In this document: positions 1 to 64,000 of the stretch, piece after piece
How positions within the stretch are numbered: the first letter of the stretch is position 1
Layout of the letters: every line of letters starts with the position of its first letter
Origin: Paenibacillus terrigena DSM 21567
GTDB taxonomy: Bacteria; Bacillota; Bacilli; Paenibacillales; Paenibacillaceae
Direction of reading: 5' to 3'
NCBI RefSeq assembly: GCF_000374845.1
Contig: NZ_KB895417.1
Span: 125,661-189,660 of the forward strand
Length of the DNA stretch: 64,000 bases
The notes under the pieces: model-generated
The model's input: the letters and a program-made list of their open reading frames with translations, nothing else
Told to the model about the DNA's origin: nothing
The model's database searches: none
Made by a program: the position numbers and the translations under genes

Positions 1-254
1 CCATCGTGATGTTCGCGACGTTCCATTGCTTCATTCATACGTTCCGTATCCGCAATGAGAAGCCGTTTCTGCTATGTCTTGGACTTTTTACGGTATTAAC
101 GACCTTGTATGCTTGGCCGAGGTCTGTAGATTTAGCTTATTTCTCAAAAACAGCACTGATCCCTTATGCCATAACGTTTAATGTCCTTATTCCCCTTGTC
201 ATTTGGCTTCTTCTTCGCTTTATTAAGCCAAATCCGATGAAAGCAGGGAAATAA
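1..254 (+). CDS. Spore germination permease, GerAB family (3' end only)
   Basis: Only the last 83 or so residues are inside the window, so the gene starts upstream. The segment holds two hydrophobic helices and a short basic tail ending in KPNPMKAGK, like the C-terminus of GerAB/GerKB-type endospore germination permeases (APC superfamily, about 360 residues in full). The stop is 1 nt from the start of a GerAC-type lipoprotein gene, the usual B-C order of ger operons, and this neighbour is the main support. In this family the B subunit is the inner-membrane germinant-binding part of the receptor. Family assignment from the fragment alone would be weak. Confidence 0.75.
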   Translation, partial: IVMFATFHCFIHTFRIRNEKPFLLCLGLFTVLTTLYAWPRSVDLAYFSKTALIPYAITFNVLIPLVIWLLLRFIKPNPMKAGK

Positions 255-255
255 C

Positions 256-1476
256 ATGAAGAAAATAACGGGAATTATCGTGCTGCTCCTTGCATGCAGT
301 CTCATATCGGGTTGTTGGAATCGAATTGAGCTTAACGAGTTGTCGATTGTCTCGGCTACATCCTTCGATTTTAATGGCAACAAATGGGTGAATTCTTATC
401 AGGTCATCATTCCGTCGGCAATTTCGTCGGGTACAGGTCTTGCAGGCGGCGGCGGCTCACAATCCCCTGTTACGGTATTCTCCACAGAGGGGAGAACAAT
501 TCGGGAAGCCGTCGGGAAGAGCAGTATGGAGACGCCGCGACAGATGTTTTTTGCCCATAATAGTGCCATAATTATTAGCGAAGAAGTCGCTCGGCATGGG
601 ATTAATGAGATTCTTGATTTGCATTACCGGAATACCGATGCCCGCGAGACCGTCAGTATCCTAATTACGCAAGGCAATGCAAGATCGATTCTGGAACGAT
701 TAGTCCATACGGAGAAAATACCAGGTCAAGGGATTCGTGGGATCCTCAGCAATGAATCACGTAATACGTCGATCGTTCCAAGTGTCATGTTGTACGAATT
801 AGCGATGGCAATCTCGAGTGACGGGAAAGGTGCTGTGATACCGGAAATTGTCTTTGCGGGTAACGACGAGGACGGTAGATCACTGGATGTCCTAAAAAAA
901 ACCTATGAGCAGGCGAAGTTAAGAATAGGAAGGCTTGCCGTAATGCGTGGGGATAAATTTGCAGGCTGGTTGACGCGGGAAGAAGGGCTTGGCGTCTCTT
1001 TTATTGCGAATAAAGTGCGTTCCAGTAATCTGGCATTCCGATGCAAACCAGGGGACAAGACCTATAATATGACCTTTCGCCTCCAGACTTCTGCCACAAA
1101 GTTGAAACCCACGTTGCGTAACGGCAAGATGACCATGGGGATCGATATTAAAGGCGCGGGGTATCTCTTGGAGAGCAACTGCGTGACGGACCTCACTCAA
1201 CCTGCAGCGGTCAAACAATTGGAACAGCAGCTGCAAGAGGAAGTGAAGCAGATGGTGATCCGATCTTGGGAGGCGGCGAAGCGGCTGAAAGTAGATGTAT
1301 TCGGGTTCGCTGATGCCGTTCATCGCAAATATCCGAGGGAATGGAGAAGAGTAAAAAATAATTGGGAAGAAACTTTCAGTAAAATCCAAATTGAGCCCCA
1401 TATTAAGATTTCAATGGATCGTGTTGGGCTCACCAGCAAAACATTCAAGAGTTCAAATTCTGATAATGCGAGATGA
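256..1476 (+). CDS. Ger(x)C family spore germination lipoprotein
   Basis: 406 residues. A signal peptide with lipobox LISGC predicts a lipidated Cys20, directly followed by WNRIELNELSIVSA, the hallmark N-terminus of GerAC/GerBC/GerKC proteins (the WxxxEl motif after the Cys). The length is typical for the family. GerC subunits are lipoproteins on the outer face of the inner spore membrane and are needed for a working nutrient receptor with the A and B subunits. The gene follows the GerAB-type stop by 1 nt and is followed by a small membrane protein gene, so it is part of a ger operon. The germinant cannot be inferred. Confidence 0.93.
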   Translation: MKKITGIIVLLLACSLISGCWNRIELNELSIVSATSFDFNGNKWVNSYQVIIPSAISSGTGLAGGGGSQSPVTVFSTEGRTIREAVGKSSMETPRQMFFAHNSAIIISEEVARHGINEILDLHYRNTDARETVSILITQGNARSILERLVHTEKIPGQGIRGILSNESRNTSIVPSVMLYELAMAISSDGKGAVIPEIVFAGNDEDGRSLDVLKKTYEQAKLRIGRLAVMRGDKFAGWLTREEGLGVSFIANKVRSSNLAFRCKPGDKTYNMTFRLQTSATKLKPTLRNGKMTMGIDIKGAGYLLESNCVTDLTQPAAVKQLEQQLQEEVKQMVIRSWEAAKRLKVDVFGFADAVHRKYPREWRRVKNNWEETFSKIQIEPHIKISMDRVGLTSKTFKSSNSDNAR

Positions 1477-1483
1477 TTCTACC

Positions 1484-1720
1484 ATGAAAACGGGATTATG
1501 GATTTTGTTCTATGTCATGCTGCTCTATATCGGCACCCGTACGATACGAAGTAAAGGTTATACCAAAGAACTTGTCTTGTACGTTTGTGTGGTCGGATGG
1601 TGTATGTATTTAAGTCTAGCGGACATCTACGCATGGCCCATGCTGACCATTGCTACCCCAATGAATGCTGTCTTTACGCCTGTAGGCAAATGGATCGATC
1701 AACTATGGAAGGCTGGGTAA
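1484..1720 (+). CDS. Small two-helix membrane protein, possible Ger D-type subunit
   Basis: 78 residues from ATG 1484. An in-frame ATG at 1466 would overlap the GerAC stop and add six residues, and neither start has a clear ribosome site. Two hydrophobic segments are visible (about residues 3-18 and 26-46), followed by a short C-terminal part. Small 60-80 residue proteins with two membrane segments, called D subunits, are known next to some ger receptor operons and modulate receptor activity. The position and shape fit that class, but I recognise no diagnostic motif. It is the last gene of this operon and converges on the minus-strand gene that follows. Confidence 0.6.
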   Translation: MKTGLWILFYVMLLYIGTRTIRSKGYTKELVLYVCVVGWCMYLSLADIYAWPMLTIATPMNAVFTPVGKWIDQLWKAG

Positions 1721-1775
1721 GTATATATGAATCCTTTGCCTAGAAAATGAGGAACAGGTCGGACCATGATTTTTG

Positions 1776-2657
1776 CTAGAATAATTCAAGCTGCTCGGGT
1801 CCTCGCTCCCACTTGTAAGCAGCGATGATCTCCGGCATGCGATAAGTTATCCCTCGCTTCTCGCATTCCTCTTGGAAGACCCATTCTAGCTGCTGCTGAC
1901 GCGTCGACATGCAGCCGTAGCGAATCCCGTAGGTGCGAATATACTGCGCTTTGAGTCCTGGATACAGTTTGTCCAACCAACGAAAATAATGCTCTCGTTG
2001 GTTCTCCCTCAGTGTCATTCCAAACGACGGGTAAATGTATTTCGCTCCAGCCTCATAAGAACGACTTATAATCTCACGAATATTGGATGCATGATCCGTA
2101 ATGAACGGTAGGATAGGCATGAGCAATACCCCGGCATAGATTCCGGCTTCGGATAATTCCTTCAGGGCTTGGAATCGAGCCGAAGCCGGAGAGACACGCC
2201 GTTCAATTCGCTGACTCAGTGTATCATCTGCTGCGGTGATCGATAGACTGACATTCACAGGCGCCTGCGTCTGGATGTGGGCGAGACGTTCGATATCCCG
2301 CGTAACAAGCTTACTTTTGGTCGCAACCGACACGCCGAACCCATACTGATGAATGAGCTTGAGTGCATTTCTTGTGAGCTGATGATCCGGTTCATCATGA
2401 TTGTAGGGATCGCTCATCGAGCCCATGCCAATGACACCTTTATGGCGCTTGCTGGCAAGCTCTCTGCGGAGGATGTCCTCCGTGTTGGCTTTACCACGCA
2501 CGATGTCAAAATGCTCAATCCCGTAACAGCTGCTCCTGGAATCGCAGTATATGCAGCCATGGTGACAACCACGGTACAAATTCATCGTATAGTCATGTCC
2601 GAACCAATCGTAATGCTTATTTTTGATCAGCAGGCCTTTGGTATGTACCCATTCCAT
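1776..2657 (-). CDS. SPL-family radical SAM protein
   Basis: About 293 residues. A Cys triad in RGCHHGCIYC (CxxxCxxC, near residue 35) would bind the 4Fe-4S cluster that cleaves S-adenosylmethionine. The N-terminal motif HDYTMNLYRGC and the C-terminal part match the widespread spore photoproduct lyase-like (Rv2578c-type) radical SAM family of unknown substrate. A GTG start at 2666 is open, but the AGGTGA ribosome site lies 5 nt before ATG 2657, so I chose the ATG. The gene stands alone, convergent with the ger operon. It lacks evidence for being true SplB, which repairs spore photoproduct; call it SPL-like only. Confidence 0.85.
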   Translation of the reverse strand: MEWVHTKGLLIKNKHYDWFGHDYTMNLYRGCHHGCIYCDSRSSCYGIEHFDIVRGKANTEDILRRELASKRHKGVIGMGSMSDPYNHDEPDHQLTRNALKLIHQYGFGVSVATKSKLVTRDIERLAHIQTQAPVNVSLSITAADDTLSQRIERRVSPASARFQALKELSEAGIYAGVLLMPILPFITDHASNIREIISRSYEAGAKYIYPSFGMTLRENQREHYFRWLDKLYPGLKAQYIRTYGIRYGCMSTRQQQLEWVFQEECEKRGITYRMPEIIAAYKWERGPEQLELF

Positions 2658-2681
2658 CTCGCTCACCTGTTATGTTTGAAT

Positions 2682-2951
2682 TTATTGTGCTGCCCAGCGC
2701 TTCAGCTGTGGGAAAAAGTTCTTCATACTGTGCCTCGCGGCTTCTTCGGTCATCCCCGGATTCCCATCGACCATATGTGGCACACAGGATTCAATCATTT
2801 CTTCCATCGACATCTCCGCTGTAAAATTGCCCTCTTGGTAGCAATACGTACAATATGTTTCGTTTTTGCTTCCATCCGCATTGGTCCCGAGCAGCTCCTC
2901 GTTCCCTCCCATTGGCATGCCACAGCTCTGACAAAATGTTGTTGATTCCAT
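2682..2951 (-). CDS. Small zinc-ribbon protein
   Basis: 89 residues. The N-terminus carries FCQSCGMPM and, about 20 residues on, YCTYCYQEG, giving two CxxC knuckles that should bind one zinc ion. The rest is helical and acidic with SMEEMIESCVPHM. This matches the putative zinc-ribbon family (Pfam Zn_ribbon_2 type) found as stand-alone proteins in many Bacillota; no function is established. A ribosome site AAAGGGG lies about 10 nt before the ATG. It is 24 nt upstream of the radical SAM gene on the same strand, so the two may be cotranscribed. Confidence 0.8.
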   Translation of the reverse strand: MESTTFCQSCGMPMGGNEELLGTNADGSKNETYCTYCYQEGNFTAEMSMEEMIESCVPHMVDGNPGMTEEAARHSMKNFFPQLKRWAAQ

Positions 2952-3019
2952 CTCATATCTTCCCCTTTCGCGTTGTTAGGTTCATTGTACGAGATGTAAT
3001 GTGACAACTGAATGTCATA

Positions 3020-3910
3020 TTATAAATATCGCTTCGCGGCGAGTTGGAGCCGTTCACTGATGAGGGTACGAAGACGTACAGGTTCTAACACCTCGGCATA
3101 ATGGCCGAAGGACAATACATGGCCATACACCCACTCATCCTCGGGGTATTCGGCTGTGACGATGAAGTTACCGTCATCATCTCTCGTGAGTTGACGCTCG
3201 TCATATTCATCGTAGAGCCGATAGGCTTGCGAAGCATCGATGCGTAGAACTAGCCGCACGGCTGGGGCTTGAATTGCCTGTTGCACATGGAACGACGGAG
3301 GAAGCTCGCGATCGAAGTTCTCCTCGAGCAGCTCGATGTGCTTCATGCGCGTTAGCTTGAACAGTCTCATGGCTTGCTTTTGCCGGCAGTAGCCTTTGAT
3401 GTACCAGGTTCTATGTTTGAACCATAGCTGAAGGGGCTCGACGGTTCGTATGGACTTCTCGCTGCTACTGTTGAAGTACACGAACCGAATGACCAAGCGT
3501 TGTAGGATCGCGGTACGCAGCAGCTGGTAATGGTCTGAATGTTCCTCACCCCAATGGGACAGATCGACCTCGATCCAACTGGGCATCGTCTTATTGAAGA
3601 AGCCGCTGAGCTTCGCGAGCACTTGCTCCATATCGCCCGTGACGGCATTCAGCCCGGATAGCGATGAGAGAATTTCTTCTTGCTCTTGTTCGGATAACAT
3701 CGACTTGTTCAGGACGAAGTTATCGAGGAGGCGAATGCCGCCGCCTTTACCTTTGAGCGTATAGACCGGTATGCCGGCTTCGCACAAGGTATCAATGTCC
3801 CGGTATACCGTACGCGGAGACACTTCAAAATGGTCAGCAAGCTCCTTGGCGGTGACCGTCTTCTTATGCATGAGGAGATAGACGATCTCGAACATACGAT
3901 GGATTTGCAT
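3020..3910 (-). CDS. YafY-family HTH/WYL transcriptional regulator
   Basis: 296 residues. The N-terminal 60 residues form a DeoR-like helix-turn-helix (VTAKELADHFEVSPRTVYRD). The middle and C-terminal parts form a WYL domain: near residue 170 come RTVEPLQLWFKHRTWYIKGY and the RLFKLTRM strand. WYL domains sense ligands, often nucleic acids or nucleotides, and these proteins act as repressors or activators. A perfect GGAGGTGATG ribosome site precedes the ATG. It is divergent from the membrane protein gene at 3970, with only 59 nt between them, so it may regulate that gene or itself. The target is unknown. Confidence 0.92.
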   Translation of the reverse strand: MQIHRMFEIVYLLMHKKTVTAKELADHFEVSPRTVYRDIDTLCEAGIPVYTLKGKGGGIRLLDNFVLNKSMLSEQEQEEILSSLSGLNAVTGDMEQVLAKLSGFFNKTMPSWIEVDLSHWGEEHSDHYQLLRTAILQRLVIRFVYFNSSSEKSIRTVEPLQLWFKHRTWYIKGYCRQKQAMRLFKLTRMKHIELLEENFDRELPPSFHVQQAIQAPAVRLVLRIDASQAYRLYDEYDERQLTRDDDGNFIVTAEYPEDEWVYGHVLSFGHYAEVLEPVRLRTLISERLQLAAKRYL

Positions 3911-3969
3911 GGGTTACATCACCTCCACGTCACTATATCATAATTCATCATTTGGAAGATGGTGGATTT

Positions 3970-4431
3970 ATGCAGATAGATCATATAATAGTGGAAAAGG
4001 ATTCTTATTTTAACCAAATAAGGAAAAGTCAGGTGGGTGTCATGAACGATTTCATAGCGCAGCAGTATCGTAGAGGACGTACGCTTGCAAGAGGGTTAAC
4101 GCTATTAAATTTGGCATTAATCTTGATTGTTGAGATCTTAAGCTTAAGAGAGGGCGTATATTCGAATCTCCTCGGGAGCATTGTGTGGATTGTCATTTGC
4201 ATAGGTATCTATCTCGGTAGTGTAAAAGCGAAATGGGTGTTCATCGTGTTTTCTATCCTGAACATGCTTTTATTCATCTGTGGACTGTTGCTGAGCACGA
4301 TTAGCGGGCAGTTCACTACAGGTCTATTTATTGTCTCCATATTAACGTTAGTCTGCCAGCTCGTGACTTCGATACTGCTCATTTCCTCTTCGAGTGTGAA
4401 TGATTTTCTCTATAGACAAGCGAATGGATAA
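3970..4431 (+). CDS. Hypothetical four-helix membrane protein
   Basis: 153 residues. The N-terminal 40 residues are polar and basic (QQYRRGRTLARG), followed by four hydrophobic segments at roughly 42-60, 68-84, 88-108 and 116-139, and a short polar tail. No known domain is recognised. A longer reading frame opens at TTG 3952, but the GGTGG ribosome-like site inside that extension favours ATG 3970. It is divergent from the WYL regulator gene and may be its target. AT content is higher than in the neighbouring genes. Confidence 0.7.
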   Translation: MQIDHIIVEKDSYFNQIRKSQVGVMNDFIAQQYRRGRTLARGLTLLNLALILIVEILSLREGVYSNLLGSIVWIVICIGIYLGSVKAKWVFIVFSILNMLLFICGLLLSTISGQFTTGLFIVSILTLVCQLVTSILLISSSSVNDFLYRQANG

Positions 4432-4571
4432 CGCATCAGGTGTACTCGGATGGCATCCAATTTTATTTAAAAGCAACAATTTTTCTCATTAACAGCCGTT
4501 ATATGAAGTAGAGCCTATCCGAATAAGGCATCGAAAATGATATAACCAGGCAGTTGTGAGAGGAGAAACTT

Positions 4572-5957
4572 ATGAAGTCAGTATTTGAATCAGGAAAAGG
4601 CCAATTTCGTATTGGAGTGTTAGTTGTATGTTCTATGCTGATGCTGATCTTTGCCATATCATGGCCGGCAAGCGCACAAGCCAAGAGCAATGCTGTGGCG
4701 GCTTCATTTAAATTGATAGCTGCGCCCCAGTCATTAGATCTCATCATTGGACAGGAAACCAATCTTCCGAAAGTAAACGCTTTGTATAAGGACGGCAAAA
4801 TCGAGGACGTGACTGGATCCATCACGTGGCAGTCCAGTTCGGATGTGCTGAATATCAGCGGAGGCAAGGTGAGCGGCAAATATGCAGCCACAGCTAAGCT
4901 GAAAGGTACATACGGCAATCAGACGGTTACCGTTCCCGTTCAAATCCAAGAGGATTTCGTGAAATATGAAACGGAGCCATCTTCCGTCACATTAAGTGCA
5001 GGTTCCTCTAAGCCGATTAAAGTAACGGGCTACTACGCAAGTGGGAAAAAAGTATCGCTCACAACGAAAGTGACGTGGAAATCCGGAAATGATCAAGTAG
5101 CGCGGGTTAGCGGCACGACGATAAAGGGCGTGGCGGAAGGTAGCACAACCGTTACGGGCGTTATGGGCGAGAAAAAGTTCGAGATTCCCGTGCAAATTAC
5201 ACCGAAGATTATCAAACTAACCGTAACCCCTGCGAAGCTGGTTCTGACGCCCGGTAAATCGGCCACGTATTCCGTTCAGGCGGTTTATGAAGGTGGACGC
5301 ACGGTGGATGTCTCTTCCCAGGTGACGGCTATAGCAGACGGCAAAGGCATTCAAGTGAGCAACGGCACAGTATCGGCGACCGGTCAGTCACAGGGACAGG
5401 CCAGCGTCAAACTGTATTATGGAGGAAAAGGCGTGTCGCTTCCAGTCACCTTGCAGGAGAGCTTGGTGAGTATTGAAGTGCAGCCTGCCTCTCTCCTGAT
5501 GGAAGCAAGCTCATCTAAGCCCATCAAAGTGATCGGCACCTATTCCAGCGGTAAAAAGGTGTCGCTTGCAAGCAAGGTGGCATGGACATCCGCAAACGCG
5601 CAAATTGCCAAAGCCACAGGATCAAGCGTAAAAGGATTGGCAGAAGGTACGACAACGATCGTCGGCAGGTACGGTGATCGCACATTTGAGATCCCGGTCC
5701 AAGTCACGCCTAAGCTGCAGAAGTTGAAGGTCACGGCATCGACATCAAAGCTTGCTCTAAATCAGACAACAACTTATCAAGTACTAGCCGTGTTCAGCAG
5801 TGGGAACAGCTCCGATGTAACGTCGCTCGCAAAGGCAAAGTCGAATGGTAAGGCGACTGCCAATCAGGGCACGATTACCGCGGTGAGCAAAGGCAAGGAC
5901 GTCATCACATTTAGCTATGGCGGTAAAAATATATCTTTGCGTATAACGATAGAGTAG
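4572..5957 (+). CDS. Secreted protein made of five Big2-like Ig domains
   Basis: 461 residues. A signal peptide ends near PASAQA (residue 36). The rest is five tandem immunoglobulin-like Big2-type modules of about 82-87 residues, at roughly 49-130, 131-215, 216-296, 297-383 and 384-461. Modules 2 and 4 are near copies (both contain SSKPIKV and the GKKVSL motif), and modules 3 and 5 also resemble each other, so a two-module block was duplicated. No catalytic domain, LPXTG motif or S-layer anchor is seen, so the protein is likely released or wall-associated through an unknown contact. A GAGAGGAG ribosome site precedes ATG 4572. Role unknown; adhesion or structural use is inference. Confidence 0.85.
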   Translation: MKSVFESGKGQFRIGVLVVCSMLMLIFAISWPASAQAKSNAVAASFKLIAAPQSLDLIIGQETNLPKVNALYKDGKIEDVTGSITWQSSSDVLNISGGKVSGKYAATAKLKGTYGNQTVTVPVQIQEDFVKYETEPSSVTLSAGSSKPIKVTGYYASGKKVSLTTKVTWKSGNDQVARVSGTTIKGVAEGSTTVTGVMGEKKFEIPVQITPKIIKLTVTPAKLVLTPGKSATYSVQAVYEGGRTVDVSSQVTAIADGKGIQVSNGTVSATGQSQGQASVKLYYGGKGVSLPVTLQESLVSIEVQPASLLMEASSSKPIKVIGTYSSGKKVSLASKVAWTSANAQIAKATGSSVKGLAEGTTTIVGRYGDRTFEIPVQVTPKLQKLKVTASTSKLALNQTTTYQVLAVFSSGNSSDVTSLAKAKSNGKATANQGTITAVSKGKDVITFSYGGKNISLRITIE

Positions 5958-6000
5958 CATCGAGACGTTATAAATAATCTTCGAATCCCCCAATTTATGC

Positions 6001-6030
6001 CCTAGTGCCCTTAGTGTACTAGGTTTTTTT
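6001..6030 (+). terminator. Intrinsic terminator after the Big2 gene
   Basis: CCTAGT pairs perfectly with ACTAGG around an 11-nt loop and is followed by seven T. It lies 44 nt past the Big2 stop. Confidence 0.8.
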
Positions 6031-6111
6031 CTCGTGTTAAAATTTGTCCGGACTATTTAAGCGAAATATCGCGAGCATGTAAAAAATTCGTGAGATCGCA
6101 TTCAACCTGTG

Positions 6112-6138
6112 TATAATGGATGTGAATATGGTCATATT
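6112..6138 (+). promoter_or_regulatory. Promoter -10 and palindromic operator before the aldo/keto reductase
   Basis: A consensus TATAAT lies at 6112-6117 with no strong -35. Eight nt downstream is the perfect 14-bp palindrome AATATGGTCATATT (6125-6138), placed over the expected transcription start. That position suits a repressor site. An AGGAGGCG ribosome site follows before ATG 6168. The binding protein is unknown. Confidence 0.55.
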
Positions 6139-6167
6139 TCTCACATACACAGGAGGCGACACAACTT

Positions 6168-7145
6168 ATGAAGATCATACCTTTACAACAACGCGGTATT
6201 GCTGCAAGCCGAGTAATTATGGGATGCATGCCGTTCGGTGGCGGATGGAACCGTGACCCACTTTTGGCGGAAGATGTATTGAAGGCGGAGAAGGCGTTGG
6301 ATGCAGCAATGTCCATCGGCATCTCCATGATCGATCATGCGAATATTTATACGATGGGTAAAGCAGAAGAGGCCTTCGGTCGCATTCTGAAGAACAGACC
6401 TGAGCTGCGTGAACAGCTCGTGATTCAGACCAAATGCGGCATTCGATTCGGAGAAGGCGACGTTCCTGGACGATTTGATTTCTCCAAAGAGCATATCCTA
6501 GAATCCGTCGATGCTTCACTTAGCCGTCTAAGCGTTGATTATCTGGATGTGCTGCTGCTGCACCGTCCAGACCCTCTAATGGAGCCTGAGGAAGTGGCAG
6601 AAGCGTTCGGCAAATTGAAAGCATCGGGCAAAGTAAGATATTTCGGCGTATCGAATATGAGTGCGGCGCAAATTCGTTTCTTGCAGAGCGCATTACCTGA
6701 GCCGCTTGTCGTGAATCAGCTGGAAATGAGTCTTGCGAAGCTCGATTGGCTCGATCAAGGGGTTCATGTGAACCAACAAGCAGGCGTGAATGTGAACTTC
6801 TCCGAGGGGCTGATGGAATATTGCCAGATGGAGAAAGTTCAGATTCAAGCTTGGGCACCGCTTGCGCAGGGTCGATTCACAGGCCGTAGCGTGGAAGGCG
6901 AGCCTGCGAATATTCAAGCCACAGCAGCGATGGTTCAGCGGATGGCAGCGGAGAAAGGTACGACGCCGGAAGCGATCGTGCTGGGTTGGCTGATGCGTCA
7001 CCCTGCAGGGATTCAACCGGTGATTGGATCGTCGAATGTGGAGCGGATCTTGGCGACAAAGGATGCTGAGCGCCAAGCACAGCTGATGACGCGCGAAGAG
7101 TGGTATTCGCTCTATGTTAGTTCGCGTGGCGTGAATATGCCTTAA
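6168..7145 (+). CDS. Aldo/keto reductase family oxidoreductase
   Basis: 325 residues, full length for a cytoplasmic NADPH-dependent aldo/keto reductase. The catalytic tetrad is visible: Asp56 and Tyr61 in MIDHANIYTMG, Lys89 in IQTKCG, and His132 in LLLHRPDP. The C-terminal cofactor loop IQPVIGSSNVERI is also present. The closest general type is the YdhF-like group, whose physiological substrates are mostly unknown. It is a single-gene unit: terminator upstream, palindrome and terminator downstream. A promoter with an overlapping palindrome suggests repression by an unidentified regulator. Confidence 0.92.
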   Translation: MKIIPLQQRGIAASRVIMGCMPFGGGWNRDPLLAEDVLKAEKALDAAMSIGISMIDHANIYTMGKAEEAFGRILKNRPELREQLVIQTKCGIRFGEGDVPGRFDFSKEHILESVDASLSRLSVDYLDVLLLHRPDPLMEPEEVAEAFGKLKASGKVRYFGVSNMSAAQIRFLQSALPEPLVVNQLEMSLAKLDWLDQGVHVNQQAGVNVNFSEGLMEYCQMEKVQIQAWAPLAQGRFTGRSVEGEPANIQATAAMVQRMAAEKGTTPEAIVLGWLMRHPAGIQPVIGSSNVERILATKDAERQAQLMTREEWYSLYVSSRGVNMP

Positions 7146-7146
7146 G

Positions 7147-7162
7147 CTTTCGAATTCGAAAG
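7147..7162. repeat. Perfect 16-bp palindrome
   Basis: CTTTCGAATTCGAAAG reads the same on both strands and begins 2 nt after the reductase stop. It could be a protein site or a short RNA hairpin without a T-tract. Confidence 0.5.
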
Positions 7163-7195
7163 ACATATGGTTTATAGGTAGTGAAGTGAAAAGTG

Positions 7196-7226
7196 CGATC
7201 CAAGGGAGAAACCCTTGGATCGTTCT
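7196..7226 (+). terminator. Hairpin terminator after the aldo/keto reductase
   Basis: CGATCCAAGGG (7196-7206) pairs perfectly with CCCTTGGATCG (7212-7222) around a 5-nt loop. The following T-tract (TTCTTGT) is weak. Confidence 0.7.
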
Positions 7227-7429
7227 TGTGTTGGTGCTGCGTCGGTGATCGATGTGGGTAGGTCTGCCGTGTGTACACGGATCGTCCGGTGTTGCTATAC
7301 AAAAAGACCAACTCCGCACCGATGTAGAACTGAAAGGGGTTATCAGAGGGTGGAGGAGCGTCAGCGACCGGAATCTCCAGCCATTCCCCACCTATGCGCT
7401 AAAGAACGGGTGTCGACCCGTGGTGTCAT
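7223..7429. other. Gene-free spacer with an interspersed-repeat-like stretch
   Basis: No convincing gene is present; small open frames lack ribosome sites. Positions about 7345-7425 contain GGGTGGAGGAGCG, CCCCACCTATGCGCT and AACGGGTGTCGACCCG. This order of motifs resembles parts of 26843-26975, suggesting a degenerate dispersed repeat. Confidence 0.4.
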
Positions 7430-7458
7430 TTCGACTTCTGTGCAAGTCGTGATATAAT
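7430..7458 (+). promoter_or_regulatory. Probable sigma-A promoter of the YesM/YesN pair
   Basis: A perfect TATAAT at 7453-7458 is preceded by a weak TTCGAC at 7430-7435 with 17-nt spacing. The start codon of the kinase is 35 nt downstream of the -10. Confidence 0.55.
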
Positions 7459-7492
7459 CAACTACTGACTAACGTATGAAGGGATGTACAGG

Positions 7493-9307
7493 ATGAAATT
7501 AGGCAGCCTCTACCGCACACATTTTCAAAACAACTTGTTCATGAAGCTGATTCTTCTGTTCTCCTTCATCACGATCGTGACCATTATTACATTCTCTTAT
7601 TTGATGTTCCGCTCCATGTCCGAGACGGTGATTAATCGGGAGTTGGAAAGTCAACAGCAAGCGATGCAGCGCGTCAATAGCTATATTTCGTCGAAATACG
7701 ATGCCGTGCACATGATGGTTGAAGGCGTGTACCGAGATTCGGCGTTGTCGGCGGGCGTAACGTATTTCCTAGAGCATCCATTCCAAGAGTACATCCAGTA
7801 TAATCTGGATCAATATTACCGAAATTCGAACAGTGTATGGTCGGAGACGCTCCAATATTTCAAGAACAAGATGGAAGACGACGAGGATATCAGCAACCTC
7901 ATCCTATACAGCTCGGGACAGCAGACGATGTACGAATATAATCAGTACCAGCAGCTCAAGGTACGGAAGACGGATGTCGTACATACCTATATCCCCGACG
8001 TGATGGCACTGGAAGGCGGCAACATTACGCTCCCGAATCCATGGGTGCGCAAGGCGCTCGATCAGTGGAATACGCATTTGTTCTCGCTTCGCCTGCAGCT
8101 CAATGATAAGCAGTCCCTGACGAATATCGGCCAACTGCTCGTGTTCTACAATTCGGACAGCATTTGGAAGACACTCATCGATTTGAAGGATACGCTCAAA
8201 GGCCGGATCCTCGTGCTCACGACCGATGGCGGCGTATTGTTCGATTCCCTCGGACAGATGTACGGGCAGACCTACCCGGATATGACGGCGATTAACTCTT
8301 TCTATGAGAGCAGTGAGCTGGTGAATAATCAGTATATGACCAAGCTGACGCAGAATAAAGGTGGCTATATGGTCCTCGGCATGATCTCACAGGAGGAGAT
8401 GCAGGCCTCCTATAACGGCGTACGCAATACGATTCTAAGCGTCAGCGCCATTTGTATCCTTGTCGCAATCCTGTTCCCATCGATCTTCATCATACGGTTC
8501 GCTAGACGGACGAACGAGATTATTCGCTTCACCCAAGAGGTGAAGGAAGGGAACTTGACCGCCCGTATTCATGATCCGAAGGAAGATCAACTTGGACAGA
8601 TTGCACATAGCTTCAATGATATGCTGATGGATCTGAATCAATACATCGATCGGGTTTATAAGGCAGATATTAAGCAAAAGCAGACAGAGCTTATGGCCTT
8701 GCAAGCGAGGATCAATCCACATTTTCTATATAACACCCTAGAAGTCATCCGGATGCGGGCGATCTCGCAAGGAGCACAAGATGTTGGGGAGATGATCTAC
8801 AGTTTATCGGCGCTATTCCGCAGCTTCGTGCACCAGAAGGAGATTTATTTGCTGAAGGATGAGCTTGAAGCGTGTCGATTATATTTGGAATTGTTCCGTA
8901 TCCGATACAAAGATAAATTCTCGTACACGATTGAATGCGACTTCGAGCTTAGTAACAAAAAAGTATTGCAGATGTCGCTTCAACCGATTATTGAGAATTA
9001 TATTGTCCATGGGCTTCGCAGCGATCAGATGGATAATGTTATTCATATCCGCGCGATGCGCTGTGATGAGGGGATTCTCGTACAGATTGAGGATAACGGA
9101 CATGGGATTGCCGTGGACCGATTAGAACAAATTCGTGCCTCGCTGCACCCTGATGCGCCAGAAGGCCAATCGTTCGGACTCCGTAGTGTACATGATCGGC
9201 TTCAGCTTTTGTACGGCAGTCCCTATGGGATTGAACTTCAGAGTCGGGATGGGGAAGGCACGATTGTGAAGGTGCTCCTGCCAGACATCGAAGAGAAGGA
9301 GAGTTAA
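7493..9307 (+). CDS. YesM-type sensor histidine kinase
   Basis: 604 residues from ATG 7493, which has AAGGG 9 nt upstream; an ATG at 7484 has no room for a ribosome site. Membrane segments at about 15-36 and 310-333 enclose a large extracellular sensor domain. A HAMP domain follows (about 335-390), then the His_kinase domain with phospho-acceptor His410 in INPHFLYNTLE, and an ATPase domain with ENYIVHGL and IEDNGHGI. This architecture is typical of sensors controlling sugar importers in Paenibacillus. Its partner regulator starts 1 nt after its stop, and the importer and glycosidase operon follows, so it probably senses the imported glycan or its breakdown products. Confidence 0.95.
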   Translation: MKLGSLYRTHFQNNLFMKLILLFSFITIVTIITFSYLMFRSMSETVINRELESQQQAMQRVNSYISSKYDAVHMMVEGVYRDSALSAGVTYFLEHPFQEYIQYNLDQYYRNSNSVWSETLQYFKNKMEDDEDISNLILYSSGQQTMYEYNQYQQLKVRKTDVVHTYIPDVMALEGGNITLPNPWVRKALDQWNTHLFSLRLQLNDKQSLTNIGQLLVFYNSDSIWKTLIDLKDTLKGRILVLTTDGGVLFDSLGQMYGQTYPDMTAINSFYESSELVNNQYMTKLTQNKGGYMVLGMISQEEMQASYNGVRNTILSVSAICILVAILFPSIFIIRFARRTNEIIRFTQEVKEGNLTARIHDPKEDQLGQIAHSFNDMLMDLNQYIDRVYKADIKQKQTELMALQARINPHFLYNTLEVIRMRAISQGAQDVGEMIYSLSALFRSFVHQKEIYLLKDELEACRLYLELFRIRYKDKFSYTIECDFELSNKKVLQMSLQPIIENYIVHGLRSDQMDNVIHIRAMRCDEGILVQIEDNGHGIAVDRLEQIRASLHPDAPEGQSFGLRSVHDRLQLLYGSPYGIELQSRDGEGTIVKVLLPDIEEKES

Positions 9308-9308
9308 G

Positions 9309-10829
9309 ATGTATAGAGTATTTATTGTCGATGACGAGCCCTTTATTATCGAGGGCCTATACGATATTATCGATTGGTCCGGGCTGGGTCTCGAGATAGT
9401 CGGCCATGCCGAGAACGGACGTAAGGCACTGGATGCGATGAAGCAGACGCTCGTCGATATTCTGATTACGGACATTTCGATGCCCGTGATGAATGGCCTT
9501 GAACTCATTCGCGGAGCGAGAGAATTCCACGATGAGCTTAAGGTTATCGTGCTTAGCGGGTTTAATGAGTTCACGTATTTGAAAGAAGGTATGCGTCTCG
9601 GGATTGAGAACTATCTGCTCAAACCGATCAATGTCGAGGAGCTGCGTGCAACGCTGCTGAATACCGTTGAGAAGCTGAATACGTTCCGAGAAGAGCGAAT
9701 GATCACGGAATTCAGCACGCAAATTCTGAAAGACAATACGCTCCATCGCTGGGTCACGAATCAGATCGGTCCCATGGAATTCAAGGAACGGATGGATCTG
9801 CTCGATATCACGTTCAATGCACCTTATATTGCGGCCGTCGTATTCAGTCCGGAGAGCAAGCAGCCTGAGGTGTTCGAACTCGTTGCAAGACAATTGAAGC
9901 ATCACAAGACGTATACCTGCTTCCGCGATATTGATGGGGATCTGATTTTGCTTGCGTGCATCCAGGATCCTGACCAAGGATTTACAGAGCTGAAGGCGTG
10001 GTTGCAAGAACTGCATGATCGACTCAGTAACTACCATCCGCTTCGGATCTCGATCGGCAGTATGGAATCTCTTCCTCAGCACGCAGGGACAAGCTACTTG
10101 AATGCGAAGAAGACGCAAGCCTATTTCTGGATTTATCCGGACCAAGATATGATGGATTATAGTGAACTTCCGATTCGACAGGAGCTTGAACGGGTTGATT
10201 TTACACTGGATTGGGCACAGTATACCAAGCTGCTTATTGCCAAAGACCACGAAGCGCTGCATCAATTGATCCGAGAGGATTTCAGCCGAATTCAGAGTCT
10301 CCCGGGCATCATGCCGCATGATGTGCAGAACATTGCGCTTGAAATGATCGTTCGGTTCAAGGTGGAACTGAAAGCGATACGCCATACTGAAGAGACGGAT
10401 CTGTTCCATGACGCATTCGATCAAGTTCGGACAGCAAGCACGATTGACGATTTGAGTGAAGCCATTCATAGCGTGTGCGATACGGCGGTCGAATTTCTTA
10501 TCTCCGATGTGAAGAGTCCCGTTGTGCAGCAGGTGCTCAATTACATTCACAAATCGTACGCCGAAGAATTGTCGCTCAAGCTAATGGGCCAGCAATATAA
10601 CATCCATCCCGTGTATTTAGGGCAGTTGTTCCACAAGGAGACGGGCGAGACCTTTACCGAATACATTAATAAATACCGGATTGATAAAGCCAAGGAAATG
10701 TTGAAGACCACGCACTTGAAAGTCCACGAAATTGCGCGGAATGTGGGCTATTGGGAGACAGGTTACTTCTACAAACAGTTTAAGAAATATGTGGGAATCT
10801 CCCCAACGGAATATAAAGGGCTACTCTAA
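9309..10829 (+). CDS. YesN-type response regulator with AraC DNA-binding domain
   Basis: 506 residues. The receiver domain (1-120) has the acidic pocket Asp8-Asp9, phospho-acceptor Asp55 in LITDISMPVMNG and Lys in LLKPIN. A middle region of about 270 residues follows, then a C-terminal AraC helix-turn-helix pair (about 405-506) with RIDKAKEMLKTTHLKVHEIA and the signature GYWETGYFYKQFKKYVGISP. It is the cognate regulator of the kinase 1 nt upstream and probably activates the ABC transporter and glycosidase operon starting at 10977. A terminator hairpin overlaps its stop codon. Confidence 0.95.
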   Translation: MYRVFIVDDEPFIIEGLYDIIDWSGLGLEIVGHAENGRKALDAMKQTLVDILITDISMPVMNGLELIRGAREFHDELKVIVLSGFNEFTYLKEGMRLGIENYLLKPINVEELRATLLNTVEKLNTFREERMITEFSTQILKDNTLHRWVTNQIGPMEFKERMDLLDITFNAPYIAAVVFSPESKQPEVFELVARQLKHHKTYTCFRDIDGDLILLACIQDPDQGFTELKAWLQELHDRLSNYHPLRISIGSMESLPQHAGTSYLNAKKTQAYFWIYPDQDMMDYSELPIRQELERVDFTLDWAQYTKLLIAKDHEALHQLIREDFSRIQSLPGIMPHDVQNIALEMIVRFKVELKAIRHTEETDLFHDAFDQVRTASTIDDLSEAIHSVCDTAVEFLISDVKSPVVQQVLNYIHKSYAEELSLKLMGQQYNIHPVYLGQLFHKETGETFTEYINKYRIDKAKEMLKTTHLKVHEIARNVGYWETGYFYKQFKKYVGISPTEYKGLL

Positions 10830-10857
10830 ACAATAATTAGAGTAGTCTTTTTTTTCT
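10821..10857 (+). terminator. Intrinsic terminator overlapping the YesN stop
   Basis: CTACTCTAA (10821-10829, includes the stop codon) pairs perfectly with TTAGAGTAG (10837-10845) and is followed by TCTTTTTTTTTC. It separates the regulator transcript from the importer operon. Confidence 0.85.
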
Positions 10858-10894
10858 TTAGTTTGGACATAGATCATTTACTTTGTCGCCTATT

Positions 10895-10908
10895 TGAAAA
10901 TGCTTTCA
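10895..10908 (+). promoter_or_regulatory. Putative cre (CcpA) site before the mannoside operon
   Basis: TGAAAATGCTTTCA matches the catabolite responsive element consensus TGWAARCGNTWNCA with one change at the central CG. It lies 69 nt before the solute-binding protein start, which fits carbon catabolite repression by CcpA. Confidence 0.55.
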
Positions 10909-10976
10909 TGAGGTACTGTAAATATATCCCCAAACGGGGGTCAGTCATTGAGAAGTACAACAGGAGGGAAACAAAA

Positions 10977-12443
10977 ATGAGTAAAGTGAGAAAAAGTTTT
11001 GTAACAACTTTAGTGCTGATGTTAGCGCTATCATTATCCCTAAGTGCATGCGGGGGCAAAAAAGAAGAGAGCACTGGAACACCTGAGAAACCCGTAGAAC
11101 TGATCTGGTACACGATCGGTACACCACAAAAAGATGTGGATCGTGTTATGGAAGAGGTTAGCAAATATACAAAAGAGAAAATCGGCGCAACTGTAAAAAT
11201 GAACATGATCGACTGGGGTGACTACACTCAGAAAATGCAAGTTATGACAGCTTCGGGTACACCGATGGACCTCATGTTCACGTCATCATGGGCATTCGAC
11301 TATGTACAAAATGCACGTAAAGGCGCATTCCTACCGATCGAAGACCTACTACAGAAACAAGGAAAAGGCATCGTAGACACACTTGATCCGGCATTCCTTG
11401 AAGGCTCCAAAGTTGACGGACACAACTACGGTGTTCCTGCGAACAAAGAGCTTCCAGCACAATCCGTATGGCGCTTTAACAAAAACCTTGTTGATAAATA
11501 CAAATTGAATCTGGATAACGTAGGTTCCCTAGAAAGCCTTGAGCCTTTGCTTAAGACCATCAAAGAAAATGAGCCAGGTACTTATGCGCTTGCAGTAGAC
11601 AAAACATTTAACCCAATCGTTCCTTTCGATTACATCATCGAGAACATGCCGATGGCGGTTAAAGTTGGCGATAAAGATCTGAAAGTCGTTAACATCCTTG
11701 AAACACCTGAGATGAAGCAAACGCTTGCAACCATGCACAAATACTACAAAGCGGGTTACATCCCAACAGAAGCTGCAACACTGACTTCCTTGTCTGATGT
11801 ACAAGCTACAGGCAAATGGTTAACAGATAAAGCAACGAACCAACCATTCGCAGATAACCTTTGGTCCCAAAGCCTTGGCTACCCAGTCGTATCCAAAGCT
11901 GCTAGCCCAGCGTTGATCTACAACTGGTCCGTTATGGGTTCGATGCAAGCGATCTCTGCGAACTCGAAATACCCTGAGAAAGCAATGGAATTCTTGAACT
12001 TGCTGAATACAGATCCTGTACTTCGTAACATGATTGACTCGGGTATCGAAGGCGTTCACTACAAAAAAGTAGGCGACGATGCCATGGAAAACTTGCCAGA
12101 ATCCAAGAACTACGATATGCCGACATTCTCCCTGGGTAACGTAATGCTCACATACCGTGACAAGAATGACCCTGAGAACAAATGGGACGAGTTCAAAAAA
12201 TTCAACGATTCGGGTGAAAAAGCACCGCTTCTAGGATTCAACTTCGATCCATCCAAAGTAACAACGGAAATCGCGGCAGTACAAAACGTTAAAGAAGAAT
12301 TCTGGGCATCGCTTATGACAGGAACTGTGGATCCAGATAAATTCATTCCACAAGCAACTGCGAAATTCAAAGCTGCTGGCTTAGATAAAATTATTGCTGA
12401 AGCACAAAGTCAAGTGGATGCTTGGAAAGCAACGAAGAAATAA
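10977..12443 (+). CDS. ABC transporter sugar-binding lipoprotein (LplA-type)
   Basis: 488 residues from ATG 10977, behind an AGGAGGG ribosome site. A signal peptide with SLSAC puts a lipidated Cys25 at the membrane surface. The mature part has the extracellular solute-binding fold of family 1 sugar-binding proteins (ELIWYTIGTPQKDVDRVMEE start, WASLMTGTVDP near the end), as in LplA-type oligosaccharide systems. Two permease genes follow after a hairpin. With the GH125, GH-A and GH38 enzymes downstream, the ligand is probably a mannose-containing oligosaccharide; that is inference from context. Confidence 0.93.
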   Translation: MSKVRKSFVTTLVLMLALSLSLSACGGKKEESTGTPEKPVELIWYTIGTPQKDVDRVMEEVSKYTKEKIGATVKMNMIDWGDYTQKMQVMTASGTPMDLMFTSSWAFDYVQNARKGAFLPIEDLLQKQGKGIVDTLDPAFLEGSKVDGHNYGVPANKELPAQSVWRFNKNLVDKYKLNLDNVGSLESLEPLLKTIKENEPGTYALAVDKTFNPIVPFDYIIENMPMAVKVGDKDLKVVNILETPEMKQTLATMHKYYKAGYIPTEAATLTSLSDVQATGKWLTDKATNQPFADNLWSQSLGYPVVSKAASPALIYNWSVMGSMQAISANSKYPEKAMEFLNLLNTDPVLRNMIDSGIEGVHYKKVGDDAMENLPESKNYDMPTFSLGNVMLTYRDKNDPENKWDEFKKFNDSGEKAPLLGFNFDPSKVTTEIAAVQNVKEEFWASLMTGTVDPDKFIPQATAKFKAAGLDKIIAEAQSQVDAWKATKK

Positions 12444-12459
12444 ACGTCACAAGATATAA

Positions 12460-12496
12460 ATGAATTGGGCGGATGTTGATCATTCGCCTAATTCAT
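12460..12496 (+). other. Intra-operon stem-loop
   Basis: ATGAATTGGGCG (12460-12471) pairs with CGCCTAATTCAT (12485-12496) with one G-U pair. No T-tract follows. It sits between the binding-protein and permease genes, where such stem-loops often protect the upstream mRNA and give higher binding-protein levels. Confidence 0.6.
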
Positions 12497-12524
12497 TCTC
12501 AACTTTGATTCGAGAGGTGATCGT

Positions 12525-13463
12525 ATGAAAAGGATCGGCGGATTCTTCAAGGATATCAATAAGAATAAAGTACTTCTGCTGATGGCTTTGCCGGCGACCT
12601 TATGGTTCCTGTTCTTCTCCTATTTGCCAATGGCCGGGGTTGTTATTGCATTTAAGGAATACCGTAACAGCCGTGATGGATTCTGGGCAAGTATTGTAGA
12701 CAGCAAGTGGGTAGGATGGGATAACTTTAAGTTCTTATTTAGCACCAATGATGCCTACATCATTACACGTAACACACTATTGTATAACATCTTCTTTATT
12801 ATTGTCGGTCTTGTGCTTGCCGTAACGATGGCGATTATTCTCGCTGAGATTACGAACAAAAAACTTGCAAAAGTCTATCAGACCGGTATGTTCCTGCCTT
12901 ATTTCTTATCTTGGGTTATTGTTGGTTATTTCGTGTTCAGTTTCTTGAGCTTTGATAAAGGGATGATCAATCAAATCGGCAGTTGGTTCGGCGCAGAGCC
13001 AACGCAATGGTATACCGAGAAAGCATACTGGCCATTTATCATTATTCTAGTCTTCCTATGGAAGTCCGTTGGTTATAACAGCGTTGTGTATTTAGCGGCG
13101 ATCATGGGGATTGATAAATCACTCTATGAGGCGGCAATGATCGACGGGGCTAGCAAATGGCAGCAAATTCGCAACATTACGCTCCCAATGCTTAAACCGC
13201 TGATGACCATTCTAACATTGCTTGCAATTGGACGTATCTTCTATGCGGACTTTGGTCTCTTTTATCAAGTACCAAGAGATTCGGGTGCACTCTACTCTGT
13301 CACGAACGTTATCGATACGTACGTATACCGCGGTCTCAAAGCAACAGGTGAGATTGGCATGAGTACAGCAGCAGGATTATATCAATCAGTGATCGGATTT
13401 ACGCTTGTTATTGTCTCGAACTGGATCGTTCGCAAATGGGACAAGGACAACGCATTATTCTAA
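12525..13463 (+). CDS. Sugar ABC transporter permease (LplB-type)
   Basis: 312 residues with six predicted membrane segments. The cytoplasmic EAA loop that contacts the ATPase is YEAAMIDGASKWQQIRNITL (near residue 205). An N-terminal LMALPATLWFLFFSYLPM helix is typical of LplB/YtmP-type permeases. It pairs with the permease gene 27 nt downstream to form the transmembrane channel of the importer. No ATPase gene is present in this operon, so a shared MsmX-like ATPase, possibly the one at 27107, must energise it. Confidence 0.94.
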   Translation: MKRIGGFFKDINKNKVLLLMALPATLWFLFFSYLPMAGVVIAFKEYRNSRDGFWASIVDSKWVGWDNFKFLFSTNDAYIITRNTLLYNIFFIIVGLVLAVTMAIILAEITNKKLAKVYQTGMFLPYFLSWVIVGYFVFSFLSFDKGMINQIGSWFGAEPTQWYTEKAYWPFIIILVFLWKSVGYNSVVYLAAIMGIDKSLYEAAMIDGASKWQQIRNITLPMLKPLMTILTLLAIGRIFYADFGLFYQVPRDSGALYSVTNVIDTYVYRGLKATGEIGMSTAAGLYQSVIGFTLVIVSNWIVRKWDKDNALF

Positions 13464-13490
13464 GGATCGCCTTGGAAGGAGGAAATGGTT

Positions 13491-14408
13491 ATGTCGACAA
13501 AAGCGCTTAAATCGCGTGATTTTCATAAATTACCCGCCGGGTTAAATGTCGTGTTTAATATTATAGCTGGGTTGTTCGCCTTTGCCTGCGTCTTCCCGTT
13601 CTTATTCGTTACCATCATCTCGTTCACGGACGAGCAAACTCTTGCGACAAACGGGTATAGTATCTTCCCAGAGAAATGGAGCCTTGATGCTTACCGTTAT
13701 CTATTCAAAGCAGGAGATCAGTTGTTTCGTTCCTACGGGATTACCATTACCGTTACACTTATAGGAACACTCGTCAGCTTGATTCTAACGGCAACATTTG
13801 CTTATGCGATTTCCCGCAAAAGCTTCAAATATCGTAATTTCTTCGGCTTCTTCGCCTTCTTTACGATGCTATTCAACGGTGGACTTGTTCCGACGTATAT
13901 CGTTGTAACGCAATTGCTTGGCATGAAGGATACACTGCTTGCGCTAATCCTGCCGATGGCAGGGAACGCCTTCTATATTATGATTATGCGAACCTTCTTC
14001 GTCACCTCGGTGCCGGAAGCCATTATTGAATCCGGGAAAATTGACGGTGCAGGCGAGTTCGGAATTTTCTGCCGACTTATTCTGCCGTTGTCATTACCGG
14101 GTCTTGCAACCATCGGACTATTCAGTACATTAGGATACTGGAATGACTGGTTCAACGCGTTGCTGTATATTGATAATCCGGATCTTGTACCACTGCAATC
14201 GATGCTTATGCGGATCGAGAACAGTATGCAGTTCCTTCTACAGAATACGAATAATCCATCCTTGGGTGCGGGCATAATGCAATCCTTGCCAGCGGATACA
14301 TCACGGATGGCGATGGTCGTACTCGCGACTGGGCCGATTATCTTCGCTTATCCATTCTTCCAACGTTATTTCATTCAAGGTCTAACGATTGGTGCGGTAA
14401 AAGAGTAA
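13491..14408 (+). CDS. Sugar ABC transporter permease (LplC-type)
   Basis: 305 residues from ATG 13491, with GGAGG 8 nt upstream; an ATG at 13485 is too close to that site. Six membrane segments and the EAA loop IIESGKIDGAGEFGIFCRLI mark it as the second permease of a carbohydrate importer (LplC/YtcP type). The C-terminus QRYFIQGLTIGAVKE is characteristic. It should form a heterodimer with the preceding permease. Confidence 0.94.
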   Translation: MSTKALKSRDFHKLPAGLNVVFNIIAGLFAFACVFPFLFVTIISFTDEQTLATNGYSIFPEKWSLDAYRYLFKAGDQLFRSYGITITVTLIGTLVSLILTATFAYAISRKSFKYRNFFGFFAFFTMLFNGGLVPTYIVVTQLLGMKDTLLALILPMAGNAFYIMIMRTFFVTSVPEAIIESGKIDGAGEFGIFCRLILPLSLPGLATIGLFSTLGYWNDWFNALLYIDNPDLVPLQSMLMRIENSMQFLLQNTNNPSLGAGIMQSLPADTSRMAMVVLATGPIIFAYPFFQRYFIQGLTIGAVKE

Positions 14409-14416
14409 AATTGTGT

Positions 14417-14464
14417 GTTCAAAAAGTCAACTTTTCGTCGTAATCAAAAGATGACTTTTTGAAC
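14417..14464 (+). other. Long stem-loop between permease and GH125 genes
   Basis: GTTCAAAAAGTCA (14417-14429) pairs perfectly with TGACTTTTTGAAC (14452-14464); CTTTT and AAAAG inside extend the stem. No T-run follows, so it is more likely an RNA stability or processing element than a terminator. It divides the transport genes from the hydrolase genes. Confidence 0.65.
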
Positions 14465-14494
14465 AACCTCTAAAAAGACTGGGGGAAACTTACC

Positions 14495-15814
14495 ATGGAA
14501 CAATTCAGATTGCCTAAAATTCCGATGCCGGAGCTAAAGCTGCCGCAAGCGATTCAAGAAGTGATTCAAGAAGCAGAAGAGAAGCTCGCTCATCGTCCGA
14601 AGCTTTTGCAATTATTCAAGAACTGCTTCCCGAACACACTGGAGACGACAACGAAATTAATGGAAGATGGAACGACATTCGTCATTACGGGTGATATTCC
14701 AGCTTCATGGCTGCGGGATTCCGTTGAGCAAGTGATCCATTATGTCCCGTTCGCGAAGGAAGATGCGGATCTACAACGCATCTTGAGCGGCTTGATTAAG
14801 CGCCATATCAACTACATTCACATCGATCCGTATGCGAATGCATTCAACGAATCAGCGAATGATTGGCATTGGAACAAAGCAGACATCACAGATATGTCCC
14901 CTTGGGTGTGGGAGCGCAAGTTCGAGATTGACTCCCTTTGCTTCTCGATGCGTCTTGCTTATATGTACTGGAAAGAAACAGAGCTGACGGACATCTTTGA
15001 TGCAGGCTTCAAGTCGGCGATGCGTAAGATTTACGATTTGTTCAAGACGGAACAACGCCATTTCGAATTGTCGCCTTACCGTTTCACGCGGGATAACGGG
15101 ATTCCTGAGGATTCCTTGCGCAATAACGGGCTTGGCATGCCAGTGAACTACACAGGTATGGTATGGTCGGGCTTCCGTTCGAGTGATGATGCGTGCGATT
15201 TCCACTACAACATTCCAGGGAATATGTTCGCAGTCGTTGCCCTTCGTCATATGCAAGAGTTCGCGGAGTGGGTGTTCCGCGATATGGACTTCTTGAAAGA
15301 ACTGAAAGACCTGGAAAAGGATATTGACCACGGGATTCAGTTGTATGGTATCTACCGTCATCCAGAGTTTGGACCGATTTATGCTTATGAGACAGACGGT
15401 TTTGGCAACCATTGCCTGATGGATGATGCGGGTACGCCGGGTTTGATGTCGATCCCTTACCTTGGATATGTCGGTGCAGATGATCCGATCTACCAGAATA
15501 CAAGAAGATTTGCATTATCCAAAGAGAACCCGTTCTACTTCGAAGGAAAAGCGGCGAAAGGGATCGGAAGTCCGCATACGCCTAAAGATTACATCTGGCA
15601 TATGGCTTTGTCGATGCAAGGGATTACGGCAACGACGAAGGAAGAGAAGCTCGAGATGATCGCGATGTTAGAAAACACAGATGCAGATACAGGCTACATG
15701 CATGAAGGATTCCATGCGGATGATCCGAGCGTCTTCACACGTAAATGGTTCGCTTGGTCGAACAGCTTGTTCTCGCAGCTGGTGTACAAGGCGATGAAAG
15801 AAGGCATTCTATGA
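14495..15814 (+). CDS. GH125 family exo-alpha-1,6-mannosidase
   Basis: 439 residues, the usual length of metal-independent GH125 enzymes, which hydrolyse alpha-1,6-linked mannose with inversion. Recognisable family blocks are DIPASWLRDSVEQVIHY (near 70), NAFNESANDWHW (near 115), SPWVWERKFEIDSLC, and the C-terminal WHMALSMQGITA and FAWSNSLFSQL. There is no signal peptide, so it acts in the cytoplasm on imported sugars. Its stop overlaps the next glycosidase start by 4 nt (ATGA), indicating translational coupling. The GGGGGAAA ribosome site is good. Specificity comes from family knowledge. Confidence 0.92.
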   Translation: MEQFRLPKIPMPELKLPQAIQEVIQEAEEKLAHRPKLLQLFKNCFPNTLETTTKLMEDGTTFVITGDIPASWLRDSVEQVIHYVPFAKEDADLQRILSGLIKRHINYIHIDPYANAFNESANDWHWNKADITDMSPWVWERKFEIDSLCFSMRLAYMYWKETELTDIFDAGFKSAMRKIYDLFKTEQRHFELSPYRFTRDNGIPEDSLRNNGLGMPVNYTGMVWSGFRSSDDACDFHYNIPGNMFAVVALRHMQEFAEWVFRDMDFLKELKDLEKDIDHGIQLYGIYRHPEFGPIYAYETDGFGNHCLMDDAGTPGLMSIPYLGYVGADDPIYQNTRRFALSKENPFYFEGKAAKGIGSPHTPKDYIWHMALSMQGITATTKEEKLEMIAMLENTDADTGYMHEGFHADDPSVFTRKWFAWSNSLFSQLVYKAMKEGIL

Positions 15815-18800
15815 GCCGTCAAGTCATCGTATTTTATGATCCAACTTTCCCGAGTCCGTCTGCGCTAGAGGAAATTAGCGCGGCGGACCTCGGTCAGGTC
15901 GGAACGGTTGTAGATAGCGAGGGGCTTGCTGAAGCCCTTCGTTCATCTGCATCAGGGTGCTTCGTGAATATGCACGCACCTTATTTCCCGAAAGCGGCAT
16001 GGCCTGCGATTCTTGAATTCTTACGTCAAGGTGGCGGGCTTGTTAGCATTGGAGGCGCGCCGTTCAAGCTTCCGGTACGGAAAGAGTCCGGCAGCTGGGT
16101 CGTCGAGGCCGAGCAGACCGCTTATCATCAGCAGTTATACATTCATGAAATGCTGCGCGTCGATGCGAAGTTAACAACGCTTACGGCACTTCATTCCATT
16201 CCATTGCTGCGTGGTCAGGAATCTTTATTCGAAATCGATCAGACTTGGAATCTCGTGCCGCATACGACGAAGAATGCCGACTTGCCTCAGCAAATGGGCT
16301 CTGCTGGTACGATGAGTACGCAGATTTATCCGCTCCTGAAGGCGGTTAGCCAAGAGGGACGCGAGATTGCGGCACCTGTTGTCCTATGGGAGAATGTTCG
16401 CGGCGAGTTCGGTGGATCGCGTTGGTTGTTTGTGAATGCACCATTAACGGAACGTTTCTTCGATGAAGGTGGCTTGGCAGCACTCGCGACGTGGACGCAA
16501 TTCTGTGCGAAGGATGTTACAGAATTTTGGATCAAACCGAATTATGCGACATATGAGCCAGGTGAGCACGCGGTATTAACCCTGCAAGCACAACGTATTG
16601 AACGTTTCGTTCATTTTGACAAGCGTTTTGAATCCATGAAGGTTGATCTTGTAGTTGAACGCGAAGACGCAAGTGATCGCTGGGAGAATTCGCTTATATT
16701 AGAAGTAACACGTGAAATTGAGTATCTTCGCATTCCAGTTCCGCTCGAAATCAGCAGCGGACATTATCGTGTGACTTGTACCATTACAATGGAAGACGGC
16801 GAAGTACGCGTGCTTCGTCAAGGATTCTGGGGTAACGATGAAGCGTTATTGACAGCTGGCAGTCCAATCAAGAGCGGAAGAGATTATTTTGAGAAGGACG
16901 GGCGACCGCTGCCAATCGTCGGCATGACATACATGACGAGCGATGTGGCGCGAAAATTCTTGTTCCTGCCGAATACCGATGTATGGGATCGGGACATGGG
17001 ACAGATGGCGAAAGCCGGCATCAACTGGATTCGTACGGGCATTTGGACGGCATACCGAAACGTGATGCAAGTGGATGGACACGCTTCGGAGGAAGTGCTG
17101 CGTGCGATTGACGCCTTCTTCTTAACGGCGAAGAAACACAATTTACAAGTTACATTTACCTTCTTCTCTTTCACACCGGAGACGTGGGAAGGGGCCAACC
17201 CTTATCTCGATCCACAGAGCGTGGAAGCACAGAAACGCTTCATTCGTTCCATCGTATCGCGTCATAAGACGACGACGCATGTGGATTGGGACCTGATCAA
17301 CGAGCCTTCCATGTTCGAACCGGAATTGATCTTCTCCGAAGGACCGCGTTCTTGCGGAGACCGCTTCGAGAAGGAAGCCTTCACCCAGTGGCTTGAACAG
17401 CGTCATGAGCGGATTGAAGATTTGCAGAAGCGCTGGAATATGACGCCGGAGCAGCTTCCGAGCTTCGCCGCTGCGGTCATTCCAGGTCCGAAAGAGATTA
17501 ACTTCGACGTACAAGATATGCATCAAGGTAAAAAAGGAACACGTTGGCTCGATTACTGCTTGTTCTCGATGGAGATGCATAATCGTTGGGCGAAGGCGTT
17601 GTACGATACCATTAAGGACATCGTGCCGGATCATCTTGTGACGGTAGGTCAGGATGAAGCGCTCGGCGCGCAGCGTCCATCTCCATTCTTCTATGAAGAA
17701 GCCGTGGATTATACAACGGTTCACTCCTGGTGGTTGAATGATTATCTCATCTGGGACGGTATCTTCGCGAAGACCGCGAATAAGCCGAATGTCATTCAGG
17801 AGACAGGCATCATGTATGTCGAGAATCCGGATGGCCGTGCGAAACGCAGCGAGCAAGAACTACGTAGTTTGTTGGAACGCAAGTATGCTTATGCATTCGC
17901 GACAGGAGGTGCAGGTGCGATTCACTGGATCTGGAATACGAACTTCTACATGGATAATGCAAATGAATCCCATATCGGTGCCCTCCGTGCAGATGGTACA
18001 GAGAAACCGGAAGCGGATGTATCGTATCATTTTGGACAATTCATGGGCGAGATTCGGGACTTGTTCCAAGATCGCGCATTGGAGGAGATTGTTGCGGTAT
18101 TCCCGTATTCGAATGACTTCTCGAATCGCAAACTCGCGTTCGATGCGACGACACGGTTAACGCGTGTATTGTCTTATCAATTGAATTTGCCATTCCGTGC
18201 GGTATCCGAATACCATTTAGAGGCACTAGAGCAGAACCCGGCAAGATTAATTATTCTGCCAAGTGCGCATAACTTCGAGGATGCGGCATGGGCGAAGCTG
18301 ATCGACATGGTGGAGAACACGGGCGCAACGTTGCTTGTTACGGGTCCGATCGGCCTTAATGCCTACTGGCAAGAATCCGATCGTTTGACGGATTTGCTCG
18401 GTAAGGGCGAGCTGCGTAATGTTCGCCGCGAAGAGATGCTCCATCTCGGTGGGAAGGCGATTCCGGTATCCTTCGGTCATCGTCGCATTGCGGAAGTAAG
18501 CAAGGAAGTACGCGGCGAAACGGGCAACGATGCCGTTATCGATGTACAGCTTGGTCAAGGCCGCTTGATCTGGAGTCCACTCCCGATTGAATTGAATGAA
18601 CGTACAGATTCCATTGCTGAGCTCTATCGATACGCGGTGGAAGCTGCGGGCTGCAAACAAGACATGATGTGGCTGCAAGGCGGAGATCTCGCAGGTGTCT
18701 ATGGACGCAAGCTGCGGTTCAAGGACGGCTTCTTATTTATTTTCGTATCGGAATATGCCTTGGATACGACGATCCAAGTGAAAGATAACGACACGAGCAA

Positions 18801-18918
18801 GACTTATCAATTTACATTAGCACAGGAAAGATCCGTGCTGTTCGCGACGGATGCGGCAGGACAGATCATATCGGTTTACCGTCCGCATGAGGTGGATATT
18901 CAGGTAAGCGAAGAATAG
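15811..18918 (+). CDS. Large predicted clan GH-A beta-glycosidase with two GATase-like domains
   Basis: 1035 residues from ATG 15811; the open frame extends upstream, but the ATGA overlap with GH125 sets the start. Apparent order: a GATase/Rossmann-like domain (1-230, NMHAPYFPKAAW), a beta-sandwich (235-345), a TIM barrel (350-740), a second Rossmann domain resembling the GH42 trimerisation domain (745-960, ATLLVTGPIG) and a small beta tail. Candidate catalytic acids are Glu498 in DLINEPSM and Glu664 in VIQETG, the spacing expected for a retaining clan GH-A enzyme. No signal peptide. Context suggests it removes a beta-linked sugar, perhaps beta-mannose, from imported mannosides. I cannot assign a CAZy family. 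A close paralog lies at 60432. Confidence 0.8.
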   Translation: MSRQVIVFYDPTFPSPSALEEISAADLGQVGTVVDSEGLAEALRSSASGCFVNMHAPYFPKAAWPAILEFLRQGGGLVSIGGAPFKLPVRKESGSWVVEAEQTAYHQQLYIHEMLRVDAKLTTLTALHSIPLLRGQESLFEIDQTWNLVPHTTKNADLPQQMGSAGTMSTQIYPLLKAVSQEGREIAAPVVLWENVRGEFGGSRWLFVNAPLTERFFDEGGLAALATWTQFCAKDVTEFWIKPNYATYEPGEHAVLTLQAQRIERFVHFDKRFESMKVDLVVEREDASDRWENSLILEVTREIEYLRIPVPLEISSGHYRVTCTITMEDGEVRVLRQGFWGNDEALLTAGSPIKSGRDYFEKDGRPLPIVGMTYMTSDVARKFLFLPNTDVWDRDMGQMAKAGINWIRTGIWTAYRNVMQVDGHASEEVLRAIDAFFLTAKKHNLQVTFTFFSFTPETWEGANPYLDPQSVEAQKRFIRSIVSRHKTTTHVDWDLINEPSMFEPELIFSEGPRSCGDRFEKEAFTQWLEQRHERIEDLQKRWNMTPEQLPSFAAAVIPGPKEINFDVQDMHQGKKGTRWLDYCLFSMEMHNRWAKALYDTIKDIVPDHLVTVGQDEALGAQRPSPFFYEEAVDYTTVHSWWLNDYLIWDGIFAKTANKPNVIQETGIMYVENPDGRAKRSEQELRSLLERKYAYAFATGGAGAIHWIWNTNFYMDNANESHIGALRADGTEKPEADVSYHFGQFMGEIRDLFQDRALEEIVAVFPYSNDFSNRKLAFDATTRLTRVLSYQLNLPFRAVSEYHLEALEQNPARLIILPSAHNFEDAAWAKLIDMVENTGATLLVTGPIGLNAYWQESDRLTDLLGKGELRNVRREEMLHLGGKAIPVSFGHRRIAEVSKEVRGETGNDAVIDVQLGQGRLIWSPLPIELNERTDSIAELYRYAVEAAGCKQDMMWLQGGDLAGVYGRKLRFKDGFLFIFVSEYALDTTIQVKDNDTSKTYQFTLAQERSVLFATDAAGQIISVYRPHEVDIQVSEE

Positions 18919-18929
18919 GGGGAACAGCC

Positions 18930-21665
18930 ATGACGAAGAAGAGAACAGCCCATATCGTATCGCATACGCACTGGGATCGGGAGTGGTACTTGCCATACGA
19001 GAAGCATCATGTGCGTCTTGTCAAATTAATGGATACATTGCTCGATAAACTGGATCAAGATCCGGAATATCGCAGCTTCTTCTTGGACGGACAGACGATT
19101 ATTATTGAAGACTATCTGCAAGTACGACCAGATCAGAGAGATCGTCTTGCGAAGTTCATTCGCGATGGACGTATTCTTATCGGTCCATGGTACATCCTGC
19201 AGGATGCGTTCTTAACGAGCGGTGAGGCAAACGTACGCAACATGCAAGTCGGACATCAAGATGCATTACGTTATGGAAATGTATCCAAAGTCGGTTACTT
19301 CCCGGATACGTTCGGCCTTGTCGGTCAGACGCCGCAATTAATGCAGCAATCGGGTATTCAGAACGCGTTCTTCGGGCGCGGCGTGAAGCCAACGGGCTTC
19401 AACAATACGGTTGCAGATGGCAATTATGAATCGTCCTTCTCGGAATTGCAATGGGTTGGACCGGACGGTTCAAAGGTGCTCGGCATCTTGTTCGCGAACT
19501 GGTATTCGAACGGGAACGAAGTCCCTGCCGATCCGGAAAAAGCTAAAGAATACTGGGATAGAAAGCTCGCAGATGCGGAGAAATATGCATCGACGAACGA
19601 GCTGCTCTATATGAACGGATGCGATCATCAGCCGATCCAATTGGATCTGCCAGAAGCGATTCGCGTCGCTCGCGAGCAATACCCAGATACTTCGTTCATT
19701 CACTCGAATTTCATCGATTATCTCAATGCGCTGGAGCGTGCGGTAGACCGTGATCTCTCCGAGGTTCATGGCGAGCTTCGCAGTCAACGTACAGACGGCT
19801 GGGGTACGCTTGTTAATACAGCGTCTGCACGTGTCTATCTGAAGCAAATGAATCAGCTTGGTCAAATGATGCTGGAGAAAGTGGCAGAGCCGCTTGCATC
19901 GATGGCACATTTGGCGGGCGTGGGTGAAGCCTATCCGCATCACTTGTTCACTTATGCTTGGAAGACTTTAATGCAGAATCACCCGCATGACAGCATTTGC
20001 GGCTGTAGTGTGGATGAGGTACACCGTGAGATGGTGGCGCGTTTCGATAAGAGCCGTCATGTCGCAGAGTCGATTGTAGATGATGTGAAACAAGCGATTG
20101 CTGATAACATCGATACATCAAGTTTCGTGAAGTATGGCGAAGAAGCACGACCTGTCGTTGTATTCAATACAACGGGATGGGAACGCACAGGCGTTGTGAC
20201 GATCACGGTGGATGCTGAGCGTCTATACTTCCGCGACGGCTATACCTTGGAAGAAGCGACAGATCGGGTTCGCAATCTGGATATTACAGGTCGCGTACTC
20301 GTGGATGCGGAAGGCAATGTCATTCCTTGCACGGTAGAAGATCTGGGCCTTCAATTCGGCTATGATCTACCGGATGATGCATTCCGTCAGCCGTACATGT
20401 GCCGCCAAGTGAAGCTGACATTCGAAGCTTCGAAGGTGCCAGCGATGGGCTTAACGACCTATGCTTGGGTTCGCCAAGCCGGGGCAGTCGTACCAGCAGC
20501 ATCGTTATTAAGCGGCGAACGGACCATGGAGAATGAAGGACTTAAGGTCGAGATCGCTGAGGATGGCTCGTTCACATTAACGGATAAGAAATTCGGTCGT
20601 ACGTACCGTGATCTGGGTGTGTATGAGAATACAGGCGATATCGGTAACGAATATATGTTCAAGCAGCCAACAGGCGAGACGGCTCTAACGACGAAAGGCT
20701 TGTCCGCAGAGATTCGCGTTGTTGAAGATACACCATACCGCGCTTCGGTTGAAGTAACACATCATTGGGAGATTCCGGCATCTGCGGATGAATTGCTCGA
20801 TGTTGAACAGCATGCATGCGTGTATTATCCGAATCGTAAGTCACAGCGTTCTAATGTGATGGTTCCATTCACGATTCGCACGGTCATTAGCTTGAACAAG
20901 AGCGGTAATGGCGTAGAGATCGAAGCTTCCTTCAACAACCAAGCGAAGGATCACCGCGTACGCGCATTGTTCCCGACCGATCTGAGCACGAATGTCCACC
21001 ATGTGGATTCCATGTTCGAAATTCCGGTTCGTGACAATGAGCCGGCTGAAGAATGGGACAACCCAAGCAATGCGCAGCATCAGCAAGCTTTTGTTGATGT
21101 ATCCGAGGCTGGAGCAGGCCTTACGGTTGCGAACTTCGGACTCAACGAATACGAAGTATTGCGTGATGGTCGCAACACGATTGCGGTAACACTGCTTCGC
21201 TCGGTTGGCGAGCTTGGCGATTGGGGTTACTTCCCAACGCCAGAAGCGCAATGTATTGGTGAGCATACAGTACGTATGGAAGTGATTCCTCATAACGGCG
21301 ACGGCATCAAGTCTGGTGCTTATGCGGAAGCGTATCAGTTCCAAGTGCCTTGGACCGTAGCACAGACCGGTGTTCATGCAGGATCGATGGCTGCGACGTT
21401 CGCACCATACACATTCGAGAACACAGAGCTTGCGTTCTCCTCGATGAAATTGCATGAAGGATCGGGCAACTTGATGCTGCGTTGGTTCAATATGAGCCGT
21501 GAAGCAACAACGCTAGATCTTGCGTACCACTTGCCGTTCGACAACGCGTTCAAGAGTAACATCTTGGAAGAGCGCGGTGCTCGGATCGAGCAGAACGATG
21601 CAGGACAATTGTCCTTAGCTGTAGGTCCATGCGAGATTGTTACCGTAGGTATCACAAGCAAATAA
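18930..21665 (+). CDS. GH38 family alpha-mannosidase
   Basis: 911 residues, full length. The N-terminal domain starts with HIVSHTHWDREWYLPYEKHH, giving probable zinc ligands His14 and Asp16. Asp126 in GYFPDTFGLVGQ is the expected nucleophile and zinc ligand, and His353 in NHPHDSICGC completes the site. A long C-terminal beta-rich part follows, as in GH38. There is no signal peptide, so it is cytoplasmic and probably trims alpha-mannosides together with the GH125 enzyme. It is 11 nt after the GH-A gene, and a strong terminator ends the operon 18 nt after its stop. The first 147 residues are closely matched by the partial gene at 63561. Confidence 0.95.
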   Translation: MTKKRTAHIVSHTHWDREWYLPYEKHHVRLVKLMDTLLDKLDQDPEYRSFFLDGQTIIIEDYLQVRPDQRDRLAKFIRDGRILIGPWYILQDAFLTSGEANVRNMQVGHQDALRYGNVSKVGYFPDTFGLVGQTPQLMQQSGIQNAFFGRGVKPTGFNNTVADGNYESSFSELQWVGPDGSKVLGILFANWYSNGNEVPADPEKAKEYWDRKLADAEKYASTNELLYMNGCDHQPIQLDLPEAIRVAREQYPDTSFIHSNFIDYLNALERAVDRDLSEVHGELRSQRTDGWGTLVNTASARVYLKQMNQLGQMMLEKVAEPLASMAHLAGVGEAYPHHLFTYAWKTLMQNHPHDSICGCSVDEVHREMVARFDKSRHVAESIVDDVKQAIADNIDTSSFVKYGEEARPVVVFNTTGWERTGVVTITVDAERLYFRDGYTLEEATDRVRNLDITGRVLVDAEGNVIPCTVEDLGLQFGYDLPDDAFRQPYMCRQVKLTFEASKVPAMGLTTYAWVRQAGAVVPAASLLSGERTMENEGLKVEIAEDGSFTLTDKKFGRTYRDLGVYENTGDIGNEYMFKQPTGETALTTKGLSAEIRVVEDTPYRASVEVTHHWEIPASADELLDVEQHACVYYPNRKSQRSNVMVPFTIRTVISLNKSGNGVEIEASFNNQAKDHRVRALFPTDLSTNVHHVDSMFEIPVRDNEPAEEWDNPSNAQHQQAFVDVSEAGAGLTVANFGLNEYEVLRDGRNTIAVTLLRSVGELGDWGYFPTPEAQCIGEHTVRMEVIPHNGDGIKSGAYAEAYQFQVPWTVAQTGVHAGSMAATFAPYTFENTELAFSSMKLHEGSGNLMLRWFNMSREATTLDLAYHLPFDNAFKSNILEERGARIEQNDAGQLSLAVGPCEIVTVGITSK

Positions 21666-21683
21666 CTGATAATATCGTAGATC

Positions 21684-21730
21684 AAAGGTCGTATTTCACT
21701 CCTATTTCAGGGTGAAATGCGGCCTTTTTT
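21684..21730 (+). terminator. Strong intrinsic terminator ending the mannoside operon
   Basis: A long stem runs from AAAGGTCGTATTTCAC to GTGAAATGCGGCCTTT with a few G-U pairs and is followed by TTTTTT. The remaining spacer to 21957 holds no recognisable gene; it contains an AT-rich stretch that may include the next promoter. Confidence 0.92.
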
Positions 21731-21957
21731 GATTGCACGTGAGTGGATGTTCAATATTACGACATGCCCAGTATGACGTGGTCTCTACGCAGAATTTCCA
21801 CCGAAAACACACACCATCTTCACATCGGTTTTGTTATGATTTTCTCTAAATTCAATGCGATAATATTGAAAATTTATAAGGGGAAACAGACAAGAGATCA
21901 TCAGAGAATCGTTAGCTTGCATGGATTCACAATACTACCTAGGGAGGCCAATGTCGT

Positions 21958-23316
21958 ATGAAAATGAAACATCAATTCGTTCTGCTGCTTGTTCTAACTA
22001 TGCTCATCACATTGTTTACAGGGTGCGGTTCATCAGCTCCAAGCGAGCAGAAAGAATCGACCGAGACGACGACTTCGGAATCAACGGATGCCGGAGCACA
22101 AGGGGATACAGCGACTACAGGGGAAGAAGTAACGGTAAAAATTTTGTATCCATGGGGACAAGGCTTTTTCGATAACTTATTCAAAGATATTGATGAGAAG
22201 CTTCCCAATATTAAGATTGAATTAGTCGATGCGCAAGCGAAGCTGGAGCCGCTGCAGGAGCTGAATGCGAAGCAGATCGTTCCGGATATTATATTTGCGA
22301 ACTGGGGCGTTGAGCCGTTAGAGGAGCTCGGTATGATTGAGCCGCTCGATGATCTGATGGCGAAGCATAACTTCGATGAGAGCGCGATTGATCCTTCGAT
22401 TCTAGCGTACTGGCGTGCGGTAAACCCTGAAGGGAAACTAACAGGCATGCCTTCGAGCAGTGATAACTATACGATGTATTACAACAAAGAAGTGTTCGAT
22501 CTGTTCGGCGTGCCGTATCCATCCGAGCATATGACTTGGGAGGAAATGGTTGATCTTGCGAAGCAGTTAACGGGTGAACGCGATGGCATCCAATATCGTG
22601 GTCTGGAGATGGGGCCCGGGTTCACAGGTTATGAAGCGCTGGTGCCTCTGCTTGAGCTGAATACGAACTTGACGGATCCGAACACGGGTGAGGTCTTAAT
22701 CGATAAGAAGCCTGAAGTGACGAAATATCTTGAGCTGATGAAGAAGTTCTACAGTATCCCAGGGATTTATGATCGTGACCCTGAGGCGAGAAAAGATTAT
22801 GCTTTCGGGAAAAAGAATGTTGGGATGATTGTATCCTGGCCAGGGTACATCAAGTGGGGAATTGGTGATCCAGAAGTCGCCAAAAATATGGATTCGGTTC
22901 CTGTGCCAATGTGGTCGGATTTACCAAACATCGCGCCTCCATCAGGCTCCCATCCCTATGTCATTAATAAATATAGCGAGCATAAAGATGAAGCCTTCCA
23001 GGTTCTAGCTGAATATGTGTCGGCAGAGAATCAGACGAAATTGGCGAAGGCAGGAGATCCGCCGGTGCTTATCGATCCGAAAGTCTATGAAGCGTTCGGT
23101 GCCGATCTGGATATCTATAAAGGGAAAAATATTAAAGCCTTCTTCTCACGCGAAGCGGCTGTGCCGAAGACCGTTAGTAAGTGGGATCAATACGTCGATA
23201 TCGCCGGAAGTCTGTCCAAATTCGCAGAGTCCGATATGAATATCCAAGAGTTCCTGCGAGTGCTGAAGGAAGAATCGGAGACGAAAATTAAAGAAGCCAT
23301 GGCGAAGGCACACTAA
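21958..23316 (+). CDS. Orphan ABC-type solute-binding lipoprotein
   Basis: 452 residues. The signal peptide ends in LFTGC, so Cys23 is the lipidated residue, followed by a Ser/Thr/Glu-rich linker to about 55. The mature domain (VKILYPWGQGFFDN onward) is a family 1 sugar-binding fold; YTMYYNKEVFDLFGVPYP near 180 is typical. No permease or ATPase gene adjoins it, and both flanks carry terminators, so it works with a transporter elsewhere or as a sensor accessory. The two-component pair 210 nt downstream is a possible partner. AGGGAGG lies 10 nt before the ATG. Confidence 0.9.
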   Translation: MKMKHQFVLLLVLTMLITLFTGCGSSAPSEQKESTETTTSESTDAGAQGDTATTGEEVTVKILYPWGQGFFDNLFKDIDEKLPNIKIELVDAQAKLEPLQELNAKQIVPDIIFANWGVEPLEELGMIEPLDDLMAKHNFDESAIDPSILAYWRAVNPEGKLTGMPSSSDNYTMYYNKEVFDLFGVPYPSEHMTWEEMVDLAKQLTGERDGIQYRGLEMGPGFTGYEALVPLLELNTNLTDPNTGEVLIDKKPEVTKYLELMKKFYSIPGIYDRDPEARKDYAFGKKNVGMIVSWPGYIKWGIGDPEVAKNMDSVPVPMWSDLPNIAPPSGSHPYVINKYSEHKDEAFQVLAEYVSAENQTKLAKAGDPPVLIDPKVYEAFGADLDIYKGKNIKAFFSREAAVPKTVSKWDQYVDIAGSLSKFAESDMNIQEFLRVLKEESETKIKEAMAKAH

Positions 23317-23332
23317 GCAGTGTGAAACGGAG

Positions 23333-23372
23333 CACTCGATCATTTCTAGCGTAGAAATGGTCGGGTGTTTTT
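23333..23372 (+). terminator. Intrinsic terminator after the orphan binding protein
   Basis: CACTCGATCATTTCTA pairs with TAGAAATGGTCGGGTG (two G-U pairs) around a 3-nt loop and is followed by five T. Confidence 0.9.
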
Positions 23373-23399
23373 GTGCAAATCTGGAATTGTAGGAAAACC

Positions 23400-23428
23400 T
23401 TGAGCCGAGTAGGGTTCGATGCTATATT
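23400..23428 (+). promoter_or_regulatory. Sigma-A promoter of the OmpR-type two-component operon
   Basis: TTGAGC (23400-23405) and TATATT (23423-23428) are separated by exactly 17 nt. The regulator start codon is about 98 nt downstream of the -10. Confidence 0.65.
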
Positions 23429-23526
23429 AATAGAGTCCTTTCTTGGCAGCATCTTCAGCAGACCATAGGAGTCCTCGCGCTCTTATAGATAGCTTTACAA
23501 CAACTAAAGTTCTGAGGGGTGACAGC

Positions 23527-24228
23527 ATGAACATTCTCATCGTAGAGGACGATGATTCGATTCGCAATGTATTACAGTCGTATCTCATTAACGAAGGTTG
23601 GACGGTACATACTTCCGAAGATGGCAATGATGCGCTTCAGAAAATTTACAATTTTAAGTTTGATCTACTGCTGCTGGATTTGATGATACCGGGTGTATCG
23701 GGAGAGGAGATTTGTAAGCAAATTCGCAAATTCTCGAATATTCCAATCATTATGATCACGTCTAAGGCGCAAGAAATGGATACGATTAACGGTCTGAATC
23801 TAGGGGCGGACGACTACATTACGAAGCCGTTCCGAATGAAAGAAGTGATCGCGCGAATCCGTGCCATCCAGCGCCGAATGAATATGTTCCCCGTGAATAA
23901 TCAGACCGTGATACGGTTCAATCGGGGCAATCTCGTGATTAATTTCGAGTCGAAGGAAGTCTATGTGAATTCCAAGCCGGCCAATCTGACGATTACCGAG
24001 TTCAAATTGCTCAGTGTGCTGGTAAAGAATCCGAACAAGCTCTATACGAGGCAAGAGCTGTCTTATGAAGTTCAAGGGTATCGGGATATCGGCGACGGAC
24101 GAACGACCGATACGCATATTAAGAATATCCGGAAGAAGATTGAAGAGGATCACAAAAATCCGGTGTACATCGTAACCAAAATTGGAGGCGGTTACAAGTT
24201 CTCCTATCATTCGGATGAGGGGTTCTAA
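23527..24228 (+). CDS. OmpR/PhoB-family response regulator
   Basis: 233 residues from ATG 23527 with a GAGGGG ribosome site. The receiver domain has Asp8-Asp9 and phospho-acceptor Asp51 in LLLLDLMIPGVSG, plus Lys in ITKPF. The C-terminal winged helix (about 135-230) has TITEFKLLSVLVKNPNKLYT and the RTTDTHIKNIRKKIEED recognition region. Its TAA overlaps the ATG of the kinase by 1 nt. The targets are not shown by the sequence; the upstream orphan binding protein and the downstream membrane protein are candidates. Confidence 0.95.
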   Translation: MNILIVEDDDSIRNVLQSYLINEGWTVHTSEDGNDALQKIYNFKFDLLLLDLMIPGVSGEEICKQIRKFSNIPIIMITSKAQEMDTINGLNLGADDYITKPFRMKEVIARIRAIQRRMNMFPVNNQTVIRFNRGNLVINFESKEVYVNSKPANLTITEFKLLSVLVKNPNKLYTRQELSYEVQGYRDIGDGRTTDTHIKNIRKKIEEDHKNPVYIVTKIGGGYKFSYHSDEGF

Positions 24229-25592
24229 TGGGCAAATACGGGATCCTGCGAAGAACACAGTTCATGCTGTTCTTCACACTCATGATGACATCGATTCTTC
24301 TGATGTTGACGGCGGGACTGTTCCTAAGCCTCACCTGGAATGAATCGTTAACGGCGTATAAGAAGCAAGTGATTCGAGATCAGACGCATAAAATGGCTTT
24401 CACTCTCCGATCGAATCTCGAACCGGGGATCCTCTCGAAGGAGCAGACGGAATGGATGCGGAAGGCTGTCAATATCTATGCCATGCATGTGCGCTATTAT
24501 GGACCGGACCATCAGAGCGTTCTCTTTGATTCAGTCCCCAAATCGCATAAATGGGCTGTGCCGTACACGGTGAGTGTACCGATTTCGGTTAATGGGGTAC
24601 TGCTGGGTTATTTGGATACGTTCGTTGATTTGAATAATGTACAGCATATTCCTTATTTGGCTTTTCTGGCGAACAATCTTGTTCATCAGAATAAGGGAAA
24701 CATTTTCTTCGTGATCCTCATATCGATTCTTGTTAGTTATGGTGCGGCACGATGGTTATCGAGGTCCTTACGGACAAGCGGGAAGATGGCGGAGCTCATT
24801 ACGAGCGGAGATCGCGACATTGTCATCCCTACGGCGGGTATGAAGGAGCTTGATCAGCTCACGCATGCCATCAATACGTTATCCGCAGATTTCACAAAGC
24901 AAGAGACGTGGCGCAAACAGTCGATGCAGGATTTGACGCATGAATTGCGGACGCCGCTTACTTCAATGCTTTCACGTATGGAAGCGTTGATTGACGGCAT
25001 TTATCCGGTGAATGAAGAGAATTTGAATCGGATTTATGCAGAGATTGATCGTCTATGCCGGTTGGTGGATGAGGTGGAGAAACTATCTGAGGCCGAAGGC
25101 GCGAGATTCCAACTGGTCATGCAGCAGGTCGATTTGCGCGAACTCGTGAAGGACGTCTATGAGAACATGATCTTTCTCGTCAAAGATAAGGGCATTACGT
25201 TCCATCTGCATCACTTGCATGTTCCATGTCCAGTCCGCGTAGATGCGGACCGCCTCATCCAAGTGATCACCAATGTCATATCGAACGCGATTAAATATAC
25301 GCCGACAGGCGGAACGATAGGGGTAGGCCTCTCGGTAAAGGATGCGCATACCGTTACGATGTACTGTACCGACAGCGGAATTGGCATTTCGGAGCAAGAC
25401 CTTCCGCTTATTTTCAATCGATTCTATCGTGCGGACAAAGCTCGTTCACGCGGTACGGGAGGGATCGGCGTCGGCTTAAGCATCGCCAAAGCATTGATCG
25501 AGGCCCACGGGGGAACGATTGATGCGGAGAGCGAGCTGGGTGAAGGTTCAACGTTCTGGCTGCATTTGCCGCTTGCGAAGTCGATTCATTAA
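24228..25592 (+). CDS. Membrane sensor histidine kinase
   Basis: 454 residues. Membrane segments near 13-35 and 160-180 flank an extracellular domain of about 125 residues. A HAMP linker (about 180-235) leads to HisKA with His238 in DLTHELRTPLTSML and a HATPase domain with NVISNAIKYTP, DSGIGIS and GIGVGLSIAKALIEAHGG. Overlap with the regulator gene shows they are partners. The membrane protein gene 27 nt downstream is probably in the same transcript. Confidence 0.95.
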   Translation: MGKYGILRRTQFMLFFTLMMTSILLMLTAGLFLSLTWNESLTAYKKQVIRDQTHKMAFTLRSNLEPGILSKEQTEWMRKAVNIYAMHVRYYGPDHQSVLFDSVPKSHKWAVPYTVSVPISVNGVLLGYLDTFVDLNNVQHIPYLAFLANNLVHQNKGNIFFVILISILVSYGAARWLSRSLRTSGKMAELITSGDRDIVIPTAGMKELDQLTHAINTLSADFTKQETWRKQSMQDLTHELRTPLTSMLSRMEALIDGIYPVNEENLNRIYAEIDRLCRLVDEVEKLSEAEGARFQLVMQQVDLRELVKDVYENMIFLVKDKGITFHLHHLHVPCPVRVDADRLIQVITNVISNAIKYTPTGGTIGVGLSVKDAHTVTMYCTDSGIGISEQDLPLIFNRFYRADKARSRGTGGIGVGLSIAKALIEAHGGTIDAESELGEGSTFWLHLPLAKSIH

Positions 25593-25619
25593 CACATCAT
25601 CTTGTCATGGAGGTAGATC

Positions 25620-26402
25620 ATGCTGCTTCAACGTGCTTTTGTCCAGATCCTTCGATATCCGATGTTGATTCTATGTCCTATCATTTTGGATCTTATCGCT
25701 TATTTGCTCGGCGGGGCGTTGGTAGGTTTTATCGGAACATCGTCTCTATCGTATCGACTAATTCTTGAGATGGGATTGCCGTCGGTCAGCCATTTGATCA
25801 ATATTCCATTGCTGCCGAATCAATTACAATTTATGAACATTCCTGGCGTACCGACCATCGGCTGGGCTGCTGTGGTGCTGATGCTGCTCTTGATGACCTT
25901 TGCGCAGGGCGGATATATTGGCATTCTTTGGCAAGCATCGATCGGAGAGCCGGCATCGATCAGGGGATTTATACGGGAGGGCAAGGTCTACTGGATCCGG
26001 TTTATTTTCCTTTATCTGATGATCATGTTCGCCAAGACGGCAGTCACGACACTTCTCGTGATGTTGTTCCAAGGGATTGGATTGTTCCTATCGTTATTGG
26101 TCTTCATCGTGCTTCGCATTCTATTTATCTATCTTGAATTTACGATTGTGGTTGATCGATCCCAGCTGGATGCAGCTTTACGCCGCAGCAGGCAATATTT
26201 CAAGCAATCCAGACTGAAGACGATGGTACTGGTGTTTTGTTTATTCGTCGTATCGGGGCTGTTGAGTACGCTCATTCACCAGCTGTGGAGCCCGTATGCG
26301 ATCCTCGCTGGCATCGTGATCGGCGCTTACGTGGTATCGGTGATTCAGCTTGCATTGATGATGGTGTTGAGTCAGGTGCGAGCGCAATTGGAATCTGAAT
26401 AG
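25620..26402 (+). CDS. Hypothetical six-helix membrane protein
   Basis: 260 residues with a GGAGG ribosome site. About six hydrophobic segments are visible at 15-38, 80-100, 125-145, 148-170, 198-218 and 225-250. The motif LDAALRRSRQYFKQSRLKT near 180-200 resembles the cytoplasmic loop of other uncharacterised bacterial membrane proteins with duplicated three-helix units, but I cannot name a family. It is probably the third gene of the two-component operon and may be a target, an accessory sensor or a detoxification protein. A hairpin terminator follows. Confidence 0.75.
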   Translation: MLLQRAFVQILRYPMLILCPIILDLIAYLLGGALVGFIGTSSLSYRLILEMGLPSVSHLINIPLLPNQLQFMNIPGVPTIGWAAVVLMLLLMTFAQGGYIGILWQASIGEPASIRGFIREGKVYWIRFIFLYLMIMFAKTAVTTLLVMLFQGIGLFLSLLVFIVLRILFIYLEFTIVVDRSQLDAALRRSRQYFKQSRLKTMVLVFCLFVVSGLLSTLIHQLWSPYAILAGIVIGAYVVSVIQLALMMVLSQVRAQLESE

Positions 26403-26412
26403 GATTGCATGT

Positions 26413-26458
26413 AAAGGTTGTCCCTGTAAGCTATGGAATATCGCGGGGGCGGCCTTTT
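26413..26458 (+). terminator. Terminator after the membrane protein gene
   Basis: AAGGTTGTCCC pairs with GGGGGCGGCCTT using several G-U pairs, followed by TTTT. Moderate strength. Confidence 0.6.
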
Positions 26459-26587
26459 GTGTTGTCTTTGAGAAGGTTTTGTAAGAACGCTTATCGCGCT
26501 ACAGGGCGATGAAATCGTTCTTCTTGGGAGGTATCTTGCCCTTCGTTTCGACCGCTCTCGTACCCCACCGTCTATGGTGGATATGTG

Positions 26588-26760
26588 CACTATAGAAGCC
26601 CCTTTTTCACTCCATTCCGCAGCTATGTTGGATCGTAGCAGGATAGCTGGCCGAAATGGCTTGTTGTTCCCCTCAAGCGCGAGAAGTTAGTGTAAAAAAT
26701 CCAGTATAGAAGTTGCGTTGCAGCCAATTCGAGCTTCTATGATGCGAAAATCCACTATAG
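26588..26760. repeat. Short dispersed repeats of TCCACTATAG type
   Basis: Three related copies occur: CACTATAGAAG (26588-26598), CCAGTATAGAAG (26701-26712) and TCCACTATAG (26751-26760). The last two are preceded by AAAAT and are 50 nt apart. An inverted CTTCTAT lies between them at 26734-26740. No gene is present. Confidence 0.45.
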
Positions 26761-26870
26761 CCATTCTCACTCCCAGGCACAACGACGAGAGGGTGTAATG
26801 AGGTCGAACCCCACACCAACGTAGCAAGCAAGGGGATGGGCAGGGGGAGGAGAAGCGATAGCGTCCGCCT

Positions 26871-26922
26871 TTAAAAAACGTGTGAACTCCGCTGCATATC
26901 ATTCAATCCACACGTTTTTTAA
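26871..26922. repeat. Perfect 14-bp inverted repeat within a larger imperfect one
   Basis: TTAAAAAACGTGTG (26871-26884) pairs with CACACGTTTTTTAA (26909-26922) around a 24-nt loop. The A and T runs make it a possible bidirectional terminator. G-rich (26832-26855) and C-rich (26935-26965) flanks may pair as an outer, imperfect stem. The 704-nt gap from 26403 to 27106 otherwise shows no credible gene. Confidence 0.6.
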
Positions 26923-27106
26923 CAGCGGGTGGAGCCCCCTACCTATCCCCCTCCCGTGCTCCAATTTAACGGGTTTGCTCCCACTATCATCCCGCGCGTT
27001 GTCCCATCTTCACACGAAATCCACAACAATCACACACTACGCTCACAGTAAAATTGTTAGTATCAAGATATATAGATTTGCACATCTATAGCCTAGGAGG
27101 GGTATC

Positions 27107-28225
27107 ATGTCGAGAATCGTGTTTAATCATGTACACAAGCGCTATGGAAAATATCAGGAATATGCAGTGAAGGATTTCAATCTGGATGTGAAGGATCAAG
27201 AGTTTCTCGTCTTCGTAGGCTCTTCGGGATGCGGGAAATCAACAACCTTGCGTATGCTCGCAGGGCTTGAGGATGTATCTGAAGGTGAAATTTATATTGG
27301 TGATACGATTGTGAACGATATACCTCCCAAGGAACGGGATATTTCGATGGTGTTCCAGAACTATGCGCTGTATCCGAATATGTCCGTGTATGAGAATATT
27401 GCTTTCGGACTACGGATGCGGAAGCTTCCGAAGCATGAGATTGACCTCGCTGTGAAGCGGGCGGCACGCGTACTCGAAATCGAGAATTTCCTCGATCGCA
27501 GACCGAAGGAATTATCCGGGGGTCAACGCCAACGGGTTGCGCTCGGGCGAGCGATCGTTCGAACCCCGCAAGCCTTCTTGATGGATGAGCCGTTGTCGAA
27601 CTTGGATGCGAAGCTCCGCGTATTGATGCGCTCCGAAATCGTCAGCTTACATAAGAAAATCGGCGTGACGACGATCTATGTCACGCATGATCAGATCGAG
27701 GCGATGACGATGGGCGACCGGATCGTGGTCATGGAGAAAGGGATCGTGCAGCAGGTGGATACCCCAGAACGCGTCTATAATCACCCGGCGAATCTATTCG
27801 TCGCTAAATTTATCGGGAACCCGCCGATGAACTTCATTCAGGGCAAATTGCAAGAGAATAATGGTTTTCTCGAATTCCACACGAACCGATTTTCGCTGCA
27901 ATTGACGGAGCGCCAGGCGTCGCAATTAAGAAAACTTAACCTTGTCGACCGTGTGGTGATTCTCGGAATTCGCCCAGAGAATATCAGCTTCGAGGAAATT
28001 ATGCTCGAGACGTACCCGCATTCGATCGTGAATGGCATTATGGAGCTAAGCGAGTTCGTCGGGTCGGATCGTTATTATCATATGGATATCGGAATGGATA
28101 AGCGGTTCGTGGCGCGGGCGCATCCACGCTACCACTTCGATGATGGCATGCGCGCATCGGTAGCGGTGGATATGAACAAAGCGCTATTTTTCCACAAAGA
28201 GACTGAGATTTTATTAACGGATTAA
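27107..28225 (+). CDS. MsmX/UgpC-type ABC transporter ATPase
   Basis: 372 residues. The nucleotide-binding domain has Walker [13 protein letters not shown] (Lys44), Q-loop [12 protein letters not shown], signature [15 protein letters not shown], Walker [12 protein letters not shown] and the H-loop VTHDQIEAM. The last 130 residues form the regulatory OB-like (TOBE) domain typical of MalK/MsmX/UgpC ATPases. A TAGGAGGGG ribosome site precedes the ATG. It is the first gene of a 12.3-kb operon with two permease pairs. It could also power the ATPase-less importer at 10977-14408, since MsmX-like ATPases often serve several importers. Confidence 0.96.
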
Positions 28226-28238
28226 TGGAGGGAGACAG

Positions 28239-31205
28239 ATGGCAAAACGATGGTACAAGGTTGTTAGCTACCCCTTGATCATCATGATTCTTTCTGTGGC
28301 TGTACTTGGTGTAGCAGGTTTTCCGCGTCATTCGGACGGAGAACAAGCACAAGCCGACCCCTCAGAAATCATGAGCAATAGCCTTTCACATGATCCTTAC
28401 TTCTATGAAGTGAAGAAGCAATGGGAGAAAGATCAGGTTCCAGCGGGAACAAAGGAAATATCAATCAATTTGAAATCGATTGCGAACCAATCGCCAGATG
28501 CGTCCATTCAGATCGGCTCCTATCAAGGGGAGAATGATGTACTGCTGTGGTCTAAGCCAAGAGGCTGGATCGAGTATGAAGTGGATGTGGCGCAGGAAGG
28601 TCTCTACGAAATGGCAGCCGAGTACTTCCCATTCACGGAGGAAGATGGCGGCAGCAAGCAGCCAGTCATGATGACAGTCCAGCTCAATGGCAAATTCCCT
28701 TATCGGGAAGCGCACTCGATCTCACTCGAACGTGAATTCGTCGACCAGAAGCCGGAGAAGTTCGATGCAGACGGGAATCAGCTGCGTTCGCTGCTGAACG
28801 AGATCACAGGCTGGAAGAGCAAGGTGATACGGGATTCCCAGAATGCTTATGCAACTCCACTCTTATGGCATTTGCAGAAGGGGAAAAATACGATTCGCAT
28901 CTCGGTGCTTCGTCAGCCGATGGCCTTGAAATCGATCCGTTTGCAAGCGCCTTCAACCCTTCCATCTTACGAAGAGGTAAGTAAAGCATACCCATCCAGA
29001 GCAACGACCGCGCAGAACATCATCGCACTTGAAGCTGAGAACTTCACAACCAAAAACTCTTCATCCATTCAAACGCAATATGACCGAAGTCCATTAACAA
29101 CGCCGAAGTCATTAGACCTCGTGAGCTTTAATACAATCGGCGGAACGGTCTGGTACAAAGGAGGGCAAGCGGTATCATGGGATTTCGATGTGCCGGAAGA
29201 TGGCCTCTACAAGATCGCTTTCCGCGTCAAACAGAACTTCCGCAAAAACCTGTCAGCATTTCGAACGATCTCCATCGACGGTCAGATTCCATTCAAGGAG
29301 CTCACGAACTATCCCTTCGCCTATCACTCGGATTGGTATGGGGCTACGCTCGAGCAAGAAGAAAATAAGCCGTTCACGTTCTATCTGACGAAAGGTAAAC
29401 ACGCGATCAAGCTTGAAGCAGGCTATGAGCCTTATGTACCGATGCTTGCCCTAATCGATCAAATGTCCGCGGAAATTCGAGATATTTCGCAGGAAATTCG
29501 CATTGCTACAGGCAACAGTGAAGATGAATATCGGGTATGGGATGTCGCACGGGATATTCCGGGTATCACCGATCGCTTGCAGCGGCTGAAGCAGCAATTC
29601 GAAGTGCTAACCGCACAGATGGATCAGATCAATCATGAGACCAATAGTGTGTCGCAGACGTTCCGAACATCGGTGCAGGATCTGAAGGATCTGCTCGATA
29701 AACCGAACGAAATTCCATACAGCCAACTAACCATTGGATCACTGCAAGAGAAGCTGGAGTCGCAGCGGTCGCAATTGATGGATAGTCAATTACAAATCGA
29801 TAAGCTGTATATTGCACCGCTTGAGGCGGAATTGCCACGCATGGAAGCGGGGTTCTTCGAGAAAGTAGGCGGCATGTTCGCATCGCTATACTACTCGTTC
29901 ACAGCGGATAACCAGATAAGTAAACAGAATGATCAAGAACTTAACGTCTGGATGTTCAAAGGACGAGATTACGTAGATGAGATGCAGCAGCTTGCAGACG
30001 AGAAATTCACACCGGAGTCTGGTATTCGCGTGAAGGTGAATCTTATCCAATCGGCAGACCTGCTCGTTCTTGGTAAAGCAGCGGGCATCCTCCCGGATGT
30101 TGCTATCGGGGTATCGAATACTTCGATCTTCGATTTGGCCTTGCGTCACGCAGCGCTTGATCTGAATACGATGCCGGGGGCCGATAAGCTTGTCTCCAGC
30201 TTCCATCCAGGGGCGATGCTTCCATACCGCTATGACGGCGGGGTCTACGGGATTCCGGAGACGACCAACTTCAAAGTGCTGTTCTATCGCAAAGATATTC
30301 TGAAGCAGCTTGGGCTCACCGTTCCGAACACATGGGATGACGTCTATGCGATGCTTCCAACGCTACTCCAGAACGAGAGTAACTTCTATGTCGATCCGGC
30401 AGACTTCTCCTATCTGTTCTTCCAGAACGGGGTAGAGCTCTATAAGCAGGATGGGCTATCGACCGCACTCGGCGAGCCGCAGGCTTTCGAAGCGTTCAAG
30501 AAGTGGACGGATCTATTCAATGTGTATGGATTAGAACGCCAAGTTGCCAGCTTCTACAACCAGTTCAGAGATGGAACATTGCCGATTGGCATAGCCGATT
30601 TCAACCAATACATGCAATTGCTCGTCGCTGCTCCGGAAATATTGAACGAATGGGGCATCGCGCCGATTCCAGGTACGAAGCAAGCAGATGGGACAATTGC
30701 AAGATGGTCTGGGGGTTCAGGCATTACCCCAACCGCCAGTGTCTTATTCAACGATACGCCCAAAGAAAAACAAACCTTGGCATGGAAGTTCCTTGAGTGG
30801 TACATGTCGGATGAGATCCAGACCGAGTATGGTCTGAATCTGGAGCAATACCGCGGCGAGGCGTTCCGGTGGAATTCAGCGAACGTGAATGCTTTTGTCA
30901 ATATGCCATGGAAGACGGAAGATTTGCAGGCCATTCTTGAACAGTGGAAATGGATTAAAGATATTCCGAACGTTCCTGGTGGATATATGACGCTGCGAGA
31001 GCTCGGATTTGCTTGGAACCGCGTCACGATTGACGGTGAGAATGTACGAATATCCCTGGAGAAAGGGATTAAAGAAATCAATCGGGAACTGAAGCGCAAG
31101 CAGCAGGAATTCAACTTCATCGATAGCGACGGCAATATCATCAAGAAACTAGATCTTCCCACAGTGACGGAACCATGGAAGGGAGCGGAAGTAAATGTCG
31201 ACTAG
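28239..31205 (+). CDS. Giant solute-binding protein with carbohydrate-binding-like N-terminal domains
   Basis: 988 residues, about twice the usual size for this class. An N-terminal hydrophobic segment (9-28) lacks a lipobox, so it is a membrane anchor or a cleaved signal. Two beta-sandwich modules of CBM35/CBM6-like look follow, about 45-260 and 262-400 (IIALEAENF and GLYKIAFRVKQNF are typical strands). A helical, partly coiled-coil section covers 405-555. The sugar-binding SBP domain runs from about 563 to 900 (ELNVWMFKGRDYVDEMQQL, FKVLFYRKDILKQLGL). The charged C-terminus ends at 988. The gene overlaps the permease start by 11 nt. It probably captures a polymeric or large glycan at the surface; the substrate is unknown. 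Confidence 0.88.
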   Translation: MAKRWYKVVSYPLIIMILSVAVLGVAGFPRHSDGEQAQADPSEIMSNSLSHDPYFYEVKKQWEKDQVPAGTKEISINLKSIANQSPDASIQIGSYQGENDVLLWSKPRGWIEYEVDVAQEGLYEMAAEYFPFTEEDGGSKQPVMMTVQLNGKFPYREAHSISLEREFVDQKPEKFDADGNQLRSLLNEITGWKSKVIRDSQNAYATPLLWHLQKGKNTIRISVLRQPMALKSIRLQAPSTLPSYEEVSKAYPSRATTAQNIIALEAENFTTKNSSSIQTQYDRSPLTTPKSLDLVSFNTIGGTVWYKGGQAVSWDFDVPEDGLYKIAFRVKQNFRKNLSAFRTISIDGQIPFKELTNYPFAYHSDWYGATLEQEENKPFTFYLTKGKHAIKLEAGYEPYVPMLALIDQMSAEIRDISQEIRIATGNSEDEYRVWDVARDIPGITDRLQRLKQQFEVLTAQMDQINHETNSVSQTFRTSVQDLKDLLDKPNEIPYSQLTIGSLQEKLESQRSQLMDSQLQIDKLYIAPLEAELPRMEAGFFEKVGGMFASLYYSFTADNQISKQNDQELNVWMFKGRDYVDEMQQLADEKFTPESGIRVKVNLIQSADLLVLGKAAGILPDVAIGVSNTSIFDLALRHAALDLNTMPGADKLVSSFHPGAMLPYRYDGGVYGIPETTNFKVLFYRKDILKQLGLTVPNTWDDVYAMLPTLLQNESNFYVDPADFSYLFFQNGVELYKQDGLSTALGEPQAFEAFKKWTDLFNVYGLERQVASFYNQFRDGTLPIGIADFNQYMQLLVAAPEILNEWGIAPIPGTKQADGTIARWSGGSGITPTASVLFNDTPKEKQTLAWKFLEWYMSDEIQTEYGLNLEQYRGEAFRWNSANVNAFVNMPWKTEDLQAILEQWKWIKDIPNVPGGYMTLRELGFAWNRVTIDGENVRISLEKGIKEINRELKRKQQEFNFIDSDGNIIKKLDLPTVTEPWKGAEVNVD

Positions 31206-32190
31206 AACACCGATCCTTTCTGATCATCCAAGTCCAGCACCGGCTGGACTTGGCGAGACGAAGAGCAAATTATCGCAGAAGCTGCGTTATTTATTAAGTG
31301 AAATATGGAAGTTCCGGCTGTCCTATTTGTTTATCCTTCCATTCCTTGTGTTGTTCGTGATTTTCATCCTGATCCCAGTCGTTGCCGGCGTCCTGCTCAG
31401 CTTCACATACTTCAACGCGATTGAGTTCCCAACGTGGAGAGGATGGATGAACTACCAGAATCTCTTCTCGCAGGATATCGTATTTTTGCAGCATGTCCTG
31501 CCTAACTCATTTAAATTTGCGTTGTTCGTCGGCCCGATCGGTTACATCTTCGCCTTTGTTCTGGCGTGGTTAATCGCTCAATTGCCATCTACGCTCAGAA
31601 CCTGGTATGCCTTAGCCATGTATGCTCCTTCTTTATCCGCAGGGGTAGCGATGACGGTTGTATGGACGGTAATGTTCACGGGCGATCGATCCGGTTATAT
31701 CAATAGCTTCCTGCTCAAATGGGGACTCATTGATAAGCCGGTATACTTCCTGATCGATAAGGATTATTTGCTCAATATTATGATCGTGATCTCGATCTGG
31801 TCCAGTATGGGGATCGGCTTCCTCGCGATCCTGGCGGGTATTCTTAATGTAGATAAACAATTGTATGAAGCCGGGAGAATCGACGGCATTTCGAGTCGAT
31901 TGCAGGAAGTGTGGTACATCACGATCCCGATGATGAAGCCGCAGATGCTGTTCGCAGCCATCATGTCGATCGTTCATACACTCAAATCGGGAGGCCTAGG
32001 CTCGACGCTGACGGGAAGCAATCCAACACCGAACTATGCTGGACAGCTTATGATTGATCACATCGGGGACTTCGGCTTTATACGTTTTGAACTGGGTTAC
32101 GCCAGCGCCATTTCCATCGTGCTGCTCATCATGTGCTTCCTGCTGAGCAAGCTGTTCTGGAAGTTGTTCGGACCGAAGGAGGATGAATGA
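31195..32190 (+). CDS. Sugar ABC transporter permease, pair 1 first subunit
   Basis: 331 residues. The first 45 residues are polar and basic, followed by six membrane segments. The EAA loop YEAGRIDGISSRLQEVWYIT faces the ATPase. It resembles MalF/LacF/UgpA-type subunits. The start lies inside the end of the giant binding-protein gene and its stop overlaps the next permease, so the genes are translationally coupled. Confidence 0.94.
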   Translation: MSTRTPILSDHPSPAPAGLGETKSKLSQKLRYLLSEIWKFRLSYLFILPFLVLFVIFILIPVVAGVLLSFTYFNAIEFPTWRGWMNYQNLFSQDIVFLQHVLPNSFKFALFVGPIGYIFAFVLAWLIAQLPSTLRTWYALAMYAPSLSAGVAMTVVWTVMFTGDRSGYINSFLLKWGLIDKPVYFLIDKDYLLNIMIVISIWSSMGIGFLAILAGILNVDKQLYEAGRIDGISSRLQEVWYITIPMMKPQMLFAAIMSIVHTLKSGGLGSTLTGSNPTPNYAGQLMIDHIGDFGFIRFELGYASAISIVLLIMCFLLSKLFWKLFGPKEDE

Positions 32191-33104
32191 TGCAAGAGAT
32201 CCAAATGATGACGACCAAGCGGACGTGGTCTGCGAAATGGCAGGATTTTGTCTTCGCAGTCCGGCAGGTGGACCGAACACAGATTGGGATTGCGATCGGC
32301 TTAACCCCACTGGCTATCTTCATGCTGCTGCCGCTCTTCTATATCTTTAACCATGCGTTCAAGCCGCTGCATGAATTGTTCTTATTCCCTCCGACATTCG
32401 TGGTGAGAGAACCGACCATCCAGAACTTCTCGGAGCTGCTTGCCTTGACGGAATCGACGGTTGTGCCTGTCGCGAGATATATCTTCAACAGTATCGTCGT
32501 GACGTTCTTAGCTACACTTGGAATGGTAATCTTCGGAGCGATGTGCGCCTATCCGCTTGCCAAACATAAATTTCCGGGTTCTAAAATCGTCTTCGGCTTG
32601 GTGCTGACCTCGCTCTTATTCGCGACGGAAGCGATTGCGATCCCTCGATTCGTCGTCGTGCAGAGCCTTGGGATTATGAATACCTATTGGGGGCATGTGC
32701 TGCCGATGATCGCGATGCCTGTCGGGGTATTCCTCCTGAAGCAGTTCATGGATCAAGTTCCGAATGAATTAATCGAAGCAGCCAAAATTGACGGCGCATC
32801 GGAATTTTTCATTTTCCTGCGCATCGTTATTCCAATTGTGTCGCCAGCAATGGCTACAATCACGATCCTGGCATTCCAATCGGCTTGGGGAAATGCAGAG
32901 ACTTCAACCTTATTCATGCAGGATGATGCAATGAAGACACTTCCTTTCTATATGGGGACGTTAACGTCGAACTTAGCTAATTCGGTAGCAAGGCAAGGAG
33001 CGGCGGCGGCTGGTGCATTGATTATGTTCATTCCATCCTTGCTTGTGTTCTTAGTCTCCCAACGGAAGGTCATTACAACGATGGCGCATTCGGGGATTAA
33101 ATAA
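32190..33104 (+). CDS. Sugar ABC transporter permease, pair 1 second subunit
   Basis: 304 residues. ATG codons exist at 32187 and 32190; AAGGAGG at 32176-32182 is better spaced (7 nt) for 32190. Six membrane segments and the EAA loop IEAAKIDGASEFFIFLRIVI identify a MalG/LacG/UgpE-type permease. It forms the first channel with the preceding subunit. A second, separate permease pair is encoded later in the same operon. Confidence 0.93.
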   Translation: MQEIQMMTTKRTWSAKWQDFVFAVRQVDRTQIGIAIGLTPLAIFMLLPLFYIFNHAFKPLHELFLFPPTFVVREPTIQNFSELLALTESTVVPVARYIFNSIVVTFLATLGMVIFGAMCAYPLAKHKFPGSKIVFGLVLTSLLFATEAIAIPRFVVVQSLGIMNTYWGHVLPMIAMPVGVFLLKQFMDQVPNELIEAAKIDGASEFFIFLRIVIPIVSPAMATITILAFQSAWGNAETSTLFMQDDAMKTLPFYMGTLTSNLANSVARQGAAAAGALIMFIPSLLVFLVSQRKVITTMAHSGIK

Positions 33105-33128
33105 GCGATAGGAGAAGGGGGTTCCGAC

Positions 33129-35240
33129 ATGAAAAACAATCACAGCAGGCGGAAGTTTGCGATTTGGTTCGTTTGCTTGATGACGATAACGCTATTTCCA
33201 ACAGCTGCATTCGCGGATGTGCCGTATCGAACATTTACGAAGGATAGCTATGGTCGTACGATTATGACCCAACCTGCCTATGCACCGAAAGGCGTCATCG
33301 CAAGGGATATCCCTACGCTGAACCAGCAAGGCGAGGTCAGCTATACGCCCTTGCAAAGACCTCAAGACTTGTTCATTGATCGTCAGGACCATATCTATAT
33401 CGCCGATACAGATAACAATCGAATTATTCATTTGGATCCGAGCGGAGAGCTGATACGGATCATTACGCTGCCAGAGAGTCCGTTGAATCAGCCGCAGGGG
33501 GTATTTGTGACCGAAAATGGGGACCTCTTCATTGCGGATACCGGCAATAAACGAGTCGTGCACACGGATAAGGGAGGTCGGCTCGTTCAAGAGTTGAAGC
33601 GGCCGAAGTCGAGCTTCATGAATGATCAATTTGTGTATGAACCGACGAATATGGTCGTTGATAAGCGCGGATTCATCTATGTGGTATCGAAAGGGAGCTA
33701 CAACGGTATTATCGAATTCGATCCGGAGGGCAATTTCCTCAAGTTCTTCGGAACGAACAAAACGGAAGTCAATCTGATGGACAAAATCCGTAGACAGTTC
33801 TATACGAAGGAGCAGCTGAGTCGACAAGTTCGATTACTTCCCGTTACGATCCGTAACATTGAAATTGACGACCAAGGCTTTATTTATACCGTCTCGGGTT
33901 CCAAATCGGAGCAAGTGAAGAAGTTGAACATTCGTGGCGAAGATTTATGGAAAGAGAAGGATATCGATTTTGATAAAAATAAGGCATATCGGCGTACTAG
34001 CAGTGAACAGATTGAGCCGCAGTTAACCGATGTTTCCGTCGATCAGAACGGGAATATTCTGATGATCGATAAGTCACGTAACATCATTTCGCAATATGAC
34101 GAGAATGGCGAATTGTTGTTCTATTGGAGTGGCAGTTCAACAACGGGAAATTCATTAATCGGGTTAACCAAAGCACCAACGGCTGTCGCGACCAATTCTC
34201 GGAACGAAGTGTTCATTCTGGATGAAGCGCTCAATCTCGTACAAGTATATAAGCCGACGGAATTTGGATCGACGGTACAGGCGGCATACAAGTTCATGCA
34301 GGATGGCAAGTATCTTGAAGGCGAGAAATATTGGACCAAGGTGCTGAAATTAAATGCGCATTTCTCCCCTGCTTTTCAAGGGATTGCGCAAGCGGCCTTC
34401 TATCGTGAGGACTATGAGTTAGCGCGTGACATGTTCAAGCTCGCTGGGGATGAGGGTGGATTCTCCGATTCCTTCTGGCAGCTGCGACTCGTGTGGTTCC
34501 AGAAGAATTTCTCGATCTTTGCGAATGTACTCATTGTGCTGGCCGTCTTGATCTGGATTCTCGGACTTTTGAAGCGGAAGTATAAATTCAGGATTCTACC
34601 GAAGACGACCCTGCTCGATCGGCAGCGCTGGTATCAGCAATTCAAGCATGTGTTCTATATTCTGAAACACCCGATTGATGGCTTCGGCGATCTTAGGTAT
34701 CGGCAAAAAGGCAGTTATATCAGTGCCTTGATCTTGCTCATCCTGACGCTTGTCATGATTCTGGTGAAGACGTTCTACTCCAGCTTTACATTCAATCCAG
34801 TCCCGGATTATGAGAAAGGTGCCAGCTCGATGCTGATCATCTTCATGTCGGTCTGGCTGTCTTGGGTCGTCTGCAACTATTTGATCGGTTCCATTCGGCA
34901 AGGAGAGGCAAGGTTCAAGGACGTATTCATGGGCAGCTCTTATGCGCTGTTCCCTGTTGTATTGTTCGGCCTACCGCTGGCGTTGATCTCGAACGGGCTT
35001 ACGCTCAGCGAAGCATCCATTTATCATTCGATTGAATGGGCGATGCTGCTCTGGAGTGGGCTGCTGTTCTTCTGGAATATCCAGGCGATGCAGAATTATG
35101 GTGTGGGAGAGACGGTCGTCAACATTCTGCTCACCGGAGTGACCATGATGATTCTGTGGATTATGATCTTCATTCTGGTCGGCCTGTCTTCCGAGTTCAG
35201 CAACTTCATCTATACGATTTATCAGGAGGTATCGATGTGA
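33129..35240 (+). CDS. NHL-repeat, TPR-like and Yip1-like membrane protein
   Basis: 703 residues. The signal peptide ends near TAAFA (residue 29). A beta-propeller of NHL type fills about 65-370, with repeats such as RPQDLFIDRQDHIYIADTDN and GVFVTENGDLFIADTGN. A short TPR-like helical pair follows (385-440, AAYKFMQDGKYLEGEKYWTK). A membrane segment at about 455-475 precedes a cytoplasmic stretch and a Yip1-type bundle of about five membrane helices (530-695). The outside propeller may bind glycan or protein while the bundle sits beside the permeases. The stop shares its last base with the next start. Function is unknown; operon membership strongly suggests a role in glycan uptake. Confidence 0.82.
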   Translation: MKNNHSRRKFAIWFVCLMTITLFPTAAFADVPYRTFTKDSYGRTIMTQPAYAPKGVIARDIPTLNQQGEVSYTPLQRPQDLFIDRQDHIYIADTDNNRIIHLDPSGELIRIITLPESPLNQPQGVFVTENGDLFIADTGNKRVVHTDKGGRLVQELKRPKSSFMNDQFVYEPTNMVVDKRGFIYVVSKGSYNGIIEFDPEGNFLKFFGTNKTEVNLMDKIRRQFYTKEQLSRQVRLLPVTIRNIEIDDQGFIYTVSGSKSEQVKKLNIRGEDLWKEKDIDFDKNKAYRRTSSEQIEPQLTDVSVDQNGNILMIDKSRNIISQYDENGELLFYWSGSSTTGNSLIGLTKAPTAVATNSRNEVFILDEALNLVQVYKPTEFGSTVQAAYKFMQDGKYLEGEKYWTKVLKLNAHFSPAFQGIAQAAFYREDYELARDMFKLAGDEGGFSDSFWQLRLVWFQKNFSIFANVLIVLAVLIWILGLLKRKYKFRILPKTTLLDRQRWYQQFKHVFYILKHPIDGFGDLRYRQKGSYISALILLILTLVMILVKTFYSSFTFNPVPDYEKGASSMLIIFMSVWLSWVVCNYLIGSIRQGEARFKDVFMGSSYALFPVVLFGLPLALISNGLTLSEASIYHSIEWAMLLWSGLLFFWNIQAMQNYGVGETVVNILLTGVTMMILWIMIFILVGLSSEFSNFIYTIYQEVSM

Positions 35241-37597
35241 TGCGATTATTTCGTTCGAAGAAATTACTGCTATCGGTGACTGCATGCATCATATCTGTAT
35301 TAACGATTGTCGGGTTTATTTTCGCAGCATCGGGCTCAGATTCGCAATCTAAGCAACAATCGGCTGAACAGTCTAGCGAGCCATCAACAGCGCAACAAGC
35401 GAAGGTGAAGCCGGCCAGCGTGAAGGTCGCCGCTGCTGGTACCCCAGTTGCGAGTGGGTTGCCAGATGAACGTACATTCAAGCCCTTGGTAGAGAATCAG
35501 CGATTACAGTTAAAGGTCGATGCGAGTACAGGCCATTTCCTCGTGGTGAATAAGCAGACGGGAGATGTATGGCGTTCCTTCCCGAATCCGAAGAATTGGA
35601 AGGAAAAGTCTAACACGGCAGCCTGGAAGGACCATCTCGCATCGCCCTTCATGTTCCGTTATGTTGAATTCAATATTCGGAAAGACTTGCTCAAAGAGTC
35701 GAACCTCATTGCACAGAAGGGAACGGTCTCGCAATTTGAGGTGACAGAGCACGGCTTCAAAATTCAATATGAGCTCCCAGAGCTTGGCTTCTCGATTCCC
35801 GTGGAAGTCACCCTCGGAGATGATTTTGTTGAGACGAAGGTGCTATCCGAAGGATTGAAGGACGAGAGGGTATACACCGCGGAAGAATTGAAGACGAAGA
35901 AAAAAGATCCGCTGGCTAGGCTCGTATCGATTCGTCTCTTCCCTTTCCTTGGGGCGCAGACTTCGGATGAGGAGGATGGGTTTCTGCTCATTCCAGATGG
36001 CTCAGGAGCTTTAATCGATTTCAAGAAATATCGTGCAGGCACCCAGAACTTGTACACGGAACGCGTATATGGCGATGACTGGGCATATAGCAACCGCAAT
36101 ATCATGTCCGAACGCAAAGCGATCAAAATGCCGGTCTTCGGCATCAAGTCAGCGAACCAGGCGATGGTTGGTGTCATCCGTGAAGGGGACGACTATGCGA
36201 ACGTTGTCGCTGCGCCTTCCGGGTCATTCAGTCAATACAATTGGGCGACGGCAGAATTCGAATATCGCTTCAAGTTCTTCCAACCAACCGATACGAAGAA
36301 GAAGAACGGTTATCTGATGTACAGCAAAGAAATAACGAAGTCTGATCGTTCTGTCAGGTATTACTTTATCGATCAGCCTGAGGTTGATTATGCGCAGATG
36401 GCAGATCGGTATCGTCAATATTTGATCGATGAACAGGGACTGAAGCCGCTTCAAGGCAAGAATGCAGACATGAAGCTTCAGCTCCATGTCCTAGGGGCTG
36501 ACACGGAGATAGGCTTCTTATGGGACTCCTACCTGCCTCTTACGACAACCGCAGAGGCCAAAGAAATTGTGCAGGAGCTCGGTGCACTCGGCGTCGATGA
36601 CATGTCCATTACTTACTTGGGCTGGCAGAATGGCGGGTTTAGCAAATTCGGAGGGGCGTTCCCGGTCGGTTCGAAGATTGGCGGGAATGAAGGCATGCAG
36701 CAATTCATTGATTTTGCCCATACGAGCGGGTTTCCGGTTTATTTGGACGCCTCATCGTATACGTTCAACAATACCGGCAAAGACGGCTTTCGCGTGAAGC
36801 GGGATGGACTTCGGGACCTTGGTTCATCCGTCATCGAATTCAATTCTTGGGATGATCAGCGTACGACGTTCGTCAGTCCGAAATTCATGCAGAAGGTGAT
36901 ACAGGATGATTTGCAGGACGCGAAAGATCTGATGGTGGACGGTTATATGTACGGTCAAGGGGTCGGCAATCAGTTAAATACCGACTATAACGAGAATCAC
37001 AAGGTATCAAGAGAGGAATCGATGCACATTCAGCAGGAGATCATGAATCAGACGAAGCAGTCGCTCGGGAACGTGCAAGTCGCGGATGGGAATTTGTATA
37101 CCTTGCCGTATGTGAATCATATGCACAATATGTTCGCGAGTAACTCTTATGATCTGTTCGTGGATCGCGCGATTCCTTTTGCACAGATGGTTCTGCATGG
37201 TCTCGTTACTTACTCATTTGACTATGCCAATTTAAGTGATGATTATGAGGAGAGTTTCTTGAAAGGAATCGAGTACGGGGCGGTGCCATCTTACATCGTC
37301 ACGTATGCCAAACCGCAGGAGCTGCTCAAGTCCCTTCATTTGGATCGATTCTACAGCACGTATTATAAAGATTGGATTCAAGAAATCGTATCGCAATATC
37401 AGCGTTATACGGAAGCGCTGGGTGATGTCCAAGGCGAGTTCATCGTGAATCATCGCGAGTTAGCGCATGGGGTGTTTGAGACGACATACGCGCATGGCAA
37501 GCGCATTATTGTCAACTACAATGAGACGCCGTACAACCTGGACACACAGCATGTGGTGAAGGCGAGAGACTTTATTGTTATTAAGGGAGGTGCGTGA
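35240..37597 (+). CDS. DUF5696-type membrane-anchored protein, possible TIM-barrel glycosidase
   Basis: 785 residues from ATG 35240 (a GTG at 35237 is also in frame; AGGAGGT lies just upstream). An N-terminal membrane helix (about 9-31, no lipobox) and a Ser/Gln-rich linker anchor it outside the cell. A beta-rich domain (80-380) is followed by a probable TIM barrel (410-700) with DDMSITYLGWQNGGFS, FPVYLDASSYTF and YDLFVDRAIPFAQMVLHG. It resembles proteins annotated DUF5696. Acidic residues in barrel strands are compatible with glycoside hydrolase activity, but no catalytic pair can be proven by eye. It sits between the two halves of the transport operon. Confidence 0.75.
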   Translation: MRLFRSKKLLLSVTACIISVLTIVGFIFAASGSDSQSKQQSAEQSSEPSTAQQAKVKPASVKVAAAGTPVASGLPDERTFKPLVENQRLQLKVDASTGHFLVVNKQTGDVWRSFPNPKNWKEKSNTAAWKDHLASPFMFRYVEFNIRKDLLKESNLIAQKGTVSQFEVTEHGFKIQYELPELGFSIPVEVTLGDDFVETKVLSEGLKDERVYTAEELKTKKKDPLARLVSIRLFPFLGAQTSDEEDGFLLIPDGSGALIDFKKYRAGTQNLYTERVYGDDWAYSNRNIMSERKAIKMPVFGIKSANQAMVGVIREGDDYANVVAAPSGSFSQYNWATAEFEYRFKFFQPTDTKKKNGYLMYSKEITKSDRSVRYYFIDQPEVDYAQMADRYRQYLIDEQGLKPLQGKNADMKLQLHVLGADTEIGFLWDSYLPLTTTAEAKEIVQELGALGVDDMSITYLGWQNGGFSKFGGAFPVGSKIGGNEGMQQFIDFAHTSGFPVYLDASSYTFNNTGKDGFRVKRDGLRDLGSSVIEFNSWDDQRTTFVSPKFMQKVIQDDLQDAKDLMVDGYMYGQGVGNQLNTDYNENHKVSREESMHIQQEIMNQTKQSLGNVQVADGNLYTLPYVNHMHNMFASNSYDLFVDRAIPFAQMVLHGLVTYSFDYANLSDDYEESFLKGIEYGAVPSYIVTYAKPQELLKSLHLDRFYSTYYKDWIQEIVSQYQRYTEALGDVQGEFIVNHRELAHGVFETTYAHGKRIIVNYNETPYNLDTQHVVKARDFIVIKGGA

Positions 37598-37601
37598 TGG
37601 A

Positions 37602-38471
37602 ATGAGTCGAAAACGCGTGCTTACCGCTCGGTCTTTACGGAGGCTCGAAGGGACGCTGTTTATAGCCCCTTGGGTGATTGGATTTATCGCGTTCTTAGGG
37701 TTTCCGCTTCTTTTCTCGTTGTACATGAGCTTTCATACAGTTAAGATTCTACCGAATAAGGTCGCCTATGATTTTGTCGGTCTGAAATTCTACCGCGAGA
37801 TTATCCTGAACAGTTCCGCGCTTTATGATAAGTTGATCCCTTATTTTCAAGAAGTAGTGCTTATGGTACCGGTGATTGTTATTTTTGCACTGATGATCTC
37901 GATTCTACTCAATCAGAAGCTGTACGGTAGATTCCTGTTCCGCGCAATTTTCTTCCTGCCAGTAATCTTCTCGACCGGCGCGGTACTGCTGCAGTTTATT
38001 AACCAGGGGGAGGGGAACCTCGGGTTCCTGGAGCGGTTCGAACTTGGCGGCTATCTCGATACCTTCCTCGGGGACAGCTCTTGGGCGAAGCCGGTGAAGG
38101 AGGTTCTGAATCACTTTGTACTCGTCTTGTGGTACTCGGGAGTTCAGATTCTGATCTTCCTCGCCGGGCTGCAGACCATCTCCACCTCGGCGTATGAATC
38201 GGCACGAATTGACGGGGCAACCCCGTGGGAAGTCTTCTGGAAAATTACGCTTCCTGCGATGTCGCCGTTTATTCTGCTTAACTTGATCTATACCGTGGTC
38301 GACATGTTCACCTTCCCATCCAATCCGGTCATTGAGCTGGTGAACACAGGGAATTACGGGTTTAACAGCGCACTGGCCTGGATCTATTTCTTCATTATCA
38401 TCATTTTCTTGGGGCTTGTGATATTGATCTATTCGATCATGAATCGTAGACATGCTAAAAATTACGTCTAG
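37602..38471 (+). CDS. Sugar ABC transporter permease, pair 2 first subunit
   Basis: 289 residues from ATG 37602, 11 nt after AGGGAGG; an upstream in-frame start would lie inside the previous gene. Six membrane segments and the EAA loop YESARIDGATPWEVFWKITL are present. It is a MalF/LacF-type permease but clearly different in sequence from the one at 31195, so pair 2 is not a recent copy of pair 1. Confidence 0.93.
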   Translation: MSRKRVLTARSLRRLEGTLFIAPWVIGFIAFLGFPLLFSLYMSFHTVKILPNKVAYDFVGLKFYREIILNSSALYDKLIPYFQEVVLMVPVIVIFALMISILLNQKLYGRFLFRAIFFLPVIFSTGAVLLQFINQGEGNLGFLERFELGGYLDTFLGDSSWAKPVKEVLNHFVLVLWYSGVQILIFLAGLQTISTSAYESARIDGATPWEVFWKITLPAMSPFILLNLIYTVVDMFTFPSNPVIELVNTGNYGFNSALAWIYFFIIIIFLGLVILIYSIMNRRHAKNYV

Positions 38472-38488
38472 AGGGGAGGGAATCGCAG

Positions 38489-39451
38489 ATGCGGACCATA
38501 TTATCCGATGTGAAGGGTCGTCGATTTCTAACAAAGCGACGGATCAGGCAAGCACGTAATTTGGTGCTCGGGAAAGAGATTAACCAAGGGCTTGTATTTA
38601 AGCTGATCTTGTACGCAGTCCTTATCATTACTTCATATATTTACATGAATCCGATGCTGAAGATGCTCGTGAAGATGGTCATGAATGTGAAGGATCTCGT
38701 AGATCCGACAGTAACATGGGTGCCATCCTCCATTTATTTGGGTCATGTGGCAGAGGCGTGGAAGCTGCTGAATTATGAGAATTCATTAATGATCAGCTTG
38801 TTCATCGCCGTGAGTGTAGCCGTGTTACATTGTATCTCCTGCGGATTGGCGGGATATGCGCTCGCTCGATTAGATGTACCGTTCAAACGAACGATCTTCT
38901 TCCTATTGATGCTTGCGTTCATTATTCCACCGCAGGTTATCATTCTGCCGACGATTATGGTCTATACCAAATTAGGCTTAAACGGTCATCTCATTACACT
39001 GATTTTACCGTCAATCTTCGGGTTTGGGGTCAAAGGCGCCTTGTTCGTCGTCATCTTCAGACAGTTCTTCATGACGCATTCGAAATCGCTTGAAGAGGCT
39101 GCGAGAATTGACGGGGCGACGGCGCTAAAATTCTACTTCCGCGTGATGTTCCCGCTCGCAAGACCAGCGATCTTGGTCGTCTTCCTGTTCTCCTTCGTGT
39201 GGACGTGGAATGACACCTATTATCCGCGGATGTTCCTCAGTCCGACCGGCGATATGCCGCTTGCGATGAAGATGACCTTCATCGATACAGCCTTGGGGCA
39301 ATTTATTCAGAACGGGGGATTCCCGGAATATATGGCGGAGCCGATTAAGATGGGTGCTAGTTTCTTGACGATCCTGCCGCCCGTGCTGATCTATTTATTC
39401 GCACAGCGTTATTTTATCGAAAGTGTGGAAAGAACGGGCTTGGTCGAATAG
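38489..39451 (+). CDS. Sugar ABC transporter permease, pair 2 second subunit
   Basis: 320 residues, with a basic 35-residue N-terminal extension before the first membrane segment. The EAA loop LEEAARIDGATALKFYFRVM is typical of MalG-type subunits, and the C-terminus QRYFIESVERTGLVE is a family hallmark. It is the last gene of the 12.3-kb operon; a terminator follows 18 nt after the stop. Confidence 0.93.
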   Translation: MRTILSDVKGRRFLTKRRIRQARNLVLGKEINQGLVFKLILYAVLIITSYIYMNPMLKMLVKMVMNVKDLVDPTVTWVPSSIYLGHVAEAWKLLNYENSLMISLFIAVSVAVLHCISCGLAGYALARLDVPFKRTIFFLLMLAFIIPPQVIILPTIMVYTKLGLNGHLITLILPSIFGFGVKGALFVVIFRQFFMTHSKSLEEAARIDGATALKFYFRVMFPLARPAILVVFLFSFVWTWNDTYYPRMFLSPTGDMPLAMKMTFIDTALGQFIQNGGFPEYMAEPIKMGASFLTILPPVLIYLFAQRYFIESVERTGLVE

Positions 39452-39468
39452 AAGAATCCGAGCGTAAG

Positions 39469-39502
39469 CCTCAGCAATATTCACCACGTTGCTGGGGTTT
39501 TT
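39469..39502 (+). terminator. Intrinsic terminator ending the two-permease operon
   Basis: CCTCAGCAA (39469-39477) pairs with TTGCTGGGG (39489-39497) with one G-U pair and is followed by TTTTT. No other terminator is seen from 27107 to here, supporting a single transcript. Confidence 0.85.
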
Positions 39503-39536
39503 CTCTCGAATCAAGTAGAGAAAGGAATGACACTTC

Positions 39537-40424
39537 ATGCTGGATCAGCTGCCTAGCCTTAGTCCAGAAGAGACACTTCCATTGCTGCGTAATCAATTCT
39601 ATTATCCGCCTTATATTACACTCGCTCGGATGTTCAAGTCTCCGAAGAGCTGGTTCATGGCACCCCAAGGGTTTAAGCAGTACCAGCTTCTGTACGGTGT
39701 TGCGGGGATGGCGGAGAATATCGTGGACGGTAACACCTATGTGATGCGAAAAGGGGATGTCTATCTCATTCCGCCGAATGCGATTCTTTCACAGCATCCT
39801 TGCCCAGCGGACCCGTTTACCGGGATAACTGTCACCTTTCATTTTGGACGATGGGAGTCGCCGCTGGAGACCATTCTGGGTAGAGGCCCTTATCTGGGCA
39901 ATGATGAGAACGGGTCTCTGCATGGGATGTTCATATCACTCATTCATGCGATTAAGAAGCATCACCTGTCCAGCAATATGCTGGCGCAAGGGCTGCTGCT
40001 TCAAATCATCTATCAATTCGCTCAGAATCGTCCTGCGCTCGAAGCGCCAACCGCAAGTACGACGAAAGTGAATGCGAAGATGGTGCAAATCTGCAATTAT
40101 ATGAAAGAAAATTATCGGCAGGCGATTCGGTTGGATACATTAAGTGCGATCACGGGACTTAGCAGGAACTATATCATTCGTCAATTTCGCAAATGTTACG
40201 GCTCCACGCCAGCGGATTATCTCGCTTCGATCCGCATCGAGAAGGCCAAACAGTTAGCGATCCAGACGGATCTAACCATCACCGAGATTGCCAATCTAGT
40301 CGGCTATGCGGACCTGCATTCGTTCAGTCGCATGTTCAAGAAGCGGATGCAGATGAGTCTAAGTCAATTTAATGCCACGGTCATTTCGTCCTTGGATCTT
40401 GAATCTCCGGTGGAGAAATCGTAG
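39537..40424 (+). CDS. AraC-family transcriptional regulator
   Basis: 295 residues. The N-terminal half (1-165) looks like a cupin-type AraC ligand-binding domain (YVMRKGDVYLIPPNA is the typical strand pair). The C-terminal 100 residues are a double helix-turn-helix: AIRLDTLSAITGLSRNYIIR and TITEIANLVGYADLHSFSRM. There is no receiver domain, so it should respond directly to a small ligand, probably a sugar. It follows the two-permease operon in the same direction and is the best local candidate to regulate it. Confidence 0.92.
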   Translation: MLDQLPSLSPEETLPLLRNQFYYPPYITLARMFKSPKSWFMAPQGFKQYQLLYGVAGMAENIVDGNTYVMRKGDVYLIPPNAILSQHPCPADPFTGITVTFHFGRWESPLETILGRGPYLGNDENGSLHGMFISLIHAIKKHHLSSNMLAQGLLLQIIYQFAQNRPALEAPTASTTKVNAKMVQICNYMKENYRQAIRLDTLSAITGLSRNYIIRQFRKCYGSTPADYLASIRIEKAKQLAIQTDLTITEIANLVGYADLHSFSRMFKKRMQMSLSQFNATVISSLDLESPVEKS

Positions 40425-40473
40425 AGAGGTTCAGAAACATCACCGCATCTGTGCCGCATATGCTATATTTGGA

Positions 40474-40502
40474 TTGACATGGAAGATTCAGGAACCTATC
40501 AA
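40474..40502 (+). promoter_or_regulatory. Promoter of the metallophosphoesterase gene
   Basis: A perfect TTGACA (40474-40479), 17-nt spacer, then TATCAA (40497-40502). It is about 50 nt before the start codon. Confidence 0.65.
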
Positions 40503-40551
40503 TATGCAGCTGTCTATCGGTGAGGATAGGCTGACAAAGGGGAATCGAAAG

Positions 40552-41529
40552 ATGAAGAAACAACTCAAGTTTCGTGAAGATAGTTCGTTTGTCATTGTGC
40601 AATTTTCGGATGTGGAAATTCTAGATGAATTTGATTATGACCCGGAGACACCTCTCTATGATGCCAAGACGAAAGCTTTAATGGAGCGTGTCATGGATGC
40701 AGAGAAGCCGGACCTTGTCGTATTCGCTGGGGATGTGGTGGCGAGCAACCGGGCAAGAGATCCGCTCGAATCGTTCCGCCGTGCGGTTGAAGCTGTAGAA
40801 GCGCGCGGGATTCCGTGGGCCGCGGTGTTCGGCAATCATGATTCGGAAGGCGTAGTGCCTCGGAAGCAAATGCATGACCTGCAATTGCAGTATGCGCACA
40901 ACGTAGCGGAAGAAGATCCTGAAGGTGTAGAGGGTGCAGGGAACTTCGTCGTTCACGTGACAGATGAAGATGATCATACAGCAGCGGCGCTCTATTTCTT
41001 CGATAGCGGTGACTATGCTCAGCAAGGCCATCGGGTTGGCGGTTACGACTGGATCCGTCGAAGCCAAATCGATTGGTACACCGGCAGATCAAGTGAGCTG
41101 ACCGCACGGAACGGCGGCGAACCGCTGCCTGCCCTTGCGTTCTTCCATATTCCGCTCCCGGAATACAACGACCTGTGGGATTTCCATACCTGCTATGGAC
41201 ATCGATTCGATAACTGGTGCTCGGCACCGAATATCAATTCGGGCATGTTCTCTGCGATGGTCGATATGGGCGATGTGATGGGGACATTCGTAGGTCACGA
41301 TCATGGCAATGATTTCTGGGGAGAACTGCACGGGATTCGTCTTTGTTACGGCCGTTCGACACGCTATGTGAGTTTCGTGGACGGGGTGCGTCATGACCTC
41401 GTGCCGACAGGCGCACGTGTGATTCGACTGAAGCAAGGCGAGAAGCAGTTCGAGACTTGGATTCGCCAGACGGATGGCAGCGTGGTGCATGAGCAGCCGG
41501 AGCATAAGCCGGAGGGTCGGAAGGTGTAA
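40552..41529 (+). CDS. Calcineurin-like metallophosphoesterase with altered first motif
   Basis: 325 residues from ATG 40552 behind AAAGGGGA; the open frame runs further upstream without a ribosome site. Metal-binding motifs in order are FSDVEI (residues 18-23), FAGDVV, VFGNHDSEG, FFHIPLPEY and FVGHDHGND. The first motif is normally D-x-H; here His is replaced by Glu22, an unusual change at a metal ligand. The protein resembles the purple-acid-phosphatase-like group of this superfamily. No signal peptide is present, so it is cytoplasmic. A phosphodiester or phosphomonoester substrate is expected but not known. It has its own promoter and a strong terminator. Confidence 0.88.
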   Translation: MKKQLKFREDSSFVIVQFSDVEILDEFDYDPETPLYDAKTKALMERVMDAEKPDLVVFAGDVVASNRARDPLESFRRAVEAVEARGIPWAAVFGNHDSEGVVPRKQMHDLQLQYAHNVAEEDPEGVEGAGNFVVHVTDEDDHTAAALYFFDSGDYAQQGHRVGGYDWIRRSQIDWYTGRSSELTARNGGEPLPALAFFHIPLPEYNDLWDFHTCYGHRFDNWCSAPNINSGMFSAMVDMGDVMGTFVGHDHGNDFWGELHGIRLCYGRSTRYVSFVDGVRHDLVPTGARVIRLKQGEKQFETWIRQTDGSVVHEQPEHKPEGRKV

Positions 41530-41534
41530 AGAGA

Positions 41535-41572
41535 TAAAAGCGCAAACGCCGTAAACGGCATTTGCGCTTTTA
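41535..41572. terminator. Strong terminator, probably bidirectional
   Basis: An 18-bp stem (TAAAAGCGCAAACGCCGT with its complement, one G-U) has a 2-nt loop. The A and T flanks allow function on both strands, serving the phosphoesterase and the minus-strand gene remnant that converges on it. Confidence 0.92.
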
Positions 41573-41581
41573 TTTGTAGAT

Positions 41582-41888
41582 TCATCGCGTTCGTTCGAGG
41601 TTAAGGAAGAAATCCGTTACACTCAAAAGATATACTACGCTTAGTATGGATAATAATAACCAATCTAATAGAATAACCCAGATCGGGATGTAGCGATGGA
41701 GTCTGAACAGGAATGAACAAAACGAACCGATTAGAAAGACCAAAATAGGAATGCTAACGAGACCCTCAGGGAGAATAAATCCTCCTAACCAAAACTTTGG
41801 ATAGCAGAAGAACAAGAGATTAATAAATATAAATGGGATTAAGAGATTTAAGCTGATATATAACGTTAGTCGTTGTGCTGTTACTCAC
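41582..41888 (-). pseudogene. Small membrane protein gene with a probable frameshift near its start
   Basis: A good ribosome site (AAGGAG, complement of 41898-41903) is 9 nt before a GTG at 41888. That frame begins MSNSTTTNVIYQ and stops after 22 codons. Shifting by one base near the start gives an uninterrupted hydrophobic protein of about 100 residues with sensible sequence (AQRLTLYISLNLLIPF, then three more membrane segments) down to 41582. The second frame has no ATG or GTG of its own, only TTG 41815. This looks like a one-base insertion or a sequence error in a real three- or four-helix protein. No function is known. Confidence 0.5.
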
Positions 41889-42009
41889 GATCGTCGACTC
41901 CTTATGCAATGGGATATGACGAAGAACATTCGACAGCGAGATGGTATTTCCTTTTTATGGATGGAACTTGTCGTGGATTAACAGAGATTTCTAAGAACCT
42001 TAGGAACCT

Positions 42010-42039
42010 TTGTCGAATGTATTGCGAAGTGCATATAGA
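42010..42039 (+). promoter_or_regulatory. Candidate promoter for the PL8 leader
   Basis: TTGTCG (42010-42015) and TATAGA (42034-42039) are 18 nt apart, each matching four of six consensus bases. Transcription would start near 42046, just before the structured leader. Confidence 0.4.
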
Positions 42040-42045
42040 TCATCT

Positions 42046-42132
42046 ATGTTAGGGGTAGAATCAAGCCCTAAGCGTGTTACTGCATGCAGGCATGAGCTTT
42101 AAGAGGCAACTCTTCTTGCGCATGTCTTTTTT
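42046..42132 (+). ncRNA. Structured leader or small RNA ending in an intrinsic terminator
   Basis: Elements in order: hairpin TTAGGG/CCCTAA (42049-42071), the self-complementary CTGCATGCAG (42080-42089), then a terminator (GGCATG with CATGTC and AAGAG with CTCTT) followed by TCTTTTTT. No plus-strand gene lies between this and the terminator at 41572, so the terminator must act on a transcript that starts here, 48 nt before the PL8 start codon. CATGC segments could pair in alternative ways, as in attenuators. I recognise no known riboswitch class. Confidence 0.5.
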
Positions 42133-42179
42133 GTGTTGTCTCGTATCAATATTTTAGCCAATGAATAGGAGGTCTACAT

Positions 42180-45100
42180 GTGAACTGGCGACGGAGTCTG
42201 TTACTTGGATTGACAGCAAGTCTAATGTGTTCCATGCTGCCGATTACCCCTTCGATGACGGCATACGGTGCGGTAAGTGGTGGCAGAACGATCAACATGG
42301 CGGAGGGAAAAACAGCGGTATCCTCTTCGGTCGAGGGGACGACGACATTTTACACTGCAAATGCATTTGATGGCAGCATGGTTACACGTTGGTCGAGCAA
42401 TCGGACGGATGCGGAATGGATTTACGTGGACTTAGGCAAGTCGATGTCGATTAACACGGTGAAGTTATTTTGGGAGGCTGCATATGGAAGCGGATACAAA
42501 ATTCAAGTCTCGGACGATGGCGGGACGTGGAAGGATGTATTCGTGACCTCGACAGGTGACGGGGGAACAGATGAAATCACGTTCGAGACAGAGAATGCGA
42601 GGTATGTCCGAATGCTCGGAACGAAGCGGGCGACGCAATACGGATACTCACTCCTCGAATTCGAGGTTTACGGTCCTTCGCCTTTAACGATTGCATTAAG
42701 CCAAGAAGGTTGGAGTGATCAGGAAGTGACCTTTACGCTGCAAGTTGACCCTGCTGCGGAAGGGAATATCCGTGAGCTGCTCTATAAACTGAAGAAGGAC
42801 GGTACTTGGCAAAAATATACCGGTTCCGTCACTGTTCGGGAGCAAGGCGAGACGGATGTGTATGCGAAGATTATGGGTGTCGATGGGAATGAAAGTCCGG
42901 AAGTCAAAGCAACGATTCGCATCGATACGATGTTCCCGGTGCTGCTCGCCAAGTGGCGCAATAAATTGACGGGAGGATCGGCTTTTGATCCGGCGGATCA
43001 AGATATCGCGGCAACGCTTCGTGCGCTGGAGTCGAGGGTGAAGAACCCCGATACGACGGGCTATTGGGATACGCTGAATAAGGCGGCGAACCGTACGTAT
43101 TTGTGGAGCGATCTGAATGCTCCGTCTTCGCAAGCACAATATTCGGCTGATATTACGGCAGGCTACAATCGATTGAAAGACATGGCGCTCGCCTATGCGA
43201 CGGTTGGTTCCAAGTATTATCAAGATCCACTTCTTCGTAAAGATATTCTTGATGCGCTCGATTGGCTGTATGCTCAGCGATACAACGAGAAAGCAACCGA
43301 ACGGGGCAATTGGTGGGACTGGGAGATTGGCTCGCCAATGACCTTGAACGATCTCATGGCCTTGATGTATAGCGATTTAACCGAGACGCAGCTAGCGAAT
43401 TATATCCAAGCCATCGATAAATTTGTGTTCGATCCGACGAAACGGACGAATTCCCCGACATTAATCGAGACCGGCGCGAACCGCGTAGATAAGTCACTTA
43501 TTGTTGCACTGCGTGGCATCATTGGCAAAAATGGCACCAAAGTCGCGCAAGGCCGTGACGCCCTCTCGCAAGTATTCGCCTATGTGACCTCGGGAGATGG
43601 GTTCTATAAGGACGGTTCCTTCATTCAGCATTCCAATATCGCCTACACCGGCAGCTATGGGTACGTGCTCATCGATCATCTAGCGGATCTGCTCGTGCTT
43701 TTGAAAGGTTCGAGCTGGGAAGTGACCGATCCAGGGACGAGTAATATTTACCGCTGGATTCAAGATTCTTTCGAGCCGGTGATTTACAAAGGTGTCATGA
43801 TGGACATGGTACGCGGCAGAGCGATCTCGAGAAAAGCTTGGCAGGACGATACGATCGGGCAAGCGGCGGTCGTTATTTTGCTCCGATTATCTCAGGCTGC
43901 ACCAGCGGAGGAAGGGGCTAAGATCCAGCGTATGGCAAAATATTGGATCGAGTCTAGTAAATCTGGATCTTCGTTTACAGCAGGACTCCCAATTTCGGAT
44001 ATGCAGCTCGTCAAATCTCTCTTGCAAGATACGAGCGTTACGCCAAAAGAGGAGCTTGTCCTGCATAAGCAGTTCCCAGCGATGGATCGGGCGGTACACT
44101 TGCGTCCAGGGTTTGGATTCGGCATCAGTCTTACTTCGAAGCGTATCGCGAATTATGAGACGGGGAACAGTGAGAACCTGAAAGCTTGGTATACAGGCGA
44201 TGGCATGACCTATCTATACAATCAAGATCTAGCGCAGTTCAATGATGACTTCTGGCCGACGGTGGATTCGTATCGGTTGCCTGGAGTAACCTCAGACGGG
44301 AAGACGCGAACGAGCGGTACGAATGATCGGACTTGGGTAGGCGGATCGTCATTGGAAGGAAAATACGGAGCGGTTGGGATGGATGTGGCTCCACGGGGCA
44401 GTACACTCCGGGGCAAAAAATCTTGGTTCATGTTCGATGACGAGATTGTAGCGCTTGGCGCAGGGATTCAGGCGACCGATGGGAGTACCGTCGAGACGAT
44501 CGTGGAGAATCGCAAACTAAATGCTAGCGGGGACAACGCGTTGACGATCAACGGGGTATCGAAATCGGCGGCGCTAGGCTGGAAAGAGACTGTTCTCGGC
44601 GTTCACTGGGCGCATTTACAAGGGAATGTGGCAGGCTCTGATATCGGGTACTATTTTCCACAAGCAACGGATGTTGTAGGTTCACGGGAAGCACGCACAA
44701 ATGCGTGGTCCGATATTAATCAGAAGCTCGAATTTACGGATACGGAATCCATAACGCGCAATTATCTCTCACTGGCTGTTGGCCATGGGACGAACCCGAC
44801 GGATGCATCTTATGCCTATACATTGCTTCCGAATAAGAATACCCAAGAGACACAGCATTATAGCGAGAATCCCGATATTCGCGTGCTCAGTAACACCGGG
44901 GATCTTCAAGCGGTGGAAGAGACGAAGCTCGGCGTGACGGCAATGAATTTCTGGAAAGCAGGGACATCGGGTGAGCTGACGGCATCAAGCCCAGCTTCGG
45001 TTATGCTCCGCAAGGAAGGCAGCACGTGGAGCGTCGGTATCTCTGACCCAACACAGACGCAGTCGAAGATCACGCTGGAATGGAATCGCTCGGACCTTAC

Positions 45101-46130
45101 CGTAGCAAGTAAGGATAGCACCGTTACGGTACTTCAGACGACGCCATCGCTCAAAGTAGAGATTCAAACCGCAGGCTCGAAGGGATCGACGCATGCATTC
45201 CAACTCCAGCAAGCGGCTGCCGCACCGATTGTTGTACAATCGACCCCTGCCAACGAGGCTAAGGATGTACCACTGAATCAAGAACTCTCGATTCAGTTCG
45301 ATCAAGAAGTGAAGCCAGGGCAGACATTCGATCAGATTCAATTGAAGCAAGGAGAGACGGTGGTACCTGTTGTGATTAAGGTCGAAGGCAGCACGCTTCA
45401 TCTGAAGCCGAGCAGCAAGTTATCGCCTGAGCTTCAGTATACGATTTTGATTCCAAAGGGAGCCATACAGAATAGCGGGGGAATGGGGATAGATGCCTAT
45501 AGCAGCACATTTACGACGGTTGCGATGAAGACGAGTGCAACGTTAAGCGCTCCAGCGAAAGTCACGGCGGGGCAAGAAGTGCAGGTCCAACTAGGACTTT
45601 CACAAGTGAAGGATCCCGTATTCGCGCAGGATATTCGAATAAGCTATGATGCAAGTCGATTTGAGTTTGTGGAAGGGAAACCGAATCGTGAAGGGCTTCA
45701 AGTGCTAGAGACTTCCCAGCCAGAACCGGGCCAGGTTCGCTTCATCACAGCGAGTGCAGGCGCAGAGAATGCAGTATCCGGTGATGCGAACTTACTGAAG
45801 CTTACATTCCGGGCGAAGCAAGTGTCAGCGGCAACGCTCGGGAACATCGGAGTCGAATCGGCAATCCTTGGTGATGCGCGTGGAGCGGAGACAGCTGCAG
45901 CTCTGGCATCGATAACGATTGAAGTCGTCCCAGCAGGACCGGTCGTGCCTGAAGATGTAAACGGAGACGGCGTCGTCAGCATCGGCGACCTTGCGATCGT
46001 GGCGGCGAATTACGGCGCATCCGAGACGGATGCTGGCTGGGCGCAAACGAAGCGAGCCGATGTGACAGGCGACGGTAAGGTTGATATTGATGACTTGGCG
46101 ATGGTTGCGCGGAAGATATTGAATTTGTAA
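42180..46130 (+). CDS. Secreted PL8 polysaccharide lyase with CBM32, cohesin and dockerin modules
   Basis: 1316 residues from GTG 42180 with AGGAGG 7 nt upstream. Signal peptide (about 1-30), F5/8-type CBM32 (35-165), Ig-like domain (165-250), PL8 alpha-toroid (255-600) with catalytic Asn434 in ETGANRVD, His484 in IQHSNIAY and Tyr493, PL8 beta-sheet domains (620-1010), a Big_5-type domain (1015-1110), a cohesin-like domain (about 1116-1250) and a dockerin with two calcium-loop repeats (DVNGDGVVSIGDLA and DVTGDGKVDIDDLA). PL8 enzymes cleave hyaluronan, chondroitin or xanthan by beta-elimination; which one is not decided here. A cohesin and a dockerin on one chain outside a cellulosome is unusual. 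Confidence 0.92.
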   Translation: MNWRRSLLLGLTASLMCSMLPITPSMTAYGAVSGGRTINMAEGKTAVSSSVEGTTTFYTANAFDGSMVTRWSSNRTDAEWIYVDLGKSMSINTVKLFWEAAYGSGYKIQVSDDGGTWKDVFVTSTGDGGTDEITFETENARYVRMLGTKRATQYGYSLLEFEVYGPSPLTIALSQEGWSDQEVTFTLQVDPAAEGNIRELLYKLKKDGTWQKYTGSVTVREQGETDVYAKIMGVDGNESPEVKATIRIDTMFPVLLAKWRNKLTGGSAFDPADQDIAATLRALESRVKNPDTTGYWDTLNKAANRTYLWSDLNAPSSQAQYSADITAGYNRLKDMALAYATVGSKYYQDPLLRKDILDALDWLYAQRYNEKATERGNWWDWEIGSPMTLNDLMALMYSDLTETQLANYIQAIDKFVFDPTKRTNSPTLIETGANRVDKSLIVALRGIIGKNGTKVAQGRDALSQVFAYVTSGDGFYKDGSFIQHSNIAYTGSYGYVLIDHLADLLVLLKGSSWEVTDPGTSNIYRWIQDSFEPVIYKGVMMDMVRGRAISRKAWQDDTIGQAAVVILLRLSQAAPAEEGAKIQRMAKYWIESSKSGSSFTAGLPISDMQLVKSLLQDTSVTPKEELVLHKQFPAMDRAVHLRPGFGFGISLTSKRIANYETGNSENLKAWYTGDGMTYLYNQDLAQFNDDFWPTVDSYRLPGVTSDGKTRTSGTNDRTWVGGSSLEGKYGAVGMDVAPRGSTLRGKKSWFMFDDEIVALGAGIQATDGSTVETIVENRKLNASGDNALTINGVSKSAALGWKETVLGVHWAHLQGNVAGSDIGYYFPQATDVVGSREARTNAWSDINQKLEFTDTESITRNYLSLAVGHGTNPTDASYAYTLLPNKNTQETQHYSENPDIRVLSNTGDLQAVEETKLGVTAMNFWKAGTSGELTASSPASVMLRKEGSTWSVGISDPTQTQSKITLEWNRSDLTVASKDSTVTVLQTTPSLKVEIQTAGSKGSTHAFQLQQAAAAPIVVQSTPANEAKDVPLNQELSIQFDQEVKPGQTFDQIQLKQGETVVPVVIKVEGSTLHLKPSSKLSPELQYTILIPKGAIQNSGGMGIDAYSSTFTTVAMKTSATLSAPAKVTAGQEVQVQLGLSQVKDPVFAQDIRISYDASRFEFVEGKPNREGLQVLETSQPEPGQVRFITASAGAENAVSGDANLLKLTFRAKQVSAATLGNIGVESAILGDARGAETAAALASITIEVVPAGPVVPEDVNGDGVVSIGDLAIVAANYGASETDAGWAQTKRADVTGDGKVDIDDLAMVARKILNL

Positions 46131-46150
46131 ACGGGTTATCAAGCAAATCA

Positions 46151-46197
46151 AAAAGGCTATCCGACCGGGTCTGAAAGGAACCGGCGGATAGCCTTTT
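46151..46197 (+). terminator. Strong terminator after the PL8 gene
   Basis: AAAAGGCTATCCG (46151-46163) pairs perfectly with CGGATAGCCTTTT (46185-46197), with a further CCGG/CCGG pairing inside the loop. Confidence 0.92.
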
Positions 46198-46479
46198 GTG
46201 TACTTGACGTGTCCATCTCATTAATTAAAATTTGGTAGAAACAGCGTCACCTCATTATTTTTTCTTTTACATGTAATTTCAAATATTGACAAATGTTGAC
46301 TCGATTGGACATAATGATTAAGACCTAGGTGAAAATTTTGGAAGTAGTCATACATATCTATCTCACGTGAGTCTCAAAGACTATTCGTTCTACGTATTTC
46401 ATATGATCGTATATTGATGCAAGGTTTTTCTTCATTATTTAAAGTTAGCTTTAATAAAATACCTTAAGCAGGTGATCCG
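46198..46479. other. AT-rich spacer with one promoter
   Basis: No gene is seen. The stretch is clearly more AT-rich than the flanking enzyme genes and contains the TTGACA/CATAAT promoter at 46286, leaving an untranslated leader of about 155 nt before ATG 46480. Confidence 0.5.
46286..46315 (+). promoter_or_regulatory. Sigma-A promoter of the zinc-ribbon operon
   Basis: Consensus TTGACA (46286-46291), 18-nt spacer and CATAAT (46310-46315). Confidence 0.7.
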
Positions 46480-46947
46480 ATGAGTTTTCTTGATAAGTTC
46501 AAAAAAGGAGTCGCGGAAGCAGGTACGCTAGCTAAAGTGACAGTTGAAGTAAACCGTCTGAAGCTCCAGATATCTAATAAAAGAAAAGAAATTCAAGAGT
46601 ATTATTTGAAAATAGGAGAGGCTATGTTTCAGATTCGTCAAGAAGAGGAATCTGATGCGAAGCTTACATCCATCGATGAATGGTGCGCTCAGATCTTAAG
46701 CATTCAAGCAGATATGAAGGACTTGGAACTCAAGATCAAAGAATTAAGCAATGAAAAGACATGTGCTTGCGGAAAGGTTTTGCCCTTGGATGCGAAGTTT
46801 TGTGTCTCATGTGGACATAAATTCGAAGAGGTGATTGTCGTAACCCTAGAGCCTGAGCTTGAAGAGACGGCTACGTGTCCTTCATGCCATCAATCGGTAC
46901 AGAATGACGCAAAGTTTTGTGGTAGCTGCGGCTATACCCTATCTTAG
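46480..46947 (+). CDS. Coiled-coil protein with two C-terminal zinc ribbons
   Basis: 155 residues, with an AGGTGAT ribosome site. The N-terminal 90 residues are helical and charged (VNRLKLQISNKRKEIQEYYL), suggesting a coiled coil. Two zinc-ribbon units follow: CACGKVLPLDAKFCVSCGHK (about 102-121) and CPSCHQSVQNDAKFCGSCGY (about 133-152), each with two CxC or CxxC knuckles. No catalytic motif is visible. The gene is 9 nt before a membrane protein gene and likely cotranscribed. Function unknown; proteins of this build are common in Bacillota. Confidence 0.8.
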   Translation: MSFLDKFKKGVAEAGTLAKVTVEVNRLKLQISNKRKEIQEYYLKIGEAMFQIRQEEESDAKLTSIDEWCAQILSIQADMKDLELKIKELSNEKTCACGKVLPLDAKFCVSCGHKFEEVIVVTLEPELEETATCPSCHQSVQNDAKFCGSCGYTLS

Positions 46948-46956
46948 GAGGTTATT

Positions 46957-47388
46957 ATGAATCAATTTTCTAATGTACTTCGGGAATATCGCAAGTGGAT
47001 TCTATCTATTCCATTCGTAAATATTCTTTTGCCTTTTGCTCTATATATCTTATTTGGATCTATCGCGGTTGATTTTTTATGTAAATTAACCTATACGATT
47101 TTCCCTCGTATTTACGCTTATGGAATCTATTCTGTCATTTCGTTCTTAGATTCATTCGCTTATTTCGGTTTTTGGATTGGTTTTTGGTTGATTCTTGTCA
47201 CAAAAGACATGAAATTGGCGCCATACGCTTTGTTTGCAAACGTGTTTGTGTTTTTGTTTCCGTTTACTAGCTTCTCATTATTCTCTGTACTTAAGGCTGC
47301 GATCTTTATCTGGCTGGGGTATCTACTTCTTAAGTTCACGGCCTCATCTAGCTATTCTGAAATTAATGAGAGAGAGATTACGGTATAG
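46957..47388 (+). CDS. Hypothetical four-helix membrane protein
   Basis: 143 residues behind a perfect TAGGAGG site. Four hydrophobic segments cover about 17-42, 55-80, 88-105 and 108-127, with a polar, acidic tail (SEINEREITV). No family is recognised. It probably works with the zinc-ribbon protein encoded 9 nt upstream. AT-rich like its neighbour. Confidence 0.75.
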   Translation: MNQFSNVLREYRKWILSIPFVNILLPFALYILFGSIAVDFLCKLTYTIFPRIYAYGIYSVISFLDSFAYFGFWIGFWLILVTKDMKLAPYALFANVFVFLFPFTSFSLFSVLKAAIFIWLGYLLLKFTASSSYSEINEREITV

Positions 47389-47412
47389 CAGCTAAAAGTA
47401 GTGAAGCACACT

Positions 47413-47449
47413 GCCCCTGTCATGCGTTTGCATGAAGGGGCTTATTTTA
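47413..47449 (+). terminator. Intrinsic terminator after the zinc-ribbon pair
   Basis: GCCCCT and TCATGC pair with GCATGA and AGGGGC, with one bulged G and a GTTT loop, followed by TTATTTTAT. Confidence 0.8.
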
Positions 47450-47471
47450 TCTTACGATAAGAGGATTAGCG

Positions 47472-47901
47472 ATGATATGTAATGACTGTCACGGACAGAA
47501 TCAAGAAAAGGAACGTTTCTGTATCCATTGCGGTCATGAATTACTGAATGAAAAAAAGTTGTAGGTGGCCAGAACGAAGAAGAAATTATCTCCTCAGATT
47601 CAGATTTGGTAGACAGGGCTCATCATGCTCAAACATCAGCCGGAATTATTTCTCCCTGCTTACGGGTATCCGCTTCTTTTTTCAATGATGGCTTACGAAT
47701 TGTTCCTGTTCCATAGATATGGGCGGAATCATCCTTGTTCTAGTGCTGCCAATCGTGCTGTTCCGCATTTTCTCGAACTTGCTTGTAGGCCTCGGGAATA
47801 CGCAGGCAACATGGAGTGAGTACCTATGGTTTGCTGCTAAGTATGGCGTGGTGGTGTATGTGTACTTGTACATCCTGCGTCGGAGGAGAGCAGGAAGGTA
47901 A
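47472..47901 (+). pseudogene. Decayed zinc-ribbon membrane protein gene
   Basis: A 30-codon frame from ATG 47472 encodes MICNDCHGQNQ and FCIHCGHELLN, a complete zinc-ribbon unit, and stops at 47564 just after a run of seven A. In a different frame the sequence continues with a Glu/Ser-rich linker (GQNEEEIISSDSDLV) to 47716. In the third frame a hydrophobic helix pair runs from 47719 to 47901 (MGGIILVLVLPIVLFRIFSN). Together these resemble a ribbon-linker-membrane protein broken by at least two frameshifts. The first piece alone might still be translated. No function can be stated. Confidence 0.5.
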
Positions 47902-47936
47902 TAGTCTATGTAATTTGAACAGAAAATCTTAAAAAG

Positions 47937-47975
47937 AAGCGCAACTCGATTCGCGGAGTTTGCGCTTTATTTCTT
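47937..47975 (+). terminator. Terminator before the Lhr helicase gene
   Basis: AAGCGCAACTC pairs with GAGTTTGCGCTT (one bulged T) and is followed by TATTTCTTC. It overlaps the upstream extension of the helicase frame, which argues for the later helicase start. Confidence 0.7.
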
Positions 47976-48046
47976 CGTCATTGGATAATGATGTAAATAT
48001 CTTTATACTAACAACATATGACTTTGTTACGATGGAGGGGTTGTTG

Positions 48047-51000
48047 TTGCTGGAATTTGATCTAACATCTTTTCACGCGGTATTGGCGACGTGGTTTCGT
48101 GAGCAATTTGGTGAAGCAACCGAGGTGCAGCGAAGCGTATGGCGTGAAATTCAGCATCACGATCACCTGTTGATCGCAGCGCCGACGGGTTCGGGCAAGA
48201 CGCTGGCCGCACTGATGCCTTGCCTGGAACGGATTATTCGAGGGAAAGAACAAGCGTATGGGAAGCCCGCTAAGGGTGTGAAGCTGCTCTATGTGACGCC
48301 GCTGAAGGCGCTCAATAATGACGTGCATCATCATATGCTGCAGTTCGCGGCCGAGATGGAGCAGGTCGCGGCGAAGTCGGATCTGGCATGGCCAGGACTA
48401 CACGTAGGCATTCGGACGGGCGATACGCCGCAGCGGGCTCGAGCCGCGATGCTGCGTCAACCACCCGATGTTTTGATCACAACGCCGGAGTCACTCTATT
48501 TGCTGCTCACCTCGCCGAAGTCCCGAGAAATGCTGAAGACGGTGGAGCAGGTGATTATTGACGAAATTCACAGTCTAGCCGGGGATGCTCGCGGCATGCA
48601 TCTATCCGTTACGCTCGAGCGGCTCGTCGAGCTGACAGGACGTTCACCGCAGCGTATCGGCGTCTCCGCGACGCAGCGGCCGATCCACCTCGTGGCGCAA
48701 TTTATGGGTGGATGGGAACGATCGACAGAGGAAGTAGAACCATTAGAAGCGATCTATCAACCGCGCCCGGTCGGGATTATCGAGAGTAAGATGGACAAGA
48801 CTTATCACGTGTCCGTGATGCTGCCTGATCGTACGCTGATGACGAACAATAAAGAAGAGATATGGGCTCCGCTCGTGGATCGCCTTCAATCGCTCATGAA
48901 GGAGAATCGGACAACCCTTATTTTCGCCAATAATCGCAGACTCTGTGAGCGGCTGACACGGCATTTGAATCTGGAGGCGGGTACCGATCGCGCGAGAGCG
49001 CATCACGGGAGCATGTCACGCGAAAATCGACTCGAGGTGGAGCGGGCGCTGAAGGCTGGGGAGCTGTCATGCCTCGTTGCTACGTCTTCGTTGGAACTCG
49101 GGATCGATATTGGCCATATAGATCTGGTGATTCAGATTGATGCGCCGCCAAGCACAGCATCCGGCATTCAGCGAATCGGACGGGCAGGCCATGCCGTTGG
49201 GGATATTAGCCGAGGGACGATGATCGCTCGTTCACGTGGCATCCTCTCGGAATGTGCAGTGCAAGCGTATCTGATTGCCCATCGGCAGATCGAAGCCATC
49301 CAGATTCCTTCGAATGATCTAGGGATACTCTCTCAACAAATCGTAGCGATGGTTGCAAGTGAGGCATGGTCTGTGGAGCGTCTTTATGCGGTTCTGAGAC
49401 GCAGTGATACGTATCGCAGCTTAACCCATGAACGGCTGCATGATGCTTTGCGCGTGCTATCGGGTTATTTTCCGTTTGTTCGGCCTTTATTTGAATGGGA
49501 TACGGCTTCAGGGATGCTAACGCCAACCCGAACGACCTTGATGTCCGCGATTATGGGTGCTGGAACGATTCCGCAGAGCACCAGCTACCCGATCCACCAC
49601 GCCCAGTCTCGACTGAAGCTCGGTGAGCTGGAAGAGGAATATATTTATGAGAGCCGCATCGGCGATGTCTTCCAGCTCGGGACCTCCTCTTGGCGGATTC
49701 AATCGATTAAGAATGATCGCGTATATGTGGTCGAGGCGGCGAATGAAGTGAGCGAAATTCCTTTCTGGCGTGCGGAGGCGTCCGGGAGGTCCTTCGAATT
49801 ATCATGTCAGATCGGTCAGTTCCATCAGTCGATTGCGATACGGTTAGAGACGGAGACGAAGGATGCAGTCAAAGACTGGCTGATGCAAAATTATGGGATG
49901 GACGCGAGTGCCGCAGAGCAGCTTGTCGGCTATATCCAATCACAGCTTGAAGCAGGACCGATTCCTACGGATCGGCGCATCATTGTGGAGCATTATCAGG
50001 ACGATCATCTACGGCATCACATGGTCATTCACAGCTGGTTCGGCAAAAGATTAAATCGAACCTGGCAGCTTGTCCTGCAGATTAGTCTGGAACGTCTGTT
50101 CAACGTGCATGTGAATACATCGCTCAAAGACAACGGCATTGAATTCATCCTTCCAGACTGGGATCTGCGTGTTGTGCAATCTTTGTTCAGCATGCCGCTG
50201 CATAAAGTGGAAGAGCTGCTGGTCGATGCGATTCCTGCATCCCCTTTGTTCGGCATGACGTTCCGCCGCGTCGCAGAGACTTCCTTGCTGCTGCCGCGAA
50301 GCTTCACGCGCACACCGGCATGGAAGCAGCGGCTGCGCAGTCAAGAACTGCTTCGTGCGGCAGTCCCGCATGCGGTTCAATTTCCGTTCATCGAAGAGAC
50401 GATGCAGATTTGTCTGTATGAGCTGCTGGATCTGAAGCGATTGAAGCAGCTGCTGACAGATATTCAAGCAGGAACTCTTGAATTTGTCATCGATGATCGC
50501 AAGACGCCATCCCCTTTTGCGTGGCAATTCGCACTCGATTCAGCCAATAGTCAGATGTATGAATCCGATGCGATCGGCAAAGATATTCAGCTTCATCTGC
50601 TCAGCATCAATCGAGAGCTTGCAGGGGAGATGTTCCCTGCTTCGCTGCTCCCCGCCAAATCTGCGGAGCTACCGAAGGAAGAAGAACATCACGTCCAGTC
50701 CTCGCAAGATCTGTGGACCTATTTGAAGCGTAAGGGCGATCGGAGTACGGCTGAGCTCATTCATGTGACGCAAGATGCGGAAGAGACCTTACGGCTGCTT
50801 GATGAGCTCACCCAGAGACAACGGATTCAATCGATATCCCTTAATGGTGCCAAACGCTGGATTTGTTCGGACGAGGCAGATACGTATGCACGGATGCAGG
50901 AAGATGCACAAGCAGCGGCATTCGTGCTGGAGCGATATATCGAGCGAGAGCTCTATTTTACAGCGAGTCAGTTGGTCGCTGCATATGGTCTGTCGGAAGC

Positions 51001-52360
51001 ACAGGTAGACAAGTTCATCGAAGAGTTGTTGGAACGGGAGCGGATTGAGCCTGCGCCATTCCAAGAATCCGAAGAAACGACCTGGATGAGCCGAACAGCA
51101 GCTGAACGGGCCATTCGCCGGACTACGGGGCAATTGCGCAAACAGGTTGAGCCTGTGGAGGCATCAAGGTATGGTCATGATGTATGCAGTCGGCATTATT
51201 TGTATCGTCAAGATCAAGAACAAGGCGCGGAGGGGCTTCGGAAAATTATTGCTCGCATGCAAGGGGTGTTCCTCCCGTTGTCGCATTGGGAGTCGAGTCT
51301 ATTCCCGGCTCGGATGCAGCTGTATCGGAAGGAATGGCTCGATCAACTATGCGCGGAAGGCGATATTATCTGGGTGGGACGCCGAGAAGAGGGGGAGAAA
51401 GAAGGACGTGTTGCTTTTTTTCTCGCGGAGTCCAAGGCGTTGTATGCACCGCTCTGTAAGTCGACTTCACTCGAGGTTCACCCGCAGCTCGTAGAACTAC
51501 TGCGAAGCAAAGGAGCGAGCTTCCTGACCGCATTGAGCCGAGAGATGGCATGTGCTCCTTCAGAACTGATGGACCTGCTGATCGATCTGGTCTGGGCGGG
51601 TCTCGTCTCGAATGATCAGTTCTCACCTCTGCGATTGCATGGCTCGAAGCCAGGTAAATCCCAGGGTGCTTTTAAATCGGGGCTAGGACGATGGTATATG
51701 CTTGAGTCGCTTGCGGACCCGGAACTGCCACTTGAACGAAGTGCTGCAGCTTGGATTGAGCATTTACTGGATACGCATCTGATCTTGACCAAGGAGACGG
51801 TTGCGACGCAATCGCTATTCACATGGGAGCAGATGTACGATGCTTGCAAGCAGCTGGAACAGATGGGGATGCTGACGCGTGGTTTCTGGATTGAAGGGAT
51901 TCAGTCGCTTCAATTCGCCAAGCCGGAGACTATCGAACAGCTTCAACTACCTATAACGATGGCGAAGGATCACATTGCGGTGATGACAGCAGCCGACCCG
52001 ATGAATCCTTATGGCGTCCTACTAGACTGGCCGGATATGTCAGAGATTCAGTTCACGAGGAGGCAGGGGAATTGTATTGTGCTCGTCAATGGCCGCTGTG
52101 CGTTGTGGATTGAGAATAAAGGGAAACGGATCATGACGCTTGGTAGTGACCCTTCCTCTACTCTAGCGATTCTGCTTAATAAGCCGGTGATGCAATACGT
52201 TGCCCAGCGAGTCATTCGACTGACAGGTGCACGCAAATGGGTGATCGATACGTGGGACGGTACAGCCATTGAAGCATCTCATGCCGCGCCAATATTGAGA
52301 GAGCTTGGGGCCATCAAGGATCGAAATTCTTTTGTGATCTGGTCAAGCAGTGTAAATTAA
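48047..52360 (+). CDS. Long Lhr-type DEAD/DEAH-box helicase
   Basis: About 1437 residues. Start chosen at TTG 48047, 6-8 nt after GGAGGGG; the frame opens at 47960 inside a terminator and an ATG at 48032 has no ribosome site. Walker A is AAPTGSGKT (Lys51) and motif II is IIDEIHSLAGDARGMHL; motif VI is QRIGRAGHAVGD. A DEAD-associated and winged-helix core (about 560-800) follows, then a long C-terminal half (800-1437) like the extended domain of full-length Lhr. Lhr helicases unwind DNA or DNA-RNA hybrids from the 3' end and are linked to DNA repair. It is a single-gene unit. The C-terminal half shows repeated winged-helix-like stretches. Confidence 0.9.
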   Translation: MLEFDLTSFHAVLATWFREQFGEATEVQRSVWREIQHHDHLLIAAPTGSGKTLAALMPCLERIIRGKEQAYGKPAKGVKLLYVTPLKALNNDVHHHMLQFAAEMEQVAAKSDLAWPGLHVGIRTGDTPQRARAAMLRQPPDVLITTPESLYLLLTSPKSREMLKTVEQVIIDEIHSLAGDARGMHLSVTLERLVELTGRSPQRIGVSATQRPIHLVAQFMGGWERSTEEVEPLEAIYQPRPVGIIESKMDKTYHVSVMLPDRTLMTNNKEEIWAPLVDRLQSLMKENRTTLIFANNRRLCERLTRHLNLEAGTDRARAHHGSMSRENRLEVERALKAGELSCLVATSSLELGIDIGHIDLVIQIDAPPSTASGIQRIGRAGHAVGDISRGTMIARSRGILSECAVQAYLIAHRQIEAIQIPSNDLGILSQQIVAMVASEAWSVERLYAVLRRSDTYRSLTHERLHDALRVLSGYFPFVRPLFEWDTASGMLTPTRTTLMSAIMGAGTIPQSTSYPIHHAQSRLKLGELEEEYIYESRIGDVFQLGTSSWRIQSIKNDRVYVVEAANEVSEIPFWRAEASGRSFELSCQIGQFHQSIAIRLETETKDAVKDWLMQNYGMDASAAEQLVGYIQSQLEAGPIPTDRRIIVEHYQDDHLRHHMVIHSWFGKRLNRTWQLVLQISLERLFNVHVNTSLKDNGIEFILPDWDLRVVQSLFSMPLHKVEELLVDAIPASPLFGMTFRRVAETSLLLPRSFTRTPAWKQRLRSQELLRAAVPHAVQFPFIEETMQICLYELLDLKRLKQLLTDIQAGTLEFVIDDRKTPSPFAWQFALDSANSQMYESDAIGKDIQLHLLSINRELAGEMFPASLLPAKSAELPKEEEHHVQSSQDLWTYLKRKGDRSTAELIHVTQDAEETLRLLDELTQRQRIQSISLNGAKRWICSDEADTYARMQEDAQAAAFVLERYIERELYFTASQLVAAYGLSEAQVDKFIEELLERERIEPAPFQESEETTWMSRTAAERAIRRTTGQLRKQVEPVEASRYGHDVCSRHYLYRQDQEQGAEGLRKIIARMQGVFLPLSHWESSLFPARMQLYRKEWLDQLCAEGDIIWVGRREEGEKEGRVAFFLAESKALYAPLCKSTSLEVHPQLVELLRSKGASFLTALSREMACAPSELMDLLIDLVWAGLVSNDQFSPLRLHGSKPGKSQGAFKSGLGRWYMLESLADPELPLERSAAAWIEHLLDTHLILTKETVATQSLFTWEQMYDACKQLEQMGMLTRGFWIEGIQSLQFAKPETIEQLQLPITMAKDHIAVMTAADPMNPYGVLLDWPDMSEIQFTRRQGNCIVLVNGRCALWIENKGKRIMTLGSDPSSTLAILLNKPVMQYVAQRVIRLTGARKWVIDTWDGTAIEASHAAPILRELGAIKDRNSFVIWSSSVN

Positions 52361-52405
52361 TCGTTAAAAAATAGAACGGCGTTTCTGACTGCTACCATGA
52401 GCAAT

Positions 52406-52891
52406 TCACGTTAGCGCACAGTCCAAGATTTCCTGATACACTTCATGCCAGCCGCTATAGTAGTCAGCAACATCGCTGATGTTGATCAGCTTCCTTTGGG
52501 ACGATTCGTATTTGGCCGCAAAAGGGTGCAAAGCATGGATATCCATCCGATAGAACACCTGATACCCGATCTTCGGATAGGGACTGGTATCATTCCACTG
52601 TGAGTTCTCACTGTGGTCGATGATCATATAACCGAGCAGTGTGCAATCCCCTTCAACATACCCCTCTTCCATCGCTTCCCGGCGGAAACAAGCTTCAGGC
52701 GTTTCATCGATTTCAATGTGTCCTCCGGGGAAATCCCAGCCTCGATGATGAAGGTCTACCAATAGGAGTTGCTGATGATGGAAGCAGAAACCGTGCACGC
52801 TTGTGATGAGATGCCGTGGCGGGAGTTCAGTGCTCTGCTGCCAAGTTAATAGGACACGGGATGCGCCCCAGTCTACGGCGATGTTTGTCAA
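52406..52891 (-). CDS. NUDIX hydrolase with an altered Nudix box
   Basis: 161 residues from TTG 52891. An AAGGAGG ribosome site (complement of 52899-52905) lies 7 nt before it, inside the longer ATG frame from 52918, so the TTG is preferred. The Nudix box reads GHIEIDETPEACFRREAMEE followed by GYV. The Glu residues of REAMEE that bind metal are kept, but the usual Gly after EEx is Tyr. Such enzymes hydrolyse nucleoside diphosphate derivatives; the substrate is unknown. It converges on the helicase gene. Confidence 0.85.
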   Translation of the reverse strand: MTNIAVDWGASRVLLTWQQSTELPPRHLITSVHGFCFHHQQLLLVDLHHRGWDFPGGHIEIDETPEACFRREAMEEGYVEGDCTLLGYMIIDHSENSQWNDTSPYPKIGYQVFYRMDIHALHPFAAKYESSQRKLINISDVADYYSGWHEVYQEILDCALT

Positions 52892-52961
52892 TGCTATTCC
52901 TCCTTGGATAAAAGTCATGATCCAAGTCTAGCATAGCGCTCTTTTGCTGGGAATCATCGGT

Positions 52962-52998
52962 AATAAAAACAGCCCACTCTTCGAGTTGAAGAATGGGC
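52962..52998 (-). terminator. Terminator after the DUF2871 gene
   Basis: On the minus strand an 11-bp stem with one central mismatch (52972-52982 with 52988-52998) is followed by TGTTTTTAT. Confidence 0.75.
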
Positions 52999-53016
52999 TT
53001 CATAGGCTTCATATCT

Positions 53017-53415
53017 CTATTCCTTGATCTGTTTGCGGAATAATAAGAGGAACCAAATCAATGCGGCGAACATCAGGGTATGCGAAAGTCCAGCGATATG
53101 CGGAAGCCCAGCGAAATCCGCTCCTTCGATCTGCAAAATACCCCGGGCGATTAACGCACCGATCATAATGATGAAAGCGACATTGTAGACGATGAACCAG
53201 AGATTAAATTGCTTATGCTTGTGAATATCAAATAATTTGCACAGAATCAACACGACGAGGAAGAACAGAAAACCTAGGACGAGTAAATGCGTATGGGCGA
53301 CGCTAAGAATGGATTGCCCGTCAAAGTTAGAATATTTGGTATATTCACGGTAGAATACACCGGCTAGCATGCCAATGATGAGATAAAAGAATGCTGCATA
53401 ATAACTCTTTTTCAT
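53017..53415 (-). CDS. DUF2871 family membrane protein
   Basis: 132 residues. Four membrane segments at about 6-22, 39-60, 72-91 and 105-126. The motif AHTHLLVLGFLFFLVVLILC and the later GLSHTLMFAALIWFLLLF match DUF2871, a small family with conserved His residues in the helices. A TAAGGAG ribosome site precedes the ATG. The gene has its own promoter, which shares a 45-nt layout with that of the MMPL gene, so the two are probably coregulated. Function is unknown; the paired histidines suggest metal or haem contact, but that is speculation. Confidence 0.85.
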   Translation of the reverse strand: MKKSYYAAFFYLIIGMLAGVFYREYTKYSNFDGQSILSVAHTHLLVLGFLFFLVVLILCKLFDIHKHKQFNLWFIVYNVAFIIMIGALIARGILQIEGADFAGLPHIAGLSHTLMFAALIWFLLLFRKQIKE

Positions 53416-53472
53416 AGTGATGTAGACTCCTTAGGAATGATATGAATTGAACGATGTTCATGTACACGATTC

Positions 53473-53517
53473 ATCATACGAGACAAATATGAACGGAGAA
53501 TGAACAGAACATTACAA
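53473..53517 (-). promoter_or_regulatory. Promoter with OmpR-type direct repeats before DUF2871
   Basis: Read on the minus strand: TTGTAAT at the left end, then GTTCAT twice, 11 nt apart, then TATGAT as -10 at 53478-53473. The same elements at the same spacing occur upstream of the MMPL gene (55866-55910). An 11-nt period is typical for binding of PhoB/OmpR-type regulators next to the -35. Confidence 0.6.
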
Positions 53518-53541
53518 CATGTCGTGCTAATCCAAGGCCGA

Positions 53542-55767
53542 TTACAATCGGGATTGTTCTTTTGTAAGCGGGGCATTGATTGGTTTGCTGTGCGATCCCA
53601 TGAGTGACATCAGTGCTGGAAGCAGCATGCCGCGCACGAGGAACGTATCGATTAAGATGCCCATTGCCATGATGAATCCGAACAGGAACAGCTCTTGCAA
53701 CGGCTGCGTAATCAATACGCAGAACGTGGCTGCAAGGATGATCCCCGCGGAAGAAATGACACCGCCGGTTTTGGCGACGCCACGGCTGATCGCTTCTTTC
53801 CAAGGGTAATGCTTCGCTTCTTCTCGAATGCGGGAGACGAGCATGATGTTGTAATCGACGCCGAGCGCGATCAAGAAGACGAATGTATACACTGGCAGTC
53901 GATAACTGATTGCTTCATAGCCGAGAATGTCGTGGAACACGATCCAGCCTAGCCCGAGCGTAGCGGTATACGAGAGCAGCATCGTGACGATCATCGTGAA
54001 AGCGAGTTTGAGCGAACGTGCTTGGAAAGCGAGCATGCATGCAATAAAGATGGTGATGAGTGTGAAAGTAACGATGGTATCCTGCTTGTTCATGCCGCGA
54101 ACATCGAGCTGTTGTGCCGTCTGCCCCGCGAATTGAAGCGTATTCTGTGCCGGATCGAAGCCGTTCTGCTCCAGAATGGCTTCGCTTTTCTCGCGTAGAT
54201 TGCTAATAACCTCTAGCGCTTCGGGGTCATAAGGGTTCGCCTGCAGCGTTAGTTTCAACATCAGGGTGTGCTTCTGATCTGATAGGAACCGATCTGGCAG
54301 CTTTGCACCCGGCGCTGCGAGGTCATTCGTGATATTCGGACGGATGTCATGGATGCCGCCCTCTGCTTCGAGCGCTTGGGTGAGTTTCGTTAACTTCTCT
54401 ACATAGGCAGCATCGATGGCGATTTCCTTATTGGATTGGAGCAGCATCGTAACCGGCGCCAATTGCCCTGGCGGGAACTGTTCTTCCAAGAGCTCGAACC
54501 CTTGCCGGGACGAGGTATCGCTCGGGAAGGATTTCATCAGATTGAAGGAGTAATTCATCCCTGTCACATTGATGGACGACACGATTAAGAAGAGCAATAG
54601 AATCCCAGATGTAAGGCCAGGTTTTCTCGTTACAACGCCGCCCATTCGGGTCCAGAAGCCTGGCTTCTTCGGCGCGGGAGCGAGTTCTTTCTTTGGCATG
54701 AAAGGCCAGAATCCACGACGTCCGAATAGGGTATAGATCGCAGGGATCAAGGTCAACCCGCCGAGCAGAATAACGACCATCGCGACGGAGAAGACTGGTG
54801 CGAAGTTATGGTACGGCTTAAAAATCGCAGCGAACAGAGTCAGCATCGCAATCAATACCGTCCCACCGCTAAAAGCAATCGGTTCAGCGACTTGACCGAG
54901 CGCGACGCCCATCGCTTCGTATTTCGAATCGATCGTCTTCAAGGCCTCACGGTAGCGGGAGACGATGAATAGACAGTAGTCGGTTAGGACGGCGAACAAC
55001 AGGATCATCATGATGGAGAGTGCCTGCTTGTCGACGACGAACCAATCATTTTTGGCTGCAAGCCCGAGGATGCGGTCGGTTACTTGGTAGACGAGCCCTG
55101 CAATGATTAACGGTATGATGGCCATCAGCGGCGAACGATAGATGACGATCAGAAGGATAAGAATGAGTCCGACGGTGGCGAACATCAGAACGAAGTCGGC
55201 ATTCTTGAATAGACTCGTGGTATCTGCAGCGATCCCTGCAGGACCTGTAATTTCAAACTGCACATCTTTCATCCCGATTTGAGCGACCTTGTCTCGAATT
55301 TGCTGCATCGTATCGTAGACTTGAGCGGAATCGAGATCCTTTTCTAGCGCAATGTTGAGAAGGATCGTGGTCTGATCTTCTGAGAACATCTTGTCTTGAA
55401 CAGGCTTCGGAAATTTGTGAAAAGGCAGTGCACTGGAGACATGCTCCGGCTTCTGATCCGACGACAGCCAAGTGCTGACTTCGGCGATCTTGGCACGTTC
55501 CTCGGTCGTGATGGCCTGCTTCGCATGGAAGACGAGCAGCCCGACAGGTCCATCCTCGGACGGGAATTGTTCGTTCATCAGTTGTTCAGCGATAGCCGAA
55601 GGCGTATTCTCATGAATGCTGCCTTCACCGCTGCTGACGGCAAATTTCTTCGAGCTGGGTGCTACGCCGCTTAATACAATGATGACGACGAGCCATATGA
55701 TGAGTACGGTCCAAGCGCCTCTACGTGTGGTTATACGTTTTGCTAACGATTGAAAAAATCGGTGCAT
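53542..55767 (-). CDS. MMPL-family (RND-type) transporter
   Basis: 741 residues with the classic duplicated layout. Each half has one membrane helix, a large extracellular domain and five more helices: TM1 near 18-38, TM2-6 near 180-345, TM7 near 375, TM8-12 near 565-725. The motifs ALSIMMILLFAVLTDYCLFI and LIALGVDYNIMLVSRIREE are the paired TM4/TM10 signatures of MMPL proteins, with Asp residues for proton coupling. Such pumps export lipids, antibiotics or other hydrophobic compounds. A GGAGG site precedes the ATG. Probably controlled by the adjacent two-component system. Confidence 0.93.
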   Translation of the reverse strand: MHRFFQSLAKRITTRRGAWTVLIIWLVVIIVLSGVAPSSKKFAVSSGEGSIHENTPSAIAEQLMNEQFPSEDGPVGLLVFHAKQAITTEERAKIAEVSTWLSSDQKPEHVSSALPFHKFPKPVQDKMFSEDQTTILLNIALEKDLDSAQVYDTMQQIRDKVAQIGMKDVQFEITGPAGIAADTTSLFKNADFVLMFATVGLILILLIVIYRSPLMAIIPLIIAGLVYQVTDRILGLAAKNDWFVVDKQALSIMMILLFAVLTDYCLFIVSRYREALKTIDSKYEAMGVALGQVAEPIAFSGGTVLIAMLTLFAAIFKPYHNFAPVFSVAMVVILLGGLTLIPAIYTLFGRRGFWPFMPKKELAPAPKKPGFWTRMGGVVTRKPGLTSGILLLFLIVSSINVTGMNYSFNLMKSFPSDTSSRQGFELLEEQFPPGQLAPVTMLLQSNKEIAIDAAYVEKLTKLTQALEAEGGIHDIRPNITNDLAAPGAKLPDRFLSDQKHTLMLKLTLQANPYDPEALEVISNLREKSEAILEQNGFDPAQNTLQFAGQTAQQLDVRGMNKQDTIVTFTLITIFIACMLAFQARSLKLAFTMIVTMLLSYTATLGLGWIVFHDILGYEAISYRLPVYTFVFLIALGVDYNIMLVSRIREEAKHYPWKEAISRGVAKTGGVISSAGIILAATFCVLITQPLQELFLFGFIMAMGILIDTFLVRGMLLPALMSLMGSHSKPINAPLTKEQSRL

Positions 55768-55865
55768 AGTTCAAGGCCTCCAATTCTATTTGGCGGTAGA
55801 AACTACCTCTGAACGCGGTCGCTCCTCTTTGAAGGACCTCGATAGAGATTTTTCTTATACGATGC

Positions 55866-55910
55866 ATTGTAGGTCTGGAATATGAACGCATGATGAACAG
55901 GGAATTACAA
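55866..55910 (-). promoter_or_regulatory. Promoter with OmpR-type direct repeats before the MMPL gene
   Basis: On the minus strand: TTGTAAT, GTTCAT at 55898-55893 and again at 55887-55882 (11-nt period), then TACAAT as -10 at 55871-55866. The -10 lies about 100 nt before the MMPL start. Confidence 0.65.
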
Positions 55911-55927
55911 GTGTGGATATATATGAA

Positions 55928-55974
55928 AATAACCGAGATCCCACGCTGCTGGATGCAGGGGGGTCTCGGTTATT
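55928..55974 (-). terminator. Hairpin terminator downstream of the repeat array
   Basis: AATAACCGAGATCCC pairs with GGGGTCTCGGTTATT (one G-U or mismatch). On the minus strand it is followed by ATTTTC. It probably ends the transcript of the kinase gene at 56666, after the palindrome array. Confidence 0.7.
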
Positions 55975-55997
55975 GCTGTGTAGGGATATGGTGAGGG

Positions 55998-56633
55998 AAT
56001 AACTGCAAAAATGCAGCTAAATCACATGGAGTGGCAGCCTGGTGCCGAAATAACTGCAGAAATGCAGTTAATGGGCTGGAAGAGGCTGCTTGGCGCCGAA
56101 ATAACTGCAAAAATGCAGCTAATATGCTCGAAGAGGCCGTTCGACGCCGAAATAACTGCAGAATTGCAGTTAATGGGCTCGAAGAGGCCGCCTGACGCCG
56201 AAATAACTGCAAAAATGCAGTTAATGGGGTCGAAGAGGCCACCTTGCGCCGAAATAACTGCAAAAATGCAGCTAATATGATCGAAGCGGCCGCCTGGCGC
56301 CGAAATAACTGCAAAAATGCAGTTAATATGCTCGAAGAGGCTGCCCGACGCCGAAATAACCGCAAAAATGCAGCTAATATGCTCGAAGAGGCTGCTCGAC
56401 GCCGAAATAACTGCAATAGTGCAGTTAATATGCTCGAAGTGGCCGCCTGGCGCCGAAATAACTGCAAAAATGCAGTTAATGTGCCCGAAGAGGCCGCTCG
56501 ACGCCGAAATAACTGCATAAATGCAGCTAATGGGCTGGAAGAGGCCGCCTTGCGCCGAAATAACTGCAAAAATGCAGTTAATGGGCTCGAAGAGGCCGCT
56601 CGTCGCTAAAATAACTGCAATAGTGCAGTTATT
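55998..56633. repeat. Tandem array: 13 palindromes at an exact 51-bp period
   Basis: Copies of AATAACTGCAnnnnTGCAGYTAA begin at 55998 and recur every 51 nt without a single indel up to 56610, giving 12 full units and a final palindrome. The 27-nt segment between palindromes is also conserved (consensus GGGCTCGAAGAGGCCGC and GGCGCCGA), which rules out CRISPR spacers. Each palindrome can form a 6-7 bp hairpin; the second arm alternates between GTT and GCT. Because 51 is a multiple of three, several frames stay open on both strands and give artificial 17-residue repeat proteins. The array lies between the kinase and MMPL genes. Confidence 0.92.
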
Positions 56634-56665
56634 TCACGCGATCCGCCGCCTGCACCACGCGCGGC

Positions 56666-58045
56666 TCACCCCATCGGCACCCGAACCGTGAACTCGGTTC
56701 CCTCGCCCAATTGGCTCGTCACCTCGATCCGCCCGCCGTGCAGCGCGATGACCTTGCTCGCGATGGACAAGCCCAATCCGCTGCCGCCTTGCGTGCGATT
56801 GCGCATCTTATCCGCCTTGTAGAAGCGGTCGAAGATATGTGCCAGCTCGGCCTCCGGGATGCCGATGCCCGAATCGGCGATCCGCACGACAACAAGCCCG
56901 CCCTCCGCCGCAAGCACGACGCGCAGCACGCCTCCCGGGTTCGTGAACTTGATCCCATTCGTGATCAAGTTGTACCACACCTGGTTGAGCAGCTGCTGAT
57001 CGGCAGTCACGACGACCTCCGGCAGGTCGAGGTCCAGCTCGATATCGCGTTCAGACCACTGCTGCTCCGTCACGATGAAGATTTGTCGGATCTGCTCATC
57101 CAGCCGGAAGCTCGAACGCTTCAAGACATGATCTTCCTTGTCGAGCGTCGCCAAGGTTAACAACTGCTTGCTGAGGGAAGAGAGTCGTTTGCTCTCCTCT
57201 TCAATAATACGCAGATAACGTTCTTCTTCCTCGGGACTCGTCTTCTTCTCGAGGATCGAATGGGCGAAGCCTTGAATCGAAGTCAGCGGCGATTGAATTT
57301 CGTGCGAGACGTTCGCGACGAATTCCTGCCGCATGTCGTCTAGCTGCTTGATCGATCGTGCCATATGGGTGAAGTCCCTTGCGAGATCCCCGATCTCATC
57401 ACGCCGCGTGACATCAAGCTCCATATGATAATCGCCGCCGACAATGCGGTGCGTCGCATCGGTCAGCTTCTTGATCGGTTTGACGATAAATCGCGACAAC
57501 ACGACGATCAAGATGATACTGAAGAGGAACGAGAAGCCGAGAAGCAGCGCAAGGATGATTCTCACTTCGCCGATCTGTTGTTCCATATTCGGTCGGATGA
57601 AGAGCGCATAAGGCTCGCCGTGAACTTGTACAGGCAGCCCGACGCTGTTGCGCAGACTATTTTCGAATAGACCATTGATTTTGAGCCATTGCGATTCTTG
57701 CTTGATGCCGTTATAGACACCGCCTTCAAGGACATGTTTTATATGCTCGCCATTGAACTGTTTGTGCTTGAACGGAGTACCGTAATATGTCCCGTTCAGC
57801 TCGCTGTCGACGGCATAGATCTGATATCCGAGGTTCGCGATATGCGTCAAATAACTACCGAGCTCCATATTCGGATTCTGCTCATAGAGTGAGCGAATGT
57901 CCTCGCCGATGCTCATAATCTTCTTCTCGTTCGAATCTTGAATATGCCCAAGATAATAGAAGTTCGTGACAATGAGGGCGAGAATACCTCCTAGGAAGCT
58001 AATCAGCAGGAAGATCATGACGATTCGAACGTAAAGGGTTCTCAC
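56666..58045 (-). CDS. Membrane sensor histidine kinase
   Basis: 459 residues. Membrane helices near 7-30 and 165-188 enclose an extracellular sensor region of about 135 residues. HAMP (190-240) leads to HisKA with His248 in NVSHEIQSPLTSIQGFAHS and HATPase motifs NLITNGIKFTNPGG, DSGIGIPEAEL and GSGLGLSIASKVIALHGG. Its start overlaps the response regulator stop by 4 nt. The residues after the phospho-His (EIQSP rather than ELRTP) match a known subgroup of Bacillota kinases. GC content at the 3' end is higher than in the surroundings. Confidence 0.95.
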   Translation of the reverse strand: MRTLYVRIVMIFLLISFLGGILALIVTNFYYLGHIQDSNEKKIMSIGEDIRSLYEQNPNMELGSYLTHIANLGYQIYAVDSELNGTYYGTPFKHKQFNGEHIKHVLEGGVYNGIKQESQWLKINGLFENSLRNSVGLPVQVHGEPYALFIRPNMEQQIGEVRIILALLLGFSFLFSIILIVVLSRFIVKPIKKLTDATHRIVGGDYHMELDVTRRDEIGDLARDFTHMARSIKQLDDMRQEFVANVSHEIQSPLTSIQGFAHSILEKKTSPEEEERYLRIIEEESKRLSSLSKQLLTLATLDKEDHVLKRSSFRLDEQIRQIFIVTEQQWSERDIELDLDLPEVVVTADQQLLNQVWYNLITNGIKFTNPGGVLRVVLAAEGGLVVVRIADSGIGIPEAELAHIFDRFYKADKMRNRTQGGSGLGLSIASKVIALHGGRIEVTSQLGEGTEFTVRVPMG

Positions 58046-58722
58046 GGTTCCGTCACCTCAAGCTTATAGCCGAGACCTCGTACCGTCGTAATAACGAAGT
58101 CCTCTGGTCTGTCATGGAACCGTTCGCGTAATCGCTTAATATGCACATCAATCGTTCGGCTGTCGCCTTCATAATCCGCACCCCAGATGGCTTGCAGCAA
58201 TTGGTCCCGTGTGAAAATCCGTCCAGGATTGCTCGCCAGATGCGATAGAAGCTCGAATTCCTTAAGCGGGAGGACGAGCGTGTCCCCATCGACATGAATT
58301 TCATAGCTTCTGCGGTCAATCATCGTTCGGCCGAGCTTAATCATCTCCGAGGAGACGAGCTGATACCGTCGCAGCAGCGCGCGAATACGGAACAGCAGCT
58401 CCTTCGGTTCGAAGGGCTTCACCATGTAATCATCTGTCCCGGATAGGAATCCTTTTTCTTTATCATCGATTTCACCCTTGGCCGTCAATAGAATGACGGG
58501 TATATCGTGGTGCCGTCGAATCTCTTCGCACAGCTCAAGCCCCGTCTTGCCTGGCATCATGACATCGATTACAGCAAGGTGTACTTGTTCATTCTCCAGT
58601 ATGCGCATCGCCTGCTCGCCGTCTTCCGCTTCATGAGGGACGTAACCCTCCTTCTCCAGAATAAAGCGCAGCAGCTCGCGGATATGCGGATCATCGTCCG
58701 CAACGAGGAGATGTATTCTCAT
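58042..58722 (-). CDS. OmpR/PhoB-family response regulator
   Basis: 226 residues. Receiver with Asp9-Asp10 and phospho-acceptor Asp53 in LAVIDVMMPGKTG, Lys in MVKPF. The winged-helix domain contains LPLKEFELLSHLASNPGRIF and RTIDVHIKRLRERF. A GGAGC-type ribosome site precedes the ATG, 42 nt after the ArsR gene, so ArsR, SRPBCC and this pair may share a transcript. The GTTCAT direct repeats before the MMPL and DUF2871 genes are good candidates for its binding sites. Confidence 0.95.
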   Translation of the reverse strand: MRIHLLVADDDPHIRELLRFILEKEGYVPHEAEDGEQAMRILENEQVHLAVIDVMMPGKTGLELCEEIRRHHDIPVILLTAKGEIDDKEKGFLSGTDDYMVKPFEPKELLFRIRALLRRYQLVSSEMIKLGRTMIDRRSYEIHVDGDTLVLPLKEFELLSHLASNPGRIFTRDQLLQAIWGADYEGDSRTIDVHIKRLRERFHDRPEDFVITTVRGLGYKLEVTEP

Positions 58723-58764
58723 CGTGGCATGCTCCTTTCATCCCATCTATTGTGAAGGCAAGCC

Positions 58765-59145
58765 TTAGAGCGGCTTGAGCGGACCCGACATACTCGATTG
58801 ACTCGGATCTGCATTTGTACCCCCATCTGCCGCCTCCACCAAATGCTTCAACAAGGCGAGCTTGTTATCCCAGAATTGCTCGTAGTACGCGACCCAATCC
58901 TTCAGCTCTCGTAGTGGTGCAGCTTGAAGACTGTACCTTGTCTCGCGGCCGATCTTGCGCTCCGTGACGAGCCCCGCACTCTCAAGGACATGCAAATGCT
59001 TCGATACCGCGGTCCGGCTCATCGGGAAATTGCTGCTGATCACATTTACAGGAAGCTCTTGCTCTGCGAGCAAGTGCAGGAGCTGTCGCCGCGTCGGATC
59101 AGCAATCGCTTGGAACACGTCATATTTTGGAGCAGCTGCTGTCAT
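58765..59145 (-). CDS. ArsR-family HTH regulator
   Basis: 126 residues. A winged helix covers about 8-90: ADPTRRQLLHLLAEQELPVN, SRTAVSKHLHVLESAGLVTE is the recognition part, and RETRYSLQAAPLRELKDW closes it. No metal-binding Cys pair is present, so it belongs to the non-metal ArsR group that is often paired with SRPBCC/AHSA1 genes. Its ATG overlaps the SRPBCC stop by 4 nt. A palindrome over the promoter start site upstream of SRPBCC is a likely autoregulatory operator. Confidence 0.92.
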   Translation of the reverse strand: MTAAAPKYDVFQAIADPTRRQLLHLLAEQELPVNVISSNFPMSRTAVSKHLHVLESAGLVTERKIGRETRYSLQAAPLRELKDWVAYYEQFWDNKLALLKHLVEAADGGTNADPSQSSMSGPLKPL

Positions 59146-59570
59146 GCCAATCCCTCAACATATTTCTTGAGTGCAGGGAGTACGCTCGAGTCCCATCCGC
59201 CGTTCATGCGCTCGCGAGCAACCGAATAAGGAATCCCCGTATCCGGTGCCACTTTGTCCACCCAACCGCCATGGGTCAGCGTAAATGCAGTCCGTTCTTC
59301 CATCGCCGTCAGCTCGAACGTAATGATCCAATCTTCCCCCCAGCTGAATACAAGCTTTTTCGGCGGATTGATCTCGAGCACCTCGCAAGGCGATACCGCA
59401 TAGGCGGAAGTGATGGTAAATTTATGCCCAAGAACAGGCTCGAAGTCATTCGGCATGAACCAAGTGGCAATGCCTTCCGCTGTCGATACGGCATCCCATA
59501 CCTTCTGGATGGGCGCATTGAATTCGATTTCTTTTACAATATCGGGCATGGTCCCGGGGTGATTCGTCAT
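59142..59570 (-). CDS. SRPBCC (AHSA1-like) domain protein
   Basis: 142 residues, one START-like hydrophobic-ligand-binding fold. The strand pattern is typical: IVKEIEFNAPIQKVWDAVST at the start, LVFSWGEDWIITFEL in the middle and a C-terminal helix with MNGGWDSSVLPALKKYVEG. It is the first gene of a minus-strand operon with ArsR. Proteins of this pair type bind unknown hydrophobic compounds. A GGAGG ribosome site lies 10 nt upstream. Confidence 0.9.
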   Translation of the reverse strand: MTNHPGTMPDIVKEIEFNAPIQKVWDAVSTAEGIATWFMPNDFEPVLGHKFTITSAYAVSPCEVLEINPPKKLVFSWGEDWIITFELTAMEERTAFTLTHGGWVDKVAPDTGIPYSVARERMNGGWDSSVLPALKKYVEGLA

Positions 59571-59599
59571 GGGTTATAATCCTCCAATAATGTACATTC

Positions 59600-59651
59600 G
59601 AAACCTATTGGTTTCATGAAAATTATACGGAACCGCTGATCACTGTGTCAA
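59600..59651 (-). promoter_or_regulatory. Consensus promoter and ArsR-type operator
   Basis: Minus strand: TTGACA (59651-59646), 18-nt spacer, TATAAT (59627-59622). The palindrome GAAACCAATAGGTTTC (59615-59600) lies just downstream, over the expected start of transcription. Its position suits repression by the ArsR protein of the same operon. Confidence 0.75.
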
Positions 59652-59884
59652 TGCAAGAACACCAGCACCCCCTCAAGATGGCGTGCGATTATAAGATTCT
59701 GGGAGTCATATTCTATCGTATTGTAGGTTTGCCGCGTCTCGCAATTTCTGATAAGGAGGGATAACTATCAGACAGTCATCGATCAAAAGAATAGCGACGA
59801 TGCTGCTTATTATGCCACTAGGCTCTATCATCAATACCGGTTATGAATCGCAGTTCTTGTTCACAACCAGCTGAAGAAATCTAT

Positions 59885-60082
59885 ATGAATTCAACCTATT
59901 TGGGGCAAGTGTTCAAGAGCGCGCTCGATCGTGTGAAGTTCCTCGTACTAAATATGGATAAAAAAATATATGAAATTGCGACAGAAGTAGGGTATTGAAA
60001 ACTGGATACGTTCTACAAACGTTTCAAAGAATATACGGGGAAAAGTGCAAGTGAATTCCGATCAGAGTCCGAGTTGATGTAA
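59885..60082 (+). pseudogene. Remnant of an AraC/YesN-type regulator
   Basis: The reading frame encodes MNSTYLGQVFKSALDRVKF, MDKKIYEIATEVGY, an in-frame TGA (59996-59998), then KLDTFYKRFKEYTGKSASEF to a TAA at 60080. This is the double helix-turn-helix of a YesN-type regulator. The stretch between the first helix pair and the linker helix is shorter than normal, and no receiver domain is present. Just upstream, 59753-59873 has AAGGAGGG and a short open stretch (SIKRIATMLLIMPLGSI) that may be debris of another gene. It lies upstream of the second GH-A gene, where a YesM/YesN pair stands in the first locus. Confidence 0.75.
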
Positions 60083-60431
60083 GGATCTTGATGGGTGTTT
60101 AAAATCACGACATATCGCGCCGTCTATCTCATGCTTGTGTCGTAATATTAGAATTGCGAGAGACCACGCCTTCCGTTACAATATTCGGGAAATATGTCCA
60201 CTGTGGTTGCGCATCGTTAATAGAAAAAGAATTGACCGAACGGGTCTTCCGATAGATTGAATTTTTTACTTCGTTTGAAAGCGCTTGAATGAGGATCCAA
60301 TCATTTTCAGAAATAATACGGCGTTTAGCGCCGAGTGAAAAGAATCCTTAATACGTTGAAAGTCAGGCAGCACAGGGGAGTGGAAGCCCGCATACACCGA
60401 AATCTTACAAATCTATGAAAGAGGGATTGCT
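60083..60431. other. Gene-free control region of the second GH-A/GH38 locus
   Basis: No open gene is seen. It contains the cre-like site at 60276 and a short hairpin GGCGTTTAGCGCC (60331-60343). An AGAGGG ribosome site lies just before ATG 60432. No confident promoter was found by eye. Confidence 0.45.
60276..60289 (+). promoter_or_regulatory. cre-like site before the second GH-A gene
   Basis: TGAAAGCGCTTGAA keeps the TGAAAGCGCTT core of the CcpA consensus and deviates only at the end. It lies 143 nt before the start codon and parallels the site at 10895. Confidence 0.5.
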
Positions 60432-63400
60432 ATGAGTACAAAGGCTATTATTTTCTATGATCCATCATTTCCTATCATTCATGCAGAAGGCATTGAAGTA
60501 GAGGAGTTAGCTAAATTCGGCACTGTGGTAGGAGCCGAGGGGCTTGCTTCCGCATTGGAAGGCGTAGAAGGCGGCTGCTTCGTGAATATGCATGCGCCGT
60601 ATTTCCCGAAATCCGCATGGAACGGGATCATTCAGTATTTGAGAAATGGCGGGGGACTTCTAAGCGTCGGTGGTGCGCCGTTCAAACGTCCGGTTCGTCA
60701 TGAGAACGGCGAATGGATCGTGGAAGCGGAGCAAACAGGTTACCATCAGGAATTGTATATTCATGAAGCGCTCAAGGTCGATGCTACGAAAGTAGCACGT
60801 GTGGAGGCATCCGAGGCCTATCCAATGCTTGCCGATCAAGTAGGGCTATTCGATATTGCAGATACATGGAATCTCGTTCCACATACGACGAAGAACGCGG
60901 ATTTGCCGCTCCAGATGGGTTCGGCGGGTACGATGAGCACGCAAATCACCCCATTATTAATCGGGAAGAGCGCGGATGATCGGGAGCTTAGCGCACCGGT
61001 TGTTTTATGGGAGAATTCGCGTGGGACATTCGTGGGATCGCGCTGGATCTTCATCCATATGCCGCTTAGTGCTTCATTCTGGTCGCAAGGCGGTGCGGCA
61101 GTGATTGCGAGGTTGGCAGCGTTCTGCGGCAGAGGTCTGACGGAAATTTCAATTAAACCGAATTATGCCAATTATGAAGCTGGTGAACGTCCAATGCTCA
61201 TGCTTCAGACACAGAACTTGCAGCGCATGATCGCAGGTACTTCGGCTGCTGTGGAGTCATGGACAGTTGATCTTACCTTAGCACGGCATGATGAAGAGAC
61301 AGCTTGCTGGACGCACCACGTGAAAGTGGAAGCTGGAAGTGAGCTTCAGTTCGTGCGCATCCCTGTACCAGTAGAGATTCGCAGCGGCTTCTATCAACTT
61401 CGTTGTGAAGCGATATCGGCTAGCGGTGAAGTACGTGTGCTTCGTCAAGGATTCTGGGGCCATGATGCGGCATTGCTTCGTGAGGGTGAGCCTATCTCCG
61501 CCAATCGGGATTATTTCGTAAAAGATGGACGTCCGCTCCCTGTGGTCGGGATGACTTATATGACATCGGATGTGGCGCGTAAGTTCTTATTCCTGCCGAA
61601 TGTGGACGTCTGGGATCGCGATATGGCACAGATGAAGAAAGCCGGCATCAATTGGATTCGTACGGGCGTATGGACGGCGTATCGAAACATTATGCAAGTG
61701 GACGGTCACGCGTCCGAGGAAGTACTGCGTGCCATCGATGCGTTCATCTTGACGGCGAAGCGTCATGATCTTCAGCTTACCTTTACCTTCTTCTCGTTCA
61801 CACCAGAGACATGGGAAGGCGTAAATCCGTACTTGGATCCGCAAAGCGTCGAAGCACAGAAGCGCTTCATTCGCGCGATTGTTAGCCGTCACCGGGATAC
61901 GGCGAATGTGGACTGGGACTTGATCAATGAACCGTCGATGTTCGCGCCGGAGAAAATCTTCTCGTCAGGCCCTCGTTCTGCACATGATCCTTACGAGCGG
62001 GAAGCGTATCGTACATGGCTAAAAGAGCGTCATGGCTCGATCGAGCTCTTGCAAGAGCGCTGGAATATGTCGCCTGCACAGCTGCCAAGCTTCGATGTGG
62101 TGTTGCCGCCGGAAGAGGAAGAGATCAACTTCGACGTTCAGAATATGCACCAAGGCAAGAAAGGGACACGTTGGTTGGATTACTGCTTGTTCTCGATGGA
62201 GATGCATAATCGTTGGGCAAAGGCGTTGTACGATACCATTAAGGACATTGTTCCGAATCATCTTGTCACGGTAGGTCAGGATGAAGCGCTCGGTGCACAG
62301 CGTCCGTCACCGTTCTTCTATGAAGAAGCAGTTGATTATACGACCGTCCATTCCTGGTGGTTGAATGATCAATTGGTCTGGGATGGGATCTTCGCGAAGA
62401 CGGCGAATAAGCCGAATGTGATTCAAGAGACAGGAATCATGTATGTCGAGACACCGGATGGTCGAGCGAAGCGTTCTGAGCTTGAACTGCGGAGCATCTT
62501 GGAGCGCAAATATGCGTATGCTTTCTCCACGGGCGGTGCAGGTGCCATTCAATGGATCTGGAACACGAACTTCTATATGGATAACGCGAATGAATCGCAT
62601 ATCGGCGCACTGCGTGCCGATGGAACGGAGAAGCCGGAAGCGGATGTATCTTATGATTTCGGTCAATTCATGAACGAGAACCGCGATTTGTTCGAAGATC
62701 GTGCGCTTGAAGACATCGCTGTTATTTTCCCGTATTCGAATGATTTCTCGAATCGGAAGCTGGCATTCGACGCAACGACGCGGATTACACGTGTCATGAA
62801 CTATAGTCTGAAATGGCCGTTCCGTGGGGTTTCGGAATATCACTTGGAAGATTTGCGCGTGAACCCGGCGAAGCTCATCGTGCTGCCGAGTGCGCATAAT
62901 GTGGATGATCAAGCCATGGAACAGCTCGTGGAGATCGTTAAGGAGACCGGTGCGACTTTGTTGATTACAGGTCCTGTAGGCATCGGTGCTTATTGGCAGC
63001 CATCGAACCGCTTGAACGAGCAGTTCGGTGAGCGGACGATTGGCAATGTTCGTCGTGAAGAGATGCTGTTGATCGGTGACAAGCGCTACCGGGTATCTTT
63101 CGGACAGCGCCGCATTGCACAGCTCGCAAAGGAAGTGCCTTCGGTACAACAAGCAACGGACGGGGATGCCATCGTTGAAGTGTCGATCGGCCAAGGCCGG
63201 ATTCTCTGGAGTCCGCTGGCGGTTGAACTGAATGAACGGGATGAGGCTATCGAAGCGTTGTATCGTTATGCAGCAGGCCAAGCAGGTGTAAGTCCTGTCA
63301 TGGAATGGCTTACAGGCAGTGATTTGCCGGGCGTGTATGGTCAGAAGCTGGCGTTCAAGAACGGGAACTTGTATATTTTCGTATCGGAATATGCTTGGGA

Positions 63401-63557
63401 TGCGCCGGTTGAGATCAAAGATCCGATATCAGGTATGACGTATCAATTCACGTTACCAGCAGAGCGCTCGATTCTATTCGCAACGGATCAAGGCGGACAG
63501 CTCGTATCCACTTATCGTCCACAAGAAGTGAACATTGCAGTGAAGGGAAGAGACTAA
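60432..63557 (+). CDS. Paralog of the predicted clan GH-A beta-glycosidase
   Basis: 1041 residues, colinear with and highly similar to the product of 15811-18918 along the whole length. The N-terminal GATase-like domain (NMHAPYFPKSAW), beta-sandwich, TIM barrel and C-terminal Rossmann domain are all kept. Candidate catalytic residues are Glu500 in DLINEPSM and Glu666 in VIQETG. No signal peptide. An AGAGGG ribosome site sets the start. It is followed after 3 nt by a GH38 gene, as in the first locus, but there is no GH125, transporter or intact sensor pair here. Substrate unknown; perhaps a variant of the same mannoside. Confidence 0.8.
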   Translation: MSTKAIIFYDPSFPIIHAEGIEVEELAKFGTVVGAEGLASALEGVEGGCFVNMHAPYFPKSAWNGIIQYLRNGGGLLSVGGAPFKRPVRHENGEWIVEAEQTGYHQELYIHEALKVDATKVARVEASEAYPMLADQVGLFDIADTWNLVPHTTKNADLPLQMGSAGTMSTQITPLLIGKSADDRELSAPVVLWENSRGTFVGSRWIFIHMPLSASFWSQGGAAVIARLAAFCGRGLTEISIKPNYANYEAGERPMLMLQTQNLQRMIAGTSAAVESWTVDLTLARHDEETACWTHHVKVEAGSELQFVRIPVPVEIRSGFYQLRCEAISASGEVRVLRQGFWGHDAALLREGEPISANRDYFVKDGRPLPVVGMTYMTSDVARKFLFLPNVDVWDRDMAQMKKAGINWIRTGVWTAYRNIMQVDGHASEEVLRAIDAFILTAKRHDLQLTFTFFSFTPETWEGVNPYLDPQSVEAQKRFIRAIVSRHRDTANVDWDLINEPSMFAPEKIFSSGPRSAHDPYEREAYRTWLKERHGSIELLQERWNMSPAQLPSFDVVLPPEEEEINFDVQNMHQGKKGTRWLDYCLFSMEMHNRWAKALYDTIKDIVPNHLVTVGQDEALGAQRPSPFFYEEAVDYTTVHSWWLNDQLVWDGIFAKTANKPNVIQETGIMYVETPDGRAKRSELELRSILERKYAYAFSTGGAGAIQWIWNTNFYMDNANESHIGALRADGTEKPEADVSYDFGQFMNENRDLFEDRALEDIAVIFPYSNDFSNRKLAFDATTRITRVMNYSLKWPFRGVSEYHLEDLRVNPAKLIVLPSAHNVDDQAMEQLVEIVKETGATLLITGPVGIGAYWQPSNRLNEQFGERTIGNVRREEMLLIGDKRYRVSFGQRRIAQLAKEVPSVQQATDGDAIVEVSIGQGRILWSPLAVELNERDEAIEALYRYAAGQAGVSPVMEWLTGSDLPGVYGQKLAFKNGNLYIFVSEYAWDAPVEIKDPISGMTYQFTLPAERSILFATDQGGQLVSTYRPQEVNIAVKGRD

Positions 63558-63560
63558 GCG

Positions 63561-64000
63561 ATGGAACAACGTAGAACAGCACATATTATTTCGCATACCC
63601 ACTGGGATCGGGAATGGTACCTCCCTTATGAGAAGCATCATGTACGCCTTGTGGAATTGGTTGATGCTTTGCTGGACAAGCTGGATCAGGATCCGGATTT
63701 CAAAAGCTTCTGCTTTGACGGACAGACGATTATTCTCGAAGATTATTTGCAGGTTCGTCCCGGTCAGCGTGAGCGTCTGACGAAATTTATCCAAGAAGGC
63801 CGAATTATGATCGGCCCTTGGTACATTCTTCAGGATGCGTTCCTGACGAGCGGCGAAGCAAACGTGCGCAATATGCAGGTCGGCCATGAGGATTCGAAGC
63901 GATTCGGCGAGCCGGCGAAAATCGGCTATTTCCCAGATACGTTCGGCCTTGTGGGACAGACGCCGCAATTGATGCAGCAATCAGGCATAACGAACGCATT
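63561..64000 (+). CDS. GH38 family alpha-mannosidase (5' part only)
   Basis: The first 146 residues are visible; the gene continues past the window. It begins MEQRRTAHIISHTHWDREW, with the zinc-site His and Asp, and contains the nucleophile region GYFPDTFGLVGQTPQLMQQS. Similarity to the GH38 gene at 18930 is high over the shared part. It starts 3 nt after the GH-A stop, with AAGGGAAG inside the end of that gene as ribosome site. Expected to be a cytoplasmic alpha-mannosidase of about 900 residues. Confidence 0.93.
   Translation, partial: MEQRRTAHIISHTHWDREWYLPYEKHHVRLVELVDALLDKLDQDPDFKSFCFDGQTIILEDYLQVRPGQRERLTKFIQEGRIMIGPWYILQDAFLTSGEANVRNMQVGHEDSKRFGEPAKIGYFPDTFGLVGQTPQLMQQSGITNA

Follow-up and report, generated by a model that had tools for sequence, protein, structure and literature searches.

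The question raised by this locus is why a single bacterial operon should bring together the genes of one importer ATPase, one giant binding protein (SBP) and two different pairs of permeases. A first-pass annotation of the window, that is, of the whole 64,000-nucleotide stretch of DNA analysed here, read these genes as a dedicated machine that captures, trims and imports a large glycan, perhaps with two routes sharing one receptor. The organization of the operon, its conservation among relatives and the separability of its halves bear on each part of this interpretation.

Operon architecture and component proteins

The unit at 27107..39451 consists of eight co-directional ORFs, all on the + strand in the ORF list of the window, with intergenic gaps of 13, -11, -4, 24, -1, 4 and 17 nt in operon order once gene starts are corrected (Table 1). 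The corrections place the probable start of the DUF5696 gene at 35240, where 35036 was originally called, and that of P2a at 37602 in place of 37575. The tight spacing noticed at first reading is therefore confirmed (gaps from -11 to +24 nt), and terminator-like sites are no commoner than chance between 25400 and 42400 (16 found, 14.4 expected). Pfam and NCBIfam also bear out the gene families named at that stage, namely an ATPase, an SBP, four permeases, NHL/Yip1 and DUF5696. A chance order or mis-called ORFs are ruled out by these Pfam matches and by an order kept in 88 of 103 loci. The operon is preceded by a gap of 704 nt that contains an inverted repeat with 20-nt arms. At the opposite end, no inverted repeat of at least 12 nt was detected between P2b and the AraC gene (39440-39560) and one was found after the phosphoesterase gene, which suggests that the transcript may extend past P2b, through AraC and the phosphoesterase, to 41529. 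The AraC regulator, possibly co-transcribed with the operon, lies outside the conserved core of the module, and its identity to the AraC protein at the module of a sister species (L011) is only 31.5% over 130 residues.

Table 1. Coordinates of the operon and of the features around it in the window
Feature	Position	Strand	Basis
Conventional SBP, 452 aa, lipoprotein-type start; outside operon	21958..23316	+	SBP_bac_8/1
Response regulator, probably part of system	23443..24228	+	Pfam
Histidine kinase, partner of response regulator	24228..25592	+	Pfam
Inverted repeat, 20-nt arms, 24-nt spacer; possible terminator	26865..26928	.	repeat search
MalK/UgpC (MsmX-like) ATPase	27107..28225	+	Pfam/NCBIfam
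Long SBP, 988 aa	28239..31205	+	Pfam, profile match, N-terminus
SBP domain of long SBP (residues 553-988)	29895..31205	+	Pfam, profile vs solved structures
Permease P1a	31195..32190	+	BPD_transp_1; EAA loop kept in relatives
Permease P1b	32187..33104	+	BPD_transp_1; EAA loop
NHL beta-propeller + Yip1-like membrane domain; N-terminal hydrophobic segment	33129..35240	+	Pfam, profile
DUF5696, GH129-like, 785 aa with corrected start; one N-terminal hydrophobic segment	35240..37597	+	Pfam, profile
Permease P2a (corrected start)	37602..38471	+	BPD_transp_1; EAA loop
Permease P2b	38489..39451	+	BPD_transp_1; EAA loop
AraC-family regulator, 85 nt 3' of P2b	39537..40424	+	Pfam
Inverted repeat, 19-nt arms, 3' of phosphoesterase gene; possible transcription-unit end	41534..41573	.	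repeat search

The operon ATPase is of the MalK/UgpC type (NF008653, 440.9 bits against a cut-off of 432) and carries a MalK-type OB/TOBE domain according to Pfam and NCBIfam. All four permeases match BPD_transp_1 in Pfam; judged from their sequences, the P1 and P2 pairs are different families, with 33% identity between P1a and P2a over 99 residues and 21.5% between P1b and P2b over 200 residues. This low identity rules out a recent duplication of one pair. In the relatives described below, the E and G of the EAA coupling loop are kept in 100/100% of P1a, 97/100% of P1b, 99/100% of P2a and 94/100% of P2b. The Asp of the P2a loop is retained in 50%, Glu often standing in its place, and the strict loop pattern is satisfied by 37 of 88 P2a proteins.

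The binding protein deserves the name of giant for its 988 residues, but it is built as an ordinary binding domain preceded by about 550 extra residues, the SBP_bac_1 match of Pfam being limited to residues 580-861 (580-864 for the family 1/8 match). In a profile search, the solved structure closest to the SBP domain (about 553-988) is that of Lin1841 (5ysb, E 3.6e-32), the protein with which Listeria innocua binds beta-1,2-glucooligosaccharides. From the N-terminus the layout comprises a hydrophobic anchor, beta-sandwich regions resembling GH115_C and CBM35, a coiled coil and the SBP domain; the stretch between sandwiches and SBP domain is called a probable coiled coil from profile matches to designed coiled coils. 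Scans of the N-terminal part of 11 members at E 0.01 gave CBM_35 in 5, CBM_6 in 2, GH115_C in 2 and Golvesin_C in 7. The hydrophobic N-terminal segment of the window protein has no lipobox. Long SBPs of relatives measure 954-1051 residues, and their alignment (A4) holds 61 of 64 long SBPs plus that of the window.

Conservation of the gene order among relatives

Comparison with other genomes demonstrates that the operon is a recurring and conserved module, more general than the first-pass annotation assumed. The comparison covered 143 stretches (L005-L147 minus the 100-base L027, plus the window), of which 142 hold a DUF5696 ORF, L063 being left out as none is labelled there. Removal of 15 loci with DUF5696 identity of at least 85% gave 127 non-redundant loci, and 24 of these were left out for short flanks, so that scoring was done on the 103 whose flanks reach 8 kb or more upstream and 3.5 kb or more downstream. 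The sampling is biased, given that the 72 non-redundant named loci are the most window-like and the 19 family picks were drawn from a list of top scorers; the least biased sample is the phylum draw of 31 loci, for which 39 of 48 over-cut-off places were retrieved.

Every one of these 103 loci has an NHL gene no more than three genes upstream of DUF5696; Yip1 is upstream in 101, and P2a and P2b are both downstream in 100. The long SBP is found upstream in 92 and P1a together with P1b in 90. The full order long SBP-P1a-P1b-NHL/Yip1-DUF5696-P2a-P2b is kept in 88 of the 103 non-redundant loci, with the labelled genes co-stranded in 88/88 complete modules; L058 and L068 fall outside the 88 for having no separate P2a ORF labelled. 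Thirteen loci have no long SBP or not both P1 genes upstream, and ten remain when L025, in which the halves stand in reversed order, and L056 and L130, each with one P1 ORF missing, are set aside. The proposal that the eight genes occur together across relatives hence holds for seven of them in their order, whereas the ATPase gene is inconstant: it lies inside the operon in 22 of the 88 complete modules, which rules it out as a constant part. Separate occurrence of the two permease pairs in most genomes, named at the outset as the finding that would speak against a joint system, is not what is seen overall, yet 12 of the 31 loci of the phylum draw have neither P1 nor long SBP upstream. These twelve possess the P2 half only and all belong to five genomes of families f45 and f60; a further 15 carry the long SBP and both P1 genes upstream, and the remaining 4 are cut or rearranged. 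Whatever the flank length, NHL is upstream in 30 and P2a with P2b downstream in 29 of the 31, the exceptions sitting near contig ends.

Of 394 genomes in the window's family, 250 have DUF5696 over the cut-off, as do 26 of 299 genomes drawn from the phylum, and two of 80 named loci (L077 and L096) are of Chloroflexi origin. A reverse search of the 299 genomes with a model of the long-SBP N-terminus gave, among the matches listed, a strong match in 27 genomes, 25 of which are, among those same matches, included in the 26 with DUF5696 over the cut-off. The exception among the 26 (G105) has a contig end inside the SBP, at L016, and the two genomes with a long SBP and no DUF5696 match (G106 and G156) have short contigs that end within P1a. 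In the 64 loci with all eight parts, counting the short, conventional SBP and leaving the ATPase out, distance-matrix correlations range from 0.89 to 0.96, and those of the long SBP with all other parts from 0.91 to 0.95. Together with the order of the 88 loci, these values uphold the notion of a unit of importer type whose two different permease pairs are inherited together. Mean identity differs between parts (short SBP 0.23, DUF5696 0.31, NHL 0.36, long SBP 0.39, P2 0.42 and P1 0.51-0.53), and partial rank correlations are 0.46 for P1a-P1b, 0.34 for long SBP-NHL and 0.31 for both DUF5696-NHL and P1a-P2b.

Five loci of the distant family f13 (L161, L162, L164, L166 and L167) match the long SBP in its N-terminal half only, in ORFs of about 250-560 residues, and in L162 P1a- and P1b-like permeases adjoin two ATPases; these loci are possibly a diverged form of the system. 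Viral carriage was also considered, but none of 42 pattern matches in viral contigs could be confirmed as a relative. Controls from Thermotoga and Lactococcus fell below the cut-off. No description of the module was found in titles and abstract openings of the open-access literature among the matches listed, an account elsewhere being possible, and no paper on DUF5696 was found in the open-access literature.

DUF5696, receptors and the number of importers

The trimming of the glycan is a doubtful element of the original interpretation: DUF5696 resembles GH129 enzymes, but the catalytic positions of that family are not conserved in it. The window protein scores 630 bits with PF18952 (cut-off 25.6). 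A profile made from 70 of 75 listed relatives plus the window (alignment A3, 71 sequences) matches in the PDB NagBb, a GH129 alpha-N-acetylgalactosaminidase (5wzn, E 2.7e-16), and, with E from 2e-10 to 3e-10, the chains 8rzk, 8rzg and 5opq of GH129-like anhydrogalactosidases; the GH129 Pfam model is absent at E 0.01 in single-sequence scans of 19 members. At the column equivalent to Glu478 of NagBb, presumably its acid/base residue (the aligned chain does carry E at that index), E is found in 10 and D in 7 of the 71 sequences, an acidic residue in 17 (window residue 615). The nucleophile equivalent, that of Asp435, a catalytic residue according to PMC5698469, falls in a variable, gapped loop where the exact column is uncertain; the column at window residue 572 has an acidic residue in 22 of 71 sequences (14 D, 8 E), and neighbouring columns have fewer. 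The window protein presents G/Q at the Asp435 equivalent and A at that of Glu478, and on this alignment the GH129 catalytic positions are not conserved. Four other acidic positions are conserved, D253 in 70/71, D280 in 65/71, D582 in 64/71 and E678 in 68/71, and on that ground DUF5696 may carry out another catalytic chemistry. A glycosidase that is active through another pair of catalytic residues, trimming during import, would fit either model of transport discussed below and has in its favour, besides these residues, the homology to GH129 enzymes and the activity of a GH129-like enzyme that has just one of the two NagBb catalytic residues, as PMC5698469 reports. The scarcity of acidic residues at both equivalent columns speaks against it, as do the clade-dependent enzymes beside the loci, which are unlike one fixed specificity, and we consider such an activity possible but not probable. 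Next to DUF5696, NHL and Yip1 form one fused protein in 68 of the 103 loci and two separate ones in 33, with another arrangement in 2.

As for transport, we lean, with slightly better than even confidence, towards a platform for glycan uptake in which two type I ABC importers are combined. The first (importer 1) would consist of the long SBP with P1a/P1b, and the second (importer 2) of P2a/P2b with a conventional lipoprotein SBP that in most relatives is encoded beside the module. An MsmX/UgpC-type ATPase, encoded in the operon here and outside it in most relatives, would power both pairs. Beside importer 2, DUF5696, held by a single N-terminal anchor helix, and the Yip1-borne NHL propeller would stand outside the membrane and pass glycan chains or fragments on to the receptors. 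This reading, in which the pairing of receptors with permeases is inferred, is favoured by the order and single strand kept in the complete modules, by the EAA loops kept on all four permeases and by the different families of P1 and P2. It is favoured likewise by the separability of the halves: in 10 of the 103 loci NHL/Yip1-DUF5696-P2a-P2b occurs with no long SBP or P1, each time with a short SBP in the stretch, and long SBP-P1a-P1b occurs in L152, L155 and L160 without DUF5696 or a short SBP in the stretch. Absence of the long SBP and P1 requires 3 changes on a FastTree of the 103 DUF5696 sequences, 2 of them forced by well-supported branches. Moreover, a conventional SBP is adjacent in 65 of the 88 complete modules (immediately upstream in 49, no more than two genes downstream of P2b in 17), and a lipobox-like start is found in 48 of 65 short SBPs versus 6 of 86 long ones. 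Adjacency differs with the ATPase: the short SBP adjoins 59 of 66 modules without operon ATPase (class A), which again favours two importers, against 6 of the 22 with it (class B, to which the window belongs; Fisher p 7e-8). A shared ATPase is favoured by the window genome, where four modules coexist with three ATPases of MalK/UgpC type at E 1e-80 or better, situated at the window, at L007 and on contig C13, the contigs of L005 and L006 having none at that threshold, and by the precedent, established in PMC7658222, of MsmX-type ATPases feeding several importers.

Seven loci (L030, L035, L037, L038, L039, L042 and L050), near the window in the DUF5696 tree, have GH2, GH42 or GH106 homologues in place of the long SBP and P1 upstream of NHL/Yip1. 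The smallest starred set of that tree containing the window has 24 rows, 17 with operon ATPase and 7 without long SBP/P1.

The use of the long SBP as single receptor for both permease pairs, with two ways in for the pieces of a single large glycan, loses ground in the family as a whole, where a second SBP lies beside 65 of the 88 modules, P2 dispenses with the long SBP in ten loci and long SBP/P1 stands alone in three. In the window genome it retains some plausibility, because no short SBP adjoins the operon there; in class B, 16 of 22 modules, the window counted, have no conventional SBP adjacent, 13 have a short SBP anywhere in the retrieved stretch and 9 have none, and the long SBP distances correlate with all parts. 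On balance we judge it unlikely. Two importers are the simplest reading of the family, with the second SBP of class B usually not adjacent, and this low adjacency, the half-kept Asp of the P2a loop and some class B flanks made up of other than glycan genes weaken that reading. Partial rank correlations do so too by not placing the short SBP with P2 (0.09 and 0.02, with 0.10 and 0.09 for P1, the highest being 0.26 with DUF5696); mirror-tree pairing of the short SBP with P1 or P2 gave no discrimination.

The window's second receptor, if two importers operate, would best be sought in the SBP at 21958-23316, whose partnership is uncertain. The module of the sister species (L011) has eight proteins 88-99% identical to those of the window and a 476-residue SBP immediately 3' of P2b. 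The top homologue of this SBP in the window genome is 21958-23316 with 44% identity, a value that weakens the two-importer reading when set against 88-99% for the module proteins; the second-best homologue, at 42%, lies beyond the window's end. Since 21958-23316 is closer (47%) to another SBP of L011, it is a candidate rather than a shown ortholog, and two importers become less and a shared receptor more favoured. The genes at 21958-25592 are taken as probable parts because two-component homologues follow P2b in relatives: in eight ATPase-bearing loci the regulators are 49-56% and the kinases 37-40% identical to those of the window, directly after P2b in L029, L031, L041, L048 and L049 and one ORF further in L028, L043 and L047. 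Between the histidine kinase and the operon, 25620-26402 encodes a 260-residue protein for which six hydrophobic stretches are predicted; Pfam gives it no match, and blastp finds no counterpart in the compared loci at E 1e-8. The same two-component genes, here upstream of the operon, would agree with one unit of the module being a sensor, in which P2, NHL-Yip1 and DUF5696 detect the glycan and signal to the neighbouring system, and the NHL part of the window protein does resemble the sensor propeller of PknD (1rwi, profile match). P2a and P2b keep their coupling loops, however, conventional SBPs stay near the P2 half and such a kinase is found beside just 11 of 142 compared loci, so that a sensor seems quite improbable.

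A broader picture, which we put forward tentatively and hold to be rather doubtful, is that of a Gram-positive counterpart of the surface glycan machines of Bacteroidetes: a docking station feeding two ABC importers, as a chassis re-targeted for each glycan. A non-catalytic GH129-like protein and a Yip1-anchored NHL propeller would hold the glycan outside the cell, the long SBP would extend on its coiled-coil stalk with carbohydrate-binding domains of its own, and the fast-evolving short SBP and DUF5696 would change the target while P1 stays fixed. A common uptake system with two unexplained core proteins represents a gap in the understanding of Gram-positive glycan uptake.

Neighbouring enzymes and comparison with known systems

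Enzymes beside the loci differ between clades, which rules out a single fixed substrate for the family and makes the module look like a general chassis. Beside 12 of the 127 non-redundant loci lie homologues of two or more of the SOGP, GH144-like and GH35 enzymes (Pfam Glycoamylase, PF10091, being taken by us as GH144-like), with at least one of them Pfam-checked in L059, L079 and L096. These loci belong mostly to Bacillus-type genera, and also include L015, L065 (labelled Paenibacillus) and L096 (Anaerolineae); SOGP and GH35 genes adjoin the Halobacillus or Thalassobacillus loci L074, L079 and L098. The three enzymes are those that PMC8861115 describes for the use of beta-1,2-glucan in Ignavibacterium, and the loci provide a concrete first substrate candidate. 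Other loci adjoin GH30, GH26, GH38 or GH2/GH42/GH106 homologues, and some class B flanks are made up of other genes: the module is followed in L007 by an M81 peptidase and an aminotransferase and in L033 by luciferase-like monooxygenases, neighbours that a plain sugar substrate would not explain. In the window, Pfam identifies GH125 and GH38 upstream of the operon and a PL8 lyase downstream, and the SOGP, Glycoamylase and GH35 models have no match among the 27 window proteins scanned. In the PL8-type polysaccharide lyase (42180-46130) a cohesin and a dockerin, both modules of the cellulosome type, occur in the same protein as F5/8 and Ig-like domains. Another ABC importer, separate and of conventional make-up, occupies 7484-14408, after a histidine-kinase/response-regulator pair and before the GH125 and GH38 genes; it has an SBP with DUF3502 at 10863 and two permease-sized genes, the first of them Pfam-confirmed.

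Among known systems, DUF5696 is related to GH129 (NagBb) over the barrel and to GH129-like anhydrogalactosidases of the DagB type over N-terminal region and barrel, and it departs from them in its unconserved catalytic positions, its N-terminal anchor segment and its place in an importer operon. With the Lin1839-Lin1841 beta-1,2-glucan cluster described for Listeria innocua (PMC8861115) the module shares the relationship of its long SBP domain to Lin1841 and the beta-1,2-glucan enzymes of 12/127 loci; unlike that cluster, such neighbours are found at a small part of the module loci, and the Lin1841 chain (397 residues) has no N-terminal extension. As in Gram-positive polysaccharide utilisation loci, importer genes lie next to those of AraC and two-component regulators and, in many of the relatives, next to glycosidase genes, but here a fixed seven-gene core, without a glycosidase of known activity, is combined with changing enzyme neighbours. 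Another parallel is offered by CUT1-type importers (MalFGK2/MsmEFGK), with which the module shares a MalK/UgpC-type ATPase, BPD_transp_1 pairs with EAA loops, a family 1/8 SBP and an ATPase often outside the operon, the ATPases of CUT1 systems being multitask (PMC7658222). In contrast to the typical CUT1 layout of one permease pair and a lipoprotein SBP of 400-500 residues, the window has two pairs and a 988-aa SBP without lipobox. The same holds for the module, in which two dissimilar permease pairs belong to one conserved unit, the 954-1051-residue SBP mostly has no lipobox, and NHL/Yip1 and DUF5696 proteins sit between the pairs.
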